Source: Streptomyces sp. NBC_00190 (GTDB lineage: Bacteria > Actinomycetota > Actinomycetes > Streptomycetales > Streptomycetaceae). Taken from it: a stretch of 64,000 nucleotides of DNA. The position numbers and the translations under genes were made by a program. This document shows positions 1 to 64,000 of this stretch, piece by piece. The notes below the pieces were generated by a model that ran no database searches, had not been told where the DNA came from, and worked only from the letters and a program-made list of their open reading frames with translations. The number at the start of each line of letters is the position of its first letter. The first letter of the stretch is position 1. The stretch is from the NCBI RefSeq assembly GCF_036203305.1, contig NZ_CP108131.1, positions 3,534,001 to 3,598,000 on the forward strand, read 5' to 3'.

Positions 1-16
1 CACGAGAGGGGGCAGG

Positions 17-550
17 GTGCCGCAAGGACTCGAAGAGGTGCAGGTCAGGCCCGGAACGGAGGCCGACCTGGCAGCCCTCACGGACGTGTACAACCACTAC
101 GTCCGCGAGACCGCCGTCACCTTCGACACGGCCGTCTTCACTCCGGAACAGCGCCGCCCATGGCTGCACTCCCACCCTGAAGACGGCCCTCACCGCCTTC
201 TGGTTGCCTGGGCCGGCCATCGAATCGCTGGATACGCGACAAGCAGTCCTTTCCGTCCGAAACCGGCCTACGCGACGTCGGTGGAGGCCAGCGTCTACCT
301 CGCCCCGCACGCGGTGGGCCGGGGCGTGGGAACGGTGCTCTACGACGCCCTCTTCACGGCCCTGGCCGAGGAGCCGGTCCACCGCGTGTTCGCCGGCGTC
401 GCCCTGCCGAACGAGGCCTCGGTCCGCCTCCACGAACGCTTCGGCTTCCGCCGGGTCGGGGAGTTCACGGAGGCGGGCTGGAAGTTCGGCCGCTACTGGG
501 ACGTGCGCTGGTACGAGAAGACCCTGGGGCCGGACCGCCTGCACGGGTGA
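17..550 (+). CDS. GNAT-family N-acetyltransferase, phosphinothricin acetyltransferase-like
   Basis: This 177-aa protein is a single GNAT domain that should transfer an acetyl group from acetyl-CoA to a small amine or amino acid. The N-terminal stretch VRPGTEADLAALTDVYNHYV and the later acetyl-CoA-binding loop around GRGVGTVLYDAL (about residues 100-112) fit the phosphinothricin/methionine-sulfoximine acetyltransferase subgroup, as does the tail ending in ...GRYWDVRWYEK. The GTG start follows the purine-rich GAGAGGGGGCAGG. The gene converges on the dioxygenase downstream. The real substrate cannot be told from sequence; many chromosomal members act in housekeeping detoxification. The fold is clear, the substrate is inferred. 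Confidence 0.85.
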   Translation: MPQGLEEVQVRPGTEADLAALTDVYNHYVRETAVTFDTAVFTPEQRRPWLHSHPEDGPHRLLVAWAGHRIAGYATSSPFRPKPAYATSVEASVYLAPHAVGRGVGTVLYDALFTALAEEPVHRVFAGVALPNEASVRLHERFGFRRVGEFTEAGWKFGRYWDVRWYEKTLGPDRLHG

Positions 551-611
551 GGTGACGGCCGGCTCGGCGATGCGCGGTCGCCTCGCGCACGGCGGGCGGT
601 CTAAGCGACGC

Positions 612-1400
612 TTAGCCGAACTGGAGCGAGCGCTTCGAGAGGCCCATCCAGAAGCCGTCCACCGCGTCGCGGCGGGCGGTGAGGTCGCCTGCCGCGTCCG
701 CCGCGCCGAGGGTGACGAAGAGCGGGGCGAAGTGTTCCGTACGGGGGTGGGCCAGGCGGCCCGACGGGGATTTGGCCTCGAAGTCGAGCAGGGAGTCCAG
801 GTCGCCCGCGGCCAGCGCCTCGTGGCCCCAGGCGTCGAATTCGGCGGACCAGGACGGCACGCCCGGGCCCGTGTGCCGCAGCGCGGCCAGGTTGTGGGTG
901 AAGAAGCCGCTGCCGACGATCAGGACCCCCTCGTCACGCAGGGGCGCCAGCTTGCGGCCGATGTCCATCAGGCGGCGCGGGTCCAGCGTCGGCATGGAGA
1001 TCTGCAGGACCGGTATGTCGGCTTCCGGGAACATCTCCACCAGCGGGACGTACGCGCCGTGGTCCAGGCCGCGGTCCGGGATGTCCTGGACCGGGGTGCC
1101 GGGAGCCTGGAGGAGGCCCCGCACCGAGGCGGCGAGCCGCGGGGCGCCCGGGGCGTCGTACCGGACCCGGTAGTAGTGCTCGGGGAAGCCCCAGAAGTCG
1201 TAGACGAGCGGGGCCGAAACGGTCGCGCCGAGGGCGAGCGGGGCTTCCTCCCAGTGGGCCGAGACCATCAGGATCGCCGTGGGGCGGGGCAGCTCCGCGG
1301 ACCAGGCGGCCAGCTCGCCCGGCCATACGGGGTCGTCCGCGAGCGGCGGCGCGCCGTGACTGAGGTAGAGCGCCGGCATACGGGTCTGGGCGGTGGTCAC
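612..1400 (-). CDS. DODA-type (LigB superfamily) extradiol dioxygenase
   Basis: This 262-aa cytoplasmic protein belongs to the 4,5-DOPA extradiol dioxygenase/LigB group, non-heme iron or zinc enzymes that cleave catechol-type rings. Conserved histidines are visible at YLSHG (His15), SAHWE (His49) and LDHGAYVPL, the expected metal-ligand environment, and the length is normal. The natural substrate in Streptomyces is unknown. The stop codon lies inside a small perfect palindrome (601-615, arms CTAAGCG/CGCTTAG) between convergent genes. About 46 bp upstream of the start is a 34-bp perfect palindrome that may control the gene. Confidence 0.88.
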   Translation of the reverse strand: MTTAQTRMPALYLSHGAPPLADDPVWPGELAAWSAELPRPTAILMVSAHWEEAPLALGATVSAPLVYDFWGFPEHYYRVRYDAPGAPRLAASVRGLLQAPGTPVQDIPDRGLDHGAYVPLVEMFPEADIPVLQISMPTLDPRRLMDIGRKLAPLRDEGVLIVGSGFFTHNLAALRHTGPGVPSWSAEFDAWGHEALAAGDLDSLLDFEAKSPSGRLAHPRTEHFAPLFVTLGAADAAGDLTARRDAVDGFWMGLSKRSLQFG

Positions 1401-1445
1401 GGGGGCGCTCCTCGGTCGTCGGTACGGGGTCGCCCGAAAAGCCTA

Positions 1446-1479
1446 ACCCCGCTTGGTTCAAATTTGAACCAAGCGGGGT
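1446..1479. promoter_or_regulatory. 34-bp perfect palindrome, MarR-like operator or terminator
   Basis: Each 17-base arm reads ACCCCGCTTGGTTCAAA and meets its exact complement with no loop. The AT-rich centre TTCAAATTTGAA resembles MarR-type operators. It sits between the stop of the MFS gene and the start of the dioxygenase, both leftward, so it could repress the dioxygenase or act as a terminator for the MFS transcript. The lack of an unpaired loop and the AT-rich centre favour protein binding, but terminator function cannot be excluded. Confidence 0.6.
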
Positions 1480-1508
1480 GGTCAGTCATTCCCGGGTGGG
1501 CGCCCCCG

Positions 1509-3053
1509 TCAGTGGGCGATCACCGGAACCTTGATCTCGGCTTCCTCGGCAGCGCCGGAGCCGGAGCCCGAGGCCACCGGGCTGCCCGCGCCGGGACGGC
1601 CTGTGTTGATCAGGGTCAGCGCGATGGCCGAGCTGGTGGCCAGGATGCCGACCGCCCACCAGATGGCGGAGGAGTAGCCCTCGACCATGGCCTGCGCCTG
1701 GACGAGCTTGGCCGCGGCGCCGCCCGCCGCGGCCTCGGCCGCGTGGTCGGTCAGGTACGCGGTGGTCGCCGAGGCGGCGATGGTGTTCAGCAGCGCGGTG
1801 CCGATGGCGCCGCCGACCTGCTGCGAGGTGTTGACCATGGCGGAGGCGACACCGGCGTCGGCCGGGTTCACCCCGTGCGTGGCCAGGGACATGGCCGGCA
1901 TGAACGCCGTACCCATACCGAGGCCCAGCAGCAGCTGCGCCGGCAGGATCAGCGCCGGGTAGGAGGACCCGACCTCCAGCTGGGTCAGCAGGAGCATGCC
2001 GGTGGCGGCGAGCAGGAAGCCCGGGCCCATCAGCAGGCGCGGCGCGACCCGGGTCATCAGGCGGGCACCGATCTGGGTGGAGCCCGTGATCATGCCCGCG
2101 ATCATCGGCAGGAAGGCGAAGCCGGTCTTGACGGGCGAGAAGCCCTTCACGACCTGGAGGTAGTAGGTGAGGAAGAGGAACAGGCCGAACATGGCGATGA
2201 CGGCCAGGCCGAGCGAGAGGTAGACACCGCCGCGGTTGCGCTCCAGCAGGACGCGCAGCGGCAGCAGCGGGGACTTCACCTTGGACTCGGTGTACACGAA
2301 GGCCGCCAGCAGGACCGCCGAGGCGATGAACATGCCCACGGTCGTCGCGTCCGACCAGCCGGCCGACTCGGCGCGCGTGAAGCCGTACACCAGGGCGACG
2401 AGACCGAGCGTGGACAGGACCACGCCGGGGATGTCGAGCGGAGCGCGGTTGCGGCCGCCGGCGGGCTCACGGATGACCAGCCAGGCACCCGCGGCCGCGA
2501 CGATCGCGAAGGGGATGTTGACGAAGAAGGTCCAGCGCCAGTTGAGGTACTCGGTGAGGAAGCCGCCGAGGATCAGGCCGACGGCGCCGCCGCCGCCCGC
2601 GATCGCACCGTAGATGCCGAAGGCCTTGGCGCGCTCCTTGGCGTCGGTGAACATCACCGCGAGCAGGGAGAGGGCCGCCGGGGCGAGCAGTGCGCCGAAG
2701 GCACCCTGGAGGGCGCGGGCGCCCAGCATCATGGCCTCGCCGTTCGCGGCGCCGCCGAGGGCGGAGGCCAGGGCGAAGCCGATGAGGCCGACGACGAAGG
2801 CGTTCCTACGGCCCCACTTGTCGGCGATGCGGCCGCCGAAGAGGAGCAGTCCGCCGAAGGCCAGCGCGTACGCGGTGATGACCCACTGGCGGTTGCCGTC
2901 GGAGATGCCGAGGTCGGTCTGGGCGGAGGGGAGGGCGATGTTCACGATGGTCGCGTCGAGGACGACCATCAGCTGGGCCAGGGCTATGAAGACGAGTGCC
3001 TTCCAGCGGCTGGGGTCTGCAGCCAGCGGGGGTGTCGCGGCTGTTTTTGACAT
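1509..3053 (-). CDS. MFS drug:proton antiporter, DHA2 (EmrB/QacA) family
   Basis: This 514-aa inner-membrane protein has the organisation of 14-helix DHA2 exporters. Recognisable motifs are LDATIVNIALP in helix 1, the GGRIADKWGRR loop (motif A) after helix 2, and repeated glycine-rich helices through residue 480. The chosen ATG (MSKTAA) fits homologues; an in-frame GTG lies 12 bp upstream. It follows the TetR gene on the same strand with a short gap, which points to a self-regulated efflux unit for a toxic compound or endogenous metabolite. Substrate unknown. Confidence 0.9.
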   Translation of the reverse strand: MSKTAATPPLAADPSRWKALVFIALAQLMVVLDATIVNIALPSAQTDLGISDGNRQWVITAYALAFGGLLLFGGRIADKWGRRNAFVVGLIGFALASALGGAANGEAMMLGARALQGAFGALLAPAALSLLAVMFTDAKERAKAFGIYGAIAGGGGAVGLILGGFLTEYLNWRWTFFVNIPFAIVAAAGAWLVIREPAGGRNRAPLDIPGVVLSTLGLVALVYGFTRAESAGWSDATTVGMFIASAVLLAAFVYTESKVKSPLLPLRVLLERNRGGVYLSLGLAVIAMFGLFLFLTYYLQVVKGFSPVKTGFAFLPMIAGMITGSTQIGARLMTRVAPRLLMGPGFLLAATGMLLLTQLEVGSSYPALILPAQLLLGLGMGTAFMPAMSLATHGVNPADAGVASAMVNTSQQVGGAIGTALLNTIAASATTAYLTDHAAEAAAGGAAAKLVQAQAMVEGYSSAIWWAVGILATSSAIALTLINTGRPGAGSPVASGSGSGAAEEAEIKVPVIAH

Positions 3054-3115
3054 GGGGGTACCCACTTCACTGTGCGGAATGACTGAAAAAAGCTAGTTCG
3101 AGAAGCTTGGGCGCG

Positions 3116-3865
3116 TTACATGGTCTTCTGCCTCAGGTCTTCCAGCGTGGCGGCCGAACCCGGCAGCACGGAGCGCGCCGGGGTGCGCAACCCGTCGAGG
3201 AACAGCTGGAGATGACGGTGGACGAAGCGGTCCGCGTCGAGGCATGCGGTGCCGGGGAGGGGGCGGCTGAGCTGGGAGAGGGCGATCATCAGGTCGCCGA
3301 CGCCGATGTCCGTGCGGACGAGCCCGGCGTCCTGGCCGGCCGCCACCAGGGTCTCCACGGCGGCCTCCAAGGCGCCGCGCGCGGCGAGGAGTTCGGGGTG
3401 GTCGTGGTCGAAGTCGTCGGCGAGCATGGGGCACAGGGCCCCGATCCGCTCGTCGGCGGCGGCGTGTGTGAACCGGCACAGCGCGGCGAAGGCGTCGGAC
3501 TCCTCGGCGAGGGAGGCCTCGGCCGAGGCGGTGACCTTGTCCATGACGAAGAGCACGACGTGGTGGACGAGGGCCGGGCGGTCCGGGAAGTGCCGGTAGA
3601 GGGTGGCGTTGCCGATTCCGGCCCGGCGGGCGACCTCGTCGAAGGGGGCGCCGGAGCCGTGCTCGACGAGCACCTCGCGGGCCGCCGCCAGGATCCGCTC
3701 GCGGTTGCGGACGGCGTCGGCGCGCGGGCGCGGGACACGGGTCGCGGGGGACGCGGGGGTCGCGTCGGCCGCCGGGGCGGCGGAGCCGGCGGGCGTCGGC
3801 GCCAGGTCCACGGCCGCGCCCGGGACGGGCGGGGCCGCCGGGGCGGTGGTGGTGTGGCGCTTCAT
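3116..3865 (-). CDS. TetR-family transcriptional regulator of the adjacent MFS pump
   Basis: This 249-aa protein carries a TetR helix-turn-helix around FDEVARRAGIGNATLYRHFP, preceded by an unusually long Ala/Pro-rich N-terminal tail of about 45 residues. The ATG at 3865 is chosen because GGAGGCTCCGGA lies just before it; an upstream in-frame start would run through the putative operator. It precedes the MFS gene on the same strand and two related palindromes lie directly upstream, consistent with autorepression of a regulator-pump operon. The inducer is unknown. Confidence 0.88.
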   Translation of the reverse strand: MKRHTTTAPAAPPVPGAAVDLAPTPAGSAAPAADATPASPATRVPRPRADAVRNRERILAAAREVLVEHGSGAPFDEVARRAGIGNATLYRHFPDRPALVHHVVLFVMDKVTASAEASLAEESDAFAALCRFTHAAADERIGALCPMLADDFDHDHPELLAARGALEAAVETLVAAGQDAGLVRTDIGVGDLMIALSQLSRPLPGTACLDADRFVHRHLQLFLDGLRTPARSVLPGSAATLEDLRQKTM

Positions 3866-3900
3866 TCCGGAGCCTCCCTGACTCGGTGACACGTACGGGC

Positions 3901-3965
3901 CCGCCCAAAACGGGGAGCCGGTCCCCACTTGGGCGGACTCACGTACAAACGGGGATCCGATCCCC
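3901..3965. promoter_or_regulatory. Paired TetR-type operator palindromes
   Basis: Two related 15-bp palindromes, GGGGAGCCGGTCCCC (3912-3926) and the perfect GGGGATCCGATCCCC (3951-3965), repeat 39 bp apart, each preceded by AAAC. The first is nested inside a wider inverted repeat, CCGCCCAA (3901-3908) and TTGGGCGG (3929-3936). They lie upstream of the leftward TetR gene and also between it and the rightward metalloprotease gene, so one regulator could control both directions. Confidence 0.65.
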
Positions 3966-4113
3966 GGTTATTTCACTCACCCGTGTGACCTGACCCACAC
4001 GCCCCTTCACGTTCGGCCTCTCCCGACGCGCGGGCGCGCCGCAGCCGTCGGAGGGTGGCGAACAGAGCGCAGACCGGGCAGGGCCGGCTGCCGCGGACCC
4101 GAAGGCGGTCTCC

Positions 4114-5391
4114 ATGCCGCAGACCCGCCACCGGATACGCAGACCACGCCGCACCAGCGCGTTCATCGCGCTGACCGCGCTGGCGCTCGGGGTCACGGCG
4201 ACGGCGAGCACGGGGATATCCAGCCGCACCCACTCGGCGGCGGGGCCCGTGGCCACGACCACCGAATCGGCTCTCGCGCCGTGCCGGATCACCGGCACGA
4301 TGGGCGTGCAGATGTCCGAGGGCATGCCGACCCCGCCCGGGTACTCGCGCTCGACCGGCGAGGTCAGGGCACTGAACCTGATGATCGACTTCCCCGACGC
4401 CAAAGGCGAGGGCTCGGCGCTGGACCGGCTGGCGGAGTTCTTCCCCCAGACCTCCGACTGGTTCCGCACCAGCTCCTACGGGCGGCTCAGCTACCGGGCC
4501 GAATCGCCGATAAGGACCTGGCTGCGGATGCCGATGCCCTTCGCGGCGTACGGGATCGAGCGCGGGTCGGCGTACGAACCGGGCTACCGGCAGCTCGTCG
4601 AGCACATCGCGAAGGCCGCCGACTCCGAGGTGGACTTCAGCAGGTACGACCTGATCAACATCCTGGTCACCCCGAACGCCGGGCCCTCCGCCCTGGACAC
4701 GGTCCTGTCGGTGACCTTCTCCGGCAACGGGGAGGCGCCGACGGCCGACGGGGTGCCCCTGGCCAACACGTCCTTCGTCTACAGCCGCCAGGACGACGGC
4801 TCCGGCACCTACCGGGAGACCGGCTACCGGGTGCTCCCGCACGAGAACGGACACGTCTTCGGACTGCCCGACCTCTACACCACCGACGGCGGCAGCACGG
4901 TCGGGCACTGGGACATCATGAGCGAGGACTGGGGCGCCAACAACGACCTGCTGGGCTGGCACAAGTGGAAGCTGGGCTGGCTGGACGGCTCACAGATCAG
5001 CTGCGCGTCGAAGTCGGGCGCCAGCGACCACGTCCTGTCGCCGCTGGCGGTGGAGGGCGGGACGAAACTGGCCTTCGTCCCGTTGTCGGAGAGCACCGGG
5101 TACGCGGTGGAGGTACGGACGCGGGCCGGCAACGACGAGGCCGTGTGCAAGCCAGGCGTCCTCGTCTACAAGGTGGACTCGGACGTGGACACCGGGCGCG
5201 GCCCGGTGACGGTGTCGGACAGCGGGAACGCGAGCGGCGGCTGCACCCGGCGGCCCAATGTGCACGCGGAACTGTCGGACGCGCCGTTCCGGCCGGGCGA
5301 GACGTTCACCGACGAGAAGGCGGGCATCAGCGTCTCGGTGGTGGGCGAACTGCGCAACGGCAGCTACCAGGTGCGGATCATCCGGCCCTGA
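4114..5391 (+). CDS. Secreted M6-like zinc metalloprotease
   Basis: This 425-aa protein has a twin-arginine-rich or Sec-type signal segment (basic MPQTRHRIRRPRR, then a hydrophobic stretch to about residue 32). The catalytic motif HENGH occurs at residues 243-247, followed by VFGLPD, giving the extended HExxHxxGLPD seen in M6 (immune inhibitor A-like) enzymes, with a supporting DIMSEDWG segment about 25 residues later. It should hydrolyse proteins outside the cell with one zinc ion. Cysteines in the C-terminal beta-rich half may form disulfides. No strong ribosome site is visible before the ATG, so the exact start is moderately certain. Confidence 0.85.
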   Translation: MPQTRHRIRRPRRTSAFIALTALALGVTATASTGISSRTHSAAGPVATTTESALAPCRITGTMGVQMSEGMPTPPGYSRSTGEVRALNLMIDFPDAKGEGSALDRLAEFFPQTSDWFRTSSYGRLSYRAESPIRTWLRMPMPFAAYGIERGSAYEPGYRQLVEHIAKAADSEVDFSRYDLINILVTPNAGPSALDTVLSVTFSGNGEAPTADGVPLANTSFVYSRQDDGSGTYRETGYRVLPHENGHVFGLPDLYTTDGGSTVGHWDIMSEDWGANNDLLGWHKWKLGWLDGSQISCASKSGASDHVLSPLAVEGGTKLAFVPLSESTGYAVEVRTRAGNDEAVCKPGVLVYKVDSDVDTGRGPVTVSDSGNASGGCTRRPNVHAELSDAPFRPGETFTDEKAGISVSVVGELRNGSYQVRIIRP

Positions 5392-5423
5392 CCGCCGGCG
5401 CCGCGGCAGCTTAGGGTGAGCGC

Positions 5424-5816
5424 ATGGAGTCCTACACCATCGGACAGGCGGCGCGGCTGCTGGGCGTGAGCGTCGACACCGCTCGGCGGTGGGCGGACGC
5501 CGCCCGCTTCCCGACCCGCCGGGACGGCAAGCGCCGCATCGTCGACGGGCCAGACCTGGCGGCCTTCTGCGTGGAAGCCGCCCAGGAAGGCTCCGAGGAT
5601 GCGGACGCCCCGTACACCTCGGTCCGCAACGCCTTCCCCGGCATCGTGACCGGGATCAAGCTCGGCGATGTCGCTGCGCAGGTCGAGATCCAGGCAGGAC
5701 CGCACCGGGTGGTGTCTCTGCTGACCCGCGAGGCCGTCGAGGAACTGGGGCTGGAGGTCGGCATGCGGGCCACCGCCCGGGTGAAGTCCACGAGCGTGCA
5801 CATCGACCGCGACTGA
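5424..5816 (+). CDS. HTH plus Mop/TOBE-domain molybdate-binding protein
   Basis: This 130-aa protein joins a MerR/excisionase-type helix-turn-helix (residues 1-48, YTIGQAARLLGVSVDTARRW) to a C-terminal Mop/TOBE domain (about 63-130, RNAFPGIVTGIKLGDVAAQVEI... ARVKSTSVHI). Mop domains bind molybdate or tungstate, and this two-domain form is common in actinobacteria, usually near molybdate transporters. No transporter genes are adjacent here. It may sense or store molybdate and bind DNA; the combined role is inferred from the domains. Confidence 0.85.
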   Translation: MESYTIGQAARLLGVSVDTARRWADAARFPTRRDGKRRIVDGPDLAAFCVEAAQEGSEDADAPYTSVRNAFPGIVTGIKLGDVAAQVEIQAGPHRVVSLLTREAVEELGLEVGMRATARVKSTSVHIDRD

Positions 5817-5870
5817 GCGGACCGGGCGCACCTGCTGAGCGGACCGGCTGAGCGCATCGGCTGAGCCGCC
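5813..5870 (+). repeat. Short degenerate tandem repeat CTGAGCGGACCGG
   Basis: The 13-mer CTGAGCGGACCGG occurs at 5813 and 5835, then as CTGAGCGCATCGG (5848) and partly as CTGAGCCGCC (5861). The array fills the gap between the Mop-domain gene and the sigma-factor gene. It could be a regulator-binding array or simple slippage; nothing further supports either. Confidence 0.4.
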
Positions 5871-5888
5871 CCGGGCGCATGCCGCATC

Positions 5889-6602
5889 ATGTCCCGCGTG
5901 CACAGTGCGGAGGAGTTCGGCCCGGCCGACAGCGAAGCAGGCGTCCCCGGTGGCATACGGGATCCGGACGCCATGTCCGACGAGATCAGAGCGGCACGGC
6001 AGGGGGACGAGGCGGCGTTCAGGGCGCTGTTCCGGGCGGTGCAGCCGGGGCTGCTGCGCTACCTGACCGTGCTGGTCGGGGCCGACGCCGAGGACGTGGC
6101 GTCCGAGACCTGGCTGCAGGCGGCCCGCGATCTGGTCTGCTTCAGCGGGGACTTCGGCGGGTTCCGCGGCTGGGTCTCGACGATCGGCCGCAACCGCGCG
6201 CTGGACCTGCTGCGCCGTCGGCCGGTTGCCGGCCCGCCGCCCGAGGACACCGGGGGAGCCGCGTCGGCCGCGTCCGGTACGGCCGGAGCGCTGACACTCA
6301 TATCCCGGCTGCCGCGCGATCAGGCAGAGGCCGTCATGCTCCGGGTGGCCATGGACCTGGACACGGACGGCGCCGCCCGCGTCCTCGGCAGGAGACCCGC
6401 TGCGGTACGCCTGGCGGCACACCGCGGCCTGCGCAAGCTCGCCGAGCTCATCGAACAGCAAGAGGCGAATCCGCCGGGGAGCGGAGGGCGTGGAGGGGGC
6501 GCGGACGGGGCAGAGGGGGAGGTCCGGCCGAAGCCGCGTGGGAAGGGTTTCGCCACAGGAGTGACACCGACGACGCCTTCGACGCTGAAGAGCACGAGAT
6601 GA
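5889..6602 (+). CDS. ECF-like RNA polymerase sigma factor
   Basis: This 237-aa protein has sigma region 2 (about residues 35-110, AFRALFRAVQPGLLRYLTVLVG.AEDVASETWLQAARDL..FRGWVSTIGRNRALDLLRRR) and region 4 (about 135-190, SRLPRDQAEAVMLRVAMDLDTDGAARVLGRRPAAVRLAAHRGLRKL). It ends in a Gly-rich tail. An alternative ATG at 5973 would remove a 28-residue non-conserved lead. The stop overlaps the next start (ATGA), so it is co-translated with a single-pass membrane protein, a common layout for a sigma factor and its partner. It probably directs RNA polymerase to the downstream polysaccharide genes. Confidence 0.88.
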   Translation: MSRVHSAEEFGPADSEAGVPGGIRDPDAMSDEIRAARQGDEAAFRALFRAVQPGLLRYLTVLVGADAEDVASETWLQAARDLVCFSGDFGGFRGWVSTIGRNRALDLLRRRPVAGPPPEDTGGAASAASGTAGALTLISRLPRDQAEAVMLRVAMDLDTDGAARVLGRRPAAVRLAAHRGLRKLAELIEQQEANPPGSGGRGGGADGAEGEVRPKPRGKGFATGVTPTTPSTLKSTR

Positions 6603-7336
6603 GCACGAACCGAACCCACCGGATCGATCACGACACTGCCGAGCGGCTGCTCGACGGCGCCGGGGCCGGGGCCGGTACCGACCACGAGGCCCTCGCGAGG
6701 CTGCTCGCTGCCGCCGCCGCCCCCGCGGCCGAGCACGAACTGCCCGGCGAGGAGGCGGCCGTGGCCGTGTTCCGGACGGCTCGCCTCGCCCCGGCCGCCG
6801 CGTCCGGCAGATCCCGTACGTCCTGTACGTCCCGTTCGCACAGGAGGCGGCCGGCGCGCACGCCGGCCGTGTTCCTCGCCGCGAAGGTGGCGGTCGCCGT
6901 GCTGGCCACCGCTGTCGGCGGTGTCGCCGTCGCCGCCGGGACGGGCCACCTGCCCGCCGTCATGGGCGGTGAGTCCGAGGACGGCGCTCCGGGCCACTCG
7001 CCCTCGGCCCCGCCCTCGGCCGGTACCCGGGCACCCGGCGCGCGGGCCCCGGGCACGCCCGCCGACGCGCCCTCCGGCTCGTCCTCCGCGGCACCTCCCG
7101 ACCTGGCGGGTGGTCCGAGCGGGGCGACGGGCGACCCGCCGGCTCCGCGGCCGACGGACAGCCCTCACGGCGCCGCACCACCGGCGCAGAACGGCCGGCA
7201 CGAGGCAGGTGATCGCCCCGGCACCCCGCGGCCGACGCGGAGCCCGGGGGCGCCGGCCGCCCGCCCGACCGGCCCGCCGGCCACCGCCCCGTCCCCGCCC
7301 CGCAAGGACCCACCGGCCACTCGCCCCGCCGGGTGA
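6599..7336 (+). CDS. Single-pass membrane protein, candidate anti-sigma partner
   Basis: The 245-aa product starts at the ATG overlapping the sigma-factor stop. Residues 1-75 are a soluble segment (DHDTAERLLDG...), one transmembrane helix follows at about residues 95-118 (VFLAAKVAVAVLATAVGGVAVAA), and the remainder is a long extracytoplasmic Pro/Ala/Gly/Ser-rich stalk. No zinc-binding HxxxCxxC anti-sigma motif is visible. The topology and the coupling suggest a membrane partner of the sigma factor, but the function is inferred from context only. Confidence 0.7.
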   Translation: MSTNRTHRIDHDTAERLLDGAGAGAGTDHEALARLLAAAAAPAAEHELPGEEAAVAVFRTARLAPAAASGRSRTSCTSRSHRRRPARTPAVFLAAKVAVAVLATAVGGVAVAAGTGHLPAVMGGESEDGAPGHSPSAPPSAGTRAPGARAPGTPADAPSGSSSAAPPDLAGGPSGATGDPPAPRPTDSPHGAAPPAQNGRHEAGDRPGTPRPTRSPGAPAARPTGPPATAPSPPRKDPPATRPAG

Positions 7337-7377
7337 CCCCGCCACTCCTCGTCCGCCACCCGTAGAGGCTGTCCACG

Positions 7378-7905
7378 ATGCAACAACCGGCTCACCTGGA
7401 CGACGACACGATGCCGCTCCCCCGCATCTCCGCGGTCGCCACGGACGTCCCCGCCCCCGCCCCCAGACCGGTCTTCGTCGACTCCTCCGGCCGGCGCCAG
7501 CGCCGGGTACGCCGCCTCGGCTGGCTGCTGGTCGTCCCCGCCGCCGCGTACATCGTGCTCCTGATCAGCTCGCTGTTCGGCGGACCCACGCTCCGCTCCC
7601 CGTTCCTGCCGTCCCCGCGCGTCCCGGAGAACGCGCAGAGCAGGCCTCCCGTGGCCGAGCCGGGCGCCCCCTCACCCGGCGCCGCACGCCGCACGGGCGC
7701 GCCCGGCACCACGCCCCGGACGTCCCCGTCCCCGCCCGGCGCCACCGGAAAGACCCCGGCCGGGGACGGGCGGCCCGGCACCACCGCCGGGCCCGCTCCC
7801 GCCGCTTCCAAGGGGAGCGGTCCGGCGCCGGGGAACGGATCCGGCGGCCACGGCCGGCCGACCTCCCCGCCCGGCCAGGGAGGGAAGCCCACCGCTCACC
7901 CGTGA
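7378..7905 (+). CDS. Single-pass membrane protein with proline-rich exterior
   Basis: This 175-aa protein has a short cytoplasmic N-terminus, a basic RRQRRVRRLGW segment and one transmembrane helix (about residues 48-66, LLVVPAAAYIVLLISSLFG), then a disordered Pro/Gly/Ala-rich extracytoplasmic tail. It lies 41 bp after one membrane-protein gene and 35 bp before the deacetylase/glycosyltransferase gene. In Streptomyces the PNAG-type synthase MatB is paired with a membrane protein MatA; this protein could play that accessory part, but I see no sequence motif that proves it. Confidence 0.7.
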   Translation: MQQPAHLDDDTMPLPRISAVATDVPAPAPRPVFVDSSGRRQRRVRRLGWLLVVPAAAYIVLLISSLFGGPTLRSPFLPSPRVPENAQSRPPVAEPGAPSPGAARRTGAPGTTPRTSPSPPGATGKTPAGDGRPGTTAGPAPAASKGSGPAPGNGSGGHGRPTSPPGQGGKPTAHP

Positions 7906-7940
7906 CCCGCCCGGACCACCACAGGCAGGAAGCACACCCC

Positions 7941-10274
7941 TTGTCGAAGAACCGCCGCCTGCCCCGCGGCCGGCACAGCACCGTGCGCGACGTCCCCCTG
8001 CGCACCCACTGGCTGCTGCTGACCGCGCTCGTCCTCACCCTCTCGGCCGCACTGCTGCTGCAGGGCTACAGCAAGCACATGTTCGACGCGACGCCCGACG
8101 GCGCACCGCGCGGGGCCGGGTCGGCGGCGGCTGCCGTGCCGGCGCAGATCCGGTCGGGCGGCCCGGTCATCGACGGCGCCGCCGCGCGGACGGTCGGCCC
8201 CGCGCCCCGCACCATCGCCCTGACCTTCGACGACGGTCCCGACCCGGTCTGGACGCCGAAGATCCTGGACGTCCTGCGCCGCAACGATGTGCACGCGACG
8301 TTCTTCACCGTCGGCTCGCAGGTGGCGGCCCATCCGGAACTGGCCCGGCAGATCGTCGCGGACGGCCACCAGCTCGGCGTCCACACCTTCACCCACACCG
8401 ACCTGGGCGCGGTCTCCGCATGGCGGCGCTCCCTGGAACTGCGCGAGAGCCAGCTGGTCGTCGCCGGCGCCACCGGAGTCACCACCCCGCTGCTGCGCCC
8501 GCCCTACTCGTCGACCAACCGGGCGCTGGACGACGCGGACTGGGCCACCGTCACCCAGGCCGGACGAGAGGGCTACCTGACGGTCCTCACCACATTGGAC
8601 AGCCAGGACTGGCGTCGCCCGGGTGTCGGGCAGATCGTCGCCAACGCCACCCCCAAGGGCGCCGACGGGCAGGTCGTCCTGATGCACGACGCGGGCGGCG
8701 ACCGCTCGCAGACCGTCGCGGCCCTGGAGCAGCTCGTCCCCCGGCTCAAGGGCGCGGGCTTCCGCTTCGCCACCGTCGGCGACGCGGTCGGCCTGCCGGC
8801 GCCCACCCGGCCGGCCTCGACCGTCGACCGGTGGCAGGGACTCGCCCTCAGCCAGGCGCTGCGTACGAGCGACTGGGTCCTCGAAGCGCTCGCCTGGCTG
8901 ATGTGGGCGGCCGGTGCGATCAGCGTGCTGCGCGCGGTGGCGGTGTTCGTCGCCGCCCGCCGCCACGTGCGGATGCGGCGCAAGCCCTGGGGCAACCCGG
9001 TCACCGAACCCGTCAGCGTCATCGTCCCCGCCTACAACGAGAGCGCCGGGATCGAAGCAGCCGTCCGCTCCCTGGTCGCGTCGGACCACCAGGTGGAGGT
9101 CATCGTGGTCGACGACGGCTCCACCGACGGCACCGCCGACATCGTCGAGGCCCTGCGCCTGCGCGGCGTGCACGTCATCCGCCAGCGGAACGCCGGGAAG
9201 CCGGCCGCGCTCAACACCGGCATCGCCGCCGCGACCTGCAACCTGGTGGTCATGGTCGACGGTGACACCGTCTTCGAGCCGGACGCGGTCCGCATGATCG
9301 TCCAGCCCTTCGCGAACCGGCGCGTCGGCGCGGTCTCGGGCAACGCCAAGGTCGTCAACCGCGGCGGCCTGCTCGGCCGCTGGCAGCACATCGAGTACGT
9401 CGTCGGCTTCAACCTCGACCGCCGCCTCTTCGACCTCGCCGAATGCATGCCCACCGTGCCCGGGGCGATCGGCGCGTTCCGCCGCGAGGCCCTCCTGCGC
9501 GTCGGCGGCGTCAGCGACACCACCCTCGCCGAGGACACCGATCTGACCATGGCGCTGTGCCGGGACGGATGGCGCGTCGTCTACGAGGAGCGGGCCAAGG
9601 CCTGGACCGAGGCTCCCGCGTCGCTCGGCGCACTGTGGAAGCAGCGCTACCGCTGGTGCTACGGCACCCTCCAGGCCATGTGGAAGCACCGCGGCGCCCT
9701 CACCCAGCGGGGCCAGGCCGGGAAGCTCGGCCGTCGCGGCCTGCTGTACCTGCTGATGTTCCAGGTCCTGCTGCCGCTGCTCGCCCCGGTCGTGGACATC
9801 ATCGCCGTCTTCGGCCTCATCTTCCTCGACCCCCTCCGGATCATCGGCCTGTGGTGCGCCTTCCTCGCCCTCCAGGTCTTGATGGGCCTCTACGCCTTCC
9901 GCCTCGACGGCGAGCGGCCCGGGCCGCTGTGGAGCCTGCCGCTCCAGCAGTTCGTCTACCGCCAGCTGATGTACCTGGTCGTCATCCAGTCCGTGTTCAC
10001 CGCGATCGCCGGGTCCCGCCTGCGCTGGCAGCGCTCGGAACGCTACGGAAGCCTCCAGGCCCCCGCGGAATCCGGCTCCCGGCCGCAGCCGCAGCCACAG
10101 CCACAGCCGCAGCCGCACCCCTCGGTGCAGGTGCCGGCGCAGGTGCCGGCGCAAGTGCCCCAGCCGGTCCGCGGGGTTCCCGACCACCTCGCCGGGACGC
10201 GCATCGAGCGCTGGCCCCCGTACGCCGAGGAGACCGGGGGCACCGGCCGGCCGCCGGGCATGCCGCCCTGGTAG
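7941..10274 (+). CDS. Bifunctional polysaccharide deacetylase / GT2 glycosyltransferase (MatB-like)
   Basis: The 777-aa fusion has an N-terminal membrane anchor (residues 15-40), an extracellular NodB deacetylase domain (about 88-285, TFDDGPD at 95-101 and metal-binding HTFTH at 148-152), two more helices near residues 310-340, then a processive GT2 domain (VIVPAYNES, DDGSTDG, DGD, EDTD and the QxxRW motif QRYRW at 568-572) and C-terminal helices. It should polymerise UDP-GlcNAc-type sugars and deacetylate the exported chain, as MatB does for poly-beta-1,6-GlcNAc in Streptomyces. I chose the TTG at 7941, which follows CAGGCAGGAAG; a GTG at 7983 is the alternative. The C-terminus has Gln-Pro and VPAQ repeats. 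Confidence 0.9.
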   Translation: MSKNRRLPRGRHSTVRDVPLRTHWLLLTALVLTLSAALLLQGYSKHMFDATPDGAPRGAGSAAAAVPAQIRSGGPVIDGAAARTVGPAPRTIALTFDDGPDPVWTPKILDVLRRNDVHATFFTVGSQVAAHPELARQIVADGHQLGVHTFTHTDLGAVSAWRRSLELRESQLVVAGATGVTTPLLRPPYSSTNRALDDADWATVTQAGREGYLTVLTTLDSQDWRRPGVGQIVANATPKGADGQVVLMHDAGGDRSQTVAALEQLVPRLKGAGFRFATVGDAVGLPAPTRPASTVDRWQGLALSQALRTSDWVLEALAWLMWAAGAISVLRAVAVFVAARRHVRMRRKPWGNPVTEPVSVIVPAYNESAGIEAAVRSLVASDHQVEVIVVDDGSTDGTADIVEALRLRGVHVIRQRNAGKPAALNTGIAAATCNLVVMVDGDTVFEPDAVRMIVQPFANRRVGAVSGNAKVVNRGGLLGRWQHIEYVVGFNLDRRLFDLAECMPTVPGAIGAFRREALLRVGGVSDTTLAEDTDLTMALCRDGWRVVYEERAKAWTEAPASLGALWKQRYRWCYGTLQAMWKHRGALTQRGQAGKLGRRGLLYLLMFQVLLPLLAPVVDIIAVFGLIFLDPLRIIGLWCAFLALQVLMGLYAFRLDGERPGPLWSLPLQQFVYRQLMYLVVIQSVFTAIAGSRLRWQRSERYGSLQAPAESGSRPQPQPQPQPQPHPSVQVPAQVPAQVPQPVRGVPDHLAGTRIERWPPYAEETGGTGRPPGMPPW

Positions 10275-10332
10275 CTCGTGGTTACGCTGGAGACGCGGAA
10301 GCCAACCGTGACGACCGGTGGGAGGCCCCCTG

Positions 10333-10611
10333 ATGAGACGACGCCATCACTTCCACGTCGATCACGCCGGGCACTCGGTCAGTGCCACCGTCCAGACGGG
10401 CCGCCGGGTGGAGGTGGAGGTGCTCGTCGACGGCAAGGAGACGGGCCACGCGACGACGCACGACGACCACCCCGTCAGCGTGCCCGTGGAACTGCCCACG
10501 GATCCGCCGAGCACGGTGTCGGTGCGCGCCACGCCCGGTCCGGGGGTGCCGCGCTGCTTCCTCGAGGTCGTCGGAGCCGATCCCCAGGTCATGTCCCCGC
10601 GCCCGTACTGA
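10333..10611 (+). CDS. Small conserved-type protein of unknown function
   Basis: The 92-aa product begins at an ATG preceded by GGGAGG at suitable spacing; an in-frame GTG 15 bp upstream is less likely. It starts with RRRHHFHVDHAGHSVSATVQTG and alternates beta-like segments (VEVEVLVDGKETGHATTHDDHPVSVPVELP), suggesting a small soluble beta-sheet protein. I do not recognise a family. It ends just before a strong bidirectional terminator. Confidence 0.65.
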   Translation: MRRRHHFHVDHAGHSVSATVQTGRRVEVEVLVDGKETGHATTHDDHPVSVPVELPTDPPSTVSVRATPGPGVPRCFLEVVGADPQVMSPRPY

Positions 10612-10712
10612 CGGGACGCCGATCGGCCCGCTCGGGCCGCCCTCGGCTCCGGGGCGATCTCCCCGATCACGCCCTCGACGTCTCGACGTCCCGGGAGAGC
10701 TGCGTTCACGCC

Positions 10713-10758
10713 CGTGGCGACCGCCCACCCCACTGTGATGGGGTGGGCGGTCGCCACG
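10713..10758. terminator. Bidirectional terminator, 20-bp perfect stem
   Basis: Arms at 10713-10732 and 10739-10758 are exact complements around the 6-nt loop CTGTGA. There is no U-tract, as is usual in Streptomyces. It separates the rightward gene ending at 10611 from leftward transcription ending near 10773. Confidence 0.85.
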
Positions 10759-10772
10759 GTTCCGGCAGGCGG

Positions 10773-10913
10773 CTACGACAACGGAGCCACGGGCTCGGCG
10801 GCCCGCAGGGGCTGGAATTCGTGCTCCTCCGCACGGTGGTAGCCGCGACGGTCGTACCAGCGGCAGACCGCCCAACCGATGACCGCGGCCCCGACGGCAT
10901 AGGCGCCCAGCAC
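10773..10913 (-). CDS. Possible 46-aa single-helix membrane protein
   Basis: This frame encodes one convincing transmembrane helix (LGAYAVGAAVIGWAVCRWY) followed by a charged tail RRGYHRAEEHEFQPLR, and ends right before the bidirectional terminator. The only in-frame start near the helix is a GTG at 10913 with no clear ribosome site, and no ATG exists, so it could be a remnant or chance. It would be read on the SRPBCC transcript. Confidence 0.35.
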   Translation of the reverse strand: MLGAYAVGAAVIGWAVCRWYDRRGYHRAEEHEFQPLRAAEPVAPLS

Positions 10914-11001
10914 CCACCACGCGCAAACGGTGACCGGGGCGGCGCGACGGGACGGCCCTGGGTCGGCGTGGAGGCCTGACGGGTCGACCCAGGGTCTGAC
11001 C

Positions 11002-11478
11002 TCAGCCGCCCAAGGCGGCCTTGAGCCGGCCGAGCGTGGTGCGCATGCCGGCGCGGTTGGCCTCCGCGCGGTCGGCCGGGCGCGTACCGGTGAACACCCG
11101 CCCGAGGAACTCGGCGGTCCGGGCACCTCGGCCCGTCCGCAGGTCCTCCCAGTACTCCGTGACCCTGGTGACACCGCCCTCCGACCGGAAGCGGTAGCCC
11201 CACAGCGCCACCGGCAGTCCGAACGCGGTGACCCGGAAAGCGAATTCGGAGGGTCGATCGGACAGGGTCACCCGGCACGTGGTGAACCAGACCAGCAGCC
11301 CTTTCCGGTTGAACCCGACGAACGTCGTCCCCTCGCGCGCCACGTGACCGCGATGCCAGACGGCGAAGCACTCCGGGCTCCACTTGCCCATGTTCCGCAC
11401 GCACGAGACCGCGGCGTACACATCCTCGACAGAGGCGCCGACCAGGACGCTCTCCTCGACTTTCCATAAACGGTTCAC
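11002..11478 (-). CDS. SRPBCC (START-like) family protein
   Basis: The 158-aa protein has the SRPBCC pattern: VEESVLVGASVEDVYAAVSCVRNMGKWSPE at the N-terminus, central beta strands, and a long C-terminal helix after FTGTRPADRAEANRAGMRTTLGRLKAALGG. These helix-grip proteins bind hydrophobic ligands or act as cyclases or lipid carriers. I chose the GTG after GGGGAATT. A GTG at 11649 with AGGAG before it would add 57 residues, but that stretch lacks the usual third-position G/C bias. A candidate TetR operator lies 186 bp upstream. Confidence 0.75.
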   Translation of the reverse strand: MNRLWKVEESVLVGASVEDVYAAVSCVRNMGKWSPECFAVWHRGHVAREGTTFVGFNRKGLLVWFTTCRVTLSDRPSEFAFRVTAFGLPVALWGYRFRSEGGVTRVTEYWEDLRTGRGARTAEFLGRVFTGTRPADRAEANRAGMRTTLGRLKAALGG

Positions 11479-11663
11479 AATTCCCCGGGTGGATCGAAGG
11501 GATGTCACGATTCCGGACCGGCCGGACCTTAGCCAGGCGTGAAGTGGGGCGCAACAGAGGAGTGCCAGAAAAGCGGAAGACCGTCGTCCCCATCGGCGAG
11601 GACGTCGGGTACGCCGAGATTCCCAGCCCATCTCTCTTGACGGCGTCACGGCGACACTCCTAA

Positions 11664-11686
11664 CGTAGAACGAGTCGGATCGTTCT
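11664..11686 (-). promoter_or_regulatory. Candidate operator shared with the TetR gene at 13590
   Basis: On the minus strand 11683-11664 reads ACGATCCGACTCGTTCTACG, identical to 13517-13536 on the plus strand. Locally it forms a palindrome with arms AGAACGA (11667-11673) and TCGTTCT (11680-11686) around six bases. Relative to its leftward gene (SRPBCC) the orientation is the same as the other copy relative to the TetR gene, so both are probably sites for that TetR protein. Confidence 0.65.
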
Positions 11687-11996
11687 GACCCTGCCATGGT
11701 CGCACACGCCGACCTCGTGACGCGGCGGCGACGGGAGTGACGAGTGGAGGCACGTCCGGCCGTCGTCGGGCGGGCAGCGGCGGTCGCCGAGCGAGCACGG
11801 CGCATGGACGCGCCGAGGCGGCGGACCGCACCGGCATCGCCGCTTTTGGCGGACTCTCCGCCCAGTTGCCCCGCCTCACCTTTCCGGTATGGGACGCACA
11901 CACATCGACATCGGACCGAGTCGTCGACGGGTTCCCGGTAGAGATCCACCCGATTCCGTGTCGTGGAATCCGTTGCGGCAAACTCAGGAGGAGTAG
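11687..11996. other. Intergenic region without a convincing gene
   Basis: These 310 bp lie between the operator and the leader ORF. Open frames exist but lack ribosome sites and biased codon use, and I recognise no domain. The stretch presumably holds the promoter for the leader and alpha/beta hydrolase. The bases just before the leader ORF contain the strong ribosome site CAGGAGGAG at 11985-11993. Confidence 0.5.
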
Positions 11997-12068
11997 ATGT
12001 TGCAGAATGCCCGTAGCCGGGCCCATCCATCGGGCCTGCCGCGCCCCGCGTCCGGCGATACGGCGTGA
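11997..12068 (+). CDS. 23-aa leader ORF translationally coupled to the hydrolase
   Basis: An ATG with the excellent ribosome site AGGAGGAG opens a 23-codon frame (MLQNARSRAHPSGLPRPASG then DTA) whose TGA overlaps the GTG start of the downstream hydrolase as GTGA. The hydrolase start itself has no ribosome site. The arrangement indicates translational coupling or a leader-based control. No known attenuator peptide is recognised. Confidence 0.55.
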   Translation: MLQNARSRAHPSGLPRPASGDTA

Positions 12069-12892
12069 ACACCCACTGGCGGCCGGCCGGACGCCCGGGC
12101 CTCTACACAGCGGGCCCGCGAGACGGCACGCCCTTGGTGCTCGTCCACGGCATCCGGTTGTCGGCCTGGATGTGGGCCCCGTACGCCGCCCGGCTCGCAC
12201 CCGACTTCAGGATCACCGCGTGCGACCTGCCGGGGCACGGAGCGCTGCGCACGGATCCCTTCACTCTGGAGGGGGCCGTCGAGCAGATCGACGCGGCGGT
12301 CGCCGAGGCCCGCGACGCCACCGGACTCTCCCCGTGGGTCGCCGGTTCGCCACTCGGGGGCTACGCCACGCTCGCCTACGGCGCAGCCCGCCCCGGCCGG
12401 GCGGCCGGCCTGCTCGTCAATGGCGCCACCGCACGGACCACCGGAGGAGTCCGCCGCGTGTACGCAACCGCGGACCGGGTCCTCCGCGCCATGGGGGAAT
12501 CACGCGCGGACCGTCTCAACAGGTGGCTGTTCCGGAGGGCGTTGCCGTCCGAGGTGTGTGCCGCGGTACTGCGCGGCGGGCTCGCCGTGCGCGGCTTCGG
12601 TCAAGTCGTCGCCGACCTCGCCGGCAGGGACTTCCTGGCCATGGCCGGGAGCATCACCACGCCGGTCGTCTTCGTCAACGGCCGTCGGGACCGGCTCTTC
12701 CGCTCCGGTGAACGGGACTTCGTCGAGGCCGTGCGCAGCGCCGGAACCCCGGTTCGGCTGGCGCACGTCCCCGGCTCCCACGTGCTGTGCCTCACGGACC
12801 CCGACACCTTCAGCCGGGTACTCGTCCGCGGCCACCGTGAACTGGGCCGGCTCACGGCCCCTCCTCCGGCTCCGGCCCTCCCCTCCCCCTGA
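12065..12892 (+). CDS. Alpha/beta-hydrolase fold protein with altered nucleophile elbow
   Basis: The 275-aa protein shows the alpha/beta hydrolase fold: the HG oxyanion motif in LVLVHGIRLSAW, the strand DFRITACDLPGHG, an acid residue in VVFVNGRRDRLF and a C-terminal histidine in VPGSHVLCL. At the nucleophile elbow, where GHSLGGY is usual, it reads GSPLGGY, so proline occupies the expected serine position and serine is one residue early. It may be inactive, or may use another mechanism. The start overlaps the leader ORF stop. Its substrate is unknown. Confidence 0.8.
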   Translation: MNTHWRPAGRPGLYTAGPRDGTPLVLVHGIRLSAWMWAPYAARLAPDFRITACDLPGHGALRTDPFTLEGAVEQIDAAVAEARDATGLSPWVAGSPLGGYATLAYGAARPGRAAGLLVNGATARTTGGVRRVYATADRVLRAMGESRADRLNRWLFRRALPSEVCAAVLRGGLAVRGFGQVVADLAGRDFLAMAGSITTPVVFVNGRRDRLFRSGERDFVEAVRSAGTPVRLAHVPGSHVLCLTDPDTFSRVLVRGHRELGRLTAPPPAPALPSP

Positions 12893-12903
12893 CCCCGCCC
12901 GCC

Positions 12904-13044
12904 CCGGCGGCGCCCACTCGCGCCCTGCACCTGCACGCCAACACGCTCACCTACCGGCTGGACCGCTGGCACGAGCTCACCGGCCCGGACCACCGCGACT
13001 ACATGGGGCTCGTCACCTCCCGCACGGCCGTGGGATGCGTCTGA
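12904..13044 (+). pseudogene. 3' fragment of a PucR/CdaR-type regulator gene
   Basis: In one frame the sequence reads ALHLHANTLTYRLDRWHELT followed by GPDHRDYMGLV and a stop at 13042-13044. This matches the C-terminal HTH_30 helix-turn-helix (HxNTLxYRLxRIxELTG) of PucR/CdaR-family regulators, which normally ends a protein of 400-600 aa. No start or upstream domain is present, so this is the remnant of a deleted gene. Confidence 0.75.
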
Positions 13045-13050
13045 GCCGTA

Positions 13051-13088
13051 CCGTCATCCACCGGACGGGCCGAGCCGGTGGATGACGG
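13051..13088. terminator. Hairpin terminator, 14-bp perfect stem
   Basis: CCGTCATCCACCGG (13051-13064) pairs with its complement (13075-13088) around a 10-nt loop. It follows immediately after the PucR-type fragment's stop codon and so was probably that gene's original terminator; it may now serve the alpha/beta hydrolase. Confidence 0.75.
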
Positions 13089-13152
13089 GGCACGGCCCGA
13101 TCCTCCCACGGCAGTGCGCCGTGGCGCGCTCACCGGGAGTACAGCCAGCTGA

Positions 13153-13440
13153 TCACCACCGCCCGATGGCCGGGGTGTATTCGCTGGGCTTGAAGACCAC
13201 CGTGTTGCCCGCCGCCAAGGCGTAGGCGATGGACCCGACAGGTGTGTGCACGGGGTAGTTCCACGGCCCGATCACACCGATGACGCCGTAGGGCCGGTAT
13301 TCCAGGGTCGCGAGGTGATTGAGCATCAGCAGACGCGACGGAACGCGTCGCCGCGCCAGCACGCTCCGCGCGTTGCGAGCGGACCAGTCCACGTGCGCCA
13401 GCCAGGCGCCCCGCTCCGCCCGGCATACGAGGCTCGCTGC
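13153..13440 (-). pseudogene. Internal fragment of an aldehyde dehydrogenase gene
   Basis: The minus strand encodes about 95 residues typical of the ALDH N-terminal NAD-binding region, including [20 protein letters not shown] and [20 protein letters not shown]. The frame has no proper start, and it ends at a stop soon after PAIGRW, before the catalytic cysteine region. The gene is truncated at both ends. A full ALDH of this class has about 490 residues. It lies divergently from the TetR gene. Confidence 0.85.
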
Positions 13441-13516
13441 GCACGCCGTACCGTCGTGCCCGGTTCCCTATCTGCCGGAGTGGGCTCCCGGCACGCGCTA
13501 GCGGCTCATAATGAAC

Positions 13517-13536
13517 ACGATCCGACTCGTTCTACG
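13517..13536 (+). promoter_or_regulatory. Candidate autoregulatory operator of the TetR gene
   Basis: The 20-mer ACGATCCGACTCGTTCTACG lies 54 bp upstream of the TetR ATG and recurs exactly on the minus strand at 11683-11664 ahead of the SRPBCC gene. A partner half-site GAAC precedes it at 13513-13516. Position and dyad character suit a TetR operator. Confidence 0.65.
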
Positions 13537-13589
13537 GCGAGGCGGCCGACATCCGACCCGTCCATGAACACGCGTTGCAGGAGAGGCGA

Positions 13590-14249
13590 ATGGGGACAAA
13601 GCGAACCTTGCAGAACGTCGTGGACGCAGGCGGCCCTCACCGCCGGGACCTCGAAGCGAGGCGACGCATCCTCGCCTCCACACTCGAGCTGCTGGAGAAG
13701 CGCGGGTACGCGCGCCTGACCATCGAGCAGGTGGCCGTCAGCGCCAAGGTCGGCAAGGCCACTCTCTACCGGTCATGGCCCAACAAGGCGGCCCTGGTCC
13801 TCGACGCTGTGCGGAGCAGGCTCAAGGAAGTGCCCACCGTCGAGACCGGGAACACCCGCGACGAGCTGCTGAGCGTCGCGAAGGAAGCCCTCGCCAGCTT
13901 CTTCGGGTCCCCGCAGGTGCAGGCCATCCTTCCCGCGCTCGTCGCCGACACGGCACAGAACCCCGAACTGCGCCGGCAGTTGCGCGAAGAGGTGATCGAG
14001 CCGCGCCGAGCCCGTTCGCGCACGGTGATGGAGCGGGCGATCAGCCGTGGCGATCTCCCCGAGGACACCGACATCTCGCTGACACTGGAGATGTGGGCGG
14101 GAGCGATGATGTTCCGCAGCGTCTTCTACGACGGCGGTTACGACGACGACGCCCTGGCCCGGCTGGTGGACGCCACACTGGCCGCCCCGCCGCGCTTCGG
14201 CACCGCCGAAGGCACGGAGCCCGTCGACGGCACCGGCGACGGCGCCTGA
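13590..14249 (+). CDS. TetR-family transcriptional regulator
   Basis: This 219-aa protein has a TetR helix-turn-helix at about residues 38-62 (LTIEQVAVSAKVGKATLYRSWPNKAAL) and a C-terminal ligand/dimer domain with GSPQVQAILPALVADTAQNPEL..., typical of the TetR_C_16-like subgroup. The ATG is preceded by AGGAGAGG. A candidate operator upstream is shared with the SRPBCC promoter region, so it probably represses itself and that gene; the neighbouring hydrolase may belong to the same regulon. Confidence 0.88.
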   Translation: MGTKRTLQNVVDAGGPHRRDLEARRRILASTLELLEKRGYARLTIEQVAVSAKVGKATLYRSWPNKAALVLDAVRSRLKEVPTVETGNTRDELLSVAKEALASFFGSPQVQAILPALVADTAQNPELRRQLREEVIEPRRARSRTVMERAISRGDLPEDTDISLTLEMWAGAMMFRSVFYDGGYDDDALARLVDATLAAPPRFGTAEGTEPVDGTGDGA

Positions 14250-14342
14250 CCCTTCGCCACTGACACATCCCCCCTAGCGCACGGCATCTCCCGTGCCGCT
14301 CACATGCCCTTTGATCCTCGCAGGGTGAGCCACCCACCTCCA

Positions 14343-14357
14343 TCGGGGAATCCCCGA
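14343..14357. promoter_or_regulatory. 15-bp perfect palindrome of unknown role
   Basis: TCGGGGA and TCCCCGA flank a single A in the 248-bp gap between the TetR gene and the end of the thiopeptide operon. A weaker hairpin with arms GCACGG/CCGTGC (14279-14296) follows the TetR stop and may be its terminator. I see no gene in this gap. Confidence 0.35.
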
Positions 14358-14497
14358 AATACGGCCGCGCGATTCCGTGCATCCGACACATCTGATGACA
14401 GCCGTGATCGCCCCGGCCGAGGCCGTGCAGGAAGCACAGCCGGCCGGGCTGCCCTTATCGCTGGCGATGTCGGCTGCGAGGAGGGTCCAGGGACAGT

Positions 14498-16183
14498 TCA
14501 CGTGTGCAAGTCGCGTGCCTGACGGCTGATCCGGCGGACCGCCCAGGCGATCACCACAGTCGACCGGGCGGCGAGCCACAGCACCGCGGAGGCATCCGGA
14601 CCGGCGGACGGTCCGGCCACGGTGTGCCAGAGCCAGGGGGCGGTCACGAACCCTGCGGCCAGGGCGGGTGCCAGTCGCCACAGCAGGAACGGCAGGGCGG
14701 CGTACCAGTCGAGCGAGAGCGCCAGGAGGTCGTACCGGGGCGCGCCCCGGTAGGCGCCGACCAGCACGGTTGCCACCAGCGCCGGCCCCGCGACGAGCAG
14801 CGTCACCGCATAGGCGGTGAGCGTTCCGGCGGGGGCGCCCGGCAGGAGAGCGGCCGACCGGGCGGCCGCGGCCGCCGCCCAGAGCAGCAGGACGGGCACC
14901 ACCAGGTGGCCGACGGCCAGGGCGGCGGGAGAGACGGGCAGCATCAGCGTCCGCCGCGGCCGGTCGGTGTCCTGGTAGGCCGGTTCGGCCAGGGCGACCG
15001 CGGCCAGATACGGGGGCACGACCAGGAACAGGCCCAGCGCAGTGGCTTGCAGCGGCCCGACCGGGCCGTGCGGGGTGTCCCGCATCCAGTGGGCGACCAG
15101 CTGGAGCTGGGTGACGCCGACGGCCAGCACCGCGAGGGCTGCGGCCGAGCGGCCGGGGTGGCGCAGGAAGACGACGGCGTCCCGCCACGGCCCCACCGCC
15201 CAGCGCGATCGAGGCAGCGGCAGACGCAGCCGTGGGCGCCGCCGTCCGGCGCGTGCGGCTGACTGCATCACCAGCGTCAGTGCTCGCAGGTCCAGCAGGG
15301 CCGCACCCTGCGCGGCCTGCCGACTGGTCCCGCCCCGGCTCGACAGTTCGGTGGCCGGGATGCTCCCGGCCACTTCGAAGGCCGACCGCAGTGCGGCGGC
15401 CGTACAGAGCAGGAGTACACCGAGCGCCGTCGCCCAGGTGGTCGCGTCGCCATGGGACGCCGCTACCGTCGCCCACCCCGACCAGCCCCACGGTCCGCAG
15501 AACGCGGCCGTCGCCGTCAGCGCGGGCACGGACGGGCCCGCGGCGACGACCACGCCGCCGGCCACGGCGAGACAGATGCCCAGGGCCCGGGCCTTGGGGG
15601 CCAGGGCCGGACGGGCCTCTGCCCATGCCCCCACGGCCACGGCCAGACAGGCCAGTGCCACATGCGCGCCGATGGCCACGGGCAGCACGGTGAGCCGCGG
15701 TCGTCCTTCGAGCAGGAGCGCGAGGGCGGCCATGAGGGTGCCGATGAGCAGTCCCGCGAGTGAGGCGGCGGACACGGCACGCATCAGGCGGGGCCGCAGG
15801 AGTCGTCCGCGGTCACCGGGCAGCGGTAGCAGCCAGGTGATCTCGGAGGCGGCGAGCAGCACCGGCCCGAGCCTCGTGCACACCGCCAGTTCGCCGGCCC
15901 ACAGCAGCAGGTTGGCGCCGACCAGCACGGCACGGGCCGTCGCGCCGCCGGACCAGCCGAGGGAGTGTCCTACGACCGGCGCCGTCTGTATCAGGCCGGC
16001 GAGCATGACGGCGACCGCGAGGGCGGCACACGCCCAGGTCCATACGTCGTCGAAGCGCAGCCGCCCCGAGCCCCGCTCGCGGCGGGCCGCCGTCATTCCT
16101 GCGATCGCCTCGGCCGTGGCGGCCGCCGGATCGGCGGCGGCGCGCCGTTCGCCCGCGCTGCGTGCGGTCACCGCCATGGCCAC
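14498..16183 (-). CDS. DUF6297-like polytopic membrane protein of the thiopeptide exporter
   Basis: The 561-aa protein has about ten to twelve hydrophobic helices beginning near residue 50 (WTWACAALAVAVMLAGLIQ), separated by short loops and one longer basic loop near residues 290-330. It matches the DUF6297-type permeases often found in thiopeptide and lantibiotic clusters. Its start overlaps the stop of the ABC ATPase gene, so the two should form a transporter that exports the product or confers self-resistance. A second ATG two codons in (16177) is equally possible. Last gene of the operon. Confidence 0.8.
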   Translation of the reverse strand: MAMAVTARSAGERRAAADPAAATAEAIAGMTAARRERGSGRLRFDDVWTWACAALAVAVMLAGLIQTAPVVGHSLGWSGGATARAVLVGANLLLWAGELAVCTRLGPVLLAASEITWLLPLPGDRGRLLRPRLMRAVSAASLAGLLIGTLMAALALLLEGRPRLTVLPVAIGAHVALACLAVAVGAWAEARPALAPKARALGICLAVAGGVVVAAGPSVPALTATAAFCGPWGWSGWATVAASHGDATTWATALGVLLLCTAAALRSAFEVAGSIPATELSSRGGTSRQAAQGAALLDLRALTLVMQSAARAGRRRPRLRLPLPRSRWAVGPWRDAVVFLRHPGRSAAALAVLAVGVTQLQLVAHWMRDTPHGPVGPLQATALGLFLVVPPYLAAVALAEPAYQDTDRPRRTLMLPVSPAALAVGHLVVPVLLLWAAAAAARSAALLPGAPAGTLTAYAVTLLVAGPALVATVLVGAYRGAPRYDLLALSLDWYAALPFLLWRLAPALAAGFVTAPWLWHTVAGPSAGPDASAVLWLAARSTVVIAWAVRRISRQARDLHT

Positions 16184-16887
16184 GCCGCCGACTCGGCGGT
16201 CACCTCGGCGGGCGTTCCGACGGCGGCCGTGCGGCCCCGCTCGAGCAGCAGTACCTCGTCGGCGACCTCGTCCACGACTCCGCGGTCGTGGGAGGCCAGC
16301 AGGATGGCCGTGCCGTTCCCCGTCGCGGCCCGCAGCGCGGCCGCGAGCCTGCGCCGGGCCCGTACGTCCAGCCGCTGTTCGGGCTCGTCCACGACGATCA
16401 GACGTGCGGGCCGTACCAGGACCGAGGCCAGCATGAGCATCTGCCGCTGTCCCGCCGACAAGGTGCCGGGGAAGGCGTCGAGCTGCTCCGCCAGCCCCAG
16501 TTCCGCCAGGACCCGGGCCGCCGCCGGCCCTGCGTCCGCGCCGAGGCCGTGGGCAGTGGCGACCATGCCCACGTGCTCGGCGACCGTCAGATCCGGGAAG
16601 CAGTCCGCCCCGTCGAGCAGCAGCGCGACGTCGCGGCGGAAGGCCACGTCCACTTCACGCGGCGGGGCGCCGGCGAAGCGCACTTCGCCCCGGTCCGGTT
16701 GCTGGCGGCCGACACACACACGCAACAGCGTCGATTTCCCGGAACCGTTGGCGCCCGCCAAGACCAGGCAACGGCCCGGTCCCAGTGCGAGGTTCACGTC
16801 CTCGAGCACGGCCTCGCCGTCATATTCGACGTGGACGCCGCCGACCCGCAGGAGATCCGGCCGCGGCGTGTCCGGTGCGTCAGTCAT
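16168..16887 (-). CDS. ABC transporter ATP-binding protein of the thiopeptide operon
   Basis: The 239-aa ATPase has Walker A GANGSGKST, a signature LSAGQRQ, Walker B RLIVVDEPE and the H-loop in LASHD. A usual Q-loop glutamine is not obvious: the region reads DVALLLDGADCFPDLTVAEH. It should power the neighbouring DUF6297-like membrane protein. The start overlaps the stop of the upstream biosynthetic gene by 4 bp (ATGA), and it overlaps the permease gene, placing export genes at the distal end of the operon. Confidence 0.92.
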   Translation of the reverse strand: MTDAPDTPRPDLLRVGGVHVEYDGEAVLEDVNLALGPGRCLVLAGANGSGKSTLLRVCVGRQQPDRGEVRFAGAPPREVDVAFRRDVALLLDGADCFPDLTVAEHVGMVATAHGLGADAGPAAARVLAELGLAEQLDAFPGTLSAGQRQMLMLASVLVRPARLIVVDEPEQRLDVRARRRLAAALRAATGNGTAILLASHDRGVVDEVADEVLLLERGRTAAVGTPAEVTAESAAWPWR

Positions 16888-17858
16888 TCCCCGCCGCCCG
16901 CTTCCCCGCTCGCGGCCCAGAGCCGCAGGGCTGCCTCCGCCAGAATAAATTCATCATGCACGAAGATACCAAGGCGGTTCAGCGTCATATGGGTGTGAGA
17001 GAGGAGAAGGCCGGTTTCCGCATCGTCGCCCAGAGAGGCAACTCCGAGCGGCAGCAGAGCGGTGAGCGATTCCAGCCACGGAGACACCGCGGAGGAGCGC
17101 TCGGCCAGAGCACGGGCGCTGACGCCGCCCTGCCCTGCGAGCACGTCGGCCCATCGGGCCGCCTGCCGGGCCAGTTCTCCCGACGGGAACACCTCTCGGG
17201 GAGCGGATGCGGACCAGCGCCGCCAGAAGTCGGCGTGACGCCGCAGTTGGCGTACGACGGGATCGCCGGCCGACGGGTCCGGAGCGGACAGCACGGCGGC
17301 CTTGAGGAGAACCTCGACGCCCAGGAGTCGTAGCCTCAGACCGTCCAGAGGGGACCCTGCGGCCCGCAGCGCCAGTTCGCTGGAGACCGTGAAGGCGGCC
17401 TCACTGGCCTCCAGGGCCGTACCGCTTCCGTAGCGTGCCGTTTCGGGCTCGTAGACCGCCGGGTGCACGCCAGGGGCGAGCACCGTGCCCGCCCGACGCT
17501 GGTCCACCGTTGGATCACTCGCGGTCGAGGCTGCTGCCAGGTCGCCGATGGAGCGCAGGTACTCCTGCGGAGCGTGGCCGTCCGACGGCAGACCGGCAAA
17601 GGCCCGCCGTACGGCCGCGTCCAGTTCCGCCGGCTGTGCGCCCGCCTGTGGCAGGAGCCGGATCCGCAGGTGCGGGCCGCCCTCCCAGTAGCGGATGAAG
17701 AACCAGCGGCGCAGCAGTCCGGCCTCCCGCAGCGGTGTGATCAGCGCGGGAAGGTTCTCCCGCACGAGCGGGGAGATGCGGTCGGTCCCGGAGCCGTCCG
17801 CCGGCACGTGCACGTGCCAGGCCAGCCAGCCGGATGCGTTGGGGTGGGGACTGGTCAT
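16884..17858 (-). CDS. Thiopeptide-type SpaB_C-domain protein (eliminase or pyridine synthase)
   Basis: This 324-aa stand-alone protein matches the thiopeptide-type bacteriocin biosynthesis domain (SpaB_C). Visible family signs are the N-terminal WLAWHVHVP..., RWFFIRYWEGGPHLRIRLLP at about residues 47-66, and a C-terminal HTHMTLNRLGI resembling the HMHxNRLxG block of LanB elimination domains. In thiopeptide pathways one such protein removes glutamate from glutamyl-Ser/Thr and another does the [4+2] cycloaddition that makes the pyridine ring; the two cannot be told apart safely by eye. Both ends overlap neighbours by 4 bp. Confidence 0.85.
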   Translation of the reverse strand: MTSPHPNASGWLAWHVHVPADGSGTDRISPLVRENLPALITPLREAGLLRRWFFIRYWEGGPHLRIRLLPQAGAQPAELDAAVRRAFAGLPSDGHAPQEYLRSIGDLAAASTASDPTVDQRRAGTVLAPGVHPAVYEPETARYGSGTALEASEAAFTVSSELALRAAGSPLDGLRLRLLGVEVLLKAAVLSAPDPSAGDPVVRQLRRHADFWRRWSASAPREVFPSGELARQAARWADVLAGQGGVSARALAERSSAVSPWLESLTALLPLGVASLGDDAETGLLLSHTHMTLNRLGIFVHDEFILAEAALRLWAASGEAGGGE

Positions 17859-19237
17859 GTGGTGCCTTCGTCTTCGCCGGACAGGGTGGGGGGCTGTCGT
17901 ACGTCCAGGGCGGGCTCGGTGAATCGGCCGGGGCCGCAGGCCAGTTGGTAGATCGGCACCTGGCCCGCGTCGAGCCGGAGTGCCTGGGCGGCGAGCTCGG
18001 CGTCGTAGCTGCGCAGCGGCCGCGCGAACAGCCCGTGCGCCGCCATGGCGTACGACAGGTGCTGCGCCGTCCAGCCGGCCGCTGCCAGCAGATCGGCGGC
18101 GATCCGCGGGGCGGGGGCCGGCGACGTGGCGCAGGCCAGGCCCGGGTCCGCGGTGAGCAGCCAGACCAGGTTGCAGGCGTTCAGTTCGAAGGCCAGCCCG
18201 GGTGCGGGAGCGGAGTCGATGAGCAGCGCGCCGCGCGCGGCCGCGAGGTCGCCCACACGGTGGGCCGAGCCGTCGAAGTGAACTCGGTGGCAACCGGGTT
18301 CCACGCCTTCGACATCGCGCACCCAGCAGTACAGGCCGAGGGCGGAGCGGGCTGCTCGGAGCGCTCCGAGGCTCTGGTCACCGGCTGCGAGCGCGGCCAG
18401 GGCGTCGCGCCATACGGGTGCCGTGACCGTGCGGTGGGTGCCGGTGAAACCCGAGACGCCGCGCGGCACTCGGCCGCTGTTGCGATTCCAGAGCACCTCG
18501 TTCCAGGTCGGTGCGGTGGTGGGGGCGTCCGGCGGTGCGGGGGGCCGCGCACTGCTGTCGTCCGTCATCCGGTAGCCGGGCAGGGCGGGGCCCGGCAGCG
18601 GGGCGGTCCAGGCAGGTGCGCCGTCCGTCGGACCGGTGACCGTCAGGGGACGGCCCAGGGCCCGGCCCAGCAGCGCCGTCGCGGCCAGGACGTGGCCGGT
18701 CTCCAGACCGGCCAGGACCGCCCGCAGCGGGCCGTAGAACGAAGGCAGGGCGGCGGGCAGCGAGAACGTCTCGATGTGGTCCGGCGCCCCGCCCGGCGCA
18801 GCGGGTACCCGGAGCGTCCCTGATGCCTCGGGTATCAGGAAGCCTGCGGCGCCCGCCTCGTGGGCGACGAGCCGAACGGGGAACTTGCAGCGGGCCGACG
18901 GGTACGCCCGGTGCTCGCTGTACGGATTGTCGGTCTCGAAACGGACCGGGGCGCAGACGGTGGCGGCGATCTCCTGCAAGGAGACACCGGCCGGCGGCCC
19001 GGCCGCCGGCCAGCGGGTGCGCTCCAGCAGGTCCCAGCGGGCGGGCACCCCGCCGGCCGGGCCGTCGGCGAGTGCGGCGACCGCGGCGCGCACCCGCTGC
19101 AGCTCGGGACGGGCTTCGGGGTCCACCCGGGTGTCACCGGACGGCTTGGCCGCCAGGATCGTGCGGAGCTCGGCCGGACGGTCGTCGTCGGGTCGGCCGG
19201 TTCCTGGTGAGGTGGGGGAGGGGGAAGGAACGACCAC
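17855..19237 (-). CDS. Two-lobed SagB/nitroreductase-like azoline dehydrogenase
   Basis: The 460-aa protein appears to contain two nitroreductase-fold halves: one around ETDNPYSEHRAYPSARCKFP (residues 100-210) and a second around NEVLWNRNSGRVPRGVSGFTG (residues 245-430). That is the layout of FMN-dependent dehydrogenases in thiopeptide and other azole-peptide pathways, which oxidise thiazolines to thiazoles. YPSARCKFPVRLV resembles the SPSaG.l.p.e.y segment of SagB enzymes. The GTG start has only a weak ribosome site, 66 bp after the YcaO gene; the stop overlaps the next gene. Confidence 0.85.
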   Translation of the reverse strand: MVVPSPSPTSPGTGRPDDDRPAELRTILAAKPSGDTRVDPEARPELQRVRAAVAALADGPAGGVPARWDLLERTRWPAAGPPAGVSLQEIAATVCAPVRFETDNPYSEHRAYPSARCKFPVRLVAHEAGAAGFLIPEASGTLRVPAAPGGAPDHIETFSLPAALPSFYGPLRAVLAGLETGHVLAATALLGRALGRPLTVTGPTDGAPAWTAPLPGPALPGYRMTDDSSARPPAPPDAPTTAPTWNEVLWNRNSGRVPRGVSGFTGTHRTVTAPVWRDALAALAAGDQSLGALRAARSALGLYCWVRDVEGVEPGCHRVHFDGSAHRVGDLAAARGALLIDSAPAPGLAFELNACNLVWLLTADPGLACATSPAPAPRIAADLLAAAGWTAQHLSYAMAAHGLFARPLRSYDAELAAQALRLDAGQVPIYQLACGPGRFTEPALDVRQPPTLSGEDEGTT

Positions 19238-19303
19238 GGACGGCAGCCACTTCTTTCGGAGTCAGGACACGGGAGGGTCCGGGGGCGGGACGGGGAGGCC
19301 GGT

Positions 19304-21178
19304 TCAGGGGAAGGGGTGGACCGTGAGCCGGTCCAGGGACGGGCCCAGTGGTCCCGTCGCCGCCAGGAGCCGGGGCAGACCGAAGACACGCTGATGGGCG
19401 AAACCGAAGGTCAGCGGGATGGATCCGGGTACGAGAACCCGTACGGCGCGCAGGCCCGCCGCGCGGTGCTCCCTCCCTGTCTGGTCCACGACGAGCACCT
19501 CGTCCATGCCCGCCTTCGTGAGCAGCGCGAGCATCGTGTCGCGTGCCTCCCCCAGCGTGCGCGCCCCGTGGAGGGGCGAGGCGGGGAAGGCGTCGGCCAG
19601 GGGCACCGGCGGACCGCTGAGGAACGGCTCGAAGGCAGGGGCCGCCTCGGGCACCGAGTACCACTGGATGTGGTCGTCGAGATCGGTCACGTTCCAGCGG
19701 TCGGCACGCAGCCGACGGGCGCGGGCGGGGTCGGGCGTGACCACGTCCCCCAGGACCAGCGGCGCCAGTTCGGCCACGGCGGCGCGCACGGCAGTGGCCG
19801 GATCGGGGTGGGCGGCCGCCGTGGTCAGGCTGTACTTCTCGGCGGAGCGCGGGTTGACGGCCAGGGCCCACACGGCCGGCACGGGCACGTCCTGGGTGAT
19901 GACGCACAAGTGCACCTCGTAACCGGCTGCGCGCATCGCCGCCCGCAGCTCGAGGGCCGTGGTGTCGGACACCGAGGACCAGTCGACGCGCGGGACCGGC
20001 TGCCCGGCCCACCAGGTCAGCAGGAACGCGTCCCGTTCGACGACTTCCAACAGCGCGTGCAGCGCCGCCTCGTCGACGGTGGCGCCCAGGGCGCAGCCGT
20101 TGGACGACTCGTACAGCACCCGCCCCCACTTCCGGCCCGGCCGGGGCTCGGGGTGCACGTGGTACGAGCCCGCTTCCAGCGGCACCCAGCAGGTGTCCGC
20201 CGTGCCCCAGACCCGGGCCGGAATCCACCGCAGGACGTCTTCCGGGGCGAACGGGTCGACCCGGCACGACGGATGTGCGTGCTGCTCCGGTGCGAGGACG
20301 CCGAGCCGGCGCGGGTCCAGCGCCCGCCCGGGCAGCGCGTCGTAGGCGCGGCGCAGCGGTCGGGCGGCGCGCACCACGGCTTCCGAACCGGAACGCTCCA
20401 GCCGCTCCAGCAGGGCGAGCCGGGACGCGGCCGCGACGGTGCGGCCCCGGCCGTAGCCCGCCGCCTCGGCGGCCGATCCGTGCCGGGCGTGCACCGCGGC
20501 CACCAGCGAGGCGGGGCTGTCCGGGACGGACTGGAGCCCCACCACCGGGCCGTACCGGTCATCGACCAGGAGCCCGGTCAAGGACTCCAGCGCGAGGTCC
20601 GGTCCCGGGATCTGCCTCATGTCCGCGTCCAGGTCCACGTCGTGAAGGTCCGGGTCCACCCCGTGTGGGCTGTCGGCCACGCCGGACGGGATCGGTGTGC
20701 CGGCGGTGTGCTCGCATGCGGGGCAGCCGGTCTGGGGCGCCACGCGGTGCCGGGAGCTGCCTCGGGGCGAGACCAGTACCGTTTCTCCAGGTTGCAGCCG
20801 TTCGTGGCACGCCAGGCGGACCGCGGCGCTCAGCGCGTGCAGCGCCGCCTCCGCGTGGTCCGCTCCGGCGGCCAGCCGCCGCGGAGGGTCGGTGATTCCG
20901 CGGGTACGCAGATGCGCGGACACCTGGCACAGGGGGCAGCCGCCTGCCACGCCCTCCCGCCACGGCGGCCCGATCTCCACCTCGGCGCCCCACAGGCGTA
21001 CGGGCAGCAGGGGCACGCCGAGCGCGGTGGCCCGCACCATCTGCTCCTGCTCCCAGGCGGCGTCGTGTCCGGCCACCAGCATGGTCAGTGCGCCGTATCC
21101 GGCGGCGAGTTCACCCAGTGCCTCTGCGGCTGGCTCGGGGAGCCGACTCGCTTCGTGGACCGCGAGCGGGGCAGTCAT
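19304..21178 (-). CDS. YcaO cyclodehydratase with N-terminal E1/TOMM partner-like region
   Basis: The 624-aa protein has an N-terminal remnant of a ThiF/TOMM partner domain (residues 1-190, with GGCPLC near 90 and GCPAC near 160, a likely zinc site) and a C-terminal YcaO domain (about 230-624). The ATP-binding segment SNGCALGATVDEAALHALLE with VVERDAF following lies at about 357-384. The protein ends in HPFP, like the C-terminal PxP motif of azoline-forming YcaO enzymes. It should phosphorylate the amide backbone to close Cys residues into thiazolines. Its ATG overlaps the upstream stop. Confidence 0.92.
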   Translation of the reverse strand: MTAPLAVHEASRLPEPAAEALGELAAGYGALTMLVAGHDAAWEQEQMVRATALGVPLLPVRLWGAEVEIGPPWREGVAGGCPLCQVSAHLRTRGITDPPRRLAAGADHAEAALHALSAAVRLACHERLQPGETVLVSPRGSSRHRVAPQTGCPACEHTAGTPIPSGVADSPHGVDPDLHDVDLDADMRQIPGPDLALESLTGLLVDDRYGPVVGLQSVPDSPASLVAAVHARHGSAAEAAGYGRGRTVAAASRLALLERLERSGSEAVVRAARPLRRAYDALPGRALDPRRLGVLAPEQHAHPSCRVDPFAPEDVLRWIPARVWGTADTCWVPLEAGSYHVHPEPRPGRKWGRVLYESSNGCALGATVDEAALHALLEVVERDAFLLTWWAGQPVPRVDWSSVSDTTALELRAAMRAAGYEVHLCVITQDVPVPAVWALAVNPRSAEKYSLTTAAAHPDPATAVRAAVAELAPLVLGDVVTPDPARARRLRADRWNVTDLDDHIQWYSVPEAAPAFEPFLSGPPVPLADAFPASPLHGARTLGEARDTMLALLTKAGMDEVLVVDQTGREHRAAGLRAVRVLVPGSIPLTFGFAHQRVFGLPRLLAATGPLGPSLDRLTVHPFP

Positions 21179-22680
21179 CGCACACCTCGCGGGATCCGCA
21201 CGAGCACACCGCACGCCAGCGGGGCGGCGCCGAGGAGCGCATCGGGTTCCGCGGCGCGGAAGGCGACCTCGTACCCCAGCAGGGCGGTCGCGACCGCCGT
21301 GGTGTCGGGCCGTTCCCGTGCGACGTCCGCGGCGATCCGGCAGTCGACACCCAAAGACCGCGCCAACTCGGCCGAGTGCGGGGACAGCTGGGCTCGGGCT
21401 CGGGCGCAGTCCGCCGCCGACTCCAGCGCACCGGCCCGGTCGAGGCCCCAGGCGCTCCCCCGCCACGGCCCCCGCGCCGTGACGGCCCCGTCGGCCCGGT
21501 ACTCGGCCTCGGCGAGCACCAGCCCCACGGCGGTCTCGTGCACCCGGTACCGCCATCCCGTGCCGTCTTCGGCGCGCTCGTCCGCAACGCCGTCGACCCA
21601 CTCCGGCTGTGCGTCGCCCACCCGCTCCGCGGCCGCTAGCCGCAAAGCCGCGTCCAGCAGGGCCACGTCTTCCGTGGCACCGGCGCCGCCGGCCGGATCA
21701 CCACCGCGCAGGAACGCCCGCAGCGCCTCCTGGTCCGCTTCGCCCCGGGTGCGTCCCCAGCCCACGGCCGACGACGCGTCAGGACGCCCGGGGCCAGGCA
21801 CGACGCGGCCCACGCACACGGGTAGTTGCGGCCAGTCGACGGGGGTGTCATGGCGATGACAGCCGATCAGCTCGTCGGCCCCGGGGCCGCTCATAGCGGG
21901 CACCGGGCCGGGCCCGTCAGCCGGCCCGGCAGCGGGCCGCAGCTCCACCGACCGCCAGCCCAGGGGTCGGGAGTCCACGATGTGCACGGTGCGTGCACCA
22001 TCGGCCGCAAGTCCGGTCAGCTCGCGGAAGGCCTGTTCGGCGGCGAGCCCCGCGGCGAGTCCGGCGGCCACCGCACCGGGCTCCCCCGGTACGGCCAGCC
22101 GGGCGCGCAGCGCGGCACGGCTGGCCGGGTCGGCGAGGCCGGAGGAGGCAACCCACAGGCGGGCTCCCGCCGGCTCCAGGCGTACGCGGAGACCCTGTTG
22201 GCTGATGGTCAGGGTCCACTCACCCGTATCCGGCTCGGTGCCGTCCGCCACGGTGCGCACGGCCACGCCGCGCTCGGCGAGCGACGCCTCGGCCGCCGCC
22301 GTGAGGGCCGTCGGCCCCGTGACCGTCACCTGTGCGGCCGCGAGTCGGTTCAGCGCCTCCTGCGGGCGGTCGCTGTAGCTCTCCACGTAGGCCACGGCGG
22401 CCTCCGGTACGCCCGGCGGGACGTCGTACGCGTCCACCAGCGCGCCATGGGAGCGCAGCTGCGCCACGACACGTTCGACGAAGGGCGCCGCCTTCGGGTT
22501 GCCGGTCGCCGCCACGAGTTCGTCGGTCGTACGAGGCTCCTCCAGCGCCCGGATCCAGGCGCAGGCCGGCTCCACCAGGGGCGCCGGCAGTTTGAGGGTG
22601 AAGGACTCGCCTGGTGTCTGGACGAACACGCCTCCCGCGACGGCCCCGTACACGGTGCTGGGGCGGAGTTTCACGAGCAT
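21175..22680 (-). CDS. Ocin-ThiF-like leader-binding partner of the cyclodehydratase
   Basis: This 501-aa protein begins MLVKLRPSTVYGAVAGGVFVQTPGESFTLKLPA, resembling the RiPP-recognition-element start of Ocin-ThiF-like proteins (TbtF type), and continues with a degenerate E1 fold. In thiomuracin biosynthesis TbtF binds the precursor leader and delivers it to the YcaO enzyme TbtG. The same two proteins are adjacent here with an ATGA overlap. The start follows the preceding stop by a single base (TGA C ATG), so translation is coupled. Confidence 0.82.
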   Translation of the reverse strand: MLVKLRPSTVYGAVAGGVFVQTPGESFTLKLPAPLVEPACAWIRALEEPRTTDELVAATGNPKAAPFVERVVAQLRSHGALVDAYDVPPGVPEAAVAYVESYSDRPQEALNRLAAAQVTVTGPTALTAAAEASLAERGVAVRTVADGTEPDTGEWTLTISQQGLRVRLEPAGARLWVASSGLADPASRAALRARLAVPGEPGAVAAGLAAGLAAEQAFRELTGLAADGARTVHIVDSRPLGWRSVELRPAAGPADGPGPVPAMSGPGADELIGCHRHDTPVDWPQLPVCVGRVVPGPGRPDASSAVGWGRTRGEADQEALRAFLRGGDPAGGAGATEDVALLDAALRLAAAERVGDAQPEWVDGVADERAEDGTGWRYRVHETAVGLVLAEAEYRADGAVTARGPWRGSAWGLDRAGALESAADCARARAQLSPHSAELARSLGVDCRIAADVARERPDTTAVATALLGYEVAFRAAEPDALLGAAPLACGVLVRIPRGVR

Positions 22681-22681
22681 G

Positions 22682-23692
22682 TCAGGCGGGCCTCACTTTG
22701 AGTCGGTCCTGCCAGGGCTCGCCGAGCCGAACGTCTATGGCGTTGGCCAGGCTGTGGCAGTACAGGTAGCGGTTGAGCGGTGTGACGCCGAGCCATTGCA
22801 GGGCTTCGTACAGCCAGTTCACGACGGCTCTGAAGGCCGTGAAGGCGGCCGGCGCGTTCTGTCCGAAACCGCCTTCGGCGAGCTGTCGGTGGAAGGCGCT
22901 CGGCGCGCTGCCCGTGTCCGGGGCGCGGCCCCCCGCGACGAGCACGTCGAGATCCGGGCGCAGAGCGGGGTCGCTCAGCTGCCGGCAGGCGGCCACGCAC
23001 GCGGCGTGCCCCGGCAGCTGCTCCGGCCGGTGCAGCGCGATGTCCACCAGCCGGTCGGTCTGCGGGCGGTGGCGTTCGGCGGCGGTGGTGAAGCGGACCC
23101 GCAACTCCTCGCCGTCCGGGCGGGAGGCGAGGAACGCCTCTGCGTGGGAGTGGAACGAGAGAGAACCGAACCGTGCTCCGCCCGGGTAGGCCGCCGCCAC
23201 GGCCGCCATCCATTGCAGGGCGAGTCCGGGCGCGCGGGACCGGGCCGTCGCCGCGTCCTCGGTCAGCCCCTCGGGGAGCAGGAGGGCGAGCTCGGTGAGG
23301 AACCGGTGCCGTGCCGCCTCCACCGGGCCGGGGGCGACGGGGTCGGTGGAGACGGCCACGGCCGCGTGCGGATACGGCAGGGCGTGCCGGACCTCGGTGC
23401 CCTCGGACGCCGCCAGCGAGCGGACGCGACGCCGGTACTCCCCGGCGGACCAGGCGTCTCCCGTCCCGGCCGCCGCCGCGAGCCGCTCCCGCACGGTCGC
23501 GAGAGCCGCGGCGGACGGCGATCCGTACCCCAGGTGCAGGGCGAGGTGGGGGCCGCCGTCCCAGTGCCGGGTGGGGAAGCACACGGGGACGGCGGTGTCC
23601 GCCGCGAAGTCCGCCACGAGTGGCAGCACGCCGCCGGTGAGCAGGGGGAAGGGGTCCCCCCGGTAGTCATGGACGCGCACGGTGGTCAGCAC
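22682..23692 (-). CDS. Thiopeptide-type SpaB_C-domain protein, second copy
   Basis: This 336-aa stand-alone SpaB_C-like protein directly follows the LanB-type gene. The family pattern is visible in PVCFPTRHWDGGPHLALHLGYG (about residues 32-53) and in a diverged C-terminal block TPLNRYLYCHSLANAIDV, corresponding to the HMHxNRL block of elimination domains. Position next to the glutamylation gene favours the eliminase role (TbtC-like), leaving the [4+2] pyridine synthase role for the other copy, but the reverse cannot be excluded. The GTG start lies five bases after the upstream stop. Confidence 0.8.
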   Translation of the reverse strand: MLTTVRVHDYRGDPFPLLTGGVLPLVADFAADTAVPVCFPTRHWDGGPHLALHLGYGSPSAAALATVRERLAAAAGTGDAWSAGEYRRRVRSLAASEGTEVRHALPYPHAAVAVSTDPVAPGPVEAARHRFLTELALLLPEGLTEDAATARSRAPGLALQWMAAVAAAYPGGARFGSLSFHSHAEAFLASRPDGEELRVRFTTAAERHRPQTDRLVDIALHRPEQLPGHAACVAACRQLSDPALRPDLDVLVAGGRAPDTGSAPSAFHRQLAEGGFGQNAPAAFTAFRAVVNWLYEALQWLGVTPLNRYLYCHSLANAIDVRLGEPWQDRLKVRPA

Positions 23693-23696
23693 GCCG

Positions 23697-26246
23697 TCAT
23701 CCCCTCCCCGGTGTCTGTGGTGCGTCGGCGTCGGCGTCGGCGTTCGCCGCGTCGAACTCGTAGACCGCCTCGCGGACGGACCTGCCGGCGACCGGCTCGG
23801 GCAGGCACTCCTCCAGGAACGGGTGGGTGAAGTCGGCCGCGTCCTTGGCGAACGAGCCGAGTCCCAGCGCGCCGGCCGTGTCGACGAAACGGGGCTTGGG
23901 CTGCGGGGCCGGGCGCGCCGTGACGTCCGGTACGAGCGCTTCGCCTCGCTGCCACGGCGGCAGCTGTTTGACGAAGAACCGTGCGGGAACTCCGTGTTCG
24001 GCCAGGGTCCGCACCAGGCGGTGCAGGTCGTCGGCCGAGCCCCGGTGCGCATCGGTCAGTACGGAGGCGTCCGGCAGGTACCAGCGTCGCCGCTGGAGCA
24101 CGAGGTTCCCGTAGCGCAGGCGGGGGACGGCGAGGACACCGTCGGCGCCGGGCCGGACCGTATCGCGGTACACGTGGTCATACGAACAGCTGAGCAACCC
24201 GCCGCCCTGGAGCCACAGTGCGATCCGGCTGGGCGCGGGCAGCAGGTCCCACCGGGTGGAGGTGACGGTCACCGGGTGCAGAGCGCGCGGCATCTCCCAG
24301 GAGAGCCGGCCGGGAGGCCCGTCGTCGACCAGGAACGTCCGTGCCCAGTCCGCCGGACCCATGACGTCGTCGAGGAGCTGCGGATGGCAGCCGGTGTTGA
24401 ATCCGTGGGCGGACCGGTCCTCGGCCGCTCCGGGGCCGAGGAGCCGGCGCAGGCGCAGCTTCAGCAGATCTGTGGCGTCGCCACCCGCGGCGGCGTCAAG
24501 GTGGAGGAAGCGTGCCGCGGTGGCGCCGAGCCCGCCGAAGATGCTGTTGGCCACCCAGTCGCCCGCCGCGTGCTGGGCCATCAACGCGTAGGAGGTGCTG
24601 TCCTGGTGCAGCCACGCGGGGAGGGCCGCGGCCCATGTCCGTACGGACTCCTCCCCGATGACGGCTTCCGTGCCGTCTCCGGCTGCGGCCGCCGAGGCCA
24701 GCAACGCGGCCAGGTCCGCCAGGATCCGGTGCCGGAACCGCCACAGCTCGTCCATGGAGGCTTGGATCTCCGGGTCCGGAAGCCGCCCCCCGGCCGCCGC
24801 CGAGGTGGCGAGCCGGGCGGCCTCGTCCGCGAGGCCCTCCGCGTCTTCCAGCAGCCGGGCCCTGCCTCCCCGTACGCGCAGCGCGGCCTGCAGGGCCAGC
24901 CGGAGATCGGCTTTGAGGTCGAAGGCGGCGAGCACGGGCAGCAGATCCGCCGCGGCGCGCAGCACGGTCGTGGGACGCGGGGTGGCGGGCAGGTCGGCGA
25001 CGGCGTCCTCGTAGACCCGCAGCGGCAAGGTGTCGGGGTGCGGCAGCCGTTCGGCCGCCGCACGCAGGCGTCCCATCAGCCCGGGCCGGGACTCCGCGTC
25101 GTCGGTGGCCAGGAGGCCGGTCAGCTCGGTGATGTCCCGCAGCGTGGGCCGAAGACCGCCGTCCTGCCGCCCGCCGTCCTGCCGGCCGCCGTCCTGCGTT
25201 CCGTCGTCTTCGGGCAGCGCGTCGAGGCACGCCTGGAGGAAGCGCGGGTCCTGGTCGTCCACGGGGAGCGCGGGGGCGAGCAGGCCGGCTTTGAGGGCGG
25301 CGCGCATCACCTGCAGAGCCCGGCTGACGGAGCAGTCGAGCGCCGAGGCGAGCGAGTCGGCCAGCGTCTCCCAGGGGTGCACGCCGAAGCGGCAGGCGGC
25401 GATCAGTTCGCCCAGCTCGCGGCTGCGGCGCAGGGTCACCTTCCGCGGCCGGGGCGGCCGACCCGTGATCGCCATGAAGGCCGTCTCGGACGCGGCCGCG
25501 GGCAGCAGCGGAGCGAGCCGTACGTGCCCCGCCGTACCCGGATCGGGTTCGAGAGCGGACAGCAGCGCACCGCGCTGCACATCGACGGCGCGCAGGATGC
25601 CGGATGGCGGGGCGGCCTCCCAGCTCGCAACATCGGCCGGCGTGGCGTCGGAAGCGGCGAGGGCGGACATCGCGACGACGGTGAAGACGGAGCGCGGACT
25701 GGTGCGGGTCATGCTCCGCAGGGCGTAGGCGGTGATACGGGGCTCCGACTTGCGGTCGGCCCGGTCCGCCGTGCCCGCTCCCGCCGCGTAGCGGCGTACC
25801 GCGTGCCCCAGGTCAGGGCTCACCAGCTCGACCGATGACGACAGGGTCGGCCATGCGCACACGGTGCTCAAGGCGAAGCGCTCATGGAGCAGTTCGCCCT
25901 CGCGTTCGCGTGTCACGGCGGCCAGGAGGTCCCGATAGGCGGCGGCTGCCGCGTGCCAGCGGCGCACTGCCGGTTCGCAGTGGGCCTGGGCGGCGCGCGT
26001 ATCGGGCAGTGGCGTCATCGGCTTTTCGCGGATCCTGCGCCGCAGCCGTACGTACTCGGGGCGGCCGCCATCCTGCCCTGCGGCGGACTTCAGTTCGTCG
26101 TCCGCTGCACGGGCCGCCCCGAGTGCCTGCACGGCCGTGGTGAGCAGTCGGTCCCACGAGGCGGCGGCCCGGGGCCGCACCAGCGGGGTGTACGGAAGTG
26201 GATTGACCCGCGTGGTGGCTGTTTCGGCCACGACGAATCGCCTCAT
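23697..26246 (-). CDS. LanB-type dehydratase, glutamylation subunit (TbtB-like)
   Basis: The 849-aa protein matches the lantibiotic-dehydratase N-terminal domain, which uses glutamyl-tRNA to glutamylate Ser and Thr of the precursor. Visible landmarks are the N-terminal NPLPYTPLVRPRAA, SRSPRSVFTVVAMSAL-like RTSPRSVFTVVAM near residue 180, and KVTLRRSRELGELIAAC near 270. It has no fused elimination domain; that function is on a separate gene, the split form typical of thiopeptide clusters. The ATG follows AAGAGGGGGA. One short region (reverse of 25140-25200) repeats the tripeptide-like RQDGG several times. Confidence 0.88.
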   Translation of the reverse strand: MRRFVVAETATTRVNPLPYTPLVRPRAAASWDRLLTTAVQALGAARAADDELKSAAGQDGGRPEYVRLRRRIREKPMTPLPDTRAAQAHCEPAVRRWHAAAAAYRDLLAAVTREREGELLHERFALSTVCAWPTLSSSVELVSPDLGHAVRRYAAGAGTADRADRKSEPRITAYALRSMTRTSPRSVFTVVAMSALAASDATPADVASWEAAPPSGILRAVDVQRGALLSALEPDPGTAGHVRLAPLLPAAASETAFMAITGRPPRPRKVTLRRSRELGELIAACRFGVHPWETLADSLASALDCSVSRALQVMRAALKAGLLAPALPVDDQDPRFLQACLDALPEDDGTQDGGRQDGGRQDGGLRPTLRDITELTGLLATDDAESRPGLMGRLRAAAERLPHPDTLPLRVYEDAVADLPATPRPTTVLRAAADLLPVLAAFDLKADLRLALQAALRVRGGRARLLEDAEGLADEAARLATSAAAGGRLPDPEIQASMDELWRFRHRILADLAALLASAAAAGDGTEAVIGEESVRTWAAALPAWLHQDSTSYALMAQHAAGDWVANSIFGGLGATAARFLHLDAAAGGDATDLLKLRLRRLLGPGAAEDRSAHGFNTGCHPQLLDDVMGPADWARTFLVDDGPPGRLSWEMPRALHPVTVTSTRWDLLPAPSRIALWLQGGGLLSCSYDHVYRDTVRPGADGVLAVPRLRYGNLVLQRRRWYLPDASVLTDAHRGSADDLHRLVRTLAEHGVPARFFVKQLPPWQRGEALVPDVTARPAPQPKPRFVDTAGALGLGSFAKDAADFTHPFLEECLPEPVAGRSVREAVYEFDAANADADADAPQTPGRG

Positions 26247-26319
26247 GCAGGCGGTCCCCCTCTTTCTTGCCGCGGCCGCTCGTGCCGGCCGGTCTTGCCT
26301 GTCCCCGTGATCGGGAGGT

Positions 26320-26353
26320 GTTGCCGAGGACCATGGACGCGGCCCTCGGCAAC
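26320..26353 (-). terminator. Attenuator-like hairpin between precursor and enzyme genes
   Basis: GTTGCCGAGG and CCTCGGCAAC form a 10-bp perfect stem, extendable by about three pairs, around a short loop. It starts seven bases after the precursor stop codon. Such partial terminators after RiPP precursor genes let the peptide be made in excess over the enzymes downstream. There is no U-tract. Confidence 0.65.
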
Positions 26354-26359
26354 GGCTGA

Positions 26360-26512
26360 TCAGCTGCTGCTGCTGCAGCAGGAACAGCTGGCCCGGCAGC
26401 ACGAGGCTCCGTCGGATGCCCCCATCACCGGCAGGCCGGTGGTGTCGGGTACGTCCTCCACGGAGATCTCCTCGAGCGAGAACTCCTCGAACTCGATGTC
26501 GAGTGTGTTCAT
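26360..26512 (-). CDS. Thiopeptide precursor peptide, core SCCRASCSCCSSSS
   Basis: The 50-aa peptide starts at an ATG preceded by GGGGAGGTGCC. Residues 1-36 form an acidic leader beginning MNTLDIEFEEFSLEEISVED and ending ...MGASDGA, comparable to the TbtA leader that ends ...TEVGA. Residues 37-50 are the predicted core SCCRASCSCCSSSS. Five cysteines can become thiazoles and the serines dehydroalanines. Core Ser1 and Ser11 are placed like the two serines that form the pyridine in 29-membered thiopeptides. It is the first gene of the operon. The cut site and ring size are inferred; the peptide's identity is strongly supported by the full enzyme set next to it. Confidence 0.93.
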   Translation of the reverse strand: MNTLDIEFEEFSLEEISVEDVPDTTGLPVMGASDGASCCRASCSCCSSSS

Positions 26513-26790
26513 GGCACCTCCCCTTCATCGACTGTCCGGGCACGCCTGCGTCAGTCGGCACACCCGTCAGTAGCGAACATTCGTTCGCTTCCGTTGATCA
26601 TGCCAGTCACCAATCGCCCCCTCTTGGCCGGAATCGGACATTCCCGATTGGTCAATACACGCAGGAGACCTGCTCCAGACGGGGGTCTCGATTTCTTCGC
26701 ACGGCAAAAATGTCCACAGCACTGGAGGAACGTCCACATATGCGAGTCTGGCTTGATATAGCCCTGGAGGAATCGCCAAGATCAACCGGC
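26513..26790 (-). promoter_or_regulatory. Promoter region of the thiopeptide operon with two inverted repeats
   Basis: This locally AT-richer stretch precedes the precursor gene. It contains an 18-bp palindrome AGCGAAC-ATTC-GTTCGCT at 26572-26589, and an 8-bp inverted repeat ACCAATCG (26609-26616) with CGATTGGT (26645-26652). On the minus strand TATATC near 26758 with TTGATC about 19 bp before it is a weak promoter guess. No cluster-specific regulator gene is adjacent, so control may come from elsewhere. Confidence 0.5.
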
Positions 26791-27249
26791 CCCCGAGGGT
26801 GGGCCGACGCGGCGGCGGAGGCCGGCCCCAGCCGCCACCAGCGGCAGCATGACCGGAGCACCCCCCTCATCCCCCAACTGGGAGAGCTCGCCGATACGTT
26901 CGCCGACCCGCCTCGCCCACGCCGTGCGTCAGGACCTTCCCCCTCCCGAAGCGCGCCGCTCCTTGAGCAACCCCCAGCGGCACCAGCCCATCGCCGACGA
27001 CAAACGACCAGAACCCCCAGGTCACAGCCCTGCCGTCAGCACAACCCCACTCCCACGGCAATCCATGCGACCAGTCCCAGCACGATCCGCTAGGCTGTCG
27101 GTGGTCAGTCGGCTACTGCGCGCGTGTTGGCGAAAGTGTCCGCCCGGGCACCCCACCCGACACCTGCACCTGCCAGCTGACCAGGGCGTTTGATGCGCCG
27201 GGGAGGGCGAACCCCACTGGGGTTTCCCTCACGGTCTCCGTCAAGCCCC
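26791..27249. other. Gene-free stretch between thiopeptide operon and tRNA
   Basis: About 460 bp with several open frames on both strands, but none has a ribosome site, a recognisable domain or the usual codon bias. I see no transposon ends or duplicated tRNA 3' end. It may hold the tRNA promoter and decayed sequence. Confidence 0.5.
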
Positions 27250-27322
27250 GCCTTCGTAGCTCAGGGGATAGAGCACGGCTCTCCTAAAGCCGGTGTCGCA
27301 GGTTCGAATCCTGCCGAGGGCA
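27250..27322 (+). tRNA. tRNA-Arg (anticodon CCT)
   Basis: A complete cloverleaf can be drawn: acceptor GCCTTCG pairing with CGAGGGC (one G-U), D-arm around GCTCAGGGGATAGAGC, anticodon stem CGGCT/AGCCG with loop CTCCTAA (anticodon CCT at 27283-27285), and T-arm CAGGTTCGAATCCTG. The discriminator is A and CCA is not encoded. It reads AGG codons, which are rare in high-GC genomes. Confidence 0.95.
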
Positions 27323-27328
27323 CAGACC

Positions 27329-27362
27329 GAGGACCCCCAGCCGATTTCGGCCGGGGGTCCTC
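27329..27362. terminator. Hairpin terminator shared by tRNA-Arg and the histidine kinase gene
   Basis: GAGGACCCCCAGCCG pairs with CGGCCGGGGGTCCTC around ATTT, one A-C mismatch in a 15-bp stem. It lies between the rightward tRNA and the end of the leftward kinase gene. Confidence 0.85.
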
Positions 27363-27398
27363 GTCGTCGTGGCCCAACAGGCGGGCCCGGTGCGGGAG

Positions 27399-28667
27399 TT
27401 ACTCCGCGCCTTCGGTGGCCGGCGGTGCGGGGAGGGCGAGGCGGGCCTCGGCGCCCCCCCGAGCGGGGTTGCGGAAGGCGAGGGTGGCGCCCAGGGCGCG
27501 GGCCTGGCCCGCGGCGATGGTCAGGCCCAGGCCGTGGCCCTTGTTCATGCCCTCCGTACGGAACCGCTGCGGGCCGGCGGTCAGGAGGTACTCCGGGTAG
27601 CCCGGGCCCGCGTCCGTCACGGTCAGGGTCCGGCCGTCCACCGTGACCGTGACCGGGGCCGCGCCGTGCTTGTGGGCGTTGGCGATGAGGTTGCCCAGGA
27701 TCCGCTCCAGGCGGCGCCGGTCCGTCTCCACCCGGAGGGACGAGACCACCTCCAGGGCCGTGTCCGCGCCCGAGGCGCGGATCGTACGGGCCGCCAGGTC
27801 GGCCAGGTCGTACGAGTCGAGGTCCACGCGCTCCGTGCCCGTGTCCAGCCGGGAGATCTCCAGCAGGTCCTCGGTGAGCGCGCGCATGGCCCGTACGCGG
27901 TCCCGTACGAGCTCGGCCGGGCGGCCCGGCGGCAGGAGCTCGGCGGCCGCGTTCAGGCCGGTCAGGGGGGTGCGGAGCTCGTGGGCGACGTCCGCCGTGA
28001 ACCGCCGCTCGGCTTCCAGCTTGCACTGGAGCGAGGAGGCCATCGTGTCCAAGGCCCGGGAGACGGCCGCCACCTCGTCCTTGTTCCGCGGGCTGTCGCC
28101 GACCCGCGCGTCCAGGTCGCCCGCGCTGATCCGGCGGGCGACCTGCGCGGTCAGGTGCAGCCGCCGGGTGATCCGGGTGACGCCGAGCGCGCCGATCAGG
28201 AGGGTGCCGCCGATGGCGAGCACCGAGGAGCCGAGGATGGCCCGGTCCAGTTCGGCGATGGTCCGCTCGGCGGCGGTGAAGTCGACGGAGACGGCTATGG
28301 CGCTGTCGTGGTCGGCCGGGGCCGCCGCCCACATGGCGGACCGGCCGCGGTGTTCGCCGATGGCCGTGCCGCGCTTGCCGCTGATCGCCAGCCGGCGCAG
28401 TTCCGCGGGCAGACCGACCGGGTCTATGCCCTCGCCCCGCGCCATGCGCGCGCCGGCCTCGTACGACGCGACGGTCCGCTCCAGCTTGGCGAGCGCCTTC
28501 TCGCGCGCCGTGCCGACGGTCTGGTGCGTCATGGCGTTGTGCACGAGGCCGCCGAGCAGGGCCGCGAGGCCGCAGCACATGAAGGTGATGAAGAGGGCGG
28601 CCTTCCAGGTCAGTGTGGAGGTCCAGGCGGGCAGCCGGAGGCTGATCGTGCGCTGGGTCTCGTTCAT
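27399..28667 (-). CDS. Membrane sensor histidine kinase, apparently orphan
   Basis: The 422-aa kinase has a transmembrane helix at about residues 18-40, a periplasmic sensor of about 105 residues, a second helix near 148-168, a HAMP segment, the H-box FTADVAHELRTPLTG with phosphorylated His229, and an ATPase domain with N box NLIANAHKHG, TDAGPGYP and GHGLGL. The ATG at 28667 fits the first helix; a longer frame exists upstream but lacks a ribosome site. No response-regulator gene adjoins it on either side, so its partner must be encoded elsewhere. Confidence 0.88.
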   Translation of the reverse strand: MNETQRTISLRLPAWTSTLTWKAALFITFMCCGLAALLGGLVHNAMTHQTVGTAREKALAKLERTVASYEAGARMARGEGIDPVGLPAELRRLAISGKRGTAIGEHRGRSAMWAAAPADHDSAIAVSVDFTAAERTIAELDRAILGSSVLAIGGTLLIGALGVTRITRRLHLTAQVARRISAGDLDARVGDSPRNKDEVAAVSRALDTMASSLQCKLEAERRFTADVAHELRTPLTGLNAAAELLPPGRPAELVRDRVRAMRALTEDLLEISRLDTGTERVDLDSYDLADLAARTIRASGADTALEVVSSLRVETDRRRLERILGNLIANAHKHGAAPVTVTVDGRTLTVTDAGPGYPEYLLTAGPQRFRTEGMNKGHGLGLTIAAGQARALGATLAFRNPARGGAEARLALPAPPATEGAE

Positions 28668-28837
28668 GATCCTGCGGACCCGTCCGTCCTCAGTTGTCCG
28701 GCGCCGGGCTCCCCGGCCAGCCCACCGTAATCGGCCTGCCTGAGCGGGCATCAGGCGGCCTCCGGTCGAGATCACGCCAGATCAGGCCAGATCGCGGCGG
28801 ATCGCGGCGCGGCGAGGGCGCCGCGCAGGACGCACGA

Positions 28838-28865
28838 AGCCCTCCCGGCAGTAGCCGGAAGGGCT
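28838..28865. terminator. Hairpin terminator after the 66-aa protein gene
   Basis: AGCCCTCCCGGC and GCCGGAAGGGCT form a 12-bp stem with one mismatch around the loop AGTA, 21 bp after the stop of the small gene. Confidence 0.7.
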
Positions 28866-28886
28866 GTCCGAGTAGTTACGAGAAGG

Positions 28887-29087
28887 TCAGCTCAGGCCTC
28901 TGCTGCGCTCGCCGATGCGGTCACCCTGCGGAGTCCCGGACCGCTTCAGGGCCGCCTTCGTGTGCGCCCCGCCCTTCACCTTGCTCCGCAGCAGGCCGTC
29001 GAAGCCGTGGCCCGCCGGACGCGGCGGCCGATCCGGCTCCGGGGCCTGGAAAGCCTCTCGGAAGTCCTGCTTCTGCTCTTTGCTCAT
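28887..29087 (-). CDS. Small hydrophilic protein of unknown function
   Basis: The 66-aa product starts at the ATG of MSKEQKQDFREAFQAPEPDR with GGGAGTTG upstream; a longer in-frame start nine codons earlier is less likely. It is rich in Lys, Arg, Glu and Gly, has no helix long enough for a membrane, and carries the segment GHGFDGLLRSKVKGGAHTKA. Similar short basic proteins occur in many streptomycetes, but I cannot assign a function. A terminator follows it, so it is probably monocistronic. Confidence 0.65.
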   Translation of the reverse strand: MSKEQKQDFREAFQAPEPDRPPRPAGHGFDGLLRSKVKGGAHTKAALKRSGTPQGDRIGERSRGLS

Positions 29088-29198
29088 CCCGTCGTCAACT
29101 CCCTCGGGAAGCACCCAATCGGACTACTGGGATCGTAAGCAGATATACGGGACAACGCACCCGGACCGGACGCAAAGTTTTCCGGATCGCCCCGTGGA

Positions 29199-31061
29199 TC
29201 AAGGACGGGGCGGAGCGGGCCGCTCCGGCGGCCCCAGCACGCCGTAGACCAGCTCCTCCGGGCACGGCGTGCCACGCGGCAGCTGGTACTTCGCCGCCAC
29301 CCGGTACTCCCCCGGCGCCGGCGCGAGCAGCTCCGTCCACACGTCGCCGGACTCGTCCGGCGCGGCCTTGAACAGGCATCCGGCCGTGTTCGCGTACTCC
29401 TTCGCAGCGGCCGTCTTCGCCTTCGACGCGAAGGTCTCCTCCGGCGGCGCCACCGGCTTGCCCGCCGCGTCCACCAGCCCCAGCCAGGGCGAGTGCGGGA
29501 TGCGCACCAGCACCCGCCCGGGCTGCTTCACGTCGATGACGAGCCGGTCGGCGCCCGCCCGCACCACCGTCGCCGGCCCGGACACCAGATCCGTCGGCTC
29601 GTGCACCTTGAACAGCTGCCAGTTCGCGTCGCCCCACACCTGCTGGAGGTACGGGAGCCCGCCACGCACCAGCTTCGCCTCGTCCTCGCCGCCCGAATCG
29701 GGTTTGTCGGCGGGCAGCACCACGTAGTGCACGGCCCAGCGTCCCAGCCAGGCCCGGTAGCTGTCGGCGGTGAGGGTGTCGTCGTAGAAGAGCGGGTTCC
29801 GCTCCAGGTCGGCCTGCCGGTTCCAGCCGCGCGCGAGGTTCACGTACGAGGGGAAGGCGGAGGACTCTCGGTGGCTGCTGGCCGGGACCACCTCGACCCG
29901 GCCCCGGTCGGCGCCCGCCTTCTGCAGCTGGTCGACGAGCGGGGCCAGCTCACGGTTCCAGGCGGCCACCGGGGTGGTGCGGACGATGTCCGTGATGCTG
30001 TTGGTGGTGATCCAGATGTTCAGCCCGGCGAAGGCCAGCAGCACCGCGTACCAGTGCCGCGAGCGCCGGACCGGGTACGGGAGCGCCGCGAGCAGCACGG
30101 CCCCGCCGAACAGCATGACCAGCCGGGTCACGTTCGAGCCGACCTGGGAGTCGATCTGCCAGGTCAGGTAGACGCCGAAGGTGTAGACGGCCGAGGCGAT
30201 CCGGACCGTCTTCCAGCGCTTGGGGACGAGGAAGAGGACCGCCAGGGCGAACACGAACGGCGGCGCGGCCGAGCCCAGCTTCATCGGCTGCGTCCCGGAG
30301 AAGGGGAACAGCCAGGCCGACAGCCCGACCACGGCCATCGGGGCCAGCCCCAGCGCGTACGCGCCCGGGCGCCGCCCGCTCAGGAACAGCGCGGCCGCGA
30401 TCACCCCGAGGAAGAGCCCGGCGACCGGGCTGGCGGCGGTCGCGAGCCCGGCCAGCGGAGCCGCGACGGCCGCCTTGGCCCAGCGCCGCTCCGCCCATTT
30501 GCGGGGCCAGCAGAAGACGGCGGCGACCGCGCCGAGCGCGAACATCACGCCGAGGCCGAAGGTGACGCGGCCCGACAGGGCGTTGCAGAGCAGCCCGTAC
30601 ACCCCGGCCAGGGCGGGCCACAGGGGCTCGCGCACGGCCCCGCGGCAGCGGGTCAGGACCAGGGCGAGCAGCCCGGCCGAGACGGTACCCGCGATCATCA
30701 TCGTGGTCCGGACACCGAGCATGTGCATGAGGTACGGCGAGACCACGCTGTACGAGACGGGGTGCATGCCGCCGTACCAGGCGAGGTTGTACGCCGAGTC
30801 GGGGTGGCGGCCGACGAACTCCGCCCAGGCGTCCTGCGCGGCGAGATCGCCGCCGCTGTTGGCGAAGCTGAAGAACCAGACGACGTGCAGCACCCCGGCG
30901 AGCAGCGTCGACACCGCGACCGGGTGACGGCGGACCCGGTCGAGGACCCGGCGGGGTATGCCGCCGGGCGCGGCGGGAGCGGGCAGCGCGGTGTCGCCCT
31001 CGCCGCCGGCGGCCGACAAAACGGCTGCCCGCGGGCGTCCCTGCTGCTCAGCGGTGGTCAC
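29199..31061 (-). CDS. Large polytopic membrane protein, glycosyltransferase-like topology
   Basis: This 620-aa protein has around ten transmembrane helices between residues 40 and 390 (first: STLLAGVLHVVWFFSFA), with an early extracytoplasmic loop GGDLAAQDAWAEFVGRHPDSAYNLAWYGGMHPVSY, then a soluble extracytoplasmic C-terminal domain of about 220 residues. Acidic and aromatic residues in the first loop plus this topology recall GT-C-type polyprenyl-sugar-dependent transferases, but no firm motif is present. The GTG start follows a short leader beyond a 23-bp palindrome. It lies downstream of the D,D-carboxypeptidase gene, separated by a terminator; a cell-wall role is a guess. Confidence 0.7.
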   Translation of the reverse strand: MTTAEQQGRPRAAVLSAAGGEGDTALPAPAAPGGIPRRVLDRVRRHPVAVSTLLAGVLHVVWFFSFANSGGDLAAQDAWAEFVGRHPDSAYNLAWYGGMHPVSYSVVSPYLMHMLGVRTTMMIAGTVSAGLLALVLTRCRGAVREPLWPALAGVYGLLCNALSGRVTFGLGVMFALGAVAAVFCWPRKWAERRWAKAAVAAPLAGLATAASPVAGLFLGVIAAALFLSGRRPGAYALGLAPMAVVGLSAWLFPFSGTQPMKLGSAAPPFVFALAVLFLVPKRWKTVRIASAVYTFGVYLTWQIDSQVGSNVTRLVMLFGGAVLLAALPYPVRRSRHWYAVLLAFAGLNIWITTNSITDIVRTTPVAAWNRELAPLVDQLQKAGADRGRVEVVPASSHRESSAFPSYVNLARGWNRQADLERNPLFYDDTLTADSYRAWLGRWAVHYVVLPADKPDSGGEDEAKLVRGGLPYLQQVWGDANWQLFKVHEPTDLVSGPATVVRAGADRLVIDVKQPGRVLVRIPHSPWLGLVDAAGKPVAPPEETFASKAKTAAAKEYANTAGCLFKAAPDESGDVWTELLAPAPGEYRVAAKYQLPRGTPCPEELVYGVLGPPERPAPPRP

Positions 31062-31110
31062 TGCCGCACTCCCCAACACGTGGATCGACACATGGCTCCA
31101 CACCCGCGGA

Positions 31111-31133
31111 CACGTCCCGGGTCCCGGGACGTG
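31111..31133. promoter_or_regulatory. 23-bp perfect palindrome upstream of the membrane-protein gene
   Basis: CACGTCCCGGG and CCCGGGACGTG flank a single T, 50 bp upstream of the GTG start at 31061. The position suits an operator, though it could be a second hairpin following the carboxypeptidase terminator. Confidence 0.45.
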
Positions 31134-31142
31134 AGACGTGCT

Positions 31143-31172
31143 CCGGCGTCCCGGGGTTGCCCGGGACGCCGG
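31143..31172. terminator. Hairpin terminator after the D,D-carboxypeptidase gene
   Basis: CCGGCGTCCCGGG pairs perfectly with CCCGGGACGCCGG around GTTG, 21 bp after the stop codon at 31193. Confidence 0.8.
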
Positions 31173-31192
31173 ATCCACGCTCCCACCTGCTG

Positions 31193-34117
31193 TCAGCCGA
31201 CGCGCGTCAGCTTGCTGCCGATGCCCGGCGCGGCGAGGTCGCTCTGCAGGGCCACCGGCACCTTCACCTGGCTCGCGCCCTCGCCGACGGTCAGTACGCC
31301 GATCTCGGTGCCGGCCGTGGCGGTCTGCGGGATCTTGCTGCCTCCGTCGGCGAGCTTCACGTCCACGGTGAGGCCGGCCCAGCCGACCGCCTGGACGTCG
31401 GCGGTGGCGACGACCGGGGTCCGGCCGCCGAGGCCGTCGTCCACGTAGCCGACCACCTCGCCCTTCTTCACGACGGGCGCGCCGTCGAGGGACTTCTGGG
31501 TGGCGATCATCAGCTGCCTGCTCGCGGCGACGACGCTGTCGATGATCGGCGGCTTGTGCTGACCGAGGACGGCTCCGACGATCAGCTGGTTGGTCTTGCC
31601 GACCTTCTTCTGGGCGGCGAAGAGGAGGTTTCCGCCGGCCTTGGTCGTCGTACCGGTCTTGATGCCGAGTGAGTCGTTGGCCGGGACGAGGCCGTTCCAG
31701 TTCCGCCAGGACTTGCCCGACGGGTCGGTCCAGTTGGGCTTCTTCGTGATCTCGAGCAGCGTCTCGATCTCCACCAGCTTCAGGCCCAGCTTGACCTGGT
31801 CCTCGGCGGTGCTCACCGTGGTCGCGTCCAGGCCCGAGGGGTCCGTGTACGTGGTGTTCTTCATGCCGAGTTCCTTGGCGGTGTCGTTCATCTTCTTGAC
31901 GAACGCCTCCTGGGAACCGGAGTCCCAGCGCGCCAGCAGCCGCGCGATGTTGTTGGCCGACGGGATCATGAGGGCGGCGATCGCGTCGTACTCCGAGATC
32001 TTCTCGCCCTCCTTGACCGTGTCGAGGGTGGACTCGTTGTCGGTCGAGTTGTTCTTCTTGCCCTCGGTCTCGGCGGTCTTGTCGATGTCGATCAAGGCGC
32101 CCTGCTCACCCTTCTTGATGGGGTGGTCGCGCAGGATGATGTACGCCGTCATCGACTTGGTGACGCTCGCGATCGGCACCGGCTTCTGCTCGCCGGACTG
32201 GCCGAGCGTGCCGAGGCCGGCGGCGGCCATGTAGGCCTGGCCCTCACTGGGCCAGGGCAGGTCGGGCTTGGAGCCGCCGAAGGTGTACTGGGACTTCGCG
32301 GTCATCACGAGCTTCGGCTGGGGCAGGGGGCGCACCAGCTGCACGACGGCCAGGATGATCGCGAGGAGCACGACGAGCGGGAAGTAGATCTTGAACCGCC
32401 GGATCGCGGTGCGGAGCGGGCTCGGCGGCGGGGGCGGGTTGTTCGTGAGGTCCGCCAGCATGTCGAGCGGCGGCCTGGGGGGCAGGGGCTGCTGGGTGGT
32501 CCGCTCCGCGCGGTCCATCGCGGGCGCGGACGGGGAGCCGGACGCGGGGCCGGACGCGGGCGCCGGGACCTTCGGGGCCGGGGCCTTCGGGGCCGGGGCC
32601 TTCGGGGCGGGCGCCTTCGCGGCCGGAGCCTCCGGAGCAGGGGCCTTCGCGGCCGGGGCCCCCTGAGCCGGGGTCTTCGGAGCCGGGGTCTTCGCGGCCG
32701 GGGTCTTCGGAGCCGGGGTCTCGGCCGGCTTCGGCTTCGGCTGCTGCCCGGGCTCGTCGGTCCGCAGCGGCACGAAGGTGCTGGCCTTCGGCGCCGCCGC
32801 GGCGGAGTCGGCAGCGGCGGGCTTCACGGCCCGGAAGACGGCGGTGCGCTCGCTGTCGGCCGACTCGTCGGCGGGGGCGGCCGTCGGCTCGGCCGGACCG
32901 GAATCGGCGGCCGGCTTCGGCTTCACCGCACGGAACACGGCGGTGCGCTCGCTGTCGGCGGAATCCGCGTCGGAATCCACCTTCGGAATCCGGAACACCC
33001 CGGTCCGCTCACGCGGAGCGGGCTCCTTGACGGACTCGCCCTCGGAAGCGGAATCGGAGGCGGAGGCGGAAGCCGAAGCGGAATCAGCCTTCGGCTTCAC
33101 GGCCCGGAAGACGGCGGTGCGCGCGCTGTCGGCCGGCTCCTCGGCAGGAGCAGACTTCGGGGCCGCCGAACCGGCATCGCCGGACCCGTTGCCCGGGGTC
33201 TCCTTCGAACCGGCCGGAGCGGAATCGGCAGCGGCCGACTTCGCGACCCGGAAGACGGCGGTGCGCTCGCTGCCGGCCGGCTCCTCGGCAGGAGCAGACT
33301 TCGGGGCCGCCGAACCGGCATCGCCGGACCGGTCGCCCGGGGTCTCCTTCGAACCGGCCGGAGCGGAATCGGCAGCGGCCGACTTCGCGACCCGGAAGAC
33401 GGCGGTGCGCTCGCTGCCGGCCGACTCGTCGGCAGGGGCAGCCTTCGGCTCGGCCGAACCGGAATCCGCAGGCCGCTTGGCGGCAGCCGGCTTCGCGGCC
33501 CGGAAGACGGCCGTGCGCTCACCGTCGGCCGACCCGTCGGTCACGGCGGGCTTCTGCTCGGCCGAAGCGGAATCCGCGGGCCGGGCGGCAGGGGCCGCCT
33601 TCCGGGCCGGGGTCTCCTTCGGCGCAGCCGAATCAGAATCGGCCGGCTGCTCGACGGCGGCAGGCTTCTCGGCCGCCGGGGCAGCCTTCGGCTCCGCCGG
33701 AGCGGAATCGGCAGGCCGGTCGGCCGGGGCCGGCTTCGGCTCGGCCGGACCCGAAGCGGAATCAGCGGGCTTCGGTGCCGAACCCGAATCCGCCGTCTCG
33801 GCCTCGCCGTCGGCCTCGCCGTCACCATCCGAAGCCGAGGCCGACTCCGCCCGTACGGAGGACCCCGCGGAGTCGGGGTCCGGCGACGAACTCGCCGCCC
33901 CGCTCCCCCGTTCCGGGGCCCGGTCCTCCTCGGAGGCCTTCTCCTCGGACGTGGCGACCCACGCCGCCACCACGTCCCGCAGCGCATCCCGCTCAGCGGC
34001 GGGGGCCTCGGGATCCCGCGGCCTGAACACCGAAAGCCTCGGGTCACCCTCCGCGGAGGTCGACGCCGCCCCCGGCGTTCCTTCATCAACCGACTTGTCG
34101 GGGGACTCGCCCGCCAC
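31193..34117 (-). CDS. S11 D-alanyl-D-alanine carboxypeptidase with long repeat-rich N-terminal extension
   Basis: The 974-aa protein has a C-terminal S11 peptidase domain with SVTK (Ser651), the SAN triad in PSANNIARLL and KTG in GIKTGTTTKAGG, which trims peptidoglycan stem peptides outside the cell. A single membrane helix lies at about 575-593 (FPLVVLLAIILAVVQLV). Before it is a cytoplasmic, disordered Ala/Pro/Glu/Lys-rich region of about 570 residues with seven RTxVFR motifs and AP-rich tails. I chose the GTG at 34117 (VAGESPDKS) because GGAGGAACTG precedes it; ATG 34132 and GTG 34141 are longer options. Usual S11 enzymes have 300-450 residues. Confidence 0.88.
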   Translation of the reverse strand: MAGESPDKSVDEGTPGAASTSAEGDPRLSVFRPRDPEAPAAERDALRDVVAAWVATSEEKASEEDRAPERGSGAASSSPDPDSAGSSVRAESASASDGDGEADGEAETADSGSAPKPADSASGPAEPKPAPADRPADSAPAEPKAAPAAEKPAAVEQPADSDSAAPKETPARKAAPAARPADSASAEQKPAVTDGSADGERTAVFRAAKPAAAKRPADSGSAEPKAAPADESAGSERTAVFRVAKSAAADSAPAGSKETPGDRSGDAGSAAPKSAPAEEPAGSERTAVFRVAKSAAADSAPAGSKETPGNGSGDAGSAAPKSAPAEEPADSARTAVFRAVKPKADSASASASASDSASEGESVKEPAPRERTGVFRIPKVDSDADSADSERTAVFRAVKPKPAADSGPAEPTAAPADESADSERTAVFRAVKPAAADSAAAAPKASTFVPLRTDEPGQQPKPKPAETPAPKTPAAKTPAPKTPAQGAPAAKAPAPEAPAAKAPAPKAPAPKAPAPKVPAPASGPASGSPSAPAMDRAERTTQQPLPPRPPLDMLADLTNNPPPPPSPLRTAIRRFKIYFPLVVLLAIILAVVQLVRPLPQPKLVMTAKSQYTFGGSKPDLPWPSEGQAYMAAAGLGTLGQSGEQKPVPIASVTKSMTAYIILRDHPIKKGEQGALIDIDKTAETEGKKNNSTDNESTLDTVKEGEKISEYDAIAALMIPSANNIARLLARWDSGSQEAFVKKMNDTAKELGMKNTTYTDPSGLDATTVSTAEDQVKLGLKLVEIETLLEITKKPNWTDPSGKSWRNWNGLVPANDSLGIKTGTTTKAGGNLLFAAQKKVGKTNQLIVGAVLGQHKPPIIDSVVAASRQLMIATQKSLDGAPVVKKGEVVGYVDDGLGGRTPVVATADVQAVGWAGLTVDVKLADGGSKIPQTATAGTEIGVLTVGEGASQVKVPVALQSDLAAPGIGSKLTRVG
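33131..33418. repeat. Two near-identical 144-bp tandem repeats inside the carboxypeptidase gene
   Basis: Units 33131-33274 and 33275-33418 differ at only about three bases, and a more diverged third unit begins at 33419. Each encodes 48 residues containing one SERTAVFRVAK motif. The period is a multiple of three, so copy number can change without a frameshift. Confidence 0.9.
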
Positions 34118-34304
34118 CAGTTCCTCCTCCATCGCCGCCACGTCCGGCTGTCCGAATGTCTAACAGTGTCCCGTCTAGGGGGCATCGCCCACGTGCTAGA
34201 CGAGAACGACATAGCTGCGGGTTCCCCCACAAAGCGGCCACGCGCTCTCGACAGATGAATGTGAGAGGCGTCACCCTGTCACTCATCCACGCGGGGAGGC
34301 ATGG

Positions 34305-35039
34305 ATGGGCAGGAGCCGCAGAACAATTCCGGAGGAGCTTCTGTTGCTCGCTTTGGACCCGGCCACGGGTACCACGGCGCAGCCGCAGTCGCTCGACCTC
34401 GGCCTGGCCGGGGCACAGCTAGTGGAGCTGGCTCTGGCAGGACGGATAGCCCCTGACGGGGATCGTATCGCCGTGGTGATGCCACGGCCGACAGGAGATC
34501 CGACTCTGGACTCCGCACTGGAACTGCTGCGCAGGCGCGGCAGTCCGGTACGGGCCGTCCACTGGATCGGTGGACCCCGGCTGGGGCTCCGCCAGATTTA
34601 CCTCGCCCACCTGGAGCGCTGCGGCATGGTCCACGCCGTCGCGGGACAGATGTGCGGGGTGCTGCCGACGACTCGCTACCAGGCGACGGACACGGCGATC
34701 AGCCGGGAGATCCGTGCCCGGCTCGACAGTGCGATCCGCACCGGCGTACCGCCGGACCCGCGGACCGCGGCGCTTGCCGCGCTGGCCCACGCGGTCGGAC
34801 TCGGCAAGCACCTGTACCCCGGCAACGAGGGGCGGTCGTCCAGGTCCCGGCTGCGGGACCTGATCCGGCACGACCCGATGGGCGGACTCGTGGCGCATGC
34901 CGTGATGGACGTCCAGAACGGTGTGGCCGCACAGCCGCGCCGTGACCGCGCACCGGCACCGCCGGCCCGTGCCACGGCGAGCAGCGTCCCGCTGCAGCCG
35001 CGCCGGACCGGTGCGATGGCCCGCGCGGCCGCGCACTGA
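34305..35039 (+). CDS. GPP34 (GOLPH3/Vps74-like) family protein
   Basis: The 244-aa protein matches the actinobacterial GPP34 family: TIPEELLLLALDPATGTTAQ near the N-terminus, the LAGAQLVELALAGRI helix, and a helical C-terminal region. Eukaryotic GOLPH3 binds phosphoinositides; the bacterial role is not settled, though a membrane-associated function is often suggested. Two ATGs sit together; the second (34305) is in this frame, with GGGGAGG just upstream. A Pro/Arg-rich tail (residues 205-244) is probably disordered. Confidence 0.85.
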   Translation: MGRSRRTIPEELLLLALDPATGTTAQPQSLDLGLAGAQLVELALAGRIAPDGDRIAVVMPRPTGDPTLDSALELLRRRGSPVRAVHWIGGPRLGLRQIYLAHLERCGMVHAVAGQMCGVLPTTRYQATDTAISREIRARLDSAIRTGVPPDPRTAALAALAHAVGLGKHLYPGNEGRSSRSRLRDLIRHDPMGGLVAHAVMDVQNGVAAQPRRDRAPAPPARATASSVPLQPRRTGAMARAAAH

Positions 35040-35262
35040 TCCACCCGCTCCACCGCATTGCCATCGCCGTAACCGACGTCCGCGAAGACCCGGTTCGGGA
35101 GCCGCCAGCGCGCGGGGTGACGAGGCCATCACACGGGCCGCGTCGCCCCGCGCGTCTGTTTTCCCGGCCGTTCCCCAGCGGTGGCGCCCGCTTCGGTGGC
35201 AGTCTGCTCGACATCAGACACGCAGAGAGACCGCGACAGAAGAAGGCGGAGGTGCCGTTCAC

Positions 35263-36147
35263 GTGGCGTCCAATGTCAATCCCACCGTCCGACGCCGCCG
35301 ACTGGGCATGGAGTTGCGCAAGCTCCGCGAGGACAAGGGCATGACGGCCGAGCAGGTCGCCGAGCGCCTGCTCGTCTCCCAGTCCAAGATCAGCAGGCTG
35401 GAGAACGGCCGCCGTTCCATCAGCCAGCGCGACGTACGCGACCTGTGCGAGGTGTACGAGGTGGAGGACCTCCGGCTGGTGGACTCGCTCATGCAGATGG
35501 CCAAGGATTCCCGCCAGCAGGGCTGGTGGCACGCCTTCGGAGACATCCCGTACAGCGTCTACATCGGCCTGGAGACGGATGCCGCGAGCCTGCGCACCTA
35601 CGAACCGCTGGTCATCCCGGGGCTGCTCCAGACCACGGAGTACGCCCAGGCCCTCGTCCGCGGCGCGTGGCCGGAGACCGCTCCGGCGGACGTGGAGAAG
35701 CGCGTCCAGGTCCGGATGCACCGCCAGAAGCGGCTCTCCGAGACGGACAACAACAACCCGGAGCTCGGACCGCTGCGCCTGTGGGCGGTGATCGACGAGG
35801 CCGCGCTGCGCCGGTGCGTGGGCGACGCCCAGCTGATGACCCGGCAGCTCGAGTACTTGATAAAGCAGTCGGAGCAGCCCCACGTCACGGTGCAGGTGAT
35901 GCCGTTCTCGCTGGGGGCGCACCCCGGCGTCAACGGCCAGTACGCCATCCTGGAATTCCCGGACGCGTCCGACTCGACCGTGGTCTACATCGAGGGCGTG
36001 ACGAGCGACCTGTACCTGGAGAAGGCCAACGACGTGCAGAAGTACAGCGTGATGTACGAGCACCTGCGCGCCCAGGCCCTCAACGTCGGCCAGACGCGGG
36101 AGTTCATCTCGGGGATCATCGACCACTACGCGGGCGAAGGCGAGTAA
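35263..36147 (+). CDS. Scr1-type helix-turn-helix regulator (DUF5753)
   Basis: The 294-aa protein has an N-terminal XRE-type HTH (about residues 13-65, LGMELRKLREDKGMTAEQVAERLLVSQSKISRLENG) and a C-terminal DUF5753/Scr1 domain starting near IPYSVYIGLETDAASLRTYEPLVIPGLLQT. Such proteins include WhiJ-like developmental regulators of Streptomyces and are nearly always next to a DUF397 protein, as here. The GTG at 35263 is favoured by homologues that begin MASNVNPTVRRRR; GGAGG lies somewhat far upstream. Confidence 0.9.
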   Translation: MASNVNPTVRRRRLGMELRKLREDKGMTAEQVAERLLVSQSKISRLENGRRSISQRDVRDLCEVYEVEDLRLVDSLMQMAKDSRQQGWWHAFGDIPYSVYIGLETDAASLRTYEPLVIPGLLQTTEYAQALVRGAWPETAPADVEKRVQVRMHRQKRLSETDNNNPELGPLRLWAVIDEAALRRCVGDAQLMTRQLEYLIKQSEQPHVTVQVMPFSLGAHPGVNGQYAILEFPDASDSTVVYIEGVTSDLYLEKANDVQKYSVMYEHLRAQALNVGQTREFISGIIDHYAGEGE

Positions 36148-36359
36148 ATCAGCCGGAAACAGGGCGAGTCCGGGAGGGCGGCGCGGCGGGTCGGCACGGT
36201 ACACCGTCACTCCCCGGCCACATAAGCCCTGACTGGAATATGCCACTCGGTCGGGTGAACGGCTCCTTCACCTATCAGGAGCTGCGGGTAGCGTCGATCA
36301 CGTCAGCCGGACAAGTGGCCGACACGCCAGCAGAACTACTCGCTGAACCGGAGAGAAAC

Positions 36360-36569
36360 ATGGCTATTCGCCAGGGCGCCACGGACAACTGGACCAAGTC
36401 CTCCTATTCCGCCAACGGAGCCTGCGTCGAGGTCAAGTCCCCCGTCATGGAGGCCATCGCGGTCCGTGACTCGAAGGTGCAGGACGGCCCGTCCCTCACC
36501 TTCGCGCCCGGCTCCTGGACCTCGTTCGTCGACGGTGTCAGCGAGGGCCGGCTGGGACGTCTAGCCTGA
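36360..36569 (+). CDS. DUF397 protein, partner of the Scr1-type regulator
   Basis: This 69-aa DUF397 protein contains the family pattern WTKSSYSANGACVEVKSP...IAVRDSKVQDGPSLTFAPGSW. It lies 212 bp after the regulator gene, on the same strand, with its own ribosome site (GGAGAGAAAC). DUF397/HTH pairs behave as sporulation or antibiotic-control switches in Streptomyces, somewhat like toxin-antitoxin pairs; the partnership here is inferred from adjacency. Confidence 0.9.
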   Translation: MAIRQGATDNWTKSSYSANGACVEVKSPVMEAIAVRDSKVQDGPSLTFAPGSWTSFVDGVSEGRLGRLA

Positions 36570-36742
36570 ACGTCACTGCAGACGCCCCAGCCGCCACGGA
36601 TCAGCCGTCGGCACCACCGGGCCGTCCGAACTTCCGCAGTACTGACTAGAGCCCTCTCGACTGGCCGCCGTCCTGGCCGAGGGGGCTCGGCCACGTCCGG
36701 GCGCACCCGGGTGCGGCCACCTCAGCCGGCCACCTCAGCCGG

Positions 36743-37627
36743 TCACCTCAGCTGGTCGACGTACCGGTCCGTCCCCGGGACCGTGGGGATGAACGGCGCG
36801 ACCAGCTCCACCCGTCCCAGCCCCGCCTCCGCGACCTCGGCGTCCAGCCCCTGGAAGTGGCCCCAGCAGGCAGGCTCCCGGGGGTCCTGCTCCAGGAACC
36901 ACAGCAGCGTGAGGCGGGTGTCGACCCCCTCGACCTGCTTGACGTACGTCATCCGGTCACCGGGCAGCGGCGTGGGCCGGAAGACCGTCACCATCGCGGC
37001 CGGAGAGCCGTGCAGCCGCCCGGGCAGGGCGCGTGCGCGCAGCCACTCCAGCAGTTCGGCCCGCTGCTCGGGGCCTTCGGCGTCGACGACCTGCACGACG
37101 AGGCCCGCGTACGGGTGGTCGAGGGCGTGGAAGTCGCGCGGGCCGGCGGCGCCGTCGCGGTAGACGGTGGCCTCGTGGTCCTGGAAGGCCGTGAACACGT
37201 GGGTACGGTCCTGGTAGACCCGGCCGTCGCGGTTCAGGCGCTTGTTGATGCCGACGGTCCACTTCATGTGCTCGTCGTAGCGGCCCTCGGTGACCCAGTA
37301 CGTCGATATGTAGCAGCCGGCGGTGACCGGCTGGGCGACGGCCGACTTCTCGGGGTAGCGCAGCTCCTGGAGCTCGCGGGTGGCCACCCAGCGGCGGCCC
37401 GCGTACATCCAGGGCATGGCCATCGCGCCGGCGTAGTAGTGGTCGTCCTCGTACCAGCGGTTGTACGCGTACTCGTGCCCCGGGTGCGGCTCCACCATGG
37501 TGATCAGCGCATGGCCGGGGCGGACGCCGTAGGGGCCGACGGCCGCGAGAGCGGCGTAGTCGTCGGCGCGGGTGTCCTGCTGCGGCTGACGGTCCTGGGG
37601 CCGTCGGCCCTGCTCTCCTGTCGTCAT
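36743..37627 (-). CDS. Dimeric alpha/beta-barrel-like protein of unknown function
   Basis: The 294-aa protein may contain two ferredoxin-like halves of the EthD/ABM type. The first has PGHALITMVEPHPGHEYAYNRWYEDDHYYAGAMAMPWMYAGRRW, with the usual NxWYxxxH pattern, and the second is near HGSPAAMVTVFRPTPLPG. No signal peptide or membrane helix is present. Family members are often small-molecule monooxygenases or stress proteins, but no catalytic evidence is visible. It is transcribed divergently from the aminotransferase gene. Confidence 0.55.
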   Translation of the reverse strand: MTTGEQGRRPQDRQPQQDTRADDYAALAAVGPYGVRPGHALITMVEPHPGHEYAYNRWYEDDHYYAGAMAMPWMYAGRRWVATRELQELRYPEKSAVAQPVTAGCYISTYWVTEGRYDEHMKWTVGINKRLNRDGRVYQDRTHVFTAFQDHEATVYRDGAAGPRDFHALDHPYAGLVVQVVDAEGPEQRAELLEWLRARALPGRLHGSPAAMVTVFRPTPLPGDRMTYVKQVEGVDTRLTLLWFLEQDPREPACWGHFQGLDAEVAEAGLGRVELVAPFIPTVPGTDRYVDQLR

Positions 37628-37756
37628 GGGACCGGTCTAGCTGATATGCCGTCAGATGGGGAGGGGCCGGGGCCGGTTCACGACGTGACATACATACGTG
37701 CCACCTGCATCTTTCCGGGGCTACGATGCGCGCACCCGACTCCCCAAGGAGCTCCC

Positions 37757-38983
37757 GTGCCCGCTGAAGCCGCCCTTTCCGCCGCCGTGTCGGCGCCGCC
37801 CGCGTTCGCCGCGCGTGCCACCTCGGTGGAGAGTTCGTCCGTACGCCAGATCCTCGCGCTCACCGCACGCCCCGGGATCATCTCCTTCGCCGGCGGCCTC
37901 CCCGCCCCGGAGCTCTTCGACACCGAGGGGCTGCGGACCGCGTACGACGCCGCCTTCACGGACTCCGCGCGGCGGGCGCTGCAGTACTCGACGACCGAGG
38001 GGGCGCCGGAGCTGCGCGCCGCCGTCGCGCAGCGGGCGACGGCGCGGGGGCTGGCGACGGCCGTGGACGACGTGATCGTCACCTCGGGCTCCCAGCAGGC
38101 CCTCACGCTCATCACGAGCGCCCTGATAGAGCCCGGGGACGTGGTCCTCGTCGAGAACCCCACCTACCTGGCGGCGCTCCAGTGCTTCGCACTGGCCGGG
38201 GCGCGGGTGGTGGCCGTGCCCTGCGACGACGAGGGCATCATCCCCGAGGCCCTGGCCGAGGCCGTCGTACGGGAACGCCCCAAGCTGCTCTACACGATCC
38301 CCACCTTCCAGAACCCGACGGGCCGCACCCTGCCGGGGGACCGGCGGGCGGAGGTGGCGAGGACGGCGGCACGCCTCGGACTGTGGCTGGTCGAGGACGA
38401 TCCGTACGGGGAACTGCGCTACGAGGGCGCGGAGGTCCCCTGGCTGGCGGCCCACCCGGGGGCGGAGGACCGCACGGCGCTGCTCGGCAGCTTCTCCAAG
38501 ATCATGGCGCCGGGGCTGCGACTGGGCTGGCTGCGGGCCCCGGCGGCGCTGCTGCGGGCCGCGGTGATCGCGAAGCAGGCGGCCGACCTGCACACGTCGA
38601 CGGTGGACCAGCTGGCCGCGGCCCGCTACCTGGCCACGACGGACCTGGACACCCACGTGGACACGGTCCGCGCCGCCTACCGGCCGCGCCGCGACGCCCT
38701 GTTGGCGGGCCTGTCCGACGTCCTCCCGGCGGGCTCCGAGTGGAACCGCCCGGAGGGCGGCATGTTCGTCTGGGCCCGCCTCCCGGAGGGCCACGACGCG
38801 ACGGCCCTCCTGAAGACGGCCATCGCCCACGAGGTCGCCTTCGTGCCGGGCTCCTCCTTCTTCACCGGCCCCCCGGACCCCCGCACCCTGCGCCTGTCGT
38901 TCACGACGCACACGCCGCAGGAGATCTCGCAGGGCGTGGCCCGCCTGGGCGCAGCACTGACGGAACACGGGGGCCGGTGGTAG
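37757..38983 (+). CDS. PLP-dependent class I/II aminotransferase (aminoadipate/LysN-like)
   Basis: The 408-aa enzyme shows IISFAGGLPAPELFD near the N-terminus, TSGSQQALTLI, the aspartate motif in LWLVEDDPYGELRY, and the PLP lysine in GSFSKIMAPGLRLGW (about residue 250). This is the fold type I subgroup of 2-aminoadipate and aromatic or branched-chain aminotransferases that lacks the GntR HTH of MocR proteins. The GTG start follows AAGGAG. It is monocistronic as far as can be seen, and the exact amino donor is not determinable. Confidence 0.9.
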   Translation: MPAEAALSAAVSAPPAFAARATSVESSSVRQILALTARPGIISFAGGLPAPELFDTEGLRTAYDAAFTDSARRALQYSTTEGAPELRAAVAQRATARGLATAVDDVIVTSGSQQALTLITSALIEPGDVVLVENPTYLAALQCFALAGARVVAVPCDDEGIIPEALAEAVVRERPKLLYTIPTFQNPTGRTLPGDRRAEVARTAARLGLWLVEDDPYGELRYEGAEVPWLAAHPGAEDRTALLGSFSKIMAPGLRLGWLRAPAALLRAAVIAKQAADLHTSTVDQLAAARYLATTDLDTHVDTVRAAYRPRRDALLAGLSDVLPAGSEWNRPEGGMFVWARLPEGHDATALLKTAIAHEVAFVPGSSFFTGPPDPRTLRLSFTTHTPQEISQGVARLGAALTEHGGRW

Positions 38984-39008
38984 CGGCGGCGGACCGTTCC
39001 CCGCGCCG

Positions 39009-40004
39009 TCACGGGCAGGCCGTGGCCGGGTCGTCGTGGACGAGGGCGCAGATCATCTGCGCCCCGCGCCGGTGCTCGGGGTACGCGGCGAGGAGCTCGG
39101 CCTCGAAGTCGTTCCACTGGCGCGTGATCTCGGCGGCGGCCCCGGCCGTGGCGCGGCGGAAGTTGTCGCCCGTCTTCGAGCGGGCGGACGCGGCGGTGTC
39201 CTTGTTCAGGTCGCGGTTGTGCGAGACGCGGCCGTCGCAGTCGGCGGGCTTGAAGCCGGTGGAGTCGACGTCGGGGTAGCAGCCGGTGGCGAGGTCCGCG
39301 GGGATGTGCTCCCGCGCCTCCCGGGTCCAGTCGGCGTCCTTCATCGCGCTGTAGCGGCGGATGTCGAGGAACGGCGCCACGTCCGTACGCTCCAGGCCGG
39401 GCGGGTTGGCGGGGCCGACCGGACCGGGGGCCGGCCGGTCGCTCCAGTTGGAGTGCGCGTAGAAGTCCTCGATCTGGTGCCAGCCGCGGCCCAGCTGTTC
39501 GATGAGGACGCACTTGGCCCGCCCGGGCTTCTCCTCCCACGTGCAGGGTGAGGAGAGGTCGCTCTGGTCGGCGCGCACCTTGCCGTCTGCGTCGACGAGG
39601 CCGTCGGCGGCCCGGACCGCGCTCCGGAAGCGGGCGACGGAGGTGCGGACGCAGGCGAGGAGCTCGGTGGTGGCCTCGTCCCGGGTGCGGGGGTAGCCGG
39701 GGGCGTGGCGGGGGTCGAGGTAGTCGGCGTTGTCGCAGTGCAGGGGTCCGACGTCGAAGTAGGGACGGCGGTCGTTGGCGTTGATCGCCCCCAGGTGGGC
39801 GTCGGACATCTCGGCCAGCGTCCTGGGCTGCCAGGGCAGGGCGGCCCGGGTGATGTCCTCGTGGTTGTCACCGGTGAAGGCACGGGCGGGACCGGCCGGC
39901 CCGGCGGCCAGAGCGGCCGCGAGGAAGGCCGCGACAGCCGCGAAGGCCGTCCGCGGCGGCCCGGGCGGCGGACGGCGGGACACACGGGGCGCCTTGACGG
40001 CCAT
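39009..40004 (-). CDS. Secreted Het-C/CinY-like zinc-phospholipase-fold protein
   Basis: The 331-aa protein has a signal peptide (RTAFAAVAAFLAAALAAGPAGPARA, cut near residue 42). The mature part carries FTGDNHEDITRAAL, CDNADYL and RGWHQIEDFYAHSNW, the HxxxDFxAHSNW pattern of Het-C and zinc-dependent phospholipase C-like proteins, suggesting a metal-dependent hydrolase. Similar proteins (CinY-type) occur near some RiPP clusters, but none is adjacent here. Paired cysteines suggest disulfides. Substrate unknown. Confidence 0.7.
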   Translation of the reverse strand: MAVKAPRVSRRPPPGPPRTAFAAVAAFLAAALAAGPAGPARAFTGDNHEDITRAALPWQPRTLAEMSDAHLGAINANDRRPYFDVGPLHCDNADYLDPRHAPGYPRTRDEATTELLACVRTSVARFRSAVRAADGLVDADGKVRADQSDLSSPCTWEEKPGRAKCVLIEQLGRGWHQIEDFYAHSNWSDRPAPGPVGPANPPGLERTDVAPFLDIRRYSAMKDADWTREAREHIPADLATGCYPDVDSTGFKPADCDGRVSHNRDLNKDTAASARSKTGDNFRRATAGAAAEITRQWNDFEAELLAAYPEHRRGAQMICALVHDDPATACP

Positions 40005-40075
40005 GCCTCCATGCTGCGCGCCCGGCCCCGGACCCGCATTCCACGCGGGCTGCGGGCTGCGGGCTGCGGCCCGGG

Positions 40076-41692
40076 CTACGGCTCCGGCGAGCGCGGCTGG
40101 GTCGACGGGATCCGGTTCACGAAGAACAGGGCGATGATCGCGGCGAGGGCGAGGATGGCCAGTGCCGCACGCAGGCCGTCGAGCCTGGCCTCGGCGTTCG
40201 CGTCCAGTGCCGCGTCGGAGACCGCCGCACTCGTGCCGGCTTCGTCGAGGGCGGTCTGGAGCTGGGCGTCGGACAGGAAGGGCGCGCCGCTCTGGAGCTC
40301 GACGGTCGCCTGGCTCTTGACGCTGTCCGGGACCGCCGGATTCGCCGTGATGCTGGTCAGGAAGGACGTGGCGAGCGCGGCGATCATGACCGATCCGGCG
40401 AGCGCCGTACCGATCGAGGCGCCGAGGTTGGTGACGGCGTTCTGTACGCCGCCGACCTCCGCACTCTGTGCCTGCGGCACCGCGGACACGGTGACCGACC
40501 CGAGCTGGGACGCGAGTGCTCCCATGCCGAGCCCGATCAGCAGGAGCGGGACGGTGACGACTTCCGCCCCGGCGTCCAGGTCGAGCGCGGCCATCAGGAC
40601 CACCGCGCCCGCCAGCAGCGCGACGATCCCGAGAAACACCACCCGCCGCGGCGAGACGTCCGGGAGGAAGCGCGGGATCAGGATCGCGGCCGCCAGCAGG
40701 CTCACCGAGAGCGGCAGGAGGCGGGCGCCTGTCTGCAGTGCCGACAGGCCCAGGGCGACGGACAGGTAGAGCGGGACGAGGAAGAACACGCCCATCTGCA
40801 CGAGGTACTGGAAGAAGAACATCGTCAGCCCGCCGCTGAGCTGCCTGTTGCGCAGCATGCCGGGATCGACGAGGGGATCCCCGCCCCGCTCCACGACCCT
40901 GGCCTCCCAGCGGAGGAAGAGCCTGATCAGCAGCAGACCCGTCAGCATCAGCCACACCGTCAGGGAGATCCCGAGCCACGCGGGCGCGTCGGGCTTCGGC
41001 CTGAACCAGCCCCATTCGTCGGACCGGAGCACGCCGTAGACGAAGAGCCCGAGCCCGAGCGCGGACAGGACGGCGCCGACGTAGTCGATGCGCCGGCGCT
41101 CACCGGGCGGGGCGTCCGCGATGCGGCGCGCGAACACGAGGATGACGAGCACCACCAGGACCTCGCCGGCGAACACCCACCGCCAGGAGAAGTACGTCGT
41201 CGCGATACCGCCGATGAGCGGCCCGAGCGCGATCGCCACGGCCCCTGCCGCCACGACGAGTCCGTAGGCGGCGGGGCGGCGTTCGACGGCGAAGTTGCCG
41301 GCGACGAGCGCCACGATCGCGGGCAGGATGAGCGACGCCCCGATTCCCTCCAGGAACGACCAGCCCAGCAGCAGCACGGTGAGGTTCGGTGCGAGCGCCG
41401 TGGTGAGGGAGCCGGCCCCGTAGATGCAGCAGCCGATCACGAACGCCCGTCTGCGGCCGATCAGCGCCCCGACCTTGCCGCCGGGGATCATGAACATCGC
41501 CATCACCAGGGTGTAGGCGGTGATGGCGCCCTGGATGCCCGTCACGGTCGTGCCCACGTCCTCGGCCACCGTGGCGATGGAGACGTTCATGACGGAGCTG
41601 TCGAGGGCCATCAGGAACTGGCCGGCCGCGAGCGTCGCCAGCACCAGTCGAGCCTTCGCCGAACTCTCGGCCGTGCCTGCCCGGGATGCCAT
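40076..41692 (-). CDS. MFS transporter, DHA2 (EmrB/QacA) family
   Basis: The 538-aa protein has about 14 helices, with motif D-like QFLMALDSSVMNVSIATVAEDVG in helix 1, motif A GGKVGALIGRRR after helix 2, and a long extracytoplasmic loop before the last helix (NPAVPDSVKSQATVELQSGAPF), a feature of this family. It should export drugs or other small molecules using the proton gradient. The ATG at 41692 is preferred; a GTG at 41716 would add eight residues. No regulator is adjacent. It is divergent from the SDR gene. Confidence 0.88.
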   Translation of the reverse strand: MASRAGTAESSAKARLVLATLAAGQFLMALDSSVMNVSIATVAEDVGTTVTGIQGAITAYTLVMAMFMIPGGKVGALIGRRRAFVIGCCIYGAGSLTTALAPNLTVLLLGWSFLEGIGASLILPAIVALVAGNFAVERRPAAYGLVVAAGAVAIALGPLIGGIATTYFSWRWVFAGEVLVVLVILVFARRIADAPPGERRRIDYVGAVLSALGLGLFVYGVLRSDEWGWFRPKPDAPAWLGISLTVWLMLTGLLLIRLFLRWEARVVERGGDPLVDPGMLRNRQLSGGLTMFFFQYLVQMGVFFLVPLYLSVALGLSALQTGARLLPLSVSLLAAAILIPRFLPDVSPRRVVFLGIVALLAGAVVLMAALDLDAGAEVVTVPLLLIGLGMGALASQLGSVTVSAVPQAQSAEVGGVQNAVTNLGASIGTALAGSVMIAALATSFLTSITANPAVPDSVKSQATVELQSGAPFLSDAQLQTALDEAGTSAAVSDAALDANAEARLDGLRAALAILALAAIIALFFVNRIPSTQPRSPEP

Positions 41693-41829
41693 GGACGCAT
41701 GCTTCCAGCCGTCCACGGGACCGCGGGGCCGACCCGCCCGGCGGTCAACCGGATGGAGGCGGCCGCCCCCGTCCTCCTCAGGGGGAGCCGCCGCCCCTCC
41801 CCTTCACATCGCCGCGCCGCCCCCGTAGC

Positions 41830-41844
41830 CTGACGGGCCGTCAG
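41830..41844. promoter_or_regulatory. 15-bp palindrome CTGACGG-G-CCGTCAG upstream of the SDR gene
   Basis: A perfect 7-1-7 palindrome 28 bp upstream of the SDR start and between divergent genes. Closely similar TGACGGNCCGTCA sequences are known upstream of actinobacterial SDR and acyl-CoA genes and behave as TetR-family operators; here no such regulator gene is adjacent. Confidence 0.55.
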
Positions 41845-41871
41845 GTCAGTGCGTCCGCCTGGAGGCTCGTC

Positions 41872-42654
41872 ATGCTGCTGCAAGGGAAGACCGTCATCGT
41901 CTCCGGAGTCGGGGCCGGGCTCGGGCACCAGGTGGCCGCCGCCGTCGTGCGCGACGGCGGGAACGCCGTCCTCGGGGCGCGCACCGAGGCCAATCTGGCC
42001 AAGTCCGCCGCCGAGATCGACCCCGGGGGCGCGCACACCGCCCATCTGGCCACCGACATCGGCGACGAGCGGCAGTGCGAGGCCCTGGCCGAGCTGGCGC
42101 GGACGCGGTTCGGCCGGATCGACGCGGTCGTGCACGTCGCCGCCTTGGACTCGTACTTCGGCGGCCTCCAGGACGCCGACTTCCGGACCTGGCAGCAGAT
42201 CATCGACGTGAACCTGCTCGGGACCCTGCGCATGACCCGGGCCTGCCTGCCCGCGCTCAAGGAACACGGCGGGTCCGTCGTGATCATCGGGACGCAGTCC
42301 GCGGTCGCCGCGCCGAACGAGGTCCAACAGGCCGCCTACGCCGCCTCCAAGGGGGCCCTGACCTCCGCCATGTACTCCATGGCACGCGAGCTCGGCCCCC
42401 ACCGGATCCGGGTCAACACCGTGCTGCCCGGCTGGATGTGGGGGCCGCCGGTGCAGGCCTTCGTCACCTTCTCCGCCCACACCGAGGGCGTCCCCGAGGC
42501 CGAGGTCCACGCCCGCCTCACCGAGCGCATGGCACTGCCCGACCTCGCCACCGACGGGGACGTCGCCGACGCCGCCGTCTTCTTCGCCTCCGACCGGGCG
42601 CGGGCGATAACCGGCCAGTCATTGCTGGTCAACGCCGGTGAGCTGATGAGATGA
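41872..42654 (+). CDS. Short-chain dehydrogenase/reductase
   Basis: The 260-aa classical SDR has the dinucleotide motif GVGAGLGHQ (residues 12-20), VNLLGTLRMT after the HVAALDSYFG segment, and the active-site YAASKG with the catalytic serine near IIGTQSAVAA. The C-terminal TGQSLLVNAGELMR is typical of SDRs active on steroids or CoA-linked alcohols. The ATG is well placed after GGAGG. It should interconvert an alcohol and a ketone with NAD(P); the substrate is unknown. Confidence 0.9.
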   Translation: MLLQGKTVIVSGVGAGLGHQVAAAVVRDGGNAVLGARTEANLAKSAAEIDPGGAHTAHLATDIGDERQCEALAELARTRFGRIDAVVHVAALDSYFGGLQDADFRTWQQIIDVNLLGTLRMTRACLPALKEHGGSVVIIGTQSAVAAPNEVQQAAYAASKGALTSAMYSMARELGPHRIRVNTVLPGWMWGPPVQAFVTFSAHTEGVPEAEVHARLTERMALPDLATDGDVADAAVFFASDRARAITGQSLLVNAGELMR

Positions 42655-42705
42655 GCCATCCCACAGCCGCCCCGCGACGGGAACGTCGGATCGTATGCTC
42701 GGCCC

Positions 42706-45282
42706 ATGACCACTCCGAGTGACGCTCCGACCGAAAACGCGATGCGCCGTGCGCTCCGGCGGGCCCGCGACGGCGTCGCGCTCGACGCGACCGAGGCGGC
42801 CGTACTCCTCCAGGCGCGCGGCGAGGCCCTGGGGGACCTCGCCGCCTCCGCCGCACGGGTAAGGGACGCCGGGCTCGCCGCCGCCGGGCGGCCCGGTGTC
42901 ATCACCTACTCCCGCAAGGTCTTCATCCCCCTCACCCGCCTCTGCCGCGACAAGTGCCACTACTGCACCTTCGTCACCGTCCCCGGCAAGCTGCGCAAGA
43001 GCGGCCACGGCCTGTACCTCTCCCCCGACGAGGTCCTCGACATCGCCCGCCAGGGCGCGGCCATGGGATGCAAGGAAGCCCTCTTCACCCTCGGAGACCG
43101 CCCCGAGGACCGCTGGCCCGAGGCCCGCGAGTGGCTCGACGCGCACGGCTACGACGACACCCTCGCCTACGTGCGCGCCATGGCCATCCGCGTGCTGGAG
43201 GAGACGGGCCTGCTGCCGCACCTCAACCCGGGCGTCATGACCTGGTCCGACCTCCAGCGCCTCAAGCCCGTCGCCCCGTCCATGGGCATGATGCTGGAGA
43301 CCACCGCCACACGTCTGTGGTCCGAGCCGGGCGGCCCCCATCACGGCTCCCCCGACAAGGAGCCGGCCGTGCGGCTGCGGGTGCTGGAGGACGCCGGACG
43401 CTCGAACGTCCCCTTCACCACCGGCGTCCTCATCGGCATCGGCGAGTCCTACGAGGAGCGCGCCGACGCCTTCTTCGAGCTGCGCCGCATCCAGCGCAGC
43501 TACCACGGCATCCAGGAGGTCATCGTCCAGAACTTCCGCGCCAAGCCGGACACCGCGATGCGCGGCATGCCGGACGCGGAGCTGGAGGAACTGGCCGCGG
43601 CCATCGCCGTCGCCCGGCACATCCTGGGCCCGAGCGCCCGGATCCAGGCGCCGCCGAACCTGGTGGACGCCGAGTACGCGCTGCTCATCGGCGCGGGCAT
43701 CGACGACTGGGGCGGGGTCTCCCCGCTCACCCCCGACCACGTCAACCCCGAGCGCCCCTGGCCGCACATCGAGGAGCTGGCCTCGCGGACCGCCGCCGCC
43801 GGCTTCGAGCTGCGCGAACGCCTCACGATCTACCCCGAGTTCCTCCAGCGCGGCGAGCCCTGGCTGGACCCCCGGCTGCTGCCGCACGTACGCGCGCTGG
43901 CCGACGGACAGACCGGGCTCGCGGACGAGTCGGCGCAGGTCGTGGGGCGGCCGTGGCAGGAGCCTGACGAGGGCTTCAGCGCGTACGGGCGCACCGATCT
44001 GCACGCCACCATCGACACCGAGGGCCGCACCGGCGACCGCCGGGAGGACTTCGACGACGTCTACGGCGACTGGGAGGCGCTGCGCGAGGCCGCCGCGCCG
44101 GGCATGGTGCCGGAGCGCATCGACACCGACGTACGGGCCGCCCTCGCGCAGGCCGCCGACGACCCGACGAAGCTGACGGACGCGCAGGCCCTGGCTCTGC
44201 TGCACGCGGACGGCCCGGCGCTGGACGCCCTGTGCCGGATCGCGGACGACCTGCGGAAGTCGGTCGTGGGCGACGAGGTCACGTACATCGTCACCCGCAA
44301 CATCAACTTCACCAACGTCTGCTACACCGGCTGCCGCTTCTGCGCCTTCGCGCAGCGCCGCACGGACGCCGACGCCTACACGCTCTCCCTGGACCAGGTC
44401 GCCGACCGCGCCGCGCAGGCCTGGGACGTCGGCGCGGTCGAGGTCTGCATGCAGGGCGGCATCCACCCGGACCTGCCCGGGACGGCCTACTTCGACATCG
44501 CGCGCGCGGTGAAGCAGCGGGTCCCCGGCATGCACGTGCACGCCTTCTCGCCGATGGAGGTCGTCAACGGCGCCACGCGTACGGGGATGTCCGTACGGGA
44601 CTGGCTGACGGCGGCCAAGGAGGCCGGGCTGGACTCGATCCCGGGGACGGCGGCGGAGATCCTGGACGACGAGGTCCGCTGGGTGCTGACCAAGGGCAAG
44701 CTCCCGACGGCGGACTGGATCGACGTCATCACGACGGCGCACGAGCTCGGGATCCGGTCCTCGTCCACGATGATGTACGGGCACGTGGACCAGCCGCGGC
44801 ACTGGCTCGGCCACTTCCGCACGCTGGCCCGGATCCAGCAGCAGACGGGCGGTTTCACGGAGTTCGTGACGCTTCCGTTCATCCACACCAACGCGCCCGT
44901 GTACCTGGCGGGCATCGCCCGGCCCGGTCCCACGGTCCGCGACAACCGGGCGGTGACGGCGATGGCCCGGATCCTGCTCCACCCGCACATCCCCAACATC
45001 CAGACCAGCTGGGTCAAGCTCGGGGCGGAGGGCGCGGCCGAGATGCTCCGGTCCGGGGCCAACGACCTCGGAGGGACGCTGATGGAGGAGACCATCTCAC
45101 GGATGGCGGGGTCGAGTTACGGCTCGTACAAGTCGGTGCAGGACCTGATCGCCGTGGCGGAGGCGGCGGGGCGGCCCGCCAAGGCCCGTACGACGCTGTA
45201 CGGGGAGGTGCCGCGGGAGCGCCAGGACGCGGCGCGCGCCTCGGACGGGCACCTGCCGGAGCTGCTGCCGGTGCTGGACTGA
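42706..45282 (+). CDS. fbiC: FO synthase (bifunctional CofG/CofH radical SAM enzyme)
   Basis: The 858-aa fusion joins two radical SAM halves. The N-terminal CofG-like domain carries Cys80, Cys84 and Cys87 in [10 protein letters not shown] and the C-terminal CofH-like domain Cys539, Cys543 and Cys546 in [10 protein letters not shown]. Together they make 7,8-didemethyl-8-hydroxy-5-deazariboflavin, the F420 chromophore, from tyrosine and a pyrimidine intermediate. Length and domain order match actinobacterial FbiC. The ATG follows a weak ribosome site. An LLM-type oxidoreductase that may use F420 lies 3 kb downstream. Confidence 0.97.
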
Positions 45283-45361
45283 CCGGACCGGCGGGACCGG
45301 GCGGTACGCGCGGGAGCCCGGCCGGGGGGGGCGGCCGCGCTCCTGCGCTGCGCCGGGCGGG

Positions 45362-46441
45362 TCAGCCGACGAGCAGGTCCTTCTTGAGCTGCGCCAGCTC
45401 GTGGGCGTCGATGCCGAGCCCGTCCTTCAGGTAGCGGCCGAAGGAGCCGTACGTGGCGTCGACCTCGTCGTAGCCCGCGTTCAGGTACTCGGGGCGGACG
45501 TCGAGCATCGGCTTGTAGACGGCGGCCTGCGGGGCGGGCAGGCGGGAGAGGATCGCGTCGTTGGCGGCCTTGCGGTAGTCGTTGCTGGCCAGGTAGTCGG
45601 CCTCGACGGTCTCGCGGGGCACGCCGAGGGCGGTCAGCAGGGCGGCGTTCGCCCAGCCGGTGCGGTCCTTGCCGGCGGTGCAGTGGAACAGGACGGTGCG
45701 GCTGCGGTCGTGGTGGGCGACCTCCTGGATCCCGTCGAGGACCTGGGTGTACGCCTTCTTGCCGCCCTCGCCGGAGACCATCGCCCGTTCGGCGCCGATC
45801 ATGGCCTGGACGGACTCGTCGGGGGTCTTGGGCATGGTCTGGAAGGAGCCGGAGCCGGCGAAGACGTCGGCGACGACGTAGGAGGTGCCCGCGGGGACCT
45901 TGTCGGCGTCCTTGGTGCGCTCGTCCTGCATGCGCAGGTCGAAGACCGTCTTGACGCGCAGGCGCTGGAGCTTGGCCAGGTCGTTCTCGGTCAGCTTGTT
46001 GAGGGCGTCGGAGCGGTAGACCTCGCCCATCTTGACCCACTGGCCGGTGGTGGTGCGGTAGCCGCCCGCGTCGCGGAAGTTGGCGGTGCCGTCCAGCTTG
46101 ATCAGACGGTCGGCGAGGTGCAGGCCCCGGCCGTGCTGCGGCTCGAAGTCGAACCACTGGCGGTCGGCGGCGGGCAGCCCGGTGACCACGGCCCGGCCCT
46201 GGGCTCCGCCCTTGGCGACGACCTTGCCGTTCGCCTTGATCTCGACCCGCTTGGTGCCCTGGGCCTTCCACTTCAGGGTGAAGGAACCATCGGCACCGGC
46301 GGTGACGGTGGCCTCGGTGAACGGGACGGCGGCGGACCGGTCGTGCCGGTCCCAGCCGCCGGCGGAGGCGAGGGGGGCCGCGATCAGGGAAGCGGTGACG
46401 GCGGAGGCGACGACGGTCGCGGCGAGGAGTGCCTTCTTCAT
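45362..46441 (-). CDS. Secreted tyrosine/serine protein phosphatase
   Basis: The 359-aa protein has a Sec signal peptide (KKALLAATVVASAVTASLIAAPLASA, residues 2-27), an N-terminal beta-sandwich-like domain (about 40-100), and a phosphatase domain beginning NFRDAGGYRT with the active-site loop HCTAGKDRTGWA, the CX5R signature of the bacterial tyrosine phosphatase family related to PtpB/Iph. It acts outside the cell, on phosphoproteins or phospho-lipids such as phosphoinositides; which one is unknown. It converges on the fbiC gene. Confidence 0.9.
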   Translation of the reverse strand: MKKALLAATVVASAVTASLIAAPLASAGGWDRHDRSAAVPFTEATVTAGADGSFTLKWKAQGTKRVEIKANGKVVAKGGAQGRAVVTGLPAADRQWFDFEPQHGRGLHLADRLIKLDGTANFRDAGGYRTTTGQWVKMGEVYRSDALNKLTENDLAKLQRLRVKTVFDLRMQDERTKDADKVPAGTSYVVADVFAGSGSFQTMPKTPDESVQAMIGAERAMVSGEGGKKAYTQVLDGIQEVAHHDRSRTVLFHCTAGKDRTGWANAALLTALGVPRETVEADYLASNDYRKAANDAILSRLPAPQAAVYKPMLDVRPEYLNAGYDEVDATYGSFGRYLKDGLGIDAHELAQLKKDLLVG

Positions 46442-46686
46442 GCCTGTGAGGCTGGGCGGCCACAAAGAACGACGGATGAATGACGCATGGCCGAAAACAG
46501 CACCTCCGAAGGCAAGTGGCAAAACGTGCCATCGGCCAGGGTGGCGGCCGGAAGTGTTCGGGTTCCAGCCGTTCTGCGCTCTCATACGGGCCGCTTGACG
46601 GACTCCCTCCGGACGCGGCCGAAGGTGTCCACTACAGTGCCCGCCAGTGCTGTCGCGGGGACGGTGGCCTGCACGGGCGGGGGACG

Positions 46687-48009
46687 GTGAGGTCGGTGGA
46701 CGAGTCGATCGGGGCTGGTGCGGTGGTCATCCATGGCGCGGCGGGCGGTACCGACACACCCGGCCGACCGGCCTTCGCGAGCCGGCCGGGCCCGCCGGGG
46801 CAGATGGTCCAGGCGGGGCAGATGTACCCGGCGGGGCAGATGAGCCAGGCCGGTCCTTCCGGACCCACGGACGGCCGCGGCATGCGCACCGTCTCCTCGA
46901 ACACCGGCCTGTGGGGCCGCGCCGAGCAGCAGGACTTCCGCAGCCGCGTCCGCGGCACGCTCCTCGGCTCCGCCCTCGGCGACACCCTGGGCGCGCCCCT
47001 CGCCGGCCGTTCCCTCGACGCGATCCGCGAGATCCACGGCTCCCAGGGCCTGACCCACCCCGTACCCGTCCACGGCCGCTGCGGCGCCGTCACCGCCGCC
47101 ACCCAGCTCACCCTCTTCACCGTGGACGGCCTCATACGGGCCCACGTGCGCCGCGACACCGGCGCCTGGCACCCGCCCACCGACGTCCACCGCGCCTACC
47201 TCCGCTGGGCGGCCACCCAGCACGACTGGGGCCCCGACGAGCGCCGCTCGGACAACGGCTGGCTCGCGCAGGAGGAGTGGCTCTACGCCCGCCGCGACCC
47301 GGCCCGCGCCTGCATGACGGGCTTCGCCGACGGTCTCCTCGGCACCCTCGCCCACCCGAAGAACCCCACCGCCCGGGACGCCGCCGCCACCGCCCGCTCG
47401 GCCCCCTTCGGGCTGCTGGTCGGCTGGGAGCCCGCCCTGGTCCTCCAGCTCGCCGTCGAATGCGCGACGCAGAGCCACGGCCACCCCACCGCGTACCTCT
47501 CGGCCGGGGCCTTCGCCGTGATCGTCCACGGCCTGACCCGGGGCGAATCCCTCGACTCCGCCGTCCAGCGCGCCCTCGGGCTGCTGGGCTCCCGTCCCGG
47601 CCACCAGCCCGTCACCGACGCCCTCCAGCACGCGCTGTCGGCGGTCACCCAGGGCGTGCCGGGCTCCCACGTCGTCGAGGCCCTCACCACCGGCGCCGGT
47701 CACGACGCCGAGGACGCCCTGGCCATCGCCGTCTACTGCGCCCTGGTCGCCGAGGACATCGCCCACGGCCTGCGCCTCGCCGTCAACCACGGCGGGGACT
47801 CCATCGCGGCCGGCGCCCTGTGCGGGGCGCTGCTCGGCGCCCTCCATGGCGAGACGGCCCTCCCGGCCGCCTGGCTCGCCGACCTCGAAGGCCGCCCCAC
47901 GGTCCTGGAGCTCGCCGACGACTTCGCCCTGGAGATGACCCAGGGCCCGGCCCTCCACGGCCCGTCCCTGGCATCCCCCGCCTGGCTGTCCCGCTACCCG
48001 CGCGGCTAA
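46687..48009 (+). CDS. ADP-ribosylglycohydrolase-family protein
   Basis: The 440-aa protein has the ADP-ribosylglycohydrolase (DraG/ARH) pattern: RVRGTLLGSALGDTLGAPLAG at about residues 90-110 and the metal-binding segment AVNHGGDSIAAGALCGALLGA near residue 370. It should remove ADP-ribose from a protein or other target using two magnesium ions. Residues 1-85 are a Pro/Gly/Gln-rich extension with QAGQM-type repeats. I chose the GTG at 46687; GTG 46696 or an internal ATG at about residue 67 are possible. Confidence 0.85.
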   Translation: MRSVDESIGAGAVVIHGAAGGTDTPGRPAFASRPGPPGQMVQAGQMYPAGQMSQAGPSGPTDGRGMRTVSSNTGLWGRAEQQDFRSRVRGTLLGSALGDTLGAPLAGRSLDAIREIHGSQGLTHPVPVHGRCGAVTAATQLTLFTVDGLIRAHVRRDTGAWHPPTDVHRAYLRWAATQHDWGPDERRSDNGWLAQEEWLYARRDPARACMTGFADGLLGTLAHPKNPTARDAAATARSAPFGLLVGWEPALVLQLAVECATQSHGHPTAYLSAGAFAVIVHGLTRGESLDSAVQRALGLLGSRPGHQPVTDALQHALSAVTQGVPGSHVVEALTTGAGHDAEDALAIAVYCALVAEDIAHGLRLAVNHGGDSIAAGALCGALLGALHGETALPAAWLADLEGRPTVLELADDFALEMTQGPALHGPSLASPAWLSRYPRG

Positions 48010-48049
48010 GCGGCCTCGGGGACGTGCCGTACTTCCCCGAGGCCGCTTA
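48007..48049. terminator. Hairpin terminator, 16-bp perfect stem
   Basis: TAAGCGGCCTCGGGGA, which includes the stop codon of the upstream gene, pairs perfectly with TCCCCGAGGCCGCTTA around an 11-nt loop. Confidence 0.88.
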
Positions 48050-48185
48050 AACCGCGGTCGGCCGCCGCTCGGCCGCCTGGCCGAATTCGACCTCGATCCC
48101 GAGGACTTGGGGGCGGATGCGCCCTGCCGTGTGCAGGGGGAACGCCGTACCTTGACTGTCCCACGTCTCGGAGGTGCCAGAAGCC

Positions 48186-49046
48186 ATGCGGATCGCCACG
48201 ACCATCTTCCTCACCGACCGCACCGTCTCGCCCGTGCGTCTCGCGCGGAGTCTGGAGGAGCGGGGGTTCTCCGGGCTGTATCTGCCCGAGCACACCCACA
48301 TCCCCGTCTCCCGCAACACCGCCGCGCCCATGGGCGGTGAGCTCCCCGAGATGTACGGGCGCACCCTCGACCCCTTCGTGGCCCTCGGGCAGGCCGCCGC
48401 GGTGACCGAGCGGCTGCACCTCGGTACCGGCATCACGCTCGTCGCCCAGCACGACCCGATCGACCTCGCCAAGCAGGTCGCCACCCTGGACCACCTCTCG
48501 GGCGGCCGCGTCACCCTCGGCGTCGGCTACGGGTGGAACGTCGAGGAGGCCGCCGACCACGGCGTCGAGTGGCGCACGCGCCGCGAGCTCGTCCGGGACC
48601 GGATGGCGCTGATGCGCGCCCTGTGGGCGCCCGAGCCGACGGCCTACGTCGGCGAGTACTCCTCCGTCCAGGCCAGCCACGCCCACCCGAAGCCGGCCCA
48701 GGCGCCGCGCGAACTCGGCCCCGGCGTGCCCCTGTACGGCCCCCGTACGCTGATGGGCGGCCAGGCCGGCCCGAAGCTGTTCGCCGCCGTCGCCGACCAC
48801 GCCGACGGCTGGCTCCCCATCGGCGGCGGCGGCCTCACCGAGTCGCTGCCGGTGCTGCGCCAGGTCTGGGAGACCGCCGGGCGCGACCCGAAGACCCTCC
48901 AGGTGGTCCCGTACGCCGTCCAGCCCAGCCCCGGGAAGCTCGCCCACTACGCCGATCTCGGAATCGAGGAGGTCGTCCTCCAACTCCCCTCGGCCCGGGA
49001 GGCGGAGGTCCTGCGCGCGCTGGACGACTTCGCCCAGTACCTGTGA
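48186..49046 (+). CDS. LLM-class, probably F420-dependent oxidoreductase
   Basis: The 286-aa protein is a luciferase-like TIM-barrel enzyme: FTD-like LTDRTVSPVRLARSLEERGFSGLYLPEHTHIP, TERLHLGTGITLVAQHDPIDLAKQVATLDHLSGGR with GVGYGWN, and a C-terminal GIEEVVLQLPS. The family pattern fits F420-dependent members of actinobacteria, in line with fbiC close by. ATG 48186 is used; an in-frame GTG 12 bp upstream overlaps the ribosome site GGAGG. The substrate is unknown. Confidence 0.87.
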   Translation: MRIATTIFLTDRTVSPVRLARSLEERGFSGLYLPEHTHIPVSRNTAAPMGGELPEMYGRTLDPFVALGQAAAVTERLHLGTGITLVAQHDPIDLAKQVATLDHLSGGRVTLGVGYGWNVEEAADHGVEWRTRRELVRDRMALMRALWAPEPTAYVGEYSSVQASHAHPKPAQAPRELGPGVPLYGPRTLMGGQAGPKLFAAVADHADGWLPIGGGGLTESLPVLRQVWETAGRDPKTLQVVPYAVQPSPGKLAHYADLGIEEVVLQLPSAREAEVLRALDDFAQYL

Positions 49047-49090
49047 AACCCCCTCGACGGCACGGCTCCGCCTCGCCGACCATGGTCGGC

Positions 49091-49342
49091 ATGCCAGGCC
49101 AGCGCAAACGCAAGCAGCGACGTCTCCGGGAGGCGGACCGGCGCTCCCTCCCGGTGGGACCGGGCCGGTGGGAGACGCTCCTTTCCACCGAGGACCACGA
49201 GGAGTTCCGGACCTTCGTCCACCGCATGTACGCGCAGGGCCTCGCCACCGACCCGAACCTCGTGCGGCTGGACCAGTTCTGCGGCCGCCTGCAGCACCCG
49301 ACCACCTACCGGGTCAGCGTCTTCGTCCCCGCGCCTGCATAG
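49091..49342 (+). CDS. Small basic protein of unknown function
   Basis: The 83-aa product begins PGQRKRKQRRLREADR and ends in LQHPTTYRVSVFVPAPA. It is conserved in pattern with actinobacterial proteins of similar size (RWETLxxTxD... FCGRLxxPTTYRxSxFV), which have no assigned role. The ATG at 49082 is an alternative. A 16-bp palindrome (GCCGAC-CATG-GTCGGC, 49075-49090) sits directly on the start and may influence expression. Confidence 0.7.
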   Translation: MPGQRKRKQRRLREADRRSLPVGPGRWETLLSTEDHEEFRTFVHRMYAQGLATDPNLVRLDQFCGRLQHPTTYRVSVFVPAPA

Positions 49343-49384
49343 GGTGGGGGCGAATCGCACACGACGTGGGTGGAGGGGGCCGGG

Positions 49385-50092
49385 GTGGACGAGACCCGGA
49401 TGGCCGAGCGCAGGAAGCGGGCTTTCGAGGGCCTTCCACCGGGTCCGGCGCGGACCCGGAACAGCCTGCTCTGGGCCGCGCTGATTCCGGTGACGGCCAC
49501 GTTCGGCGGCTTCCTCGCCCAGTACCCGTACGGCCTGCTCTGGCTCGGCGTGCTCCTCGTGCTCGCCGCGGCCGGGACCGGCGCGGCCGTGGCGGGTACG
49601 GGCTGGAACCGGGCGGGAGTCGCCACGGTCGTCGGCTTCGGGACCATGGCACTGGGCGTCTTCGCCGGTCCCAGCCTGTACGAGGCCTACGCGATGCGGC
49701 TCGGCGAGCGGGTCGACGCGGTGGTCATCGAAACCGGTGAGCGGACCAACTTCAAGGGGGACGCCCGGTCCTTCTGCCGCGTGGCCGACCCCTCGGGCAC
49801 CGTCCGGGAACTCGGTCAACAGCAGAACTGCTACGGCGAGTTCACGCGGGGCCAGCACGTCGTCCTCTTCGAGGACCCGCTCGGCCTCCTCGACCCGAGG
49901 GTCGAGGCCACCGGCGACCGCACCCTCGACCCCCTCGGCCCGGGCATCAGCGGAGGCCTCTTCCTCCTGGTCGGCGCGTCCATGTTCTCGGGCGGCATGC
50001 GACGCCGCTCGGACCGGGACATCCTGGAGCGGCAACGCCGCGGGCGCGGCCTGCCCCGGCCGTCCGCGCCGCCTTCGCAGCGGACCACGTGA
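49385..50092 (+). CDS. Membrane protein with two N-terminal helices and a C-terminal helix, DUF3592-like
   Basis: The 235-aa protein has helices near residues 27-50, 52-72 and 77-95, then an extracytoplasmic domain EAYAMRLGERVDAVVIETGERTNFKGDARSFCRVADPSG..., with a pair of cysteines, and a last helix near residues 180-200 (GISGGLFLLVGASMFSGG). The central VDAVVIETG...V pattern resembles DUF3592 proteins of unknown function. The GTG at 49385 is chosen because GGAGGGGG precedes it; a GTG at 49370 is also in frame. Confidence 0.65.
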   Translation: MDETRMAERRKRAFEGLPPGPARTRNSLLWAALIPVTATFGGFLAQYPYGLLWLGVLLVLAAAGTGAAVAGTGWNRAGVATVVGFGTMALGVFAGPSLYEAYAMRLGERVDAVVIETGERTNFKGDARSFCRVADPSGTVRELGQQQNCYGEFTRGQHVVLFEDPLGLLDPRVEATGDRTLDPLGPGISGGLFLLVGASMFSGGMRRRSDRDILERQRRGRGLPRPSAPPSQRTT

Positions 50093-50126
50093 GACGGGGC
50101 AGCCCGGATCCGCGTGCACGGGAAAT

Positions 50127-50170
50127 GACGAGGGGCCCGGCCGATGTCACGATCGGCCGGGCCCCTCGTC
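50127..50170. terminator. Bidirectional terminator, 19-bp perfect stem
   Basis: Arms 50127-50145 and 50152-50170 are exact complements around GTCACG, between the convergent genes ending at 50092 and 50187. Confidence 0.9.
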
Positions 50171-50186
50171 GTACCGCGCCCCGTCG

Positions 50187-53100
50187 TCAGGAGGTGAAGT
50201 AGCCGTTCAGATCGGCGATCACATCGACGGAACCCGCGTTGTTGAAGAACGTCACCCGGCCGTCCACCACCGGCACGACCACCAGGTTGGAAACGGTCTG
50301 CCCGGACCTGAAGTTCAGGTTCGACACGTTGGGACGCGCGGTCCCGTGCGGGTGGACGATCAGGTGGCTGTCCTGGGTCGGACCGGTGACGGTGACGTTG
50401 AGCACCACCGCCTTCACCCCGTTGAGCGGAACGCCCTCGACCCCGGCGACCTGCAGACTGACGATCCCGCCCTGGCCCACGGCCCCGGCACGGGCGCCGG
50501 TCCCGTCACGGGTGTCGAGCAGCCGCACCGGCGAACCCGCCGAGAACGTCGACCCGTTCGCCGAGTAGTAACCCGTCACGTCGGCGATCAGGTCCACCGA
50601 GCCCGCGTTGTTGCGCAGGTCCACCATGCCGTTCACGACGGGCACCGTCACCAGGTTGGGCACGATCTGCCCGGCGGTGAAGTTGAGGTTGGAGACCTCC
50701 GGCGCCGCCTGCCCGTTCGGGTACACCGTCACGTGCCCGGCCTCCGTCGGGTTCACGGCCGTCACGTTCATCACGACCGCGGTGACCCCGTCCGCCGGGA
50801 CGCCCTTCACGCCGGCCACCTGAAGGGTCACCACACCGCCCGGACCGACCCGCGCCTTGTTCGCACCCGTGCCCTCACGGGTGTCCAGGAACCGGGCCGG
50901 AGTGATCGGCGTCAGCGCGGAACCGGTGTCCGCCTTGTCGGTGTAGTAGCCGGTGACGTCGGCGATCAGGTCGACCGAACCGGCGTTGTTGCGCAGGTCC
51001 ACCTTCCCGTTCAGCACCGGAACCGTCACCAGGTTCGGCACGATCTGCCCGGCCGCGAAGTTCAGGTTCGACACCGCGGGCTTCGGCTGCCCGTTCGGGT
51101 ACACCATCACGTGCCCCGCCTCGGTCGGGTCGACGGCCGTCACGTTCATCACGACCGCGGTCACCCCGCTCGCCGGAACGCCCTTCACACCCGCAACCTG
51201 CAGCGTGACCACACCACCCGGACCGACCCTCGTCTTCGTCGCCCCGGTGCCGTCGCGCGTGTCCAGGAACCGCGAGGGCGTGATCGGCACGAACCGGCTC
51301 TTCGCCGGGGCTCCGGCCGCCGTCACCGTGTACGCCTTGGCGAGCCTGTGCCCGAGGACGGGACTCACGTCGTACTGGCCCGGCGCCAGGCCGGTCGTGT
51401 CCACCAGGACCTTGAGCCAGGTCCCGTCAGGGCTCACGGAGAGCGACCTCATGAACGGACCCGTGCCGTAAGGGGTATCGCTGGGCGTGAGCATCAGCTC
51501 CATGCCGAGGGTGAGGTCCACCCCGTGGATGACCGCCTGGTTCCACGTCCCGGCCGGGCCGGTCGCCGGGCTGATCCCGGACACCCATGGGGAAGGCTGC
51601 TGCCCGGTGCACGTCGTGACGCAGGATCCCCGCATCGTGTACTCGACCGGTACGACCGTCTTGGCGGCGCTCAGCATCAGGACGGCCTGGCCGGCCTCGG
51701 CGTCGCTCGCGGCGGAGCAACGGCTGCCGAAACCGCCGTCGCACCGGTAGCCGGAATCGGAGCCGGAGCCTTCCCACTTGCGGCCGCTCAGCAGGCTCAG
51801 TTCAGGAGTCGCGTAGCTGCTGGTGTCGTTGGAGATGCTCTGCCCGCTGACGGCGAAGCTCTGCGAGGGCTTCATGTCGACGACCGCGCAGTACGCGGTG
51901 GAGGACTCGGTGAGTACCCCGCTGCGGGCCGGGAAGCCTTCGACCGAGATCCGGTTCGCGGTGCACTCCGGCGCCCAGCCCGCGGACGTGCCGACCTTCC
52001 AGGTGTCCACATCGGCGTGGACCGGCTTGCCCTGGAAGCCCGTGGTGTGCACGAGCACGACGTACGACGTGGAGCCGGTGACCCGGCAGGACACGGTGTA
52101 CTGCCGGCACAGGTGCTTGCCGCCTGCGTCGACCACTTGCAACGTCGCCGAGGGGTCGTCCTTCCCCCCGGCGGTCCGGGCGCTCAGCCAGAACTTGTCC
52201 GTGGCGGCGCCGCTCACCCGCAGGCAGCGGGCGTCGAGAGCGGAGGTCAGGTCGAAGGGCGTGGACCGGCCGCCGACCGTCGTCGAAGCCGGCGCGGGGC
52301 ACTTCGCCGTCCCCGAGATGTCACGCCGGGCCAGCTTGTGGGTGTCCGCGGCCTGCCCGACCAGCATGACGGTGTACGGGGCGCCGGGCGTGAGGGAGCA
52401 CGTGAGGACCGCGCTGCCGCCGCACGCGACGTCGCCCGCGGCGTCGGCCACGTAGAAGGTCGCCCACTCCCGGTTCGAGGGCGCGGAGTAGTGCAGCATC
52501 TCGGCGGCGGAGTGCTTGTCGGCCGGCAGGCTCAGGCAGGCCTGCAGCCTGTCCGAGGTCAGCGCCGCCTCCACTCCCACCGATCCGTCGAAACCGGTCT
52601 GCGGCCAGGCCGCGCACCCCGCGGCCTCGCCGGTCCGGTGGATCGCCAGCCCGTACACCTGTGACGGCGTGCCGGTCAGGACGGCCCGGAACGGAGCGGT
52701 GCCGGTCAGCTTGCAGACCGGGAGGTACCCGGAGTACTCGCACTGCTTGACGCCGGACGCGTCGTACACCACGGCATCGGCGCCCTTGCCGCCGGCGGGC
52801 GTCCGGTTGAGCAGGTACACGCCCTTGCCGGTGGCGGTCGGCAGCGTCAGGCACAGCTGCTGCCCGGGGCCGCCGAAGGTGCCGGTCACCGGGCCGGCCA
52901 CCAGCCCGTTGTCGTGGGTCGCGGTGCAGCCCCGGGTCTCCTTGGCGGAGTGGAAGGCCATGCCGTACGCACCGGCGGCGGGGGTCTTGGGATCGACCGC
53001 CCAGGTGTAGTCGCCGGCCGTCAGCTCGCAGCCGCCGAACGCGCACTCACGCGCGGTCGCGGCGCCGTCCGCCGTGAACAGCGTCCCGGAGGGAGCCGCG

Positions 53101-54170
53101 GCGGAGGCGACCGGGCCGAAGGCGTGCCAGGCGGACTGGGAAGCCCGCAGCGTGCGGCAGCGAACCGTGGAGCTCAGGTCCGGGGAGAGTCCGAACGCCT
53201 GCGGCTCCACCAGCACGCAGCCCTCCGGCTTGGAGAGCCGCGCCAGGGTGAGGTCGTAGGCCTGGCTCGCACCTTCGGGCCGCACCGTCATCACCCGGAA
53301 CGGCGCGGTCCCGGTGAGCTTGCAGTCGAGCGGGACGCCCTCGGTGTCCGACCAGACCCGCGTGGTGACGCAGAGCTGCTTGCCGGTGGCGTCGTAGACG
53401 CTCTGCAGCATGTCCTTCGAGGACGTGTAGCCGCGGAGCACGTCGTTCGCGGCCAGGTCCAGCGTGTAGCAGTCACCCGCCGAGCCGGCCGGCAGCGAGC
53501 CCTGGAACACCGTGGGGGCGCCGAGCCTGCGGTCGGCGGGAGCGACCTCCTTGCAGGTGGTGGAGGAGAGCAGCGGCAGGTACGAGACCCAGATCTGGGT
53601 CTGCGAGCCGGTGCCGTTCTCGGCCTTCACCGTGTAGGTGCCCGCCTGAGTGGCGGGGCAGCGGACCGCTCCGAACGCGTAGTCGCCCGCACCCAGTACG
53701 TGCTCGCACGTCACCGTGGTGCCACTGGGCGACATCAGCTTGGGCCGGATGATCCCCGGCGATGAGACGAGCTGGAGCACGACCACGTCCGGTCGCGACA
53801 GCGCGATCTGGAAGGACCCCGTCGCGTTCGGCTCCACCGAGCAGTTGACCACCGTGCTCGGCTGGAGCGCCGCCGGGCAGGCACCTGCCGTGACGCCCTG
53901 CGGGAGCGACCGCACGGCGGCCTCGTGGGCGGCCGCCGGATCCGCCTTCGGCGCGGCGGCCTTGGGCCCCGGCCCCGCGGTGCCGGCGGCACCGGCGCCC
54001 GTGCCGGGCTGCGGTGAAGCGGTGGCCGCGGGCGGCTGCGCCGCGGCAGCGGCACCCGTCTGACCGGTGAACGACCCCAGCACGCCGAGCAGCAGGGCTC
54101 CGGAAGCAAGTGCGGCCCTGCCCCGCCCCGGTCTCTTGCGCACTCTTCTGCCCAGTGGCAGCAATCTCAT
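50187..54170 (-). CDS. 1327-aa secreted protein with C-terminal triple repeat
   Basis: The ATG at 54170 follows TGGGGGGTTC and opens a basic signal sequence (MRLLPLGRRVRKRPGRGRAA, then a hydrophobic core to about residue 40). A long Cys-rich region to about residue 870 consists of repeated beta-sheet modules with spaced cysteines. An IPT/TIG-like segment follows (SGISPATGPAGTWNQAVIHG). Three C-terminal repeats of about 120 residues each begin RFLDTRDGTG or RLLDTRDGTG and end in GYY or GYF, at about residues 957, 1085 and 1208. No LPXTG or membrane anchor is seen. It is probably a surface or matrix protein; function unknown. Confidence 0.8.
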   Translation of the reverse strand: MRLLPLGRRVRKRPGRGRAALASGALLLGVLGSFTGQTGAAAAAQPPAATASPQPGTGAGAAGTAGPGPKAAAPKADPAAAHEAAVRSLPQGVTAGACPAALQPSTVVNCSVEPNATGSFQIALSRPDVVVLQLVSSPGIIRPKLMSPSGTTVTCEHVLGAGDYAFGAVRCPATQAGTYTVKAENGTGSQTQIWVSYLPLLSSTTCKEVAPADRRLGAPTVFQGSLPAGSAGDCYTLDLAANDVLRGYTSSKDMLQSVYDATGKQLCVTTRVWSDTEGVPLDCKLTGTAPFRVMTVRPEGASQAYDLTLARLSKPEGCVLVEPQAFGLSPDLSSTVRCRTLRASQSAWHAFGPVASAAAPSGTLFTADGAATARECAFGGCELTAGDYTWAVDPKTPAAGAYGMAFHSAKETRGCTATHDNGLVAGPVTGTFGGPGQQLCLTLPTATGKGVYLLNRTPAGGKGADAVVYDASGVKQCEYSGYLPVCKLTGTAPFRAVLTGTPSQVYGLAIHRTGEAAGCAAWPQTGFDGSVGVEAALTSDRLQACLSLPADKHSAAEMLHYSAPSNREWATFYVADAAGDVACGGSAVLTCSLTPGAPYTVMLVGQAADTHKLARRDISGTAKCPAPASTTVGGRSTPFDLTSALDARCLRVSGAATDKFWLSARTAGGKDDPSATLQVVDAGGKHLCRQYTVSCRVTGSTSYVVLVHTTGFQGKPVHADVDTWKVGTSAGWAPECTANRISVEGFPARSGVLTESSTAYCAVVDMKPSQSFAVSGQSISNDTSSYATPELSLLSGRKWEGSGSDSGYRCDGGFGSRCSAASDAEAGQAVLMLSAAKTVVPVEYTMRGSCVTTCTGQQPSPWVSGISPATGPAGTWNQAVIHGVDLTLGMELMLTPSDTPYGTGPFMRSLSVSPDGTWLKVLVDTTGLAPGQYDVSPVLGHRLAKAYTVTAAGAPAKSRFVPITPSRFLDTRDGTGATKTRVGPGGVVTLQVAGVKGVPASGVTAVVMNVTAVDPTEAGHVMVYPNGQPKPAVSNLNFAAGQIVPNLVTVPVLNGKVDLRNNAGSVDLIADVTGYYTDKADTGSALTPITPARFLDTREGTGANKARVGPGGVVTLQVAGVKGVPADGVTAVVMNVTAVNPTEAGHVTVYPNGQAAPEVSNLNFTAGQIVPNLVTVPVVNGMVDLRNNAGSVDLIADVTGYYSANGSTFSAGSPVRLLDTRDGTGARAGAVGQGGIVSLQVAGVEGVPLNGVKAVVLNVTVTGPTQDSHLIVHPHGTARPNVSNLNFRSGQTVSNLVVVPVVDGRVTFFNNAGSVDVIADLNGYFTS
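50190..51300. repeat. Three tandem repeats of about 370 bp encoding RFLDTRDGTG modules
   Basis: The segments 50190-50545, 50546-50915 and 50935-51300 encode homologous modules. The middle and right-hand ones share long identical runs (such as DLIADVTGYY and GGVVTLQVAGVKGVPA coding DNA), so recombination could change copy number. Confidence 0.8.
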
Positions 54171-54379
54171 GAACCCCCCAGGTCCAGGCGAGCCCCGGCC
54201 CTGTGACCACCACAGGACGTACGGGCAGGCGGATCTTAACCGCCCAGGGGGCGCGTGGTCGGGTCGTCGCGCGCTCCACGCGTTCCGAGCGCCCCCGTTC
54301 GTGCCTTTCTGCTCCCCCTCGGGGCATGGCAACGTCGGCGCCCCCGGTGGGAGCCGGGGACCACAGGGGAGGAACTCAT

Positions 54380-54781
54380 ATGAACCGCAGCCTTCGACTC
54401 AAAGCCGTCCTGTCGGCCGCCGTGCTCGCGGCCACCGCACTGGTGCCGCTCGCGGCGACATCGGCGCAGGCCTGGCCCACCAGCGGAAGCGTCCGCCTGC
54501 AGGGCAAGATCGGCTGTAACTACGCGGCGTCCAACACGGTCAAGTGGGCGTGGGTCTCGGGCAGCAACGGGGAGAGCGGCTGGGCGGCGCTGGGATCGGG
54601 CGGCATGACCCGGCCCTACAGCTTCCAGTTCAACCGGGTGCCGACGTCCACCATGACGGTCACGGTGAAGTGGGGGTGCGCGACCGACGGCGAACACAGC
54701 ACCCAGTTCGGGCTGAACCGGCCCGCCACGGGAACGACCGCGACCCGCAACATCTGTTACTGGTCGCCCTGTTGGCTCTGA
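54380..54781 (+). CDS. Small secreted protein of unknown function
   Basis: The 133-aa product has a clear signal peptide (RLKAVLSAAVLAATALVPLAATSAQA, cut near residue 31) and a mature domain of about 100 residues rich in Trp, Tyr, Ser, Thr and Gly (WPTSGSVRLQGKIGCNYAAS). It has four cysteines and ends in NICYWSPCWL. It starts after GGGGAGGAACTCAT. It looks like a small, disulfide-stabilised beta protein; I do not recognise the family. Confidence 0.75.
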   Translation: MNRSLRLKAVLSAAVLAATALVPLAATSAQAWPTSGSVRLQGKIGCNYAASNTVKWAWVSGSNGESGWAALGSGGMTRPYSFQFNRVPTSTMTVTVKWGCATDGEHSTQFGLNRPATGTTATRNICYWSPCWL

Positions 54782-54812
54782 CGTCCGGCGCTGCCGCCGT
54801 AGGCTGCGGCGC

Positions 54813-55211
54813 ATGATCGATTCACATGCCCACATACGCGTCGCCCGGCCGTCCCTCGACCTCAAGGCCGCCGAGCGGTTCTACGTGGACGGGCTCGGAC
54901 TCGAAGTGCAGTGGCGCAGCGCCGTGAGCGAGCCCGGCGCGCACGACCTGTTGATGGTCGGGCCCGCCGGGGGCGCCTGGCACTTCGAGCTCACCCGGGA
55001 CCCGCGGAACCCGGTGCTCCCCACGCCCACCGTCGACGACCTGTTCGTCGTCTACCTCGGCGAGGAGCCCGACGAGGCCCTCGTACGGCGGCTCGTCGAG
55101 CACGGCGGGACGCGCGTGGCCGCCCACAACCCGTACTGGGACGAGTGGGGGGTCACCGTCGAGGACCCCGACGGCTACCGACTCGTGCTCTGCTCCCGCT
55201 CCTGGGGCTGA
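54813..55211 (+). CDS. VOC (glyoxalase/bleomycin resistance) family protein
   Basis: The 132-aa protein is a single vicinal-oxygen-chelate domain, with VARPSLDLKAAERFYVDGLGLEVQWRS in the first half and WGVTVEDPDGYRLVLCSRSWG in the second. VOC proteins are metal-dependent lyases, dioxygenases or antibiotic-binding proteins; candidate metal ligands include His7, His56-type residues and the Glu in VEDPDGY. The 3' end overlaps the convergent DUF4239 gene by 37 bp, which suggests both ends are real but interdependent. Confidence 0.85.
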   Translation: MIDSHAHIRVARPSLDLKAAERFYVDGLGLEVQWRSAVSEPGAHDLLMVGPAGGAWHFELTRDPRNPVLPTPTVDDLFVVYLGEEPDEALVRRLVEHGGTRVAAHNPYWDEWGVTVEDPDGYRLVLCSRSWG

Positions 55212-56002
55212 GGGGCAGCCCAGAACTGCGACAGGGCCGCCTCCTTGTAGGGCGCCGGGCTCACGCTCAGGTCTCCCGCGAAGGGGCGGTCCATCGCCAC
55301 CACCAGCAGCAGGCTGAAGCCGATCAGTCCCGCCACCGCCGACACGAACAGCAGCTGCATCTTCAGGCTGCGCAGCCCGAACAGGAACGTCAGCGGGAGG
55401 ATCACCAATGCCCCGCCGTACACGAGCACTTGCAGCAGGATCGGCAGTGAGCTCTCGGCCATCGTGATGCGGGCCCGGCGCTGCGCGGCGACGTCGTTGA
55501 GGTGGGTGACCGCTTCGGCGTAGAAGGTCTCGGCGCGGGTTCCGGCCGGCTCGTACGCCTGGAGGGCCCGGTAGAGGTCGTGCGTCTGCGGCGCGGTCGC
55601 CTCGTAGCTCGGCCGCCCGTCGCGCATCAGCGGCCATTGCACCTCGACGACGGCGTGCGAGTACGCGCCCACCGCTTGAAGCACCCGCGCGCGGTCGGCC
55701 GGCGGGAAGGTGTCGGCGCTGCGCACGACGAGGGCCAGGTCGGTGGCCTCGGTCGCGACGATGTTCTGGGTGTTCTCCAGCTGGGTCCAGAGGGTGACGA
55801 CGACGAAGGCGAGGATGATGCCGTAGATCGCGCCGAACATGCCGAGCGCGACTCCGACCATCTCGTTGTGCTCGCCCTTGGCGAGGTGCGGGAAGCGGCG
55901 GCGGGCGGCCAGGCTCCCGGCCGCGGCGAGGCCCGTGAGACCGCCGACGAGGAGGACGGCGATGACCAGTGTGCTGACGTGATTGAGCAACCAGAGGATC
56001 AT
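55175..56002 (-). CDS. DUF4239 membrane protein
   Basis: The 275-aa protein has helices near residues 7-30 and 47-70, then a soluble helical part with the DUF4239 pattern GEHNEMVGVALGMFGAIYGIILAFVVVTLWTQLE followed by ATEATDLALVVR, and two helices near residues 195-240. Function is unknown; the family is widespread in actinobacteria. The ATG at 56002 has a weak ribosome site. It converges on, and overlaps, the VOC gene. Confidence 0.8.
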   Translation of the reverse strand: MILWLLNHVSTLVIAVLLVGGLTGLAAAGSLAARRRFPHLAKGEHNEMVGVALGMFGAIYGIILAFVVVTLWTQLENTQNIVATEATDLALVVRSADTFPPADRARVLQAVGAYSHAVVEVQWPLMRDGRPSYEATAPQTHDLYRALQAYEPAGTRAETFYAEAVTHLNDVAAQRRARITMAESSLPILLQVLVYGGALVILPLTFLFGLRSLKMQLLFVSAVAGLIGFSLLLVVAMDRPFAGDLSVSPAPYKEAALSQFWAAPQPQEREQSTSR

Positions 56003-56103
56003 GCGCTGCTCAACGAGCGCCCCCACCCGAAAGCCCCGCCTCCTGGCCGCCGGCCCGGCGGTCACTCGCCGGGCCGGCCATGGGACTCCCGTACCGGCTG
56101 AGG

Positions 56104-56370
56104 TCAGCCGACCTTGGGGGTCTTGGGGAGCCCGGACAGGGCCGTACCGGCGCCCGCCGTGGCGGAGCCGGCCGCCGCGGTCGTCGCGCCCAACGCCAGC
56201 TTCGTGTCCTGGACGGTCTGGGCCGGGTGGTCGACGATCTCGCCGACGCGCTGGGCGACCGGGGGCCCCTGGACGGCGGGCTCGTCGGCGTGGGCGGCGA
56301 CGGGGGTGAGTGCGAGGGCGGCGCCGCCGGTGAGGACCAGGGCGGAAAGGGTGCGCTTCATGGCATTCAT
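56104..56370 (-). CDS. Small secreted Ala-rich protein
   Basis: The 88-aa product has a signal peptide (KRTLSALVLTGGAALALTPVAAHA) and an Ala/Thr/Pro/Gly-rich mature part (DEPAVQGPPVAQRVGEIVDHP, then TVQDTKLALGATTAAAGSA). A second ATG three codons downstream could be the start. Small secreted proteins of this kind are common next to membrane genes in streptomycetes; function unknown. Confidence 0.65.
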   Translation of the reverse strand: MNAMKRTLSALVLTGGAALALTPVAAHADEPAVQGPPVAQRVGEIVDHPAQTVQDTKLALGATTAAAGSATAGAGTALSGLPKTPKVG

Positions 56371-56482
56371 GCCCGGCCCAACGACCCCGCCGCACCTCGG
56401 GTCACCGCCCACCCCCACGTTGGAGTGAGCGGGCGGCCATCCACGGTCCGGGGATGGCTCGGCGGGTGGGGCGGGGGTGGAG

Positions 56483-58054
56483 TCAGTCCTCGACCACCAG
56501 GGCCGGGGTGGACTTCGTCAGGACCTCGCCGCGGAAGAAGGCCGGTCTGCGGCGTTCGGTGACGAACATGACGGCCAGGCCGAGGGCGAGCAGGCCGACG
56601 CCGATGACGAAGACGTTGCCGACGCCCAGGCCGGGGATCGTGGAGCCGGAGCCGTAGGAGGGGTCCCAGGCGTCGTACAGGGTCTTGGAGAAGACCGCGG
56701 CAAGCAGCAGGCCGCCCAGGACCGGGAAGACGCCCTTGAAGAACAGGTCGCGGACGCTGCGGCGCAGCTCGCCGCGGAAGTACCAGGCGCAGGCGAAGGC
56801 CGTCAGCGAGTAGTAGAAGCAGATCATCAGCCCGAGCGCGAAGATCGTGTCGGTCAGGACGTTCTCGCTGACCAGGGTCATCACGGTGTAGAAGGCGCCG
56901 GTGGCGATGCCCGCCACGACCGTGGCGCGGCCCGGGGTCTTGAAGCGCTCGTGGACCTTGGCGTACGAGGCCGGCAGCGCCTCGTAGGTCGACATGGCGA
57001 GGACCGTACGGGCCACCGGGATGAAGGTGGTCTGCAGGGAGGCGGCGGCCGAGGCGAGGACGGCGACGAAGAGCAGGATGCCGAGCAGCGGGCCCATGAC
57101 GGGACCGGCGAGGGCCGCGAAGACGTTGCCGGAGGTCTCCTCGTTGGCCAGGCCGAGGCCTTCGCCGCCCGCGCCGACGGCCATCTGGGCGGCGACGCCG
57201 GTGGCGAGGTAGGAGCCGACCAGGACGACCATCGCGATGAGCGAGGCGCGGCCGGGGGTCTTCGTGGAGCCGGTGGTCTCCTCGTTGGTGGCCAGGCACG
57301 CGTCCCAGCCCCAGTACATGAAGATCGAGAGCGAGAGTCCGGCGGTGAAGGCCGCCATGGACTCGACCGCGAAGGGGTTCATCCAGGACCAGGAGAAGTC
57401 CAGGCCGGTGTCGAAGGTGCCGGCGGAGGCCTTCCGGAAGGCCATCGCGACGAAGACGGCGAGGACCAGGAGTTGGAGCCCGACCAGCGCGTACTGGACT
57501 CCCTTGGTCGCCGTCATGCCGCGGTAGCTGATGGCGGTCGCGACGGCGATCAGGGTGAGGCAGGTGGCGATGTGGACGAGCTTGTTGTCGTCCAGGGCCG
57601 CGATCGACGGATCGCTCGTGATCTCGCCGGCCAGCAGCCAGAAGTAGGAGGTGGCGACGCCGGCCAGGTTGGAGAGCACGATGATCGTGGCGATCACCAG
57701 GCCCCAGCCGCACATCCAGCCGATCCGCGGGCCGAAGGCCTTGACGGTCCAGGTGAAGGAGGTGCCGCAGTCCGGCATGGCCTTGTTGAGCTCGCGGTAC
57801 GCGAAGGCGACCAGCAGCATCGGGAGGAAGCCGGCCAGGAACACCGCCGGCATCTGGACGCCGACCTCACCTGCCGTGGACCCGAGGGTCGAGGTCAGGC
57901 AGTAGACGGGGGCGACGGTGGAGATGCCGATGACGGCGCTGCCCACCAGCCCGACGGACCCCTTGCCGAGGCCCTTGCCGCGCACGTCTCCCCCGCCCTG
58001 GGCGACGCCGTTCACCGTGTCTGCGGCCCGGGGCCGAACGTCCAGCTGAGTCAT
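56483..58054 (-). CDS. APC-superfamily amino acid permease
   Basis: The 523-aa protein has about 12 to 14 membrane helices with the APC start GKGSVGLVGSAVIGISTVAPVYCLTSTLG and the following GTSFTWTVKAFGPRIGWMCGW, a pattern of cationic or neutral amino acid uptake. Helix 6-8 loops include YWGWDACLATNEETTGS. It should import an amino acid or polyamine with the proton gradient. A palindrome upstream may be a regulatory site. Confidence 0.9.
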   Translation of the reverse strand: MTQLDVRPRAADTVNGVAQGGGDVRGKGLGKGSVGLVGSAVIGISTVAPVYCLTSTLGSTAGEVGVQMPAVFLAGFLPMLLVAFAYRELNKAMPDCGTSFTWTVKAFGPRIGWMCGWGLVIATIIVLSNLAGVATSYFWLLAGEITSDPSIAALDDNKLVHIATCLTLIAVATAISYRGMTATKGVQYALVGLQLLVLAVFVAMAFRKASAGTFDTGLDFSWSWMNPFAVESMAAFTAGLSLSIFMYWGWDACLATNEETTGSTKTPGRASLIAMVVLVGSYLATGVAAQMAVGAGGEGLGLANEETSGNVFAALAGPVMGPLLGILLFVAVLASAAASLQTTFIPVARTVLAMSTYEALPASYAKVHERFKTPGRATVVAGIATGAFYTVMTLVSENVLTDTIFALGLMICFYYSLTAFACAWYFRGELRRSVRDLFFKGVFPVLGGLLLAAVFSKTLYDAWDPSYGSGSTIPGLGVGNVFVIGVGLLALGLAVMFVTERRRPAFFRGEVLTKSTPALVVED

Positions 58055-58100
58055 GGGTCAGGACGTTAGAGGGTGCGTTTTCCATATCCGGAAGTCTTAA

Positions 58101-58115
58101 GTCCGAATTTCGGAC
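58101..58115. promoter_or_regulatory. 15-bp palindrome GTCCGAA-T-TTCGGAC upstream of the permease gene
   Basis: A perfect 7-1-7 palindrome about 46 bp upstream of the permease start. The flanking TATCCGGAAG and AAGTCC add further TCCG-like half-sites, suggesting an Lrp/AsnC-type or similar regulator. This is inferred from the pattern only. Confidence 0.45.
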
Positions 58116-58338
58116 GGCCTGGGGCCCTTGGAAGCCGAGATCAAGACGGTTCACGAGAGCGCAATACAAGGCTCACGCGATACGTGCCCATGGATCGACA
58201 GGCGCCGAACATCTCGTTCCATGATGCGGAAACCGCAGCCGTGCCCCTTTTGCCCGCTTTCAAACTTTCCCCTGTGACCGCCGTCACCCGCGGCGGGTCG
58301 CTTGCTGTGGACATGATCATGAATCTAAAGTCCCAGCC

Positions 58339-59022
58339 GTGCGTAACAAGTCGATAGTCATCACGGCCACAGCCGTCACGGCCCTGCTCACCCTCACCGC
58401 CTGCGGAGGCAGCGGGAACCCTTCGCTCGGCGGCATCGGCGGGGATTCCGTCGCCGGCCCCGCCAACGGAGAGGGAGACGGCGGCCCCCACGAGGGCACC
58501 CTCGAGAACCCCACGAAGAACGGCGGCGTCAACGGCAACGCCCCCAAGAACGGGACGGCGTTCCAGAAGCTCCCCAAGGCGGCGACCATGGCCGCGGCCG
58601 CCCGCTTCGTCAACGGATTCACCCGCTGCGACCCGATCAAGCCCGTCACCTCGGGCAGCAACGGATCGAGCACGGGCCCGGACGAGAAGTTCATCAAGGC
58701 CGCCACCGTCACCGAGCACGGAACCTGCGGCAGCAGGGGCCGCACCTCGATCTACATGATCAAGGATCCGAAGGCCTTCCAGACCGCCTTCAAGGCCGAG
58801 ATCGCCGCGAAGGGGGGCGGCGGAAACCCCAACGGCGGCATCGTCATCGGACAGGACTTCGCCGTGGGATCCGAGAGCTCGGACGCCATGAGCTCCCTGC
58901 TGACCCCGCAGGCCGGACTCCTGATGCTCAACTGCCACCCGGAGTTCACCGCGCCGAGCGGCTACCGGAAGGAACCCGCCCTGGTGAAGGGCTGCGTCCT
59001 CACCGACTACTACGTGGACTGA
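58339..59022 (+). CDS. Secreted lipoprotein of unknown function
   Basis: The 227-aa protein has a lipoprotein signal sequence with the lipobox LTAC at residues 19-22, so Cys22 should be lipidated and the protein anchored on the outer face of the membrane. The mature part is Gly/Asn-rich to about residue 75, then a folded domain with cysteines near FTRCDPIKP, EHGTCGSRG, LNCHPEF and VKGCVL. The GTG start is unusual, but the signal sequence follows directly. No family recognised. Confidence 0.75.
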   Translation: MRNKSIVITATAVTALLTLTACGGSGNPSLGGIGGDSVAGPANGEGDGGPHEGTLENPTKNGGVNGNAPKNGTAFQKLPKAATMAAAARFVNGFTRCDPIKPVTSGSNGSSTGPDEKFIKAATVTEHGTCGSRGRTSIYMIKDPKAFQTAFKAEIAAKGGGGNPNGGIVIGQDFAVGSESSDAMSSLLTPQAGLLMLNCHPEFTAPSGYRKEPALVKGCVLTDYYVD

Positions 59023-59056
59023 GCGGGCGACCCGGCACGACCGGGCCCGCAGCGCA

Positions 59057-59103
59057 GCGGATGCCGCCCCGTCCGGGAGCCCCCGGACCGGGGCGGCATC
59101 CGC
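59057..59103. terminator. Hairpin terminator after the lipoprotein gene
   Basis: GCGGATGCCGCCCCGTCCGGG pairs with its near-complement across AGC, with a single bulged base. It precedes the AlkC-like gene start by 13 bp. Confidence 0.8.
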
Positions 59104-59115
59104 AAGACTGTCCCC

Positions 59116-60204
59116 ATGCCCACGGCCGATGAGCTCCTCAGCGCGGAAACCGTCAGCACCCTGGCCCGGCTGCTCGCCCGGGCGGGCGGCCGCCGGTCCT
59201 CGCCCGCCCTGCGCGCCCGGGCCGGCGCGCTCGACGGACTGACGTACAGCGGCCGCGTCGGCGCCGTCCGCGACGCCGTGCTCGCCGACCTCCCCGAGGA
59301 CTGGCCCGGCTTCGAGGCCGTCGTGCGCACCGCCCTCGCCGACCCCGGCTTCACGGGCTGGATGACCTTCCCCGTCAACGAGGCCGTCGCCGTCCGCGGG
59401 CTGGAGGTGTTCGTGCCCGGGCTGGCACTGCTGCACGACCTCACCTCCCGGCTGACCGCCGAATCCGCCGTACGGCCCTTCCTGCGCGCCGACCCTGCGC
59501 GCGCCCTGACCGTCGTACGGACGTGGACGGACGACCCTGACCCCCACGTGCGGCGCCTCGCCAGCGAGGGCACCCGGCCCCGGCTGCCCTGGGCCCCGCA
59601 GCTGCCCGCGTTCGTCGCCGACCCGCGCCCGGCCCTTCCGGTGCTGGACGCCCTCTACCGCGACGAGTCCGAGTACGTCCGCCGCTCCGTCTCCAACCAC
59701 CTCAACGACATCAGCCGCGACCACCCCGCCCTCGCCGTCGAGACCGCGGCCCGCTGGCTGGCCCGGCCCACGGGCACGACGGACCGCGTCGTACGGCACG
59801 GCCTGCGCACCCTGATCAAGGCCGGGCGGCCCGAGGCGCTGACCCTGCTCGGGCACTCCCCGGACGTGCCGGTCGCCGTCCACGGGCCGCAGGTCACCAC
59901 CCCGCGGGTCACCGTCGGCGAGTACCTCGTCTTCGACTACGCGGTCACCAACACCGGCACGCTCCCGGCCGAACTCGTCGTCGACTACGTCGTGCACCAC
60001 ACGAAGGCGAACGGCGCCCGCACGCCCAAGGTCTTCAAACTCCTCACCCGCGCCGTGGCCCCCGGCGAAACCCTCAGCGGCACCAAGCGGCACTCCTTCA
60101 AGCCGATCACCACCCGCCGCTACCACTCCGGCGAGCACCTGGTGCAGCTCCAGGTCAACGGCCGGGTCCGCGGCGAGGCGGGATTTTCGTTGGACGCGTC
60201 CTGA
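59116..60204 (+). CDS. AlkC-like DNA alkylation repair protein
   Basis: The 362-aa protein has a HEAT-like repeat domain of the AlkC/AlkD DNA glycosylase superfamily (about residues 10-255, with RRLASEGTRPRLPWAPQLPAF and DESEYVRRSVSNHLNDISRDHP, the latter near the DNA-binding concave face) and a C-terminal Ig-like domain (about 265-362). AlkC enzymes remove methylated bases such as 3-methyladenine and 3-methylcytosine without flipping the base, and the added Ig-like domain is typical of AlkC. It starts directly after a terminator. Confidence 0.85.
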   Translation: MPTADELLSAETVSTLARLLARAGGRRSSPALRARAGALDGLTYSGRVGAVRDAVLADLPEDWPGFEAVVRTALADPGFTGWMTFPVNEAVAVRGLEVFVPGLALLHDLTSRLTAESAVRPFLRADPARALTVVRTWTDDPDPHVRRLASEGTRPRLPWAPQLPAFVADPRPALPVLDALYRDESEYVRRSVSNHLNDISRDHPALAVETAARWLARPTGTTDRVVRHGLRTLIKAGRPEALTLLGHSPDVPVAVHGPQVTTPRVTVGEYLVFDYAVTNTGTLPAELVVDYVVHHTKANGARTPKVFKLLTRAVAPGETLSGTKRHSFKPITTRRYHSGEHLVQLQVNGRVRGEAGFSLDAS

Positions 60205-60258
60205 CCCGGCCTGGCAGGCTCGCCGCATGACCCATGGAATCGAGTCCCACCCCGCCCG

Positions 60259-62100
60259 ATGACCGTCCGCGACGAGCGCGAGCCGCTCGACCCCCGGACG
60301 ACCTCCCTGTACGACTACGCCCTCTTCCGGATCGGCATCGAGCCGGAGGGGCGGGTTCCGCGCCGCGGCCATCCCCTGCCCGAGGGGCCCCCGCCGGCAC
60401 CCGACCGCCCTCACCCGACCTGGGAACGGGCACGGGCCGAAGTGAGCGCCGCCCTCGCCCCCCTGCTGGCCGACCCCGACCCCGTACGGGCCGCCGAGGC
60501 CGTCCACCGGCGGGCCGGCGAGCTGGGGATGCCCCTGCGCACCGTCCGCGCGCACACCGCGCGCCTCGACCTGCCCGACGAGGACGCCGCCCGGGCCACC
60601 GCCCGCCATCTGACCCGTACCGGTAGCACCGCAGCGGCCGTCGGCATCGGGATCGCCCTGCTGATCCGCCTCGGCGAACCGGAGGACGTGCCCGTCCTTA
60701 AGGCCCTCGGCACGCTCTGCGGCCTCTCGTCCGTGGCGACCGCCGCACTCGACCCGCTCGACCGGCAGGCGGCCGCCCTCCTGGTGATCCGCGGCCGGGA
60801 CCGGTCCGAGCTGCTGACCCCGCTCGTCGACGCGATCGCCACCGGCGACGCGGAAGCCGTCCGGGCGGCGCTCGTCGCGGTGCCCGACGATCCACGGGCC
60901 TTGCTCTGCGCCCGGCGCATCGCCGAGGCCGCCGACCTCGACGGGTTGCTGCGCGCCCACCCGGGGGACCCCGCACTGCTGGCCCTGGCGGCCCGCCTGG
61001 TGCACCGGATGTCCCGCGATCTGGGGCGCCGGGCCGAGATCCTCGACTACCTGCCCGCCACGAACGTGTACGCGTACGTCCTCGGGCAGGCCGACCGGCT
61101 GCCCCCGGGCCCGGAGCTCCACGAGCTGCTCCTCTCCATCGCCCTCGACCTGCACAGCGGGCCCGCCGCACTGCTGGACTGGCGGCCCCACCGGCGGGAG
61201 GCCTTGCTCGGCGGCCTGGAGCGGCTGTTGGCCGGGCCCGCGTGGGCCCTCCGGTCCGGCGCGCCGCCCGGGGGCGAGGACCCCGCGCGGGCAGCGGAGC
61301 GGCGCCGCGCGGACTGGATCCGGCGTACCGGGCGCAAACCGTTCGCCGGTACGCCGGCGACGGGCCCGCACCCGCGCTGGGAGGTGGCCGTGGTCCACGA
61401 CGCCGCGGACTCGAACTCCGTCGAGACCCGGATCCTGGTGGACGGGCTCCCGCTCGTCCCCGCACTGTTCGGGAAGGGGCCGGGCCTGTCACCCGAGTAC
61501 CTGGTCGACGGCGGCGGACTCCGCGCCGGACCGGAGCCCCGGGAGGTGCAGCTCGCCGAGGCGCAGTGCACCGAAGGCTGCTGCGGCGCGCTGTACGTGA
61601 CGATCCGCCGGGACGGCGACGCGGTGGTGTGGGACGGCTGGCGCGGGGCGGTCGGCCCGCAGCCGCCCCCGTACCGCTTCGACGCGGCCGCCTACGACGC
61701 CGAGCTCGAACGCGCCGAGCGGGACCACTCCTGGTGCTGGCCGGCCCGCCGCACGGCGCGGCTCATCTCGGCGGGCCTGCGGGAGCGGCCCGACCTGCTG
61801 GGACGGTGGGACCTCGCACCCGTGTGGATCCACACGGACCACCGCGAGCCGCACATCACGGTGCTGCGGTTCGTGTTCTCCGCCCCGGACGGCGCCGAGG
61901 ACCCGCACGGGAACCCGCTGCGGCTGTATTTCGACTGGCACCTGCCCGACGACGGCAGCCCGCCGGAGGACCGGGCGGCCTCCGCTCTGGAACGCATCGC
62001 GGAATCCGACCCGAAGGGCTTCGCCCGGCTCCAGCGGGGCAGCAGCGGGCTCGCCGCCGCCCTCGGGTACGCCTGGGGCGGATCCGGCCAGGAGGCGTAG
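60259..62100 (+). CDS. Large soluble protein with HEAT-like N-terminal half, unknown function
   Basis: The 613-aa protein has an alpha-helical region to about residue 340 made of helix pairs (PTWERARAEVSAALAPLLADPD..., LLTPLVDAIATGDAEAVRAALVAVPD) like HEAT repeats, and a beta-rich C-terminal half with EAQCTEGCCGALYVTIRRDGD, a cysteine-rich turn, and a YFDWHLPDD end. No catalytic motif is recognised. The ATG lies 55 bp after the AlkC gene, so the two may be co-transcribed, but I cannot assign a role. Confidence 0.6.
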   Translation: MTVRDEREPLDPRTTSLYDYALFRIGIEPEGRVPRRGHPLPEGPPPAPDRPHPTWERARAEVSAALAPLLADPDPVRAAEAVHRRAGELGMPLRTVRAHTARLDLPDEDAARATARHLTRTGSTAAAVGIGIALLIRLGEPEDVPVLKALGTLCGLSSVATAALDPLDRQAAALLVIRGRDRSELLTPLVDAIATGDAEAVRAALVAVPDDPRALLCARRIAEAADLDGLLRAHPGDPALLALAARLVHRMSRDLGRRAEILDYLPATNVYAYVLGQADRLPPGPELHELLLSIALDLHSGPAALLDWRPHRREALLGGLERLLAGPAWALRSGAPPGGEDPARAAERRRADWIRRTGRKPFAGTPATGPHPRWEVAVVHDAADSNSVETRILVDGLPLVPALFGKGPGLSPEYLVDGGGLRAGPEPREVQLAEAQCTEGCCGALYVTIRRDGDAVVWDGWRGAVGPQPPPYRFDAAAYDAELERAERDHSWCWPARRTARLISAGLRERPDLLGRWDLAPVWIHTDHREPHITVLRFVFSAPDGAEDPHGNPLRLYFDWHLPDDGSPPEDRAASALERIAESDPKGFARLQRGSSGLAAALGYAWGGSGQEA

Positions 62101-62104
62101 GAAC

Positions 62105-62143
62105 GGGCGGCCGGCCGGGGGACACTCCCCCGGCCGGCCGCCC
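62105..62143. terminator. Bidirectional terminator, 17-bp perfect stem
   Basis: GGGCGGCCGGCCGGGGG and its complement flank ACACT between the convergent genes ending at 62100 and 62158. Confidence 0.88.
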
Positions 62144-62157
62144 GCCGCCGCCCTGTC

Positions 62158-63624
62158 TCAGCCCGTCCAGACGATCGACTGCATCTCGCTGTACGCGTGC
62201 AAGGCGTACGAGCCCACGTCCCGGCCCACGCCCGACCTCTTGAAGCCGCCGAACGGCGCCTCCATGTTCCGGCCGATGGTGTTCACGCCCACCCCGCCCG
62301 CCCGCAGCCGCCGCGCCACGCGGAACGCGCGTGCGGAGTCCCCGGACCACACGTAGCTGAGCAGGCCGAAGTCGCTGTCGTTGGCCAGCTCGACGGCCTG
62401 GTCCTCGCCCCCGTCGAAGGGCACGACCACGACGACCGGGCCGAAGATCTCCTCCCGGACCACGCGCATGTCGTTCGTGCAGTCCACCAGCAGGGTCGGC
62501 GCCACGTAGAAACCGCGGCCGTCCCCGACGACCGGGCGCTCGCCGCCGTACGCGATCCGCGCCCCCTCCTTGCGGCCCAGCTCGACGTACGACTCCACGC
62601 GGTCCCGGTGCGCCGCCGAGATCACCGGGCCCACCACCGTGCCCTGCACCTTCGGGTCGCCGACCTTCATGAAGGCCAGGTAGCCGGTCAGCTTCTCGAC
62701 CAGCTGCCCGTAGACCGAGCGGTGCACGATCACCCGCGTCGGAGCCGTGCAGATCTGCCCGGAGTAGAAGGAGAAGGTCGTCCCGATCCCCATCACCGCC
62801 GCGTCCAGGTCGGCGTCCTCCAGGACGACGGCCGCGCCCTTGCCGCCCAGCTCCATCAGCTGCCGCTTCATCGTCCGGCCGCAGACCTCCGCGATGCGCT
62901 GGCCGACACCCGTGGAACCGGTGAAGGACACCATGTCCACGTACGGGGAGTCCACGGCGGCCTCGCCGACCTCCACCGCCTGCCCGCCGACCACGTTCAC
63001 CACGCCCGCCGGAACCCCGGCCTCCGCGAGTGCCTCGGCCATCTTGAACACCGACAGCGGGTCCTGCGGGGCCGGTTTGACCACCACCGTGTTGCCCATG
63101 GCCAGGGCCGGGGCGACCTTGCCCGCCGGGTTGGCCCACGGGTTGTTGTACGAGGTGATGCAGGTGACCACGCCGACCGGCTGGCGCACCTCCAGGGCTC
63201 CGAGGACACTCGCCTTCCCCATCGGGCCGGCCTCGGTGACCTGCGGCGGAAGGCCCCTCTCCACCGGTTCCAGGGCGCCCTTCGCGTACCGCCTGAAGCG
63301 CGAGACCCCGACGCCGACCTGCATCCCGCGCGCGATGCCCGTCGGCGCGCCCGTCTCCGCCCGGGCCAGGGCCGCCCACGGCTCGAACTCCCGCTGGATG
63401 ATGTCCGCGGCCCGGTCGAGGATCGCCGCCCGCTCCTCCGGCCTCGTACGGGACCACGCGCCGAATGCCTCGGCCGCGGCCCGCGCCGCCTCCTCGACCT
63501 GGGCCCGCGAGGCCTCGGGCGCGAGCCCGGCCACCGACTCGTCCGCCGGGTCGACCACCTCGTAGTGGCCGCCGTCGGGTTCCACCCACTCGCCGCCGAT
63601 GAAGAGCCTCTGCGCTTCGGTCAC
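62158..63624 (-). CDS. Aldehyde dehydrogenase (NAD(P)-dependent)
   Basis: The 488-aa protein has the full ALDH fold: Rossmann GVVTCITSYNNPWANPAGKVA, the NAD-binding VSFTGSTGVGQRIAE, the general base Glu in MELGGKGAAVV, and the active-site cysteine in YSGQICTAPTR. It should oxidise an aldehyde to its acid. The GTG start overlaps the stop of the upstream amidohydrolase gene by 4 bp, so the two are coupled. An unrelated ALDH fragment occurs at 13.2 kb. Confidence 0.92.
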   Translation of the reverse strand: MTEAQRLFIGGEWVEPDGGHYEVVDPADESVAGLAPEASRAQVEEAARAAAEAFGAWSRTRPEERAAILDRAADIIQREFEPWAALARAETGAPTGIARGMQVGVGVSRFRRYAKGALEPVERGLPPQVTEAGPMGKASVLGALEVRQPVGVVTCITSYNNPWANPAGKVAPALAMGNTVVVKPAPQDPLSVFKMAEALAEAGVPAGVVNVVGGQAVEVGEAAVDSPYVDMVSFTGSTGVGQRIAEVCGRTMKRQLMELGGKGAAVVLEDADLDAAVMGIGTTFSFYSGQICTAPTRVIVHRSVYGQLVEKLTGYLAFMKVGDPKVQGTVVGPVISAAHRDRVESYVELGRKEGARIAYGGERPVVGDGRGFYVAPTLLVDCTNDMRVVREEIFGPVVVVVPFDGGEDQAVELANDSDFGLLSYVWSGDSARAFRVARRLRAGGVGVNTIGRNMEAPFGGFKRSGVGRDVGSYALHAYSEMQSIVWTG

Positions 63625-64000
63625 CGCGTGCTCACCGTCCTCGTGTCCCGGCCCGACCGGAGCACGACGCCCGGAATCGCGCCCGTCACCTCGTCGTCGC
63701 GGATGGTCTCCACGCCGTTGACCCGTACCGAGACGATCCCGATGGCCCGCGCGTCCAGCCGCGGGCTGTCCCCGGGCAGGTCGTGGACCAGCGTCGCCGG
63801 TCCGGCCTCGATGCGCGCCGGATCGAAGAGCACCAGGTCCGCGTGGTAGCCCTCGGTGATGCGGCCTCGCTCGCGCAGCCCGAACAGCCGGGCCGGATCG
63901 TCGGTGAGCATCCGTACCGCCTGCTCCAGCGGCACCAGCTTGCGGCCGCGCAGGCAGTCGCCGAGGAAGCGGGTCGTGTACGGGGCCCCGCACATGCGGT
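63621..64000 (-). CDS. Amidohydrolase, C-terminal part, truncated at the window edge
   Basis: Only the last 126 or so residues are present. The segment ARLFGLRERGRITEGYHADLVLFDP is the C-terminal hallmark of the amidohydrolase superfamily, especially D-aminoacylase and dihydroorotase-like enzymes. Catalytic metal ligands lie outside the window. The gene is coupled to the aldehyde dehydrogenase by a 4-bp overlap (GTGA), suggesting a two-step catabolic operon in which the hydrolysis product feeds the dehydrogenase; this is an inference. Confidence 0.8.
   Translation of the reverse strand, partial: RMCGAPYTTRFLGDCLRGRKLVPLEQAVRMLTDDPARLFGLRERGRITEGYHADLVLFDPARIEAGPATLVHDLPGDSPRLDARAIGIVSVRVNGVETIRDDEVTGAIPGVVLRSGRDTRTVSTR

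Follow-up and report, generated by a model that had tools for sequence, protein, structure and literature searches.

A cluster of nine genes in the genome of Streptomyces sp. NBC_00190 very probably encodes, to judge from its sequence, a complete minimal thiopeptide pathway. The window analysed here is a stretch of 64,000 nucleotides (contig NZ_CP108131.1, positions 3,534,001 to 3,598,000), within which the genes are closely packed and all read leftward (- strand) between positions 14498 and 26512, each as an open frame (9/9). The cluster is real in the sense of the preliminary description, which had assigned it every core thiopeptide function, and for each enzyme role named there the evidence is a family model, a sequence match to a solved structure or a fold match. 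In the order of transcription, the features are:

26360..26512, - strand: precursor peptide, 50 aa (PF19409 and NF033400 above cut-off)
26320..26353, - strand: hairpin (folding and relatives)
23697..26246, - strand: split LanB glutamylation protein (TbtB/LazB role), 849 aa (PF04738)
22682..23692, - strand: pyridine synthase (TbtD/PbtD/LazC role), 336 aa (PDB sequence match, NF045556)
21175..22680, - strand: Ocin-ThiF-like F protein with N-terminal RRE (TbtF/PbtF/LazD role), 501 aa (fold match)
19304..21178, - strand: YcaO cyclodehydratase, SagD-type (TbtG/LazE role), 624 aa (TIGR03604, PF02624)
17855..19237, - strand: two-lobed azoline dehydrogenase of FMN nitroreductase fold (TbtE role), 460 aa (fold match)
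16884..17858, - strand: glutamate elimination protein (TbtC role), 324 aa (PF14028, TIGR03891)
16168..16887, - strand: ABC transporter ATPase, 239 aa (PF00005)
14498..16183, - strand: DUF6297 protein, probable exporter permease, 561 aa (PF19814)

Precursor peptide and hairpin

The precursor consists of a Cys/Ser-rich core behind an acidic leader and passes the thiopeptide precursor models of both Pfam (PF19409, 37.1 against a cut-off of 23.5) and NCBIfam (NF033400, 31.7 against 30). The preliminary description had called the size of its gene unannotated; a length of 50 aa is in fact ordinary, and NCBI already names relatives. The cyclothiazomycin core has 18 residues. We place the putative cleavage site by the GA^S rule of the family, which would leave a leader ending in TTGLPVMGA and the core SDGASCCRASCSCCSSSS. 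Almost every precursor listed, whether from this clade or from the lactazole-type and GE37468-type loci, has GAS at this junction, although the lists were built by composition filters, one of which itself required [AGS]S near the end; one precursor each in loci L060 and L061 has AAS instead. Three frames that look like noise (L068:14742, L070:17268 and L072:4038) were excluded from the comparison, and the composition-filtered frame listing found no precursor in L058.

The core contains five Cys, Arg8, a four-Ser tail and no Asn, and Ser12 is its only Ser flanked by two Cys. A precursor frame lacking conservation in related clusters would, by the preliminary description, have refuted the proposal; five further precursors of distinct sequence retain the frame. 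All six of the clade retain ASCC[RA]ASCSCCSSSS, and their cores vary at positions 2, 3 and 8 only. The string SCCRASCSCC is absent from the open-access literature searched, and the accessible portion of the ThioFinder paper (PMC3454323) holds nothing matching the window core. Both the core sequence and the enzyme branch described below look uncharacterised.

Six bases past the precursor stop begins a hairpin without a U tract. The 78-nt piece that contains it has a folding energy of -37.1 kcal/mol (z -2.45), with 2 of 200 shuffles doing as well, and a hairpin lies at about the same position in all three relatives. In the alignment, its 10 pairs are paired in 40/40 cells, with both sides changed in two pairs, and 29 of 500 shuffles reach the pairing score. 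The hairpin may serve in attenuation or processing of the mRNA between the precursor and enzyme genes. At Rfam gathering scores, a tRNA is the sole match in the window.

Modification enzymes

The LanB function is divided over two proteins: PF04738 is found alone in one (46.6 bits, without a Lant_dehydr_C match), and PF14028 (119.5 bits) and TIGR03891 (104 against a cut-off of 48.45) are found alone in the other, the elimination protein. Sequence searches of the PDB returned no match for either. The pyridine synthase, by the same kind of search, matches TbtD (5wa3, E 1e-14) and PbtD (7e-8). Its NF045556 score of 115.7 bits is far under the equivalog cut-off of 325, which marks it as only a remote relative of TbtD. 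Together with the precursor models, this TbtD-like enzyme supports the earlier proposal of a thiopeptide as the predicted product. The synthase also bears on whether the cluster could instead make a goadsporin-like product, a linear peptide with azoles and dehydroalanines. Goadsporin clusters do combine YcaO and split LanB proteins; however, the excerpted text of PMC4603692 describes them without a [4+2] enzyme, whereas the window encodes a TbtD relative whose gene adjoins those for the precursor and the LanB protein in 3/3 related loci. A goadsporin-like product is therefore most improbable.

The YcaO protein is identified by TIGR03604 (239.6 bits against 219.25) and PF02624 (239.2 against 25.7). 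The F protein and the dehydrogenase have no family match of their own in Pfam or NCBIfam, and PDB sequence searches with them gave chance-level unrelated entries only. Structure prediction, in line with the preliminary likening of these proteins to the Tbt type, assigns the N-terminus of the F protein to the RRE fold of PbtF and the dehydrogenase to a predicted two-lobed nitroreductase fold. In the F protein model (mean pLDDT 46.0, poor beyond about residue 110) the first 90 residues reach block pLDDT values of 73-89, and it is this N-terminus that Foldseek matches to the solved PbtF RRE (8t19, E 6e-4). A profile pooled with relatives also matches the N-terminus of the lactazole-type F protein (E 2.3e-5; shuffles 0.44-0.93), a two-sequence profile alone gives 0.013, and F-protein profiles find no match in two proteins of the GE37468-type locus L063. 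Against the GE37468-type SagB protein, the clade profile of the dehydrogenase scores 0.37, no better than shuffles (0.18-0.34), and the pooled profile 0.052 (shuffles 0.16-0.36). These genes also weigh on a pyritide-like product, with a pyridine ring and few azoles. Pyritides can be made with just a pyridine synthase and the split LanB pair; here there are also open reading frames for YcaO, the F protein and the dehydrogenase, as well as five Cys in the core, which makes such a product scarcely credible.

Related loci and phylogeny

The cluster shares its own clade with loci from Streptomyces sp. NBC_01214, S. bambusae SK60, WAC06614 and NPDC051104. The locus of NBC_01214 (L057) has all nine genes in the same order; this locus (L057/L004) alone spans the whole set, and L003 and L005 stop at contig edges. 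In the flank comparison, related loci extend several kb past the precursor side but only about 1.4 kb past the DUF6297 gene (L004), so the left boundary is provisional. The dehydrogenase of L057 and the LanB protein of L003 each match in two pieces in different frames, so these copies may be broken or mis-sequenced. Such frame changes would fit a silent or decayed cluster without a product, as would the lack of a promoter-like site upstream in a scan of positions 26240-27400, although this used the sigma-70 consensus only and is a weak test in Streptomyces. The scan found no terminator either. A silent or decayed cluster appears distinctly unlikely given that all nine window frames are open and that, against three relatives, 10-12 of 32 leader codons differ but only 2 of 18 core codons.

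A match to the precursor model at E 0.01 occurs in 50 of 392 sampled genomes of the genus and exceeds the cut-off in 40. Genome mining regularly turns up thiopeptide clusters, so the class itself is not news. The pyridine synthase, by comparison, occurs at 66% identity or more in 3/392, its own genome included.

In phylogenetic trees, the window enzymes form a clade of their own, apart from lactazole-type and GE37468-type loci. The lactazole-type locus L068 is placed elsewhere in the YcaO tree (98/96) and the pyridine synthase tree, as is L063; in the elimination protein tree the fork has weak support (73/82), and of the rows that do not belong to the clade L068 lies closest by path. The three trees have 14, 15 and 14 rows, respectively, and a midpoint root; starred branches number 4/12 in the pyridine synthase tree and 4/11 in the elimination tree. 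L003, L004 and L005 were omitted as duplicates or partial, L056 entered the pyridine synthase tree only, and the L066 synthase was trimmed to its last 380 residues. Loci were picked by pyridine synthase or precursor matches, without a non-thiopeptide outgroup, which places grouping with other azole systems outside the scope of the trees. On such grouping, a refuting condition of the preliminary description, the pyridine synthase and the precursor give an indirect answer only.

In the YcaO tree, the nearest neighbours of the clade are enzymes of uncharacterised Streptomyces loci (L058-L062, L067 and L071), at about 27-41% identity in the best segments. They give long profile matches to the dehydrogenase (L058 5e-31, L062 9e-33) and the F protein (2.4e-25), and 5/7 have CCSSSSSS-type cores. 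They differ from the window in that the pyridine synthase gene precedes the LanB gene where both were found, and in precursor number: three in L060 and L061 and two in L067, against one in the window.

Proposed biosynthesis and product

Thiomuracin, the model used in the preliminary description, does explain the enzyme roles. It is not the nearest relative, because the window enzymes branch on their own and the genes are arranged more as in lactazole-type loci. Thiomuracin and GE2270 (tbt, pbt) and GE37468 share the same enzyme functions, also on separate proteins, and the likeness extends to TbtD/PbtD by sequence and the PbtF RRE by fold; gene order differs, and the window core lacks their conserved Asn. 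The lactazole (laz) cluster of Streptomyces lactacystinaeus, represented here by L068, is likewise compact and shares the order precursor, glutamylation protein, pyridine synthase, F protein and YcaO. Whereas one 560-aa protein of L068 carries both elimination and dehydrogenase domains, the window has no such LazF fusion but two genes in the opposite order, and it differs further in its five core Cys, Arg8, four-Ser tail and attached ABC/DUF6297 genes. The lactazole core aligns with that of the window without gaps, with Ser1, Gly3, Cys7, Ala9, Ser10, Ser12 and Cys13 in register; as a further likeness, residue 2 of the window core cannot become an azole.

By analogy with Tbt and Laz biochemistry, we propose that the F protein recognizes the leader by binding it and acts together with YcaO to convert the five core Cys to thiazolines, which the two-lobed dehydrogenase would oxidize to thiazoles. 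The split LanB protein would glutamylate Ser residues from Glu-tRNA, and the separate elimination protein would remove the glutamate; the resulting dehydroalanines would include those from Ser1 and Ser12 as a minimum, with Ser10 a probable third site. Finally, the pyridine synthase would link Dha1 to Dha12 through a formal [4+2] reaction in which the leader leaves as an amide, thereby closing a 32-membered macrocycle around the pyridine, from which a tail of thiazolyl and Ser/Dha units extends.

The pyridine partners of lactazole are Ser1 and Ser12, according to the available part of PMC7210931. In the window core, Ser12 is the sole Cys-Ser-Cys serine, which predicts a ring of lactazole size with five thiazoles and Arg, and a 32-membered Ser1-Ser12 ring is the reading towards which we lean. 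The choice of ring partners follows a rule of thumb.

Alternatively, Ser5 and Ser15 could close a 29-membered ring like that of GE2270 and thiomuracin, with the SDGA piece staying on the leader. SCC...CCS resembles the classic S-C...C-C-S frame, whose step of ten residues is also the distance between Ser5 and Ser15. This reading, which rivals the ring choice and not the thiopeptide class, is nevertheless rather unlikely: with few exceptions the listed precursors have GAS where the core begins, the residue after Ser15 is Ser rather than Cys, and the YcaO and pyridine synthase trees separate the window enzymes from the GE37468-type locus. In addition, the 29-membered EF-Tu-binding thiopeptides keep a core Asn, in the passages available of PMC3917276 and PMC7136475, that is missing here.

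For the favoured Ser1-Ser12 product, we predict an [M+H]+ of 1529.35, lowered by 18.011 with every dehydration in addition to those of Ser1 and Ser12 (0 to 6). The same formula applied to lactazole forms gives 701.203, 692.197 and 710.208, in agreement with the masses of 701.20, 692.20 and 710.20 in the published text available (PMC7210931). This predicted mass ladder could serve in product identification.

The compact, complete enzyme set belongs to an apparently uncharacterised branch and would act on a predicted core that is Cys-rich, Arg-containing and four-Ser-tailed; it could become a second minimal system, beside lactazole, for making thiopeptides in vitro. Known antibacterial thiopeptides fall into two target classes, the 26-membered (ribosome/L11) and the 29-membered (EF-Tu). 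More tentatively, the cluster might yield a new scaffold outside both, namely a 32-membered ring that contains Arg, is rich in bithiazole and ends in a thiazole-thiazole-tetraSer/Dha tail, its precursor:enzyme dosage set by the hairpin.

Probable export genes and search for self-resistance

The ABC ATPase matches PF00005 and is 76% identical to its L057 counterpart, and the DUF6297 protein matches PF19814 (36.2 against 29.8) and is 61% identical to its counterpart over residues 44-561. From the gene pairing, the two would probably export the product. A thiopeptide together with DUF6297 was not found in the open-access literature searched. The thiostrepton-resistance methylase model PF04705 has no match in the genome, which contains two EF-Tu genes, one of them more divergent, and two TipAS-domain genes, all located away from the cluster.

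Gene content and assignment of the two Lant_dehydr_C proteins

The window lies at G000:C1:3534001-3598000 of the 8.9-Mb source genome, and the cluster within it comprises nine consecutive minus-strand frames running from 26512 to 14498, with spacings of 113, 4, 1, -4, 66, -4, -4 and -16 bases between successive frames (5' to 3'). Family scans identified the precursor through PF19409 and NF033400 and, in other frames, found a LanB N-terminal domain, two separate Lant_dehydr_C proteins, a SagD-type YcaO, an ABC ATPase and DUF6297. The two Lant_dehydr_C proteins could be told apart:

22682-23692, minus strand: pyridine synthase, with matches to two enzymes of this kind of solved structure, TbtD (E 1e-14) and PbtD
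16884-17858, minus strand: putative elimination protein (TIGR03891, 104 bits; PF14028, 119.5 bits)

The former also matches NF045556, with a score far under the model's cut-off, and the latter is taken as the elimination protein from its family matches. Both the observation and the main reading of the preliminary description, which had proposed a complete, compact thiopeptide gene cluster, are upheld. Judged by sequence, it is a further member of an already known class, in an apparently uncharacterised branch of thiopeptide loci.

Conservation, relationships and frequency

All nine genes are present in identical order in Streptomyces sp. NBC_01214 (L057, the same locus as L004), with 57-85% identity in the best segments. 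The dehydrogenase of L057 (3797-5166, minus strand) and the LanB of the partial locus L003 (7138-9854, plus strand) were each matched as two pieces in different frames, which may reflect errors in the sequence or genes that are split or broken. L003 and L005 are fragments at contig edges that carry precursor, LanB and pyridine synthase, L003 adding the start of the F protein. None of eight flanking proteins had a match in 21 loci at E 1e-8; since the search covered only about 1.4 kb at the DUF6297 side, this favours a cluster boundary at the precursor side and less so at the other.

Trees were built for YcaO (14 rows), pyridine synthase (15) and elimination protein (14). The window and its NBC_01214 relative form a starred clade in all three, joined by L056 in the pyridine synthase tree. 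In the YcaO tree this clade groups with eight loci (support 98/96), five of which (L059-L062, L071) have CCSSSSSS(SS)CC-type cores, whereas the YcaO proteins of the lactazole-type (L068) and GE37468-type (L063) loci are placed apart. Deeper forks are weak in the other two trees, including the elimination protein tree, where the lactazole-type protein is the nearest row by path beyond the window's clade.

Of 392 genomes, three, the source genome among them, carry a pyridine synthase with ≥66% identity; PF19409 matches 50 of the 392, 40 over the cut-off. The protein database lists three precursors and, among the best 8000 candidates scored, at least 11 pyridine synthases and at least 19 dehydrogenases, the window's own counted in both. 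A second YcaO gene in the source genome (L002, G000:C1:5982272-5983321) has 32% identity to the cluster's YcaO.

Core peptide, ring and mass

In nearly all precursors compared, including lactazole-type (GASWGSCSCQ), GE37468-type (GASTNCFCYICC) and CCSSSS types, the first core residue is the Ser of a GAS motif; L060 and L061 each include one precursor with AAS in place of GAS. The predicted leader/core junction of the window's precursor is VMGA^SDGASCCRASCSCCSSSS. Core variation among six distinct clade precursors is confined to positions 2 (D, S, K, N), 3 (G, A) and 8 (R, A).

The pyridine Ser of known thiopeptides has azoles on both sides, and in the window's core Ser12 is the sole Ser between two Cys. 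The lactazole core aligns with it without gaps at Ser1, Gly3, Cys7, Ala9, Ser10, Ser12 and Cys13. Calculated for four azoles, the lactazole m/z values are 701.203, 692.197 and 710.208. PMC7210931 gives equal values (701.20, 692.20, 710.20), and places the lactazole pyridine at Ser1 and Ser12, thiazoles at 5, 7 and 13 and an oxazole at 11. A Ser1-Ser12 ring is our preferred reading of the window's core, at slightly better than even chances; the same mass formula predicts a product [M+H]+ of 1529.354 minus n x 18.011.

Two reviews (PMC3917276, PMC7136475) associate 26-membered rings with the ribosome/L11; EF-Tu is linked there to 29-membered rings that carry a conserved Asn. Asn is absent from the window's core, and a Ser1-Ser12 ring would be neither 26- nor 29-membered. 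Lactazole A is reported to be without activity against bacteria (PMC7210931). The source genome has two EF-Tu genes (L074, L075; G000:C1:4731827-4733011 and 1551946-1553121), of which one departs clearly further from the model than the other (566.5 vs 727.7 bits).

Among other precursors, that of the related locus L064 (9191-9442, plus strand; PF19409 22.2, under cut-off) has about 30 residues (VIIIISYTEDGEEILTEDTLNDVGSGSL) separating MGAS from an STSSSCC tail, implying either a very large ring or a different core design. The thiopeptide-type clusters L060 and L061 have three precursors each, whose cores end in CCSSSSSSCC or CCSSSSSSCCCC after variable residues.

A hairpin after the precursor gene

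26320-26353, minus strand: 14-pair hairpin without a U tract, starting six bases past the precursor stop

The 78-nt piece containing it folds at -37.1 kcal/mol, equalled in 2 of 200 shuffles, and hairpins occur at about the same place in all three relatives. Over the four sequences a 10-pair stem is paired in 40 of 40 cells, with both sides changed in two pairs; 29 of 500 shuffles scored as high and slid versions were at most 57.5% paired. Because the stem letters are identical in the three relatives, this amounts to one evolutionary comparison and modest evidence. The hairpin is possibly an attenuator between precursor and enzyme genes.

Neighbouring frames

A tRNA gene (27250-27322, plus strand) and a histidine kinase gene (27399-28775, minus strand; unmatched in the 21 related loci) adjoin the cluster. 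A 659-aa frame at 29199-31178 (minus strand) has very strong codon-position GC bias and no Pfam match at 0.01, and 6921-10274 (plus strand) encodes an 1117-aa polysaccharide deacetylase/family 2 glycosyltransferase fusion. Codon-position signal is weak over 10300-13500, which contains a polyketide-cyclase-like frame (11002-12072, minus strand) and an alpha/beta hydrolase frame (12065-12892, plus strand); a TetR gene lies beyond this stretch at 13575-14249.
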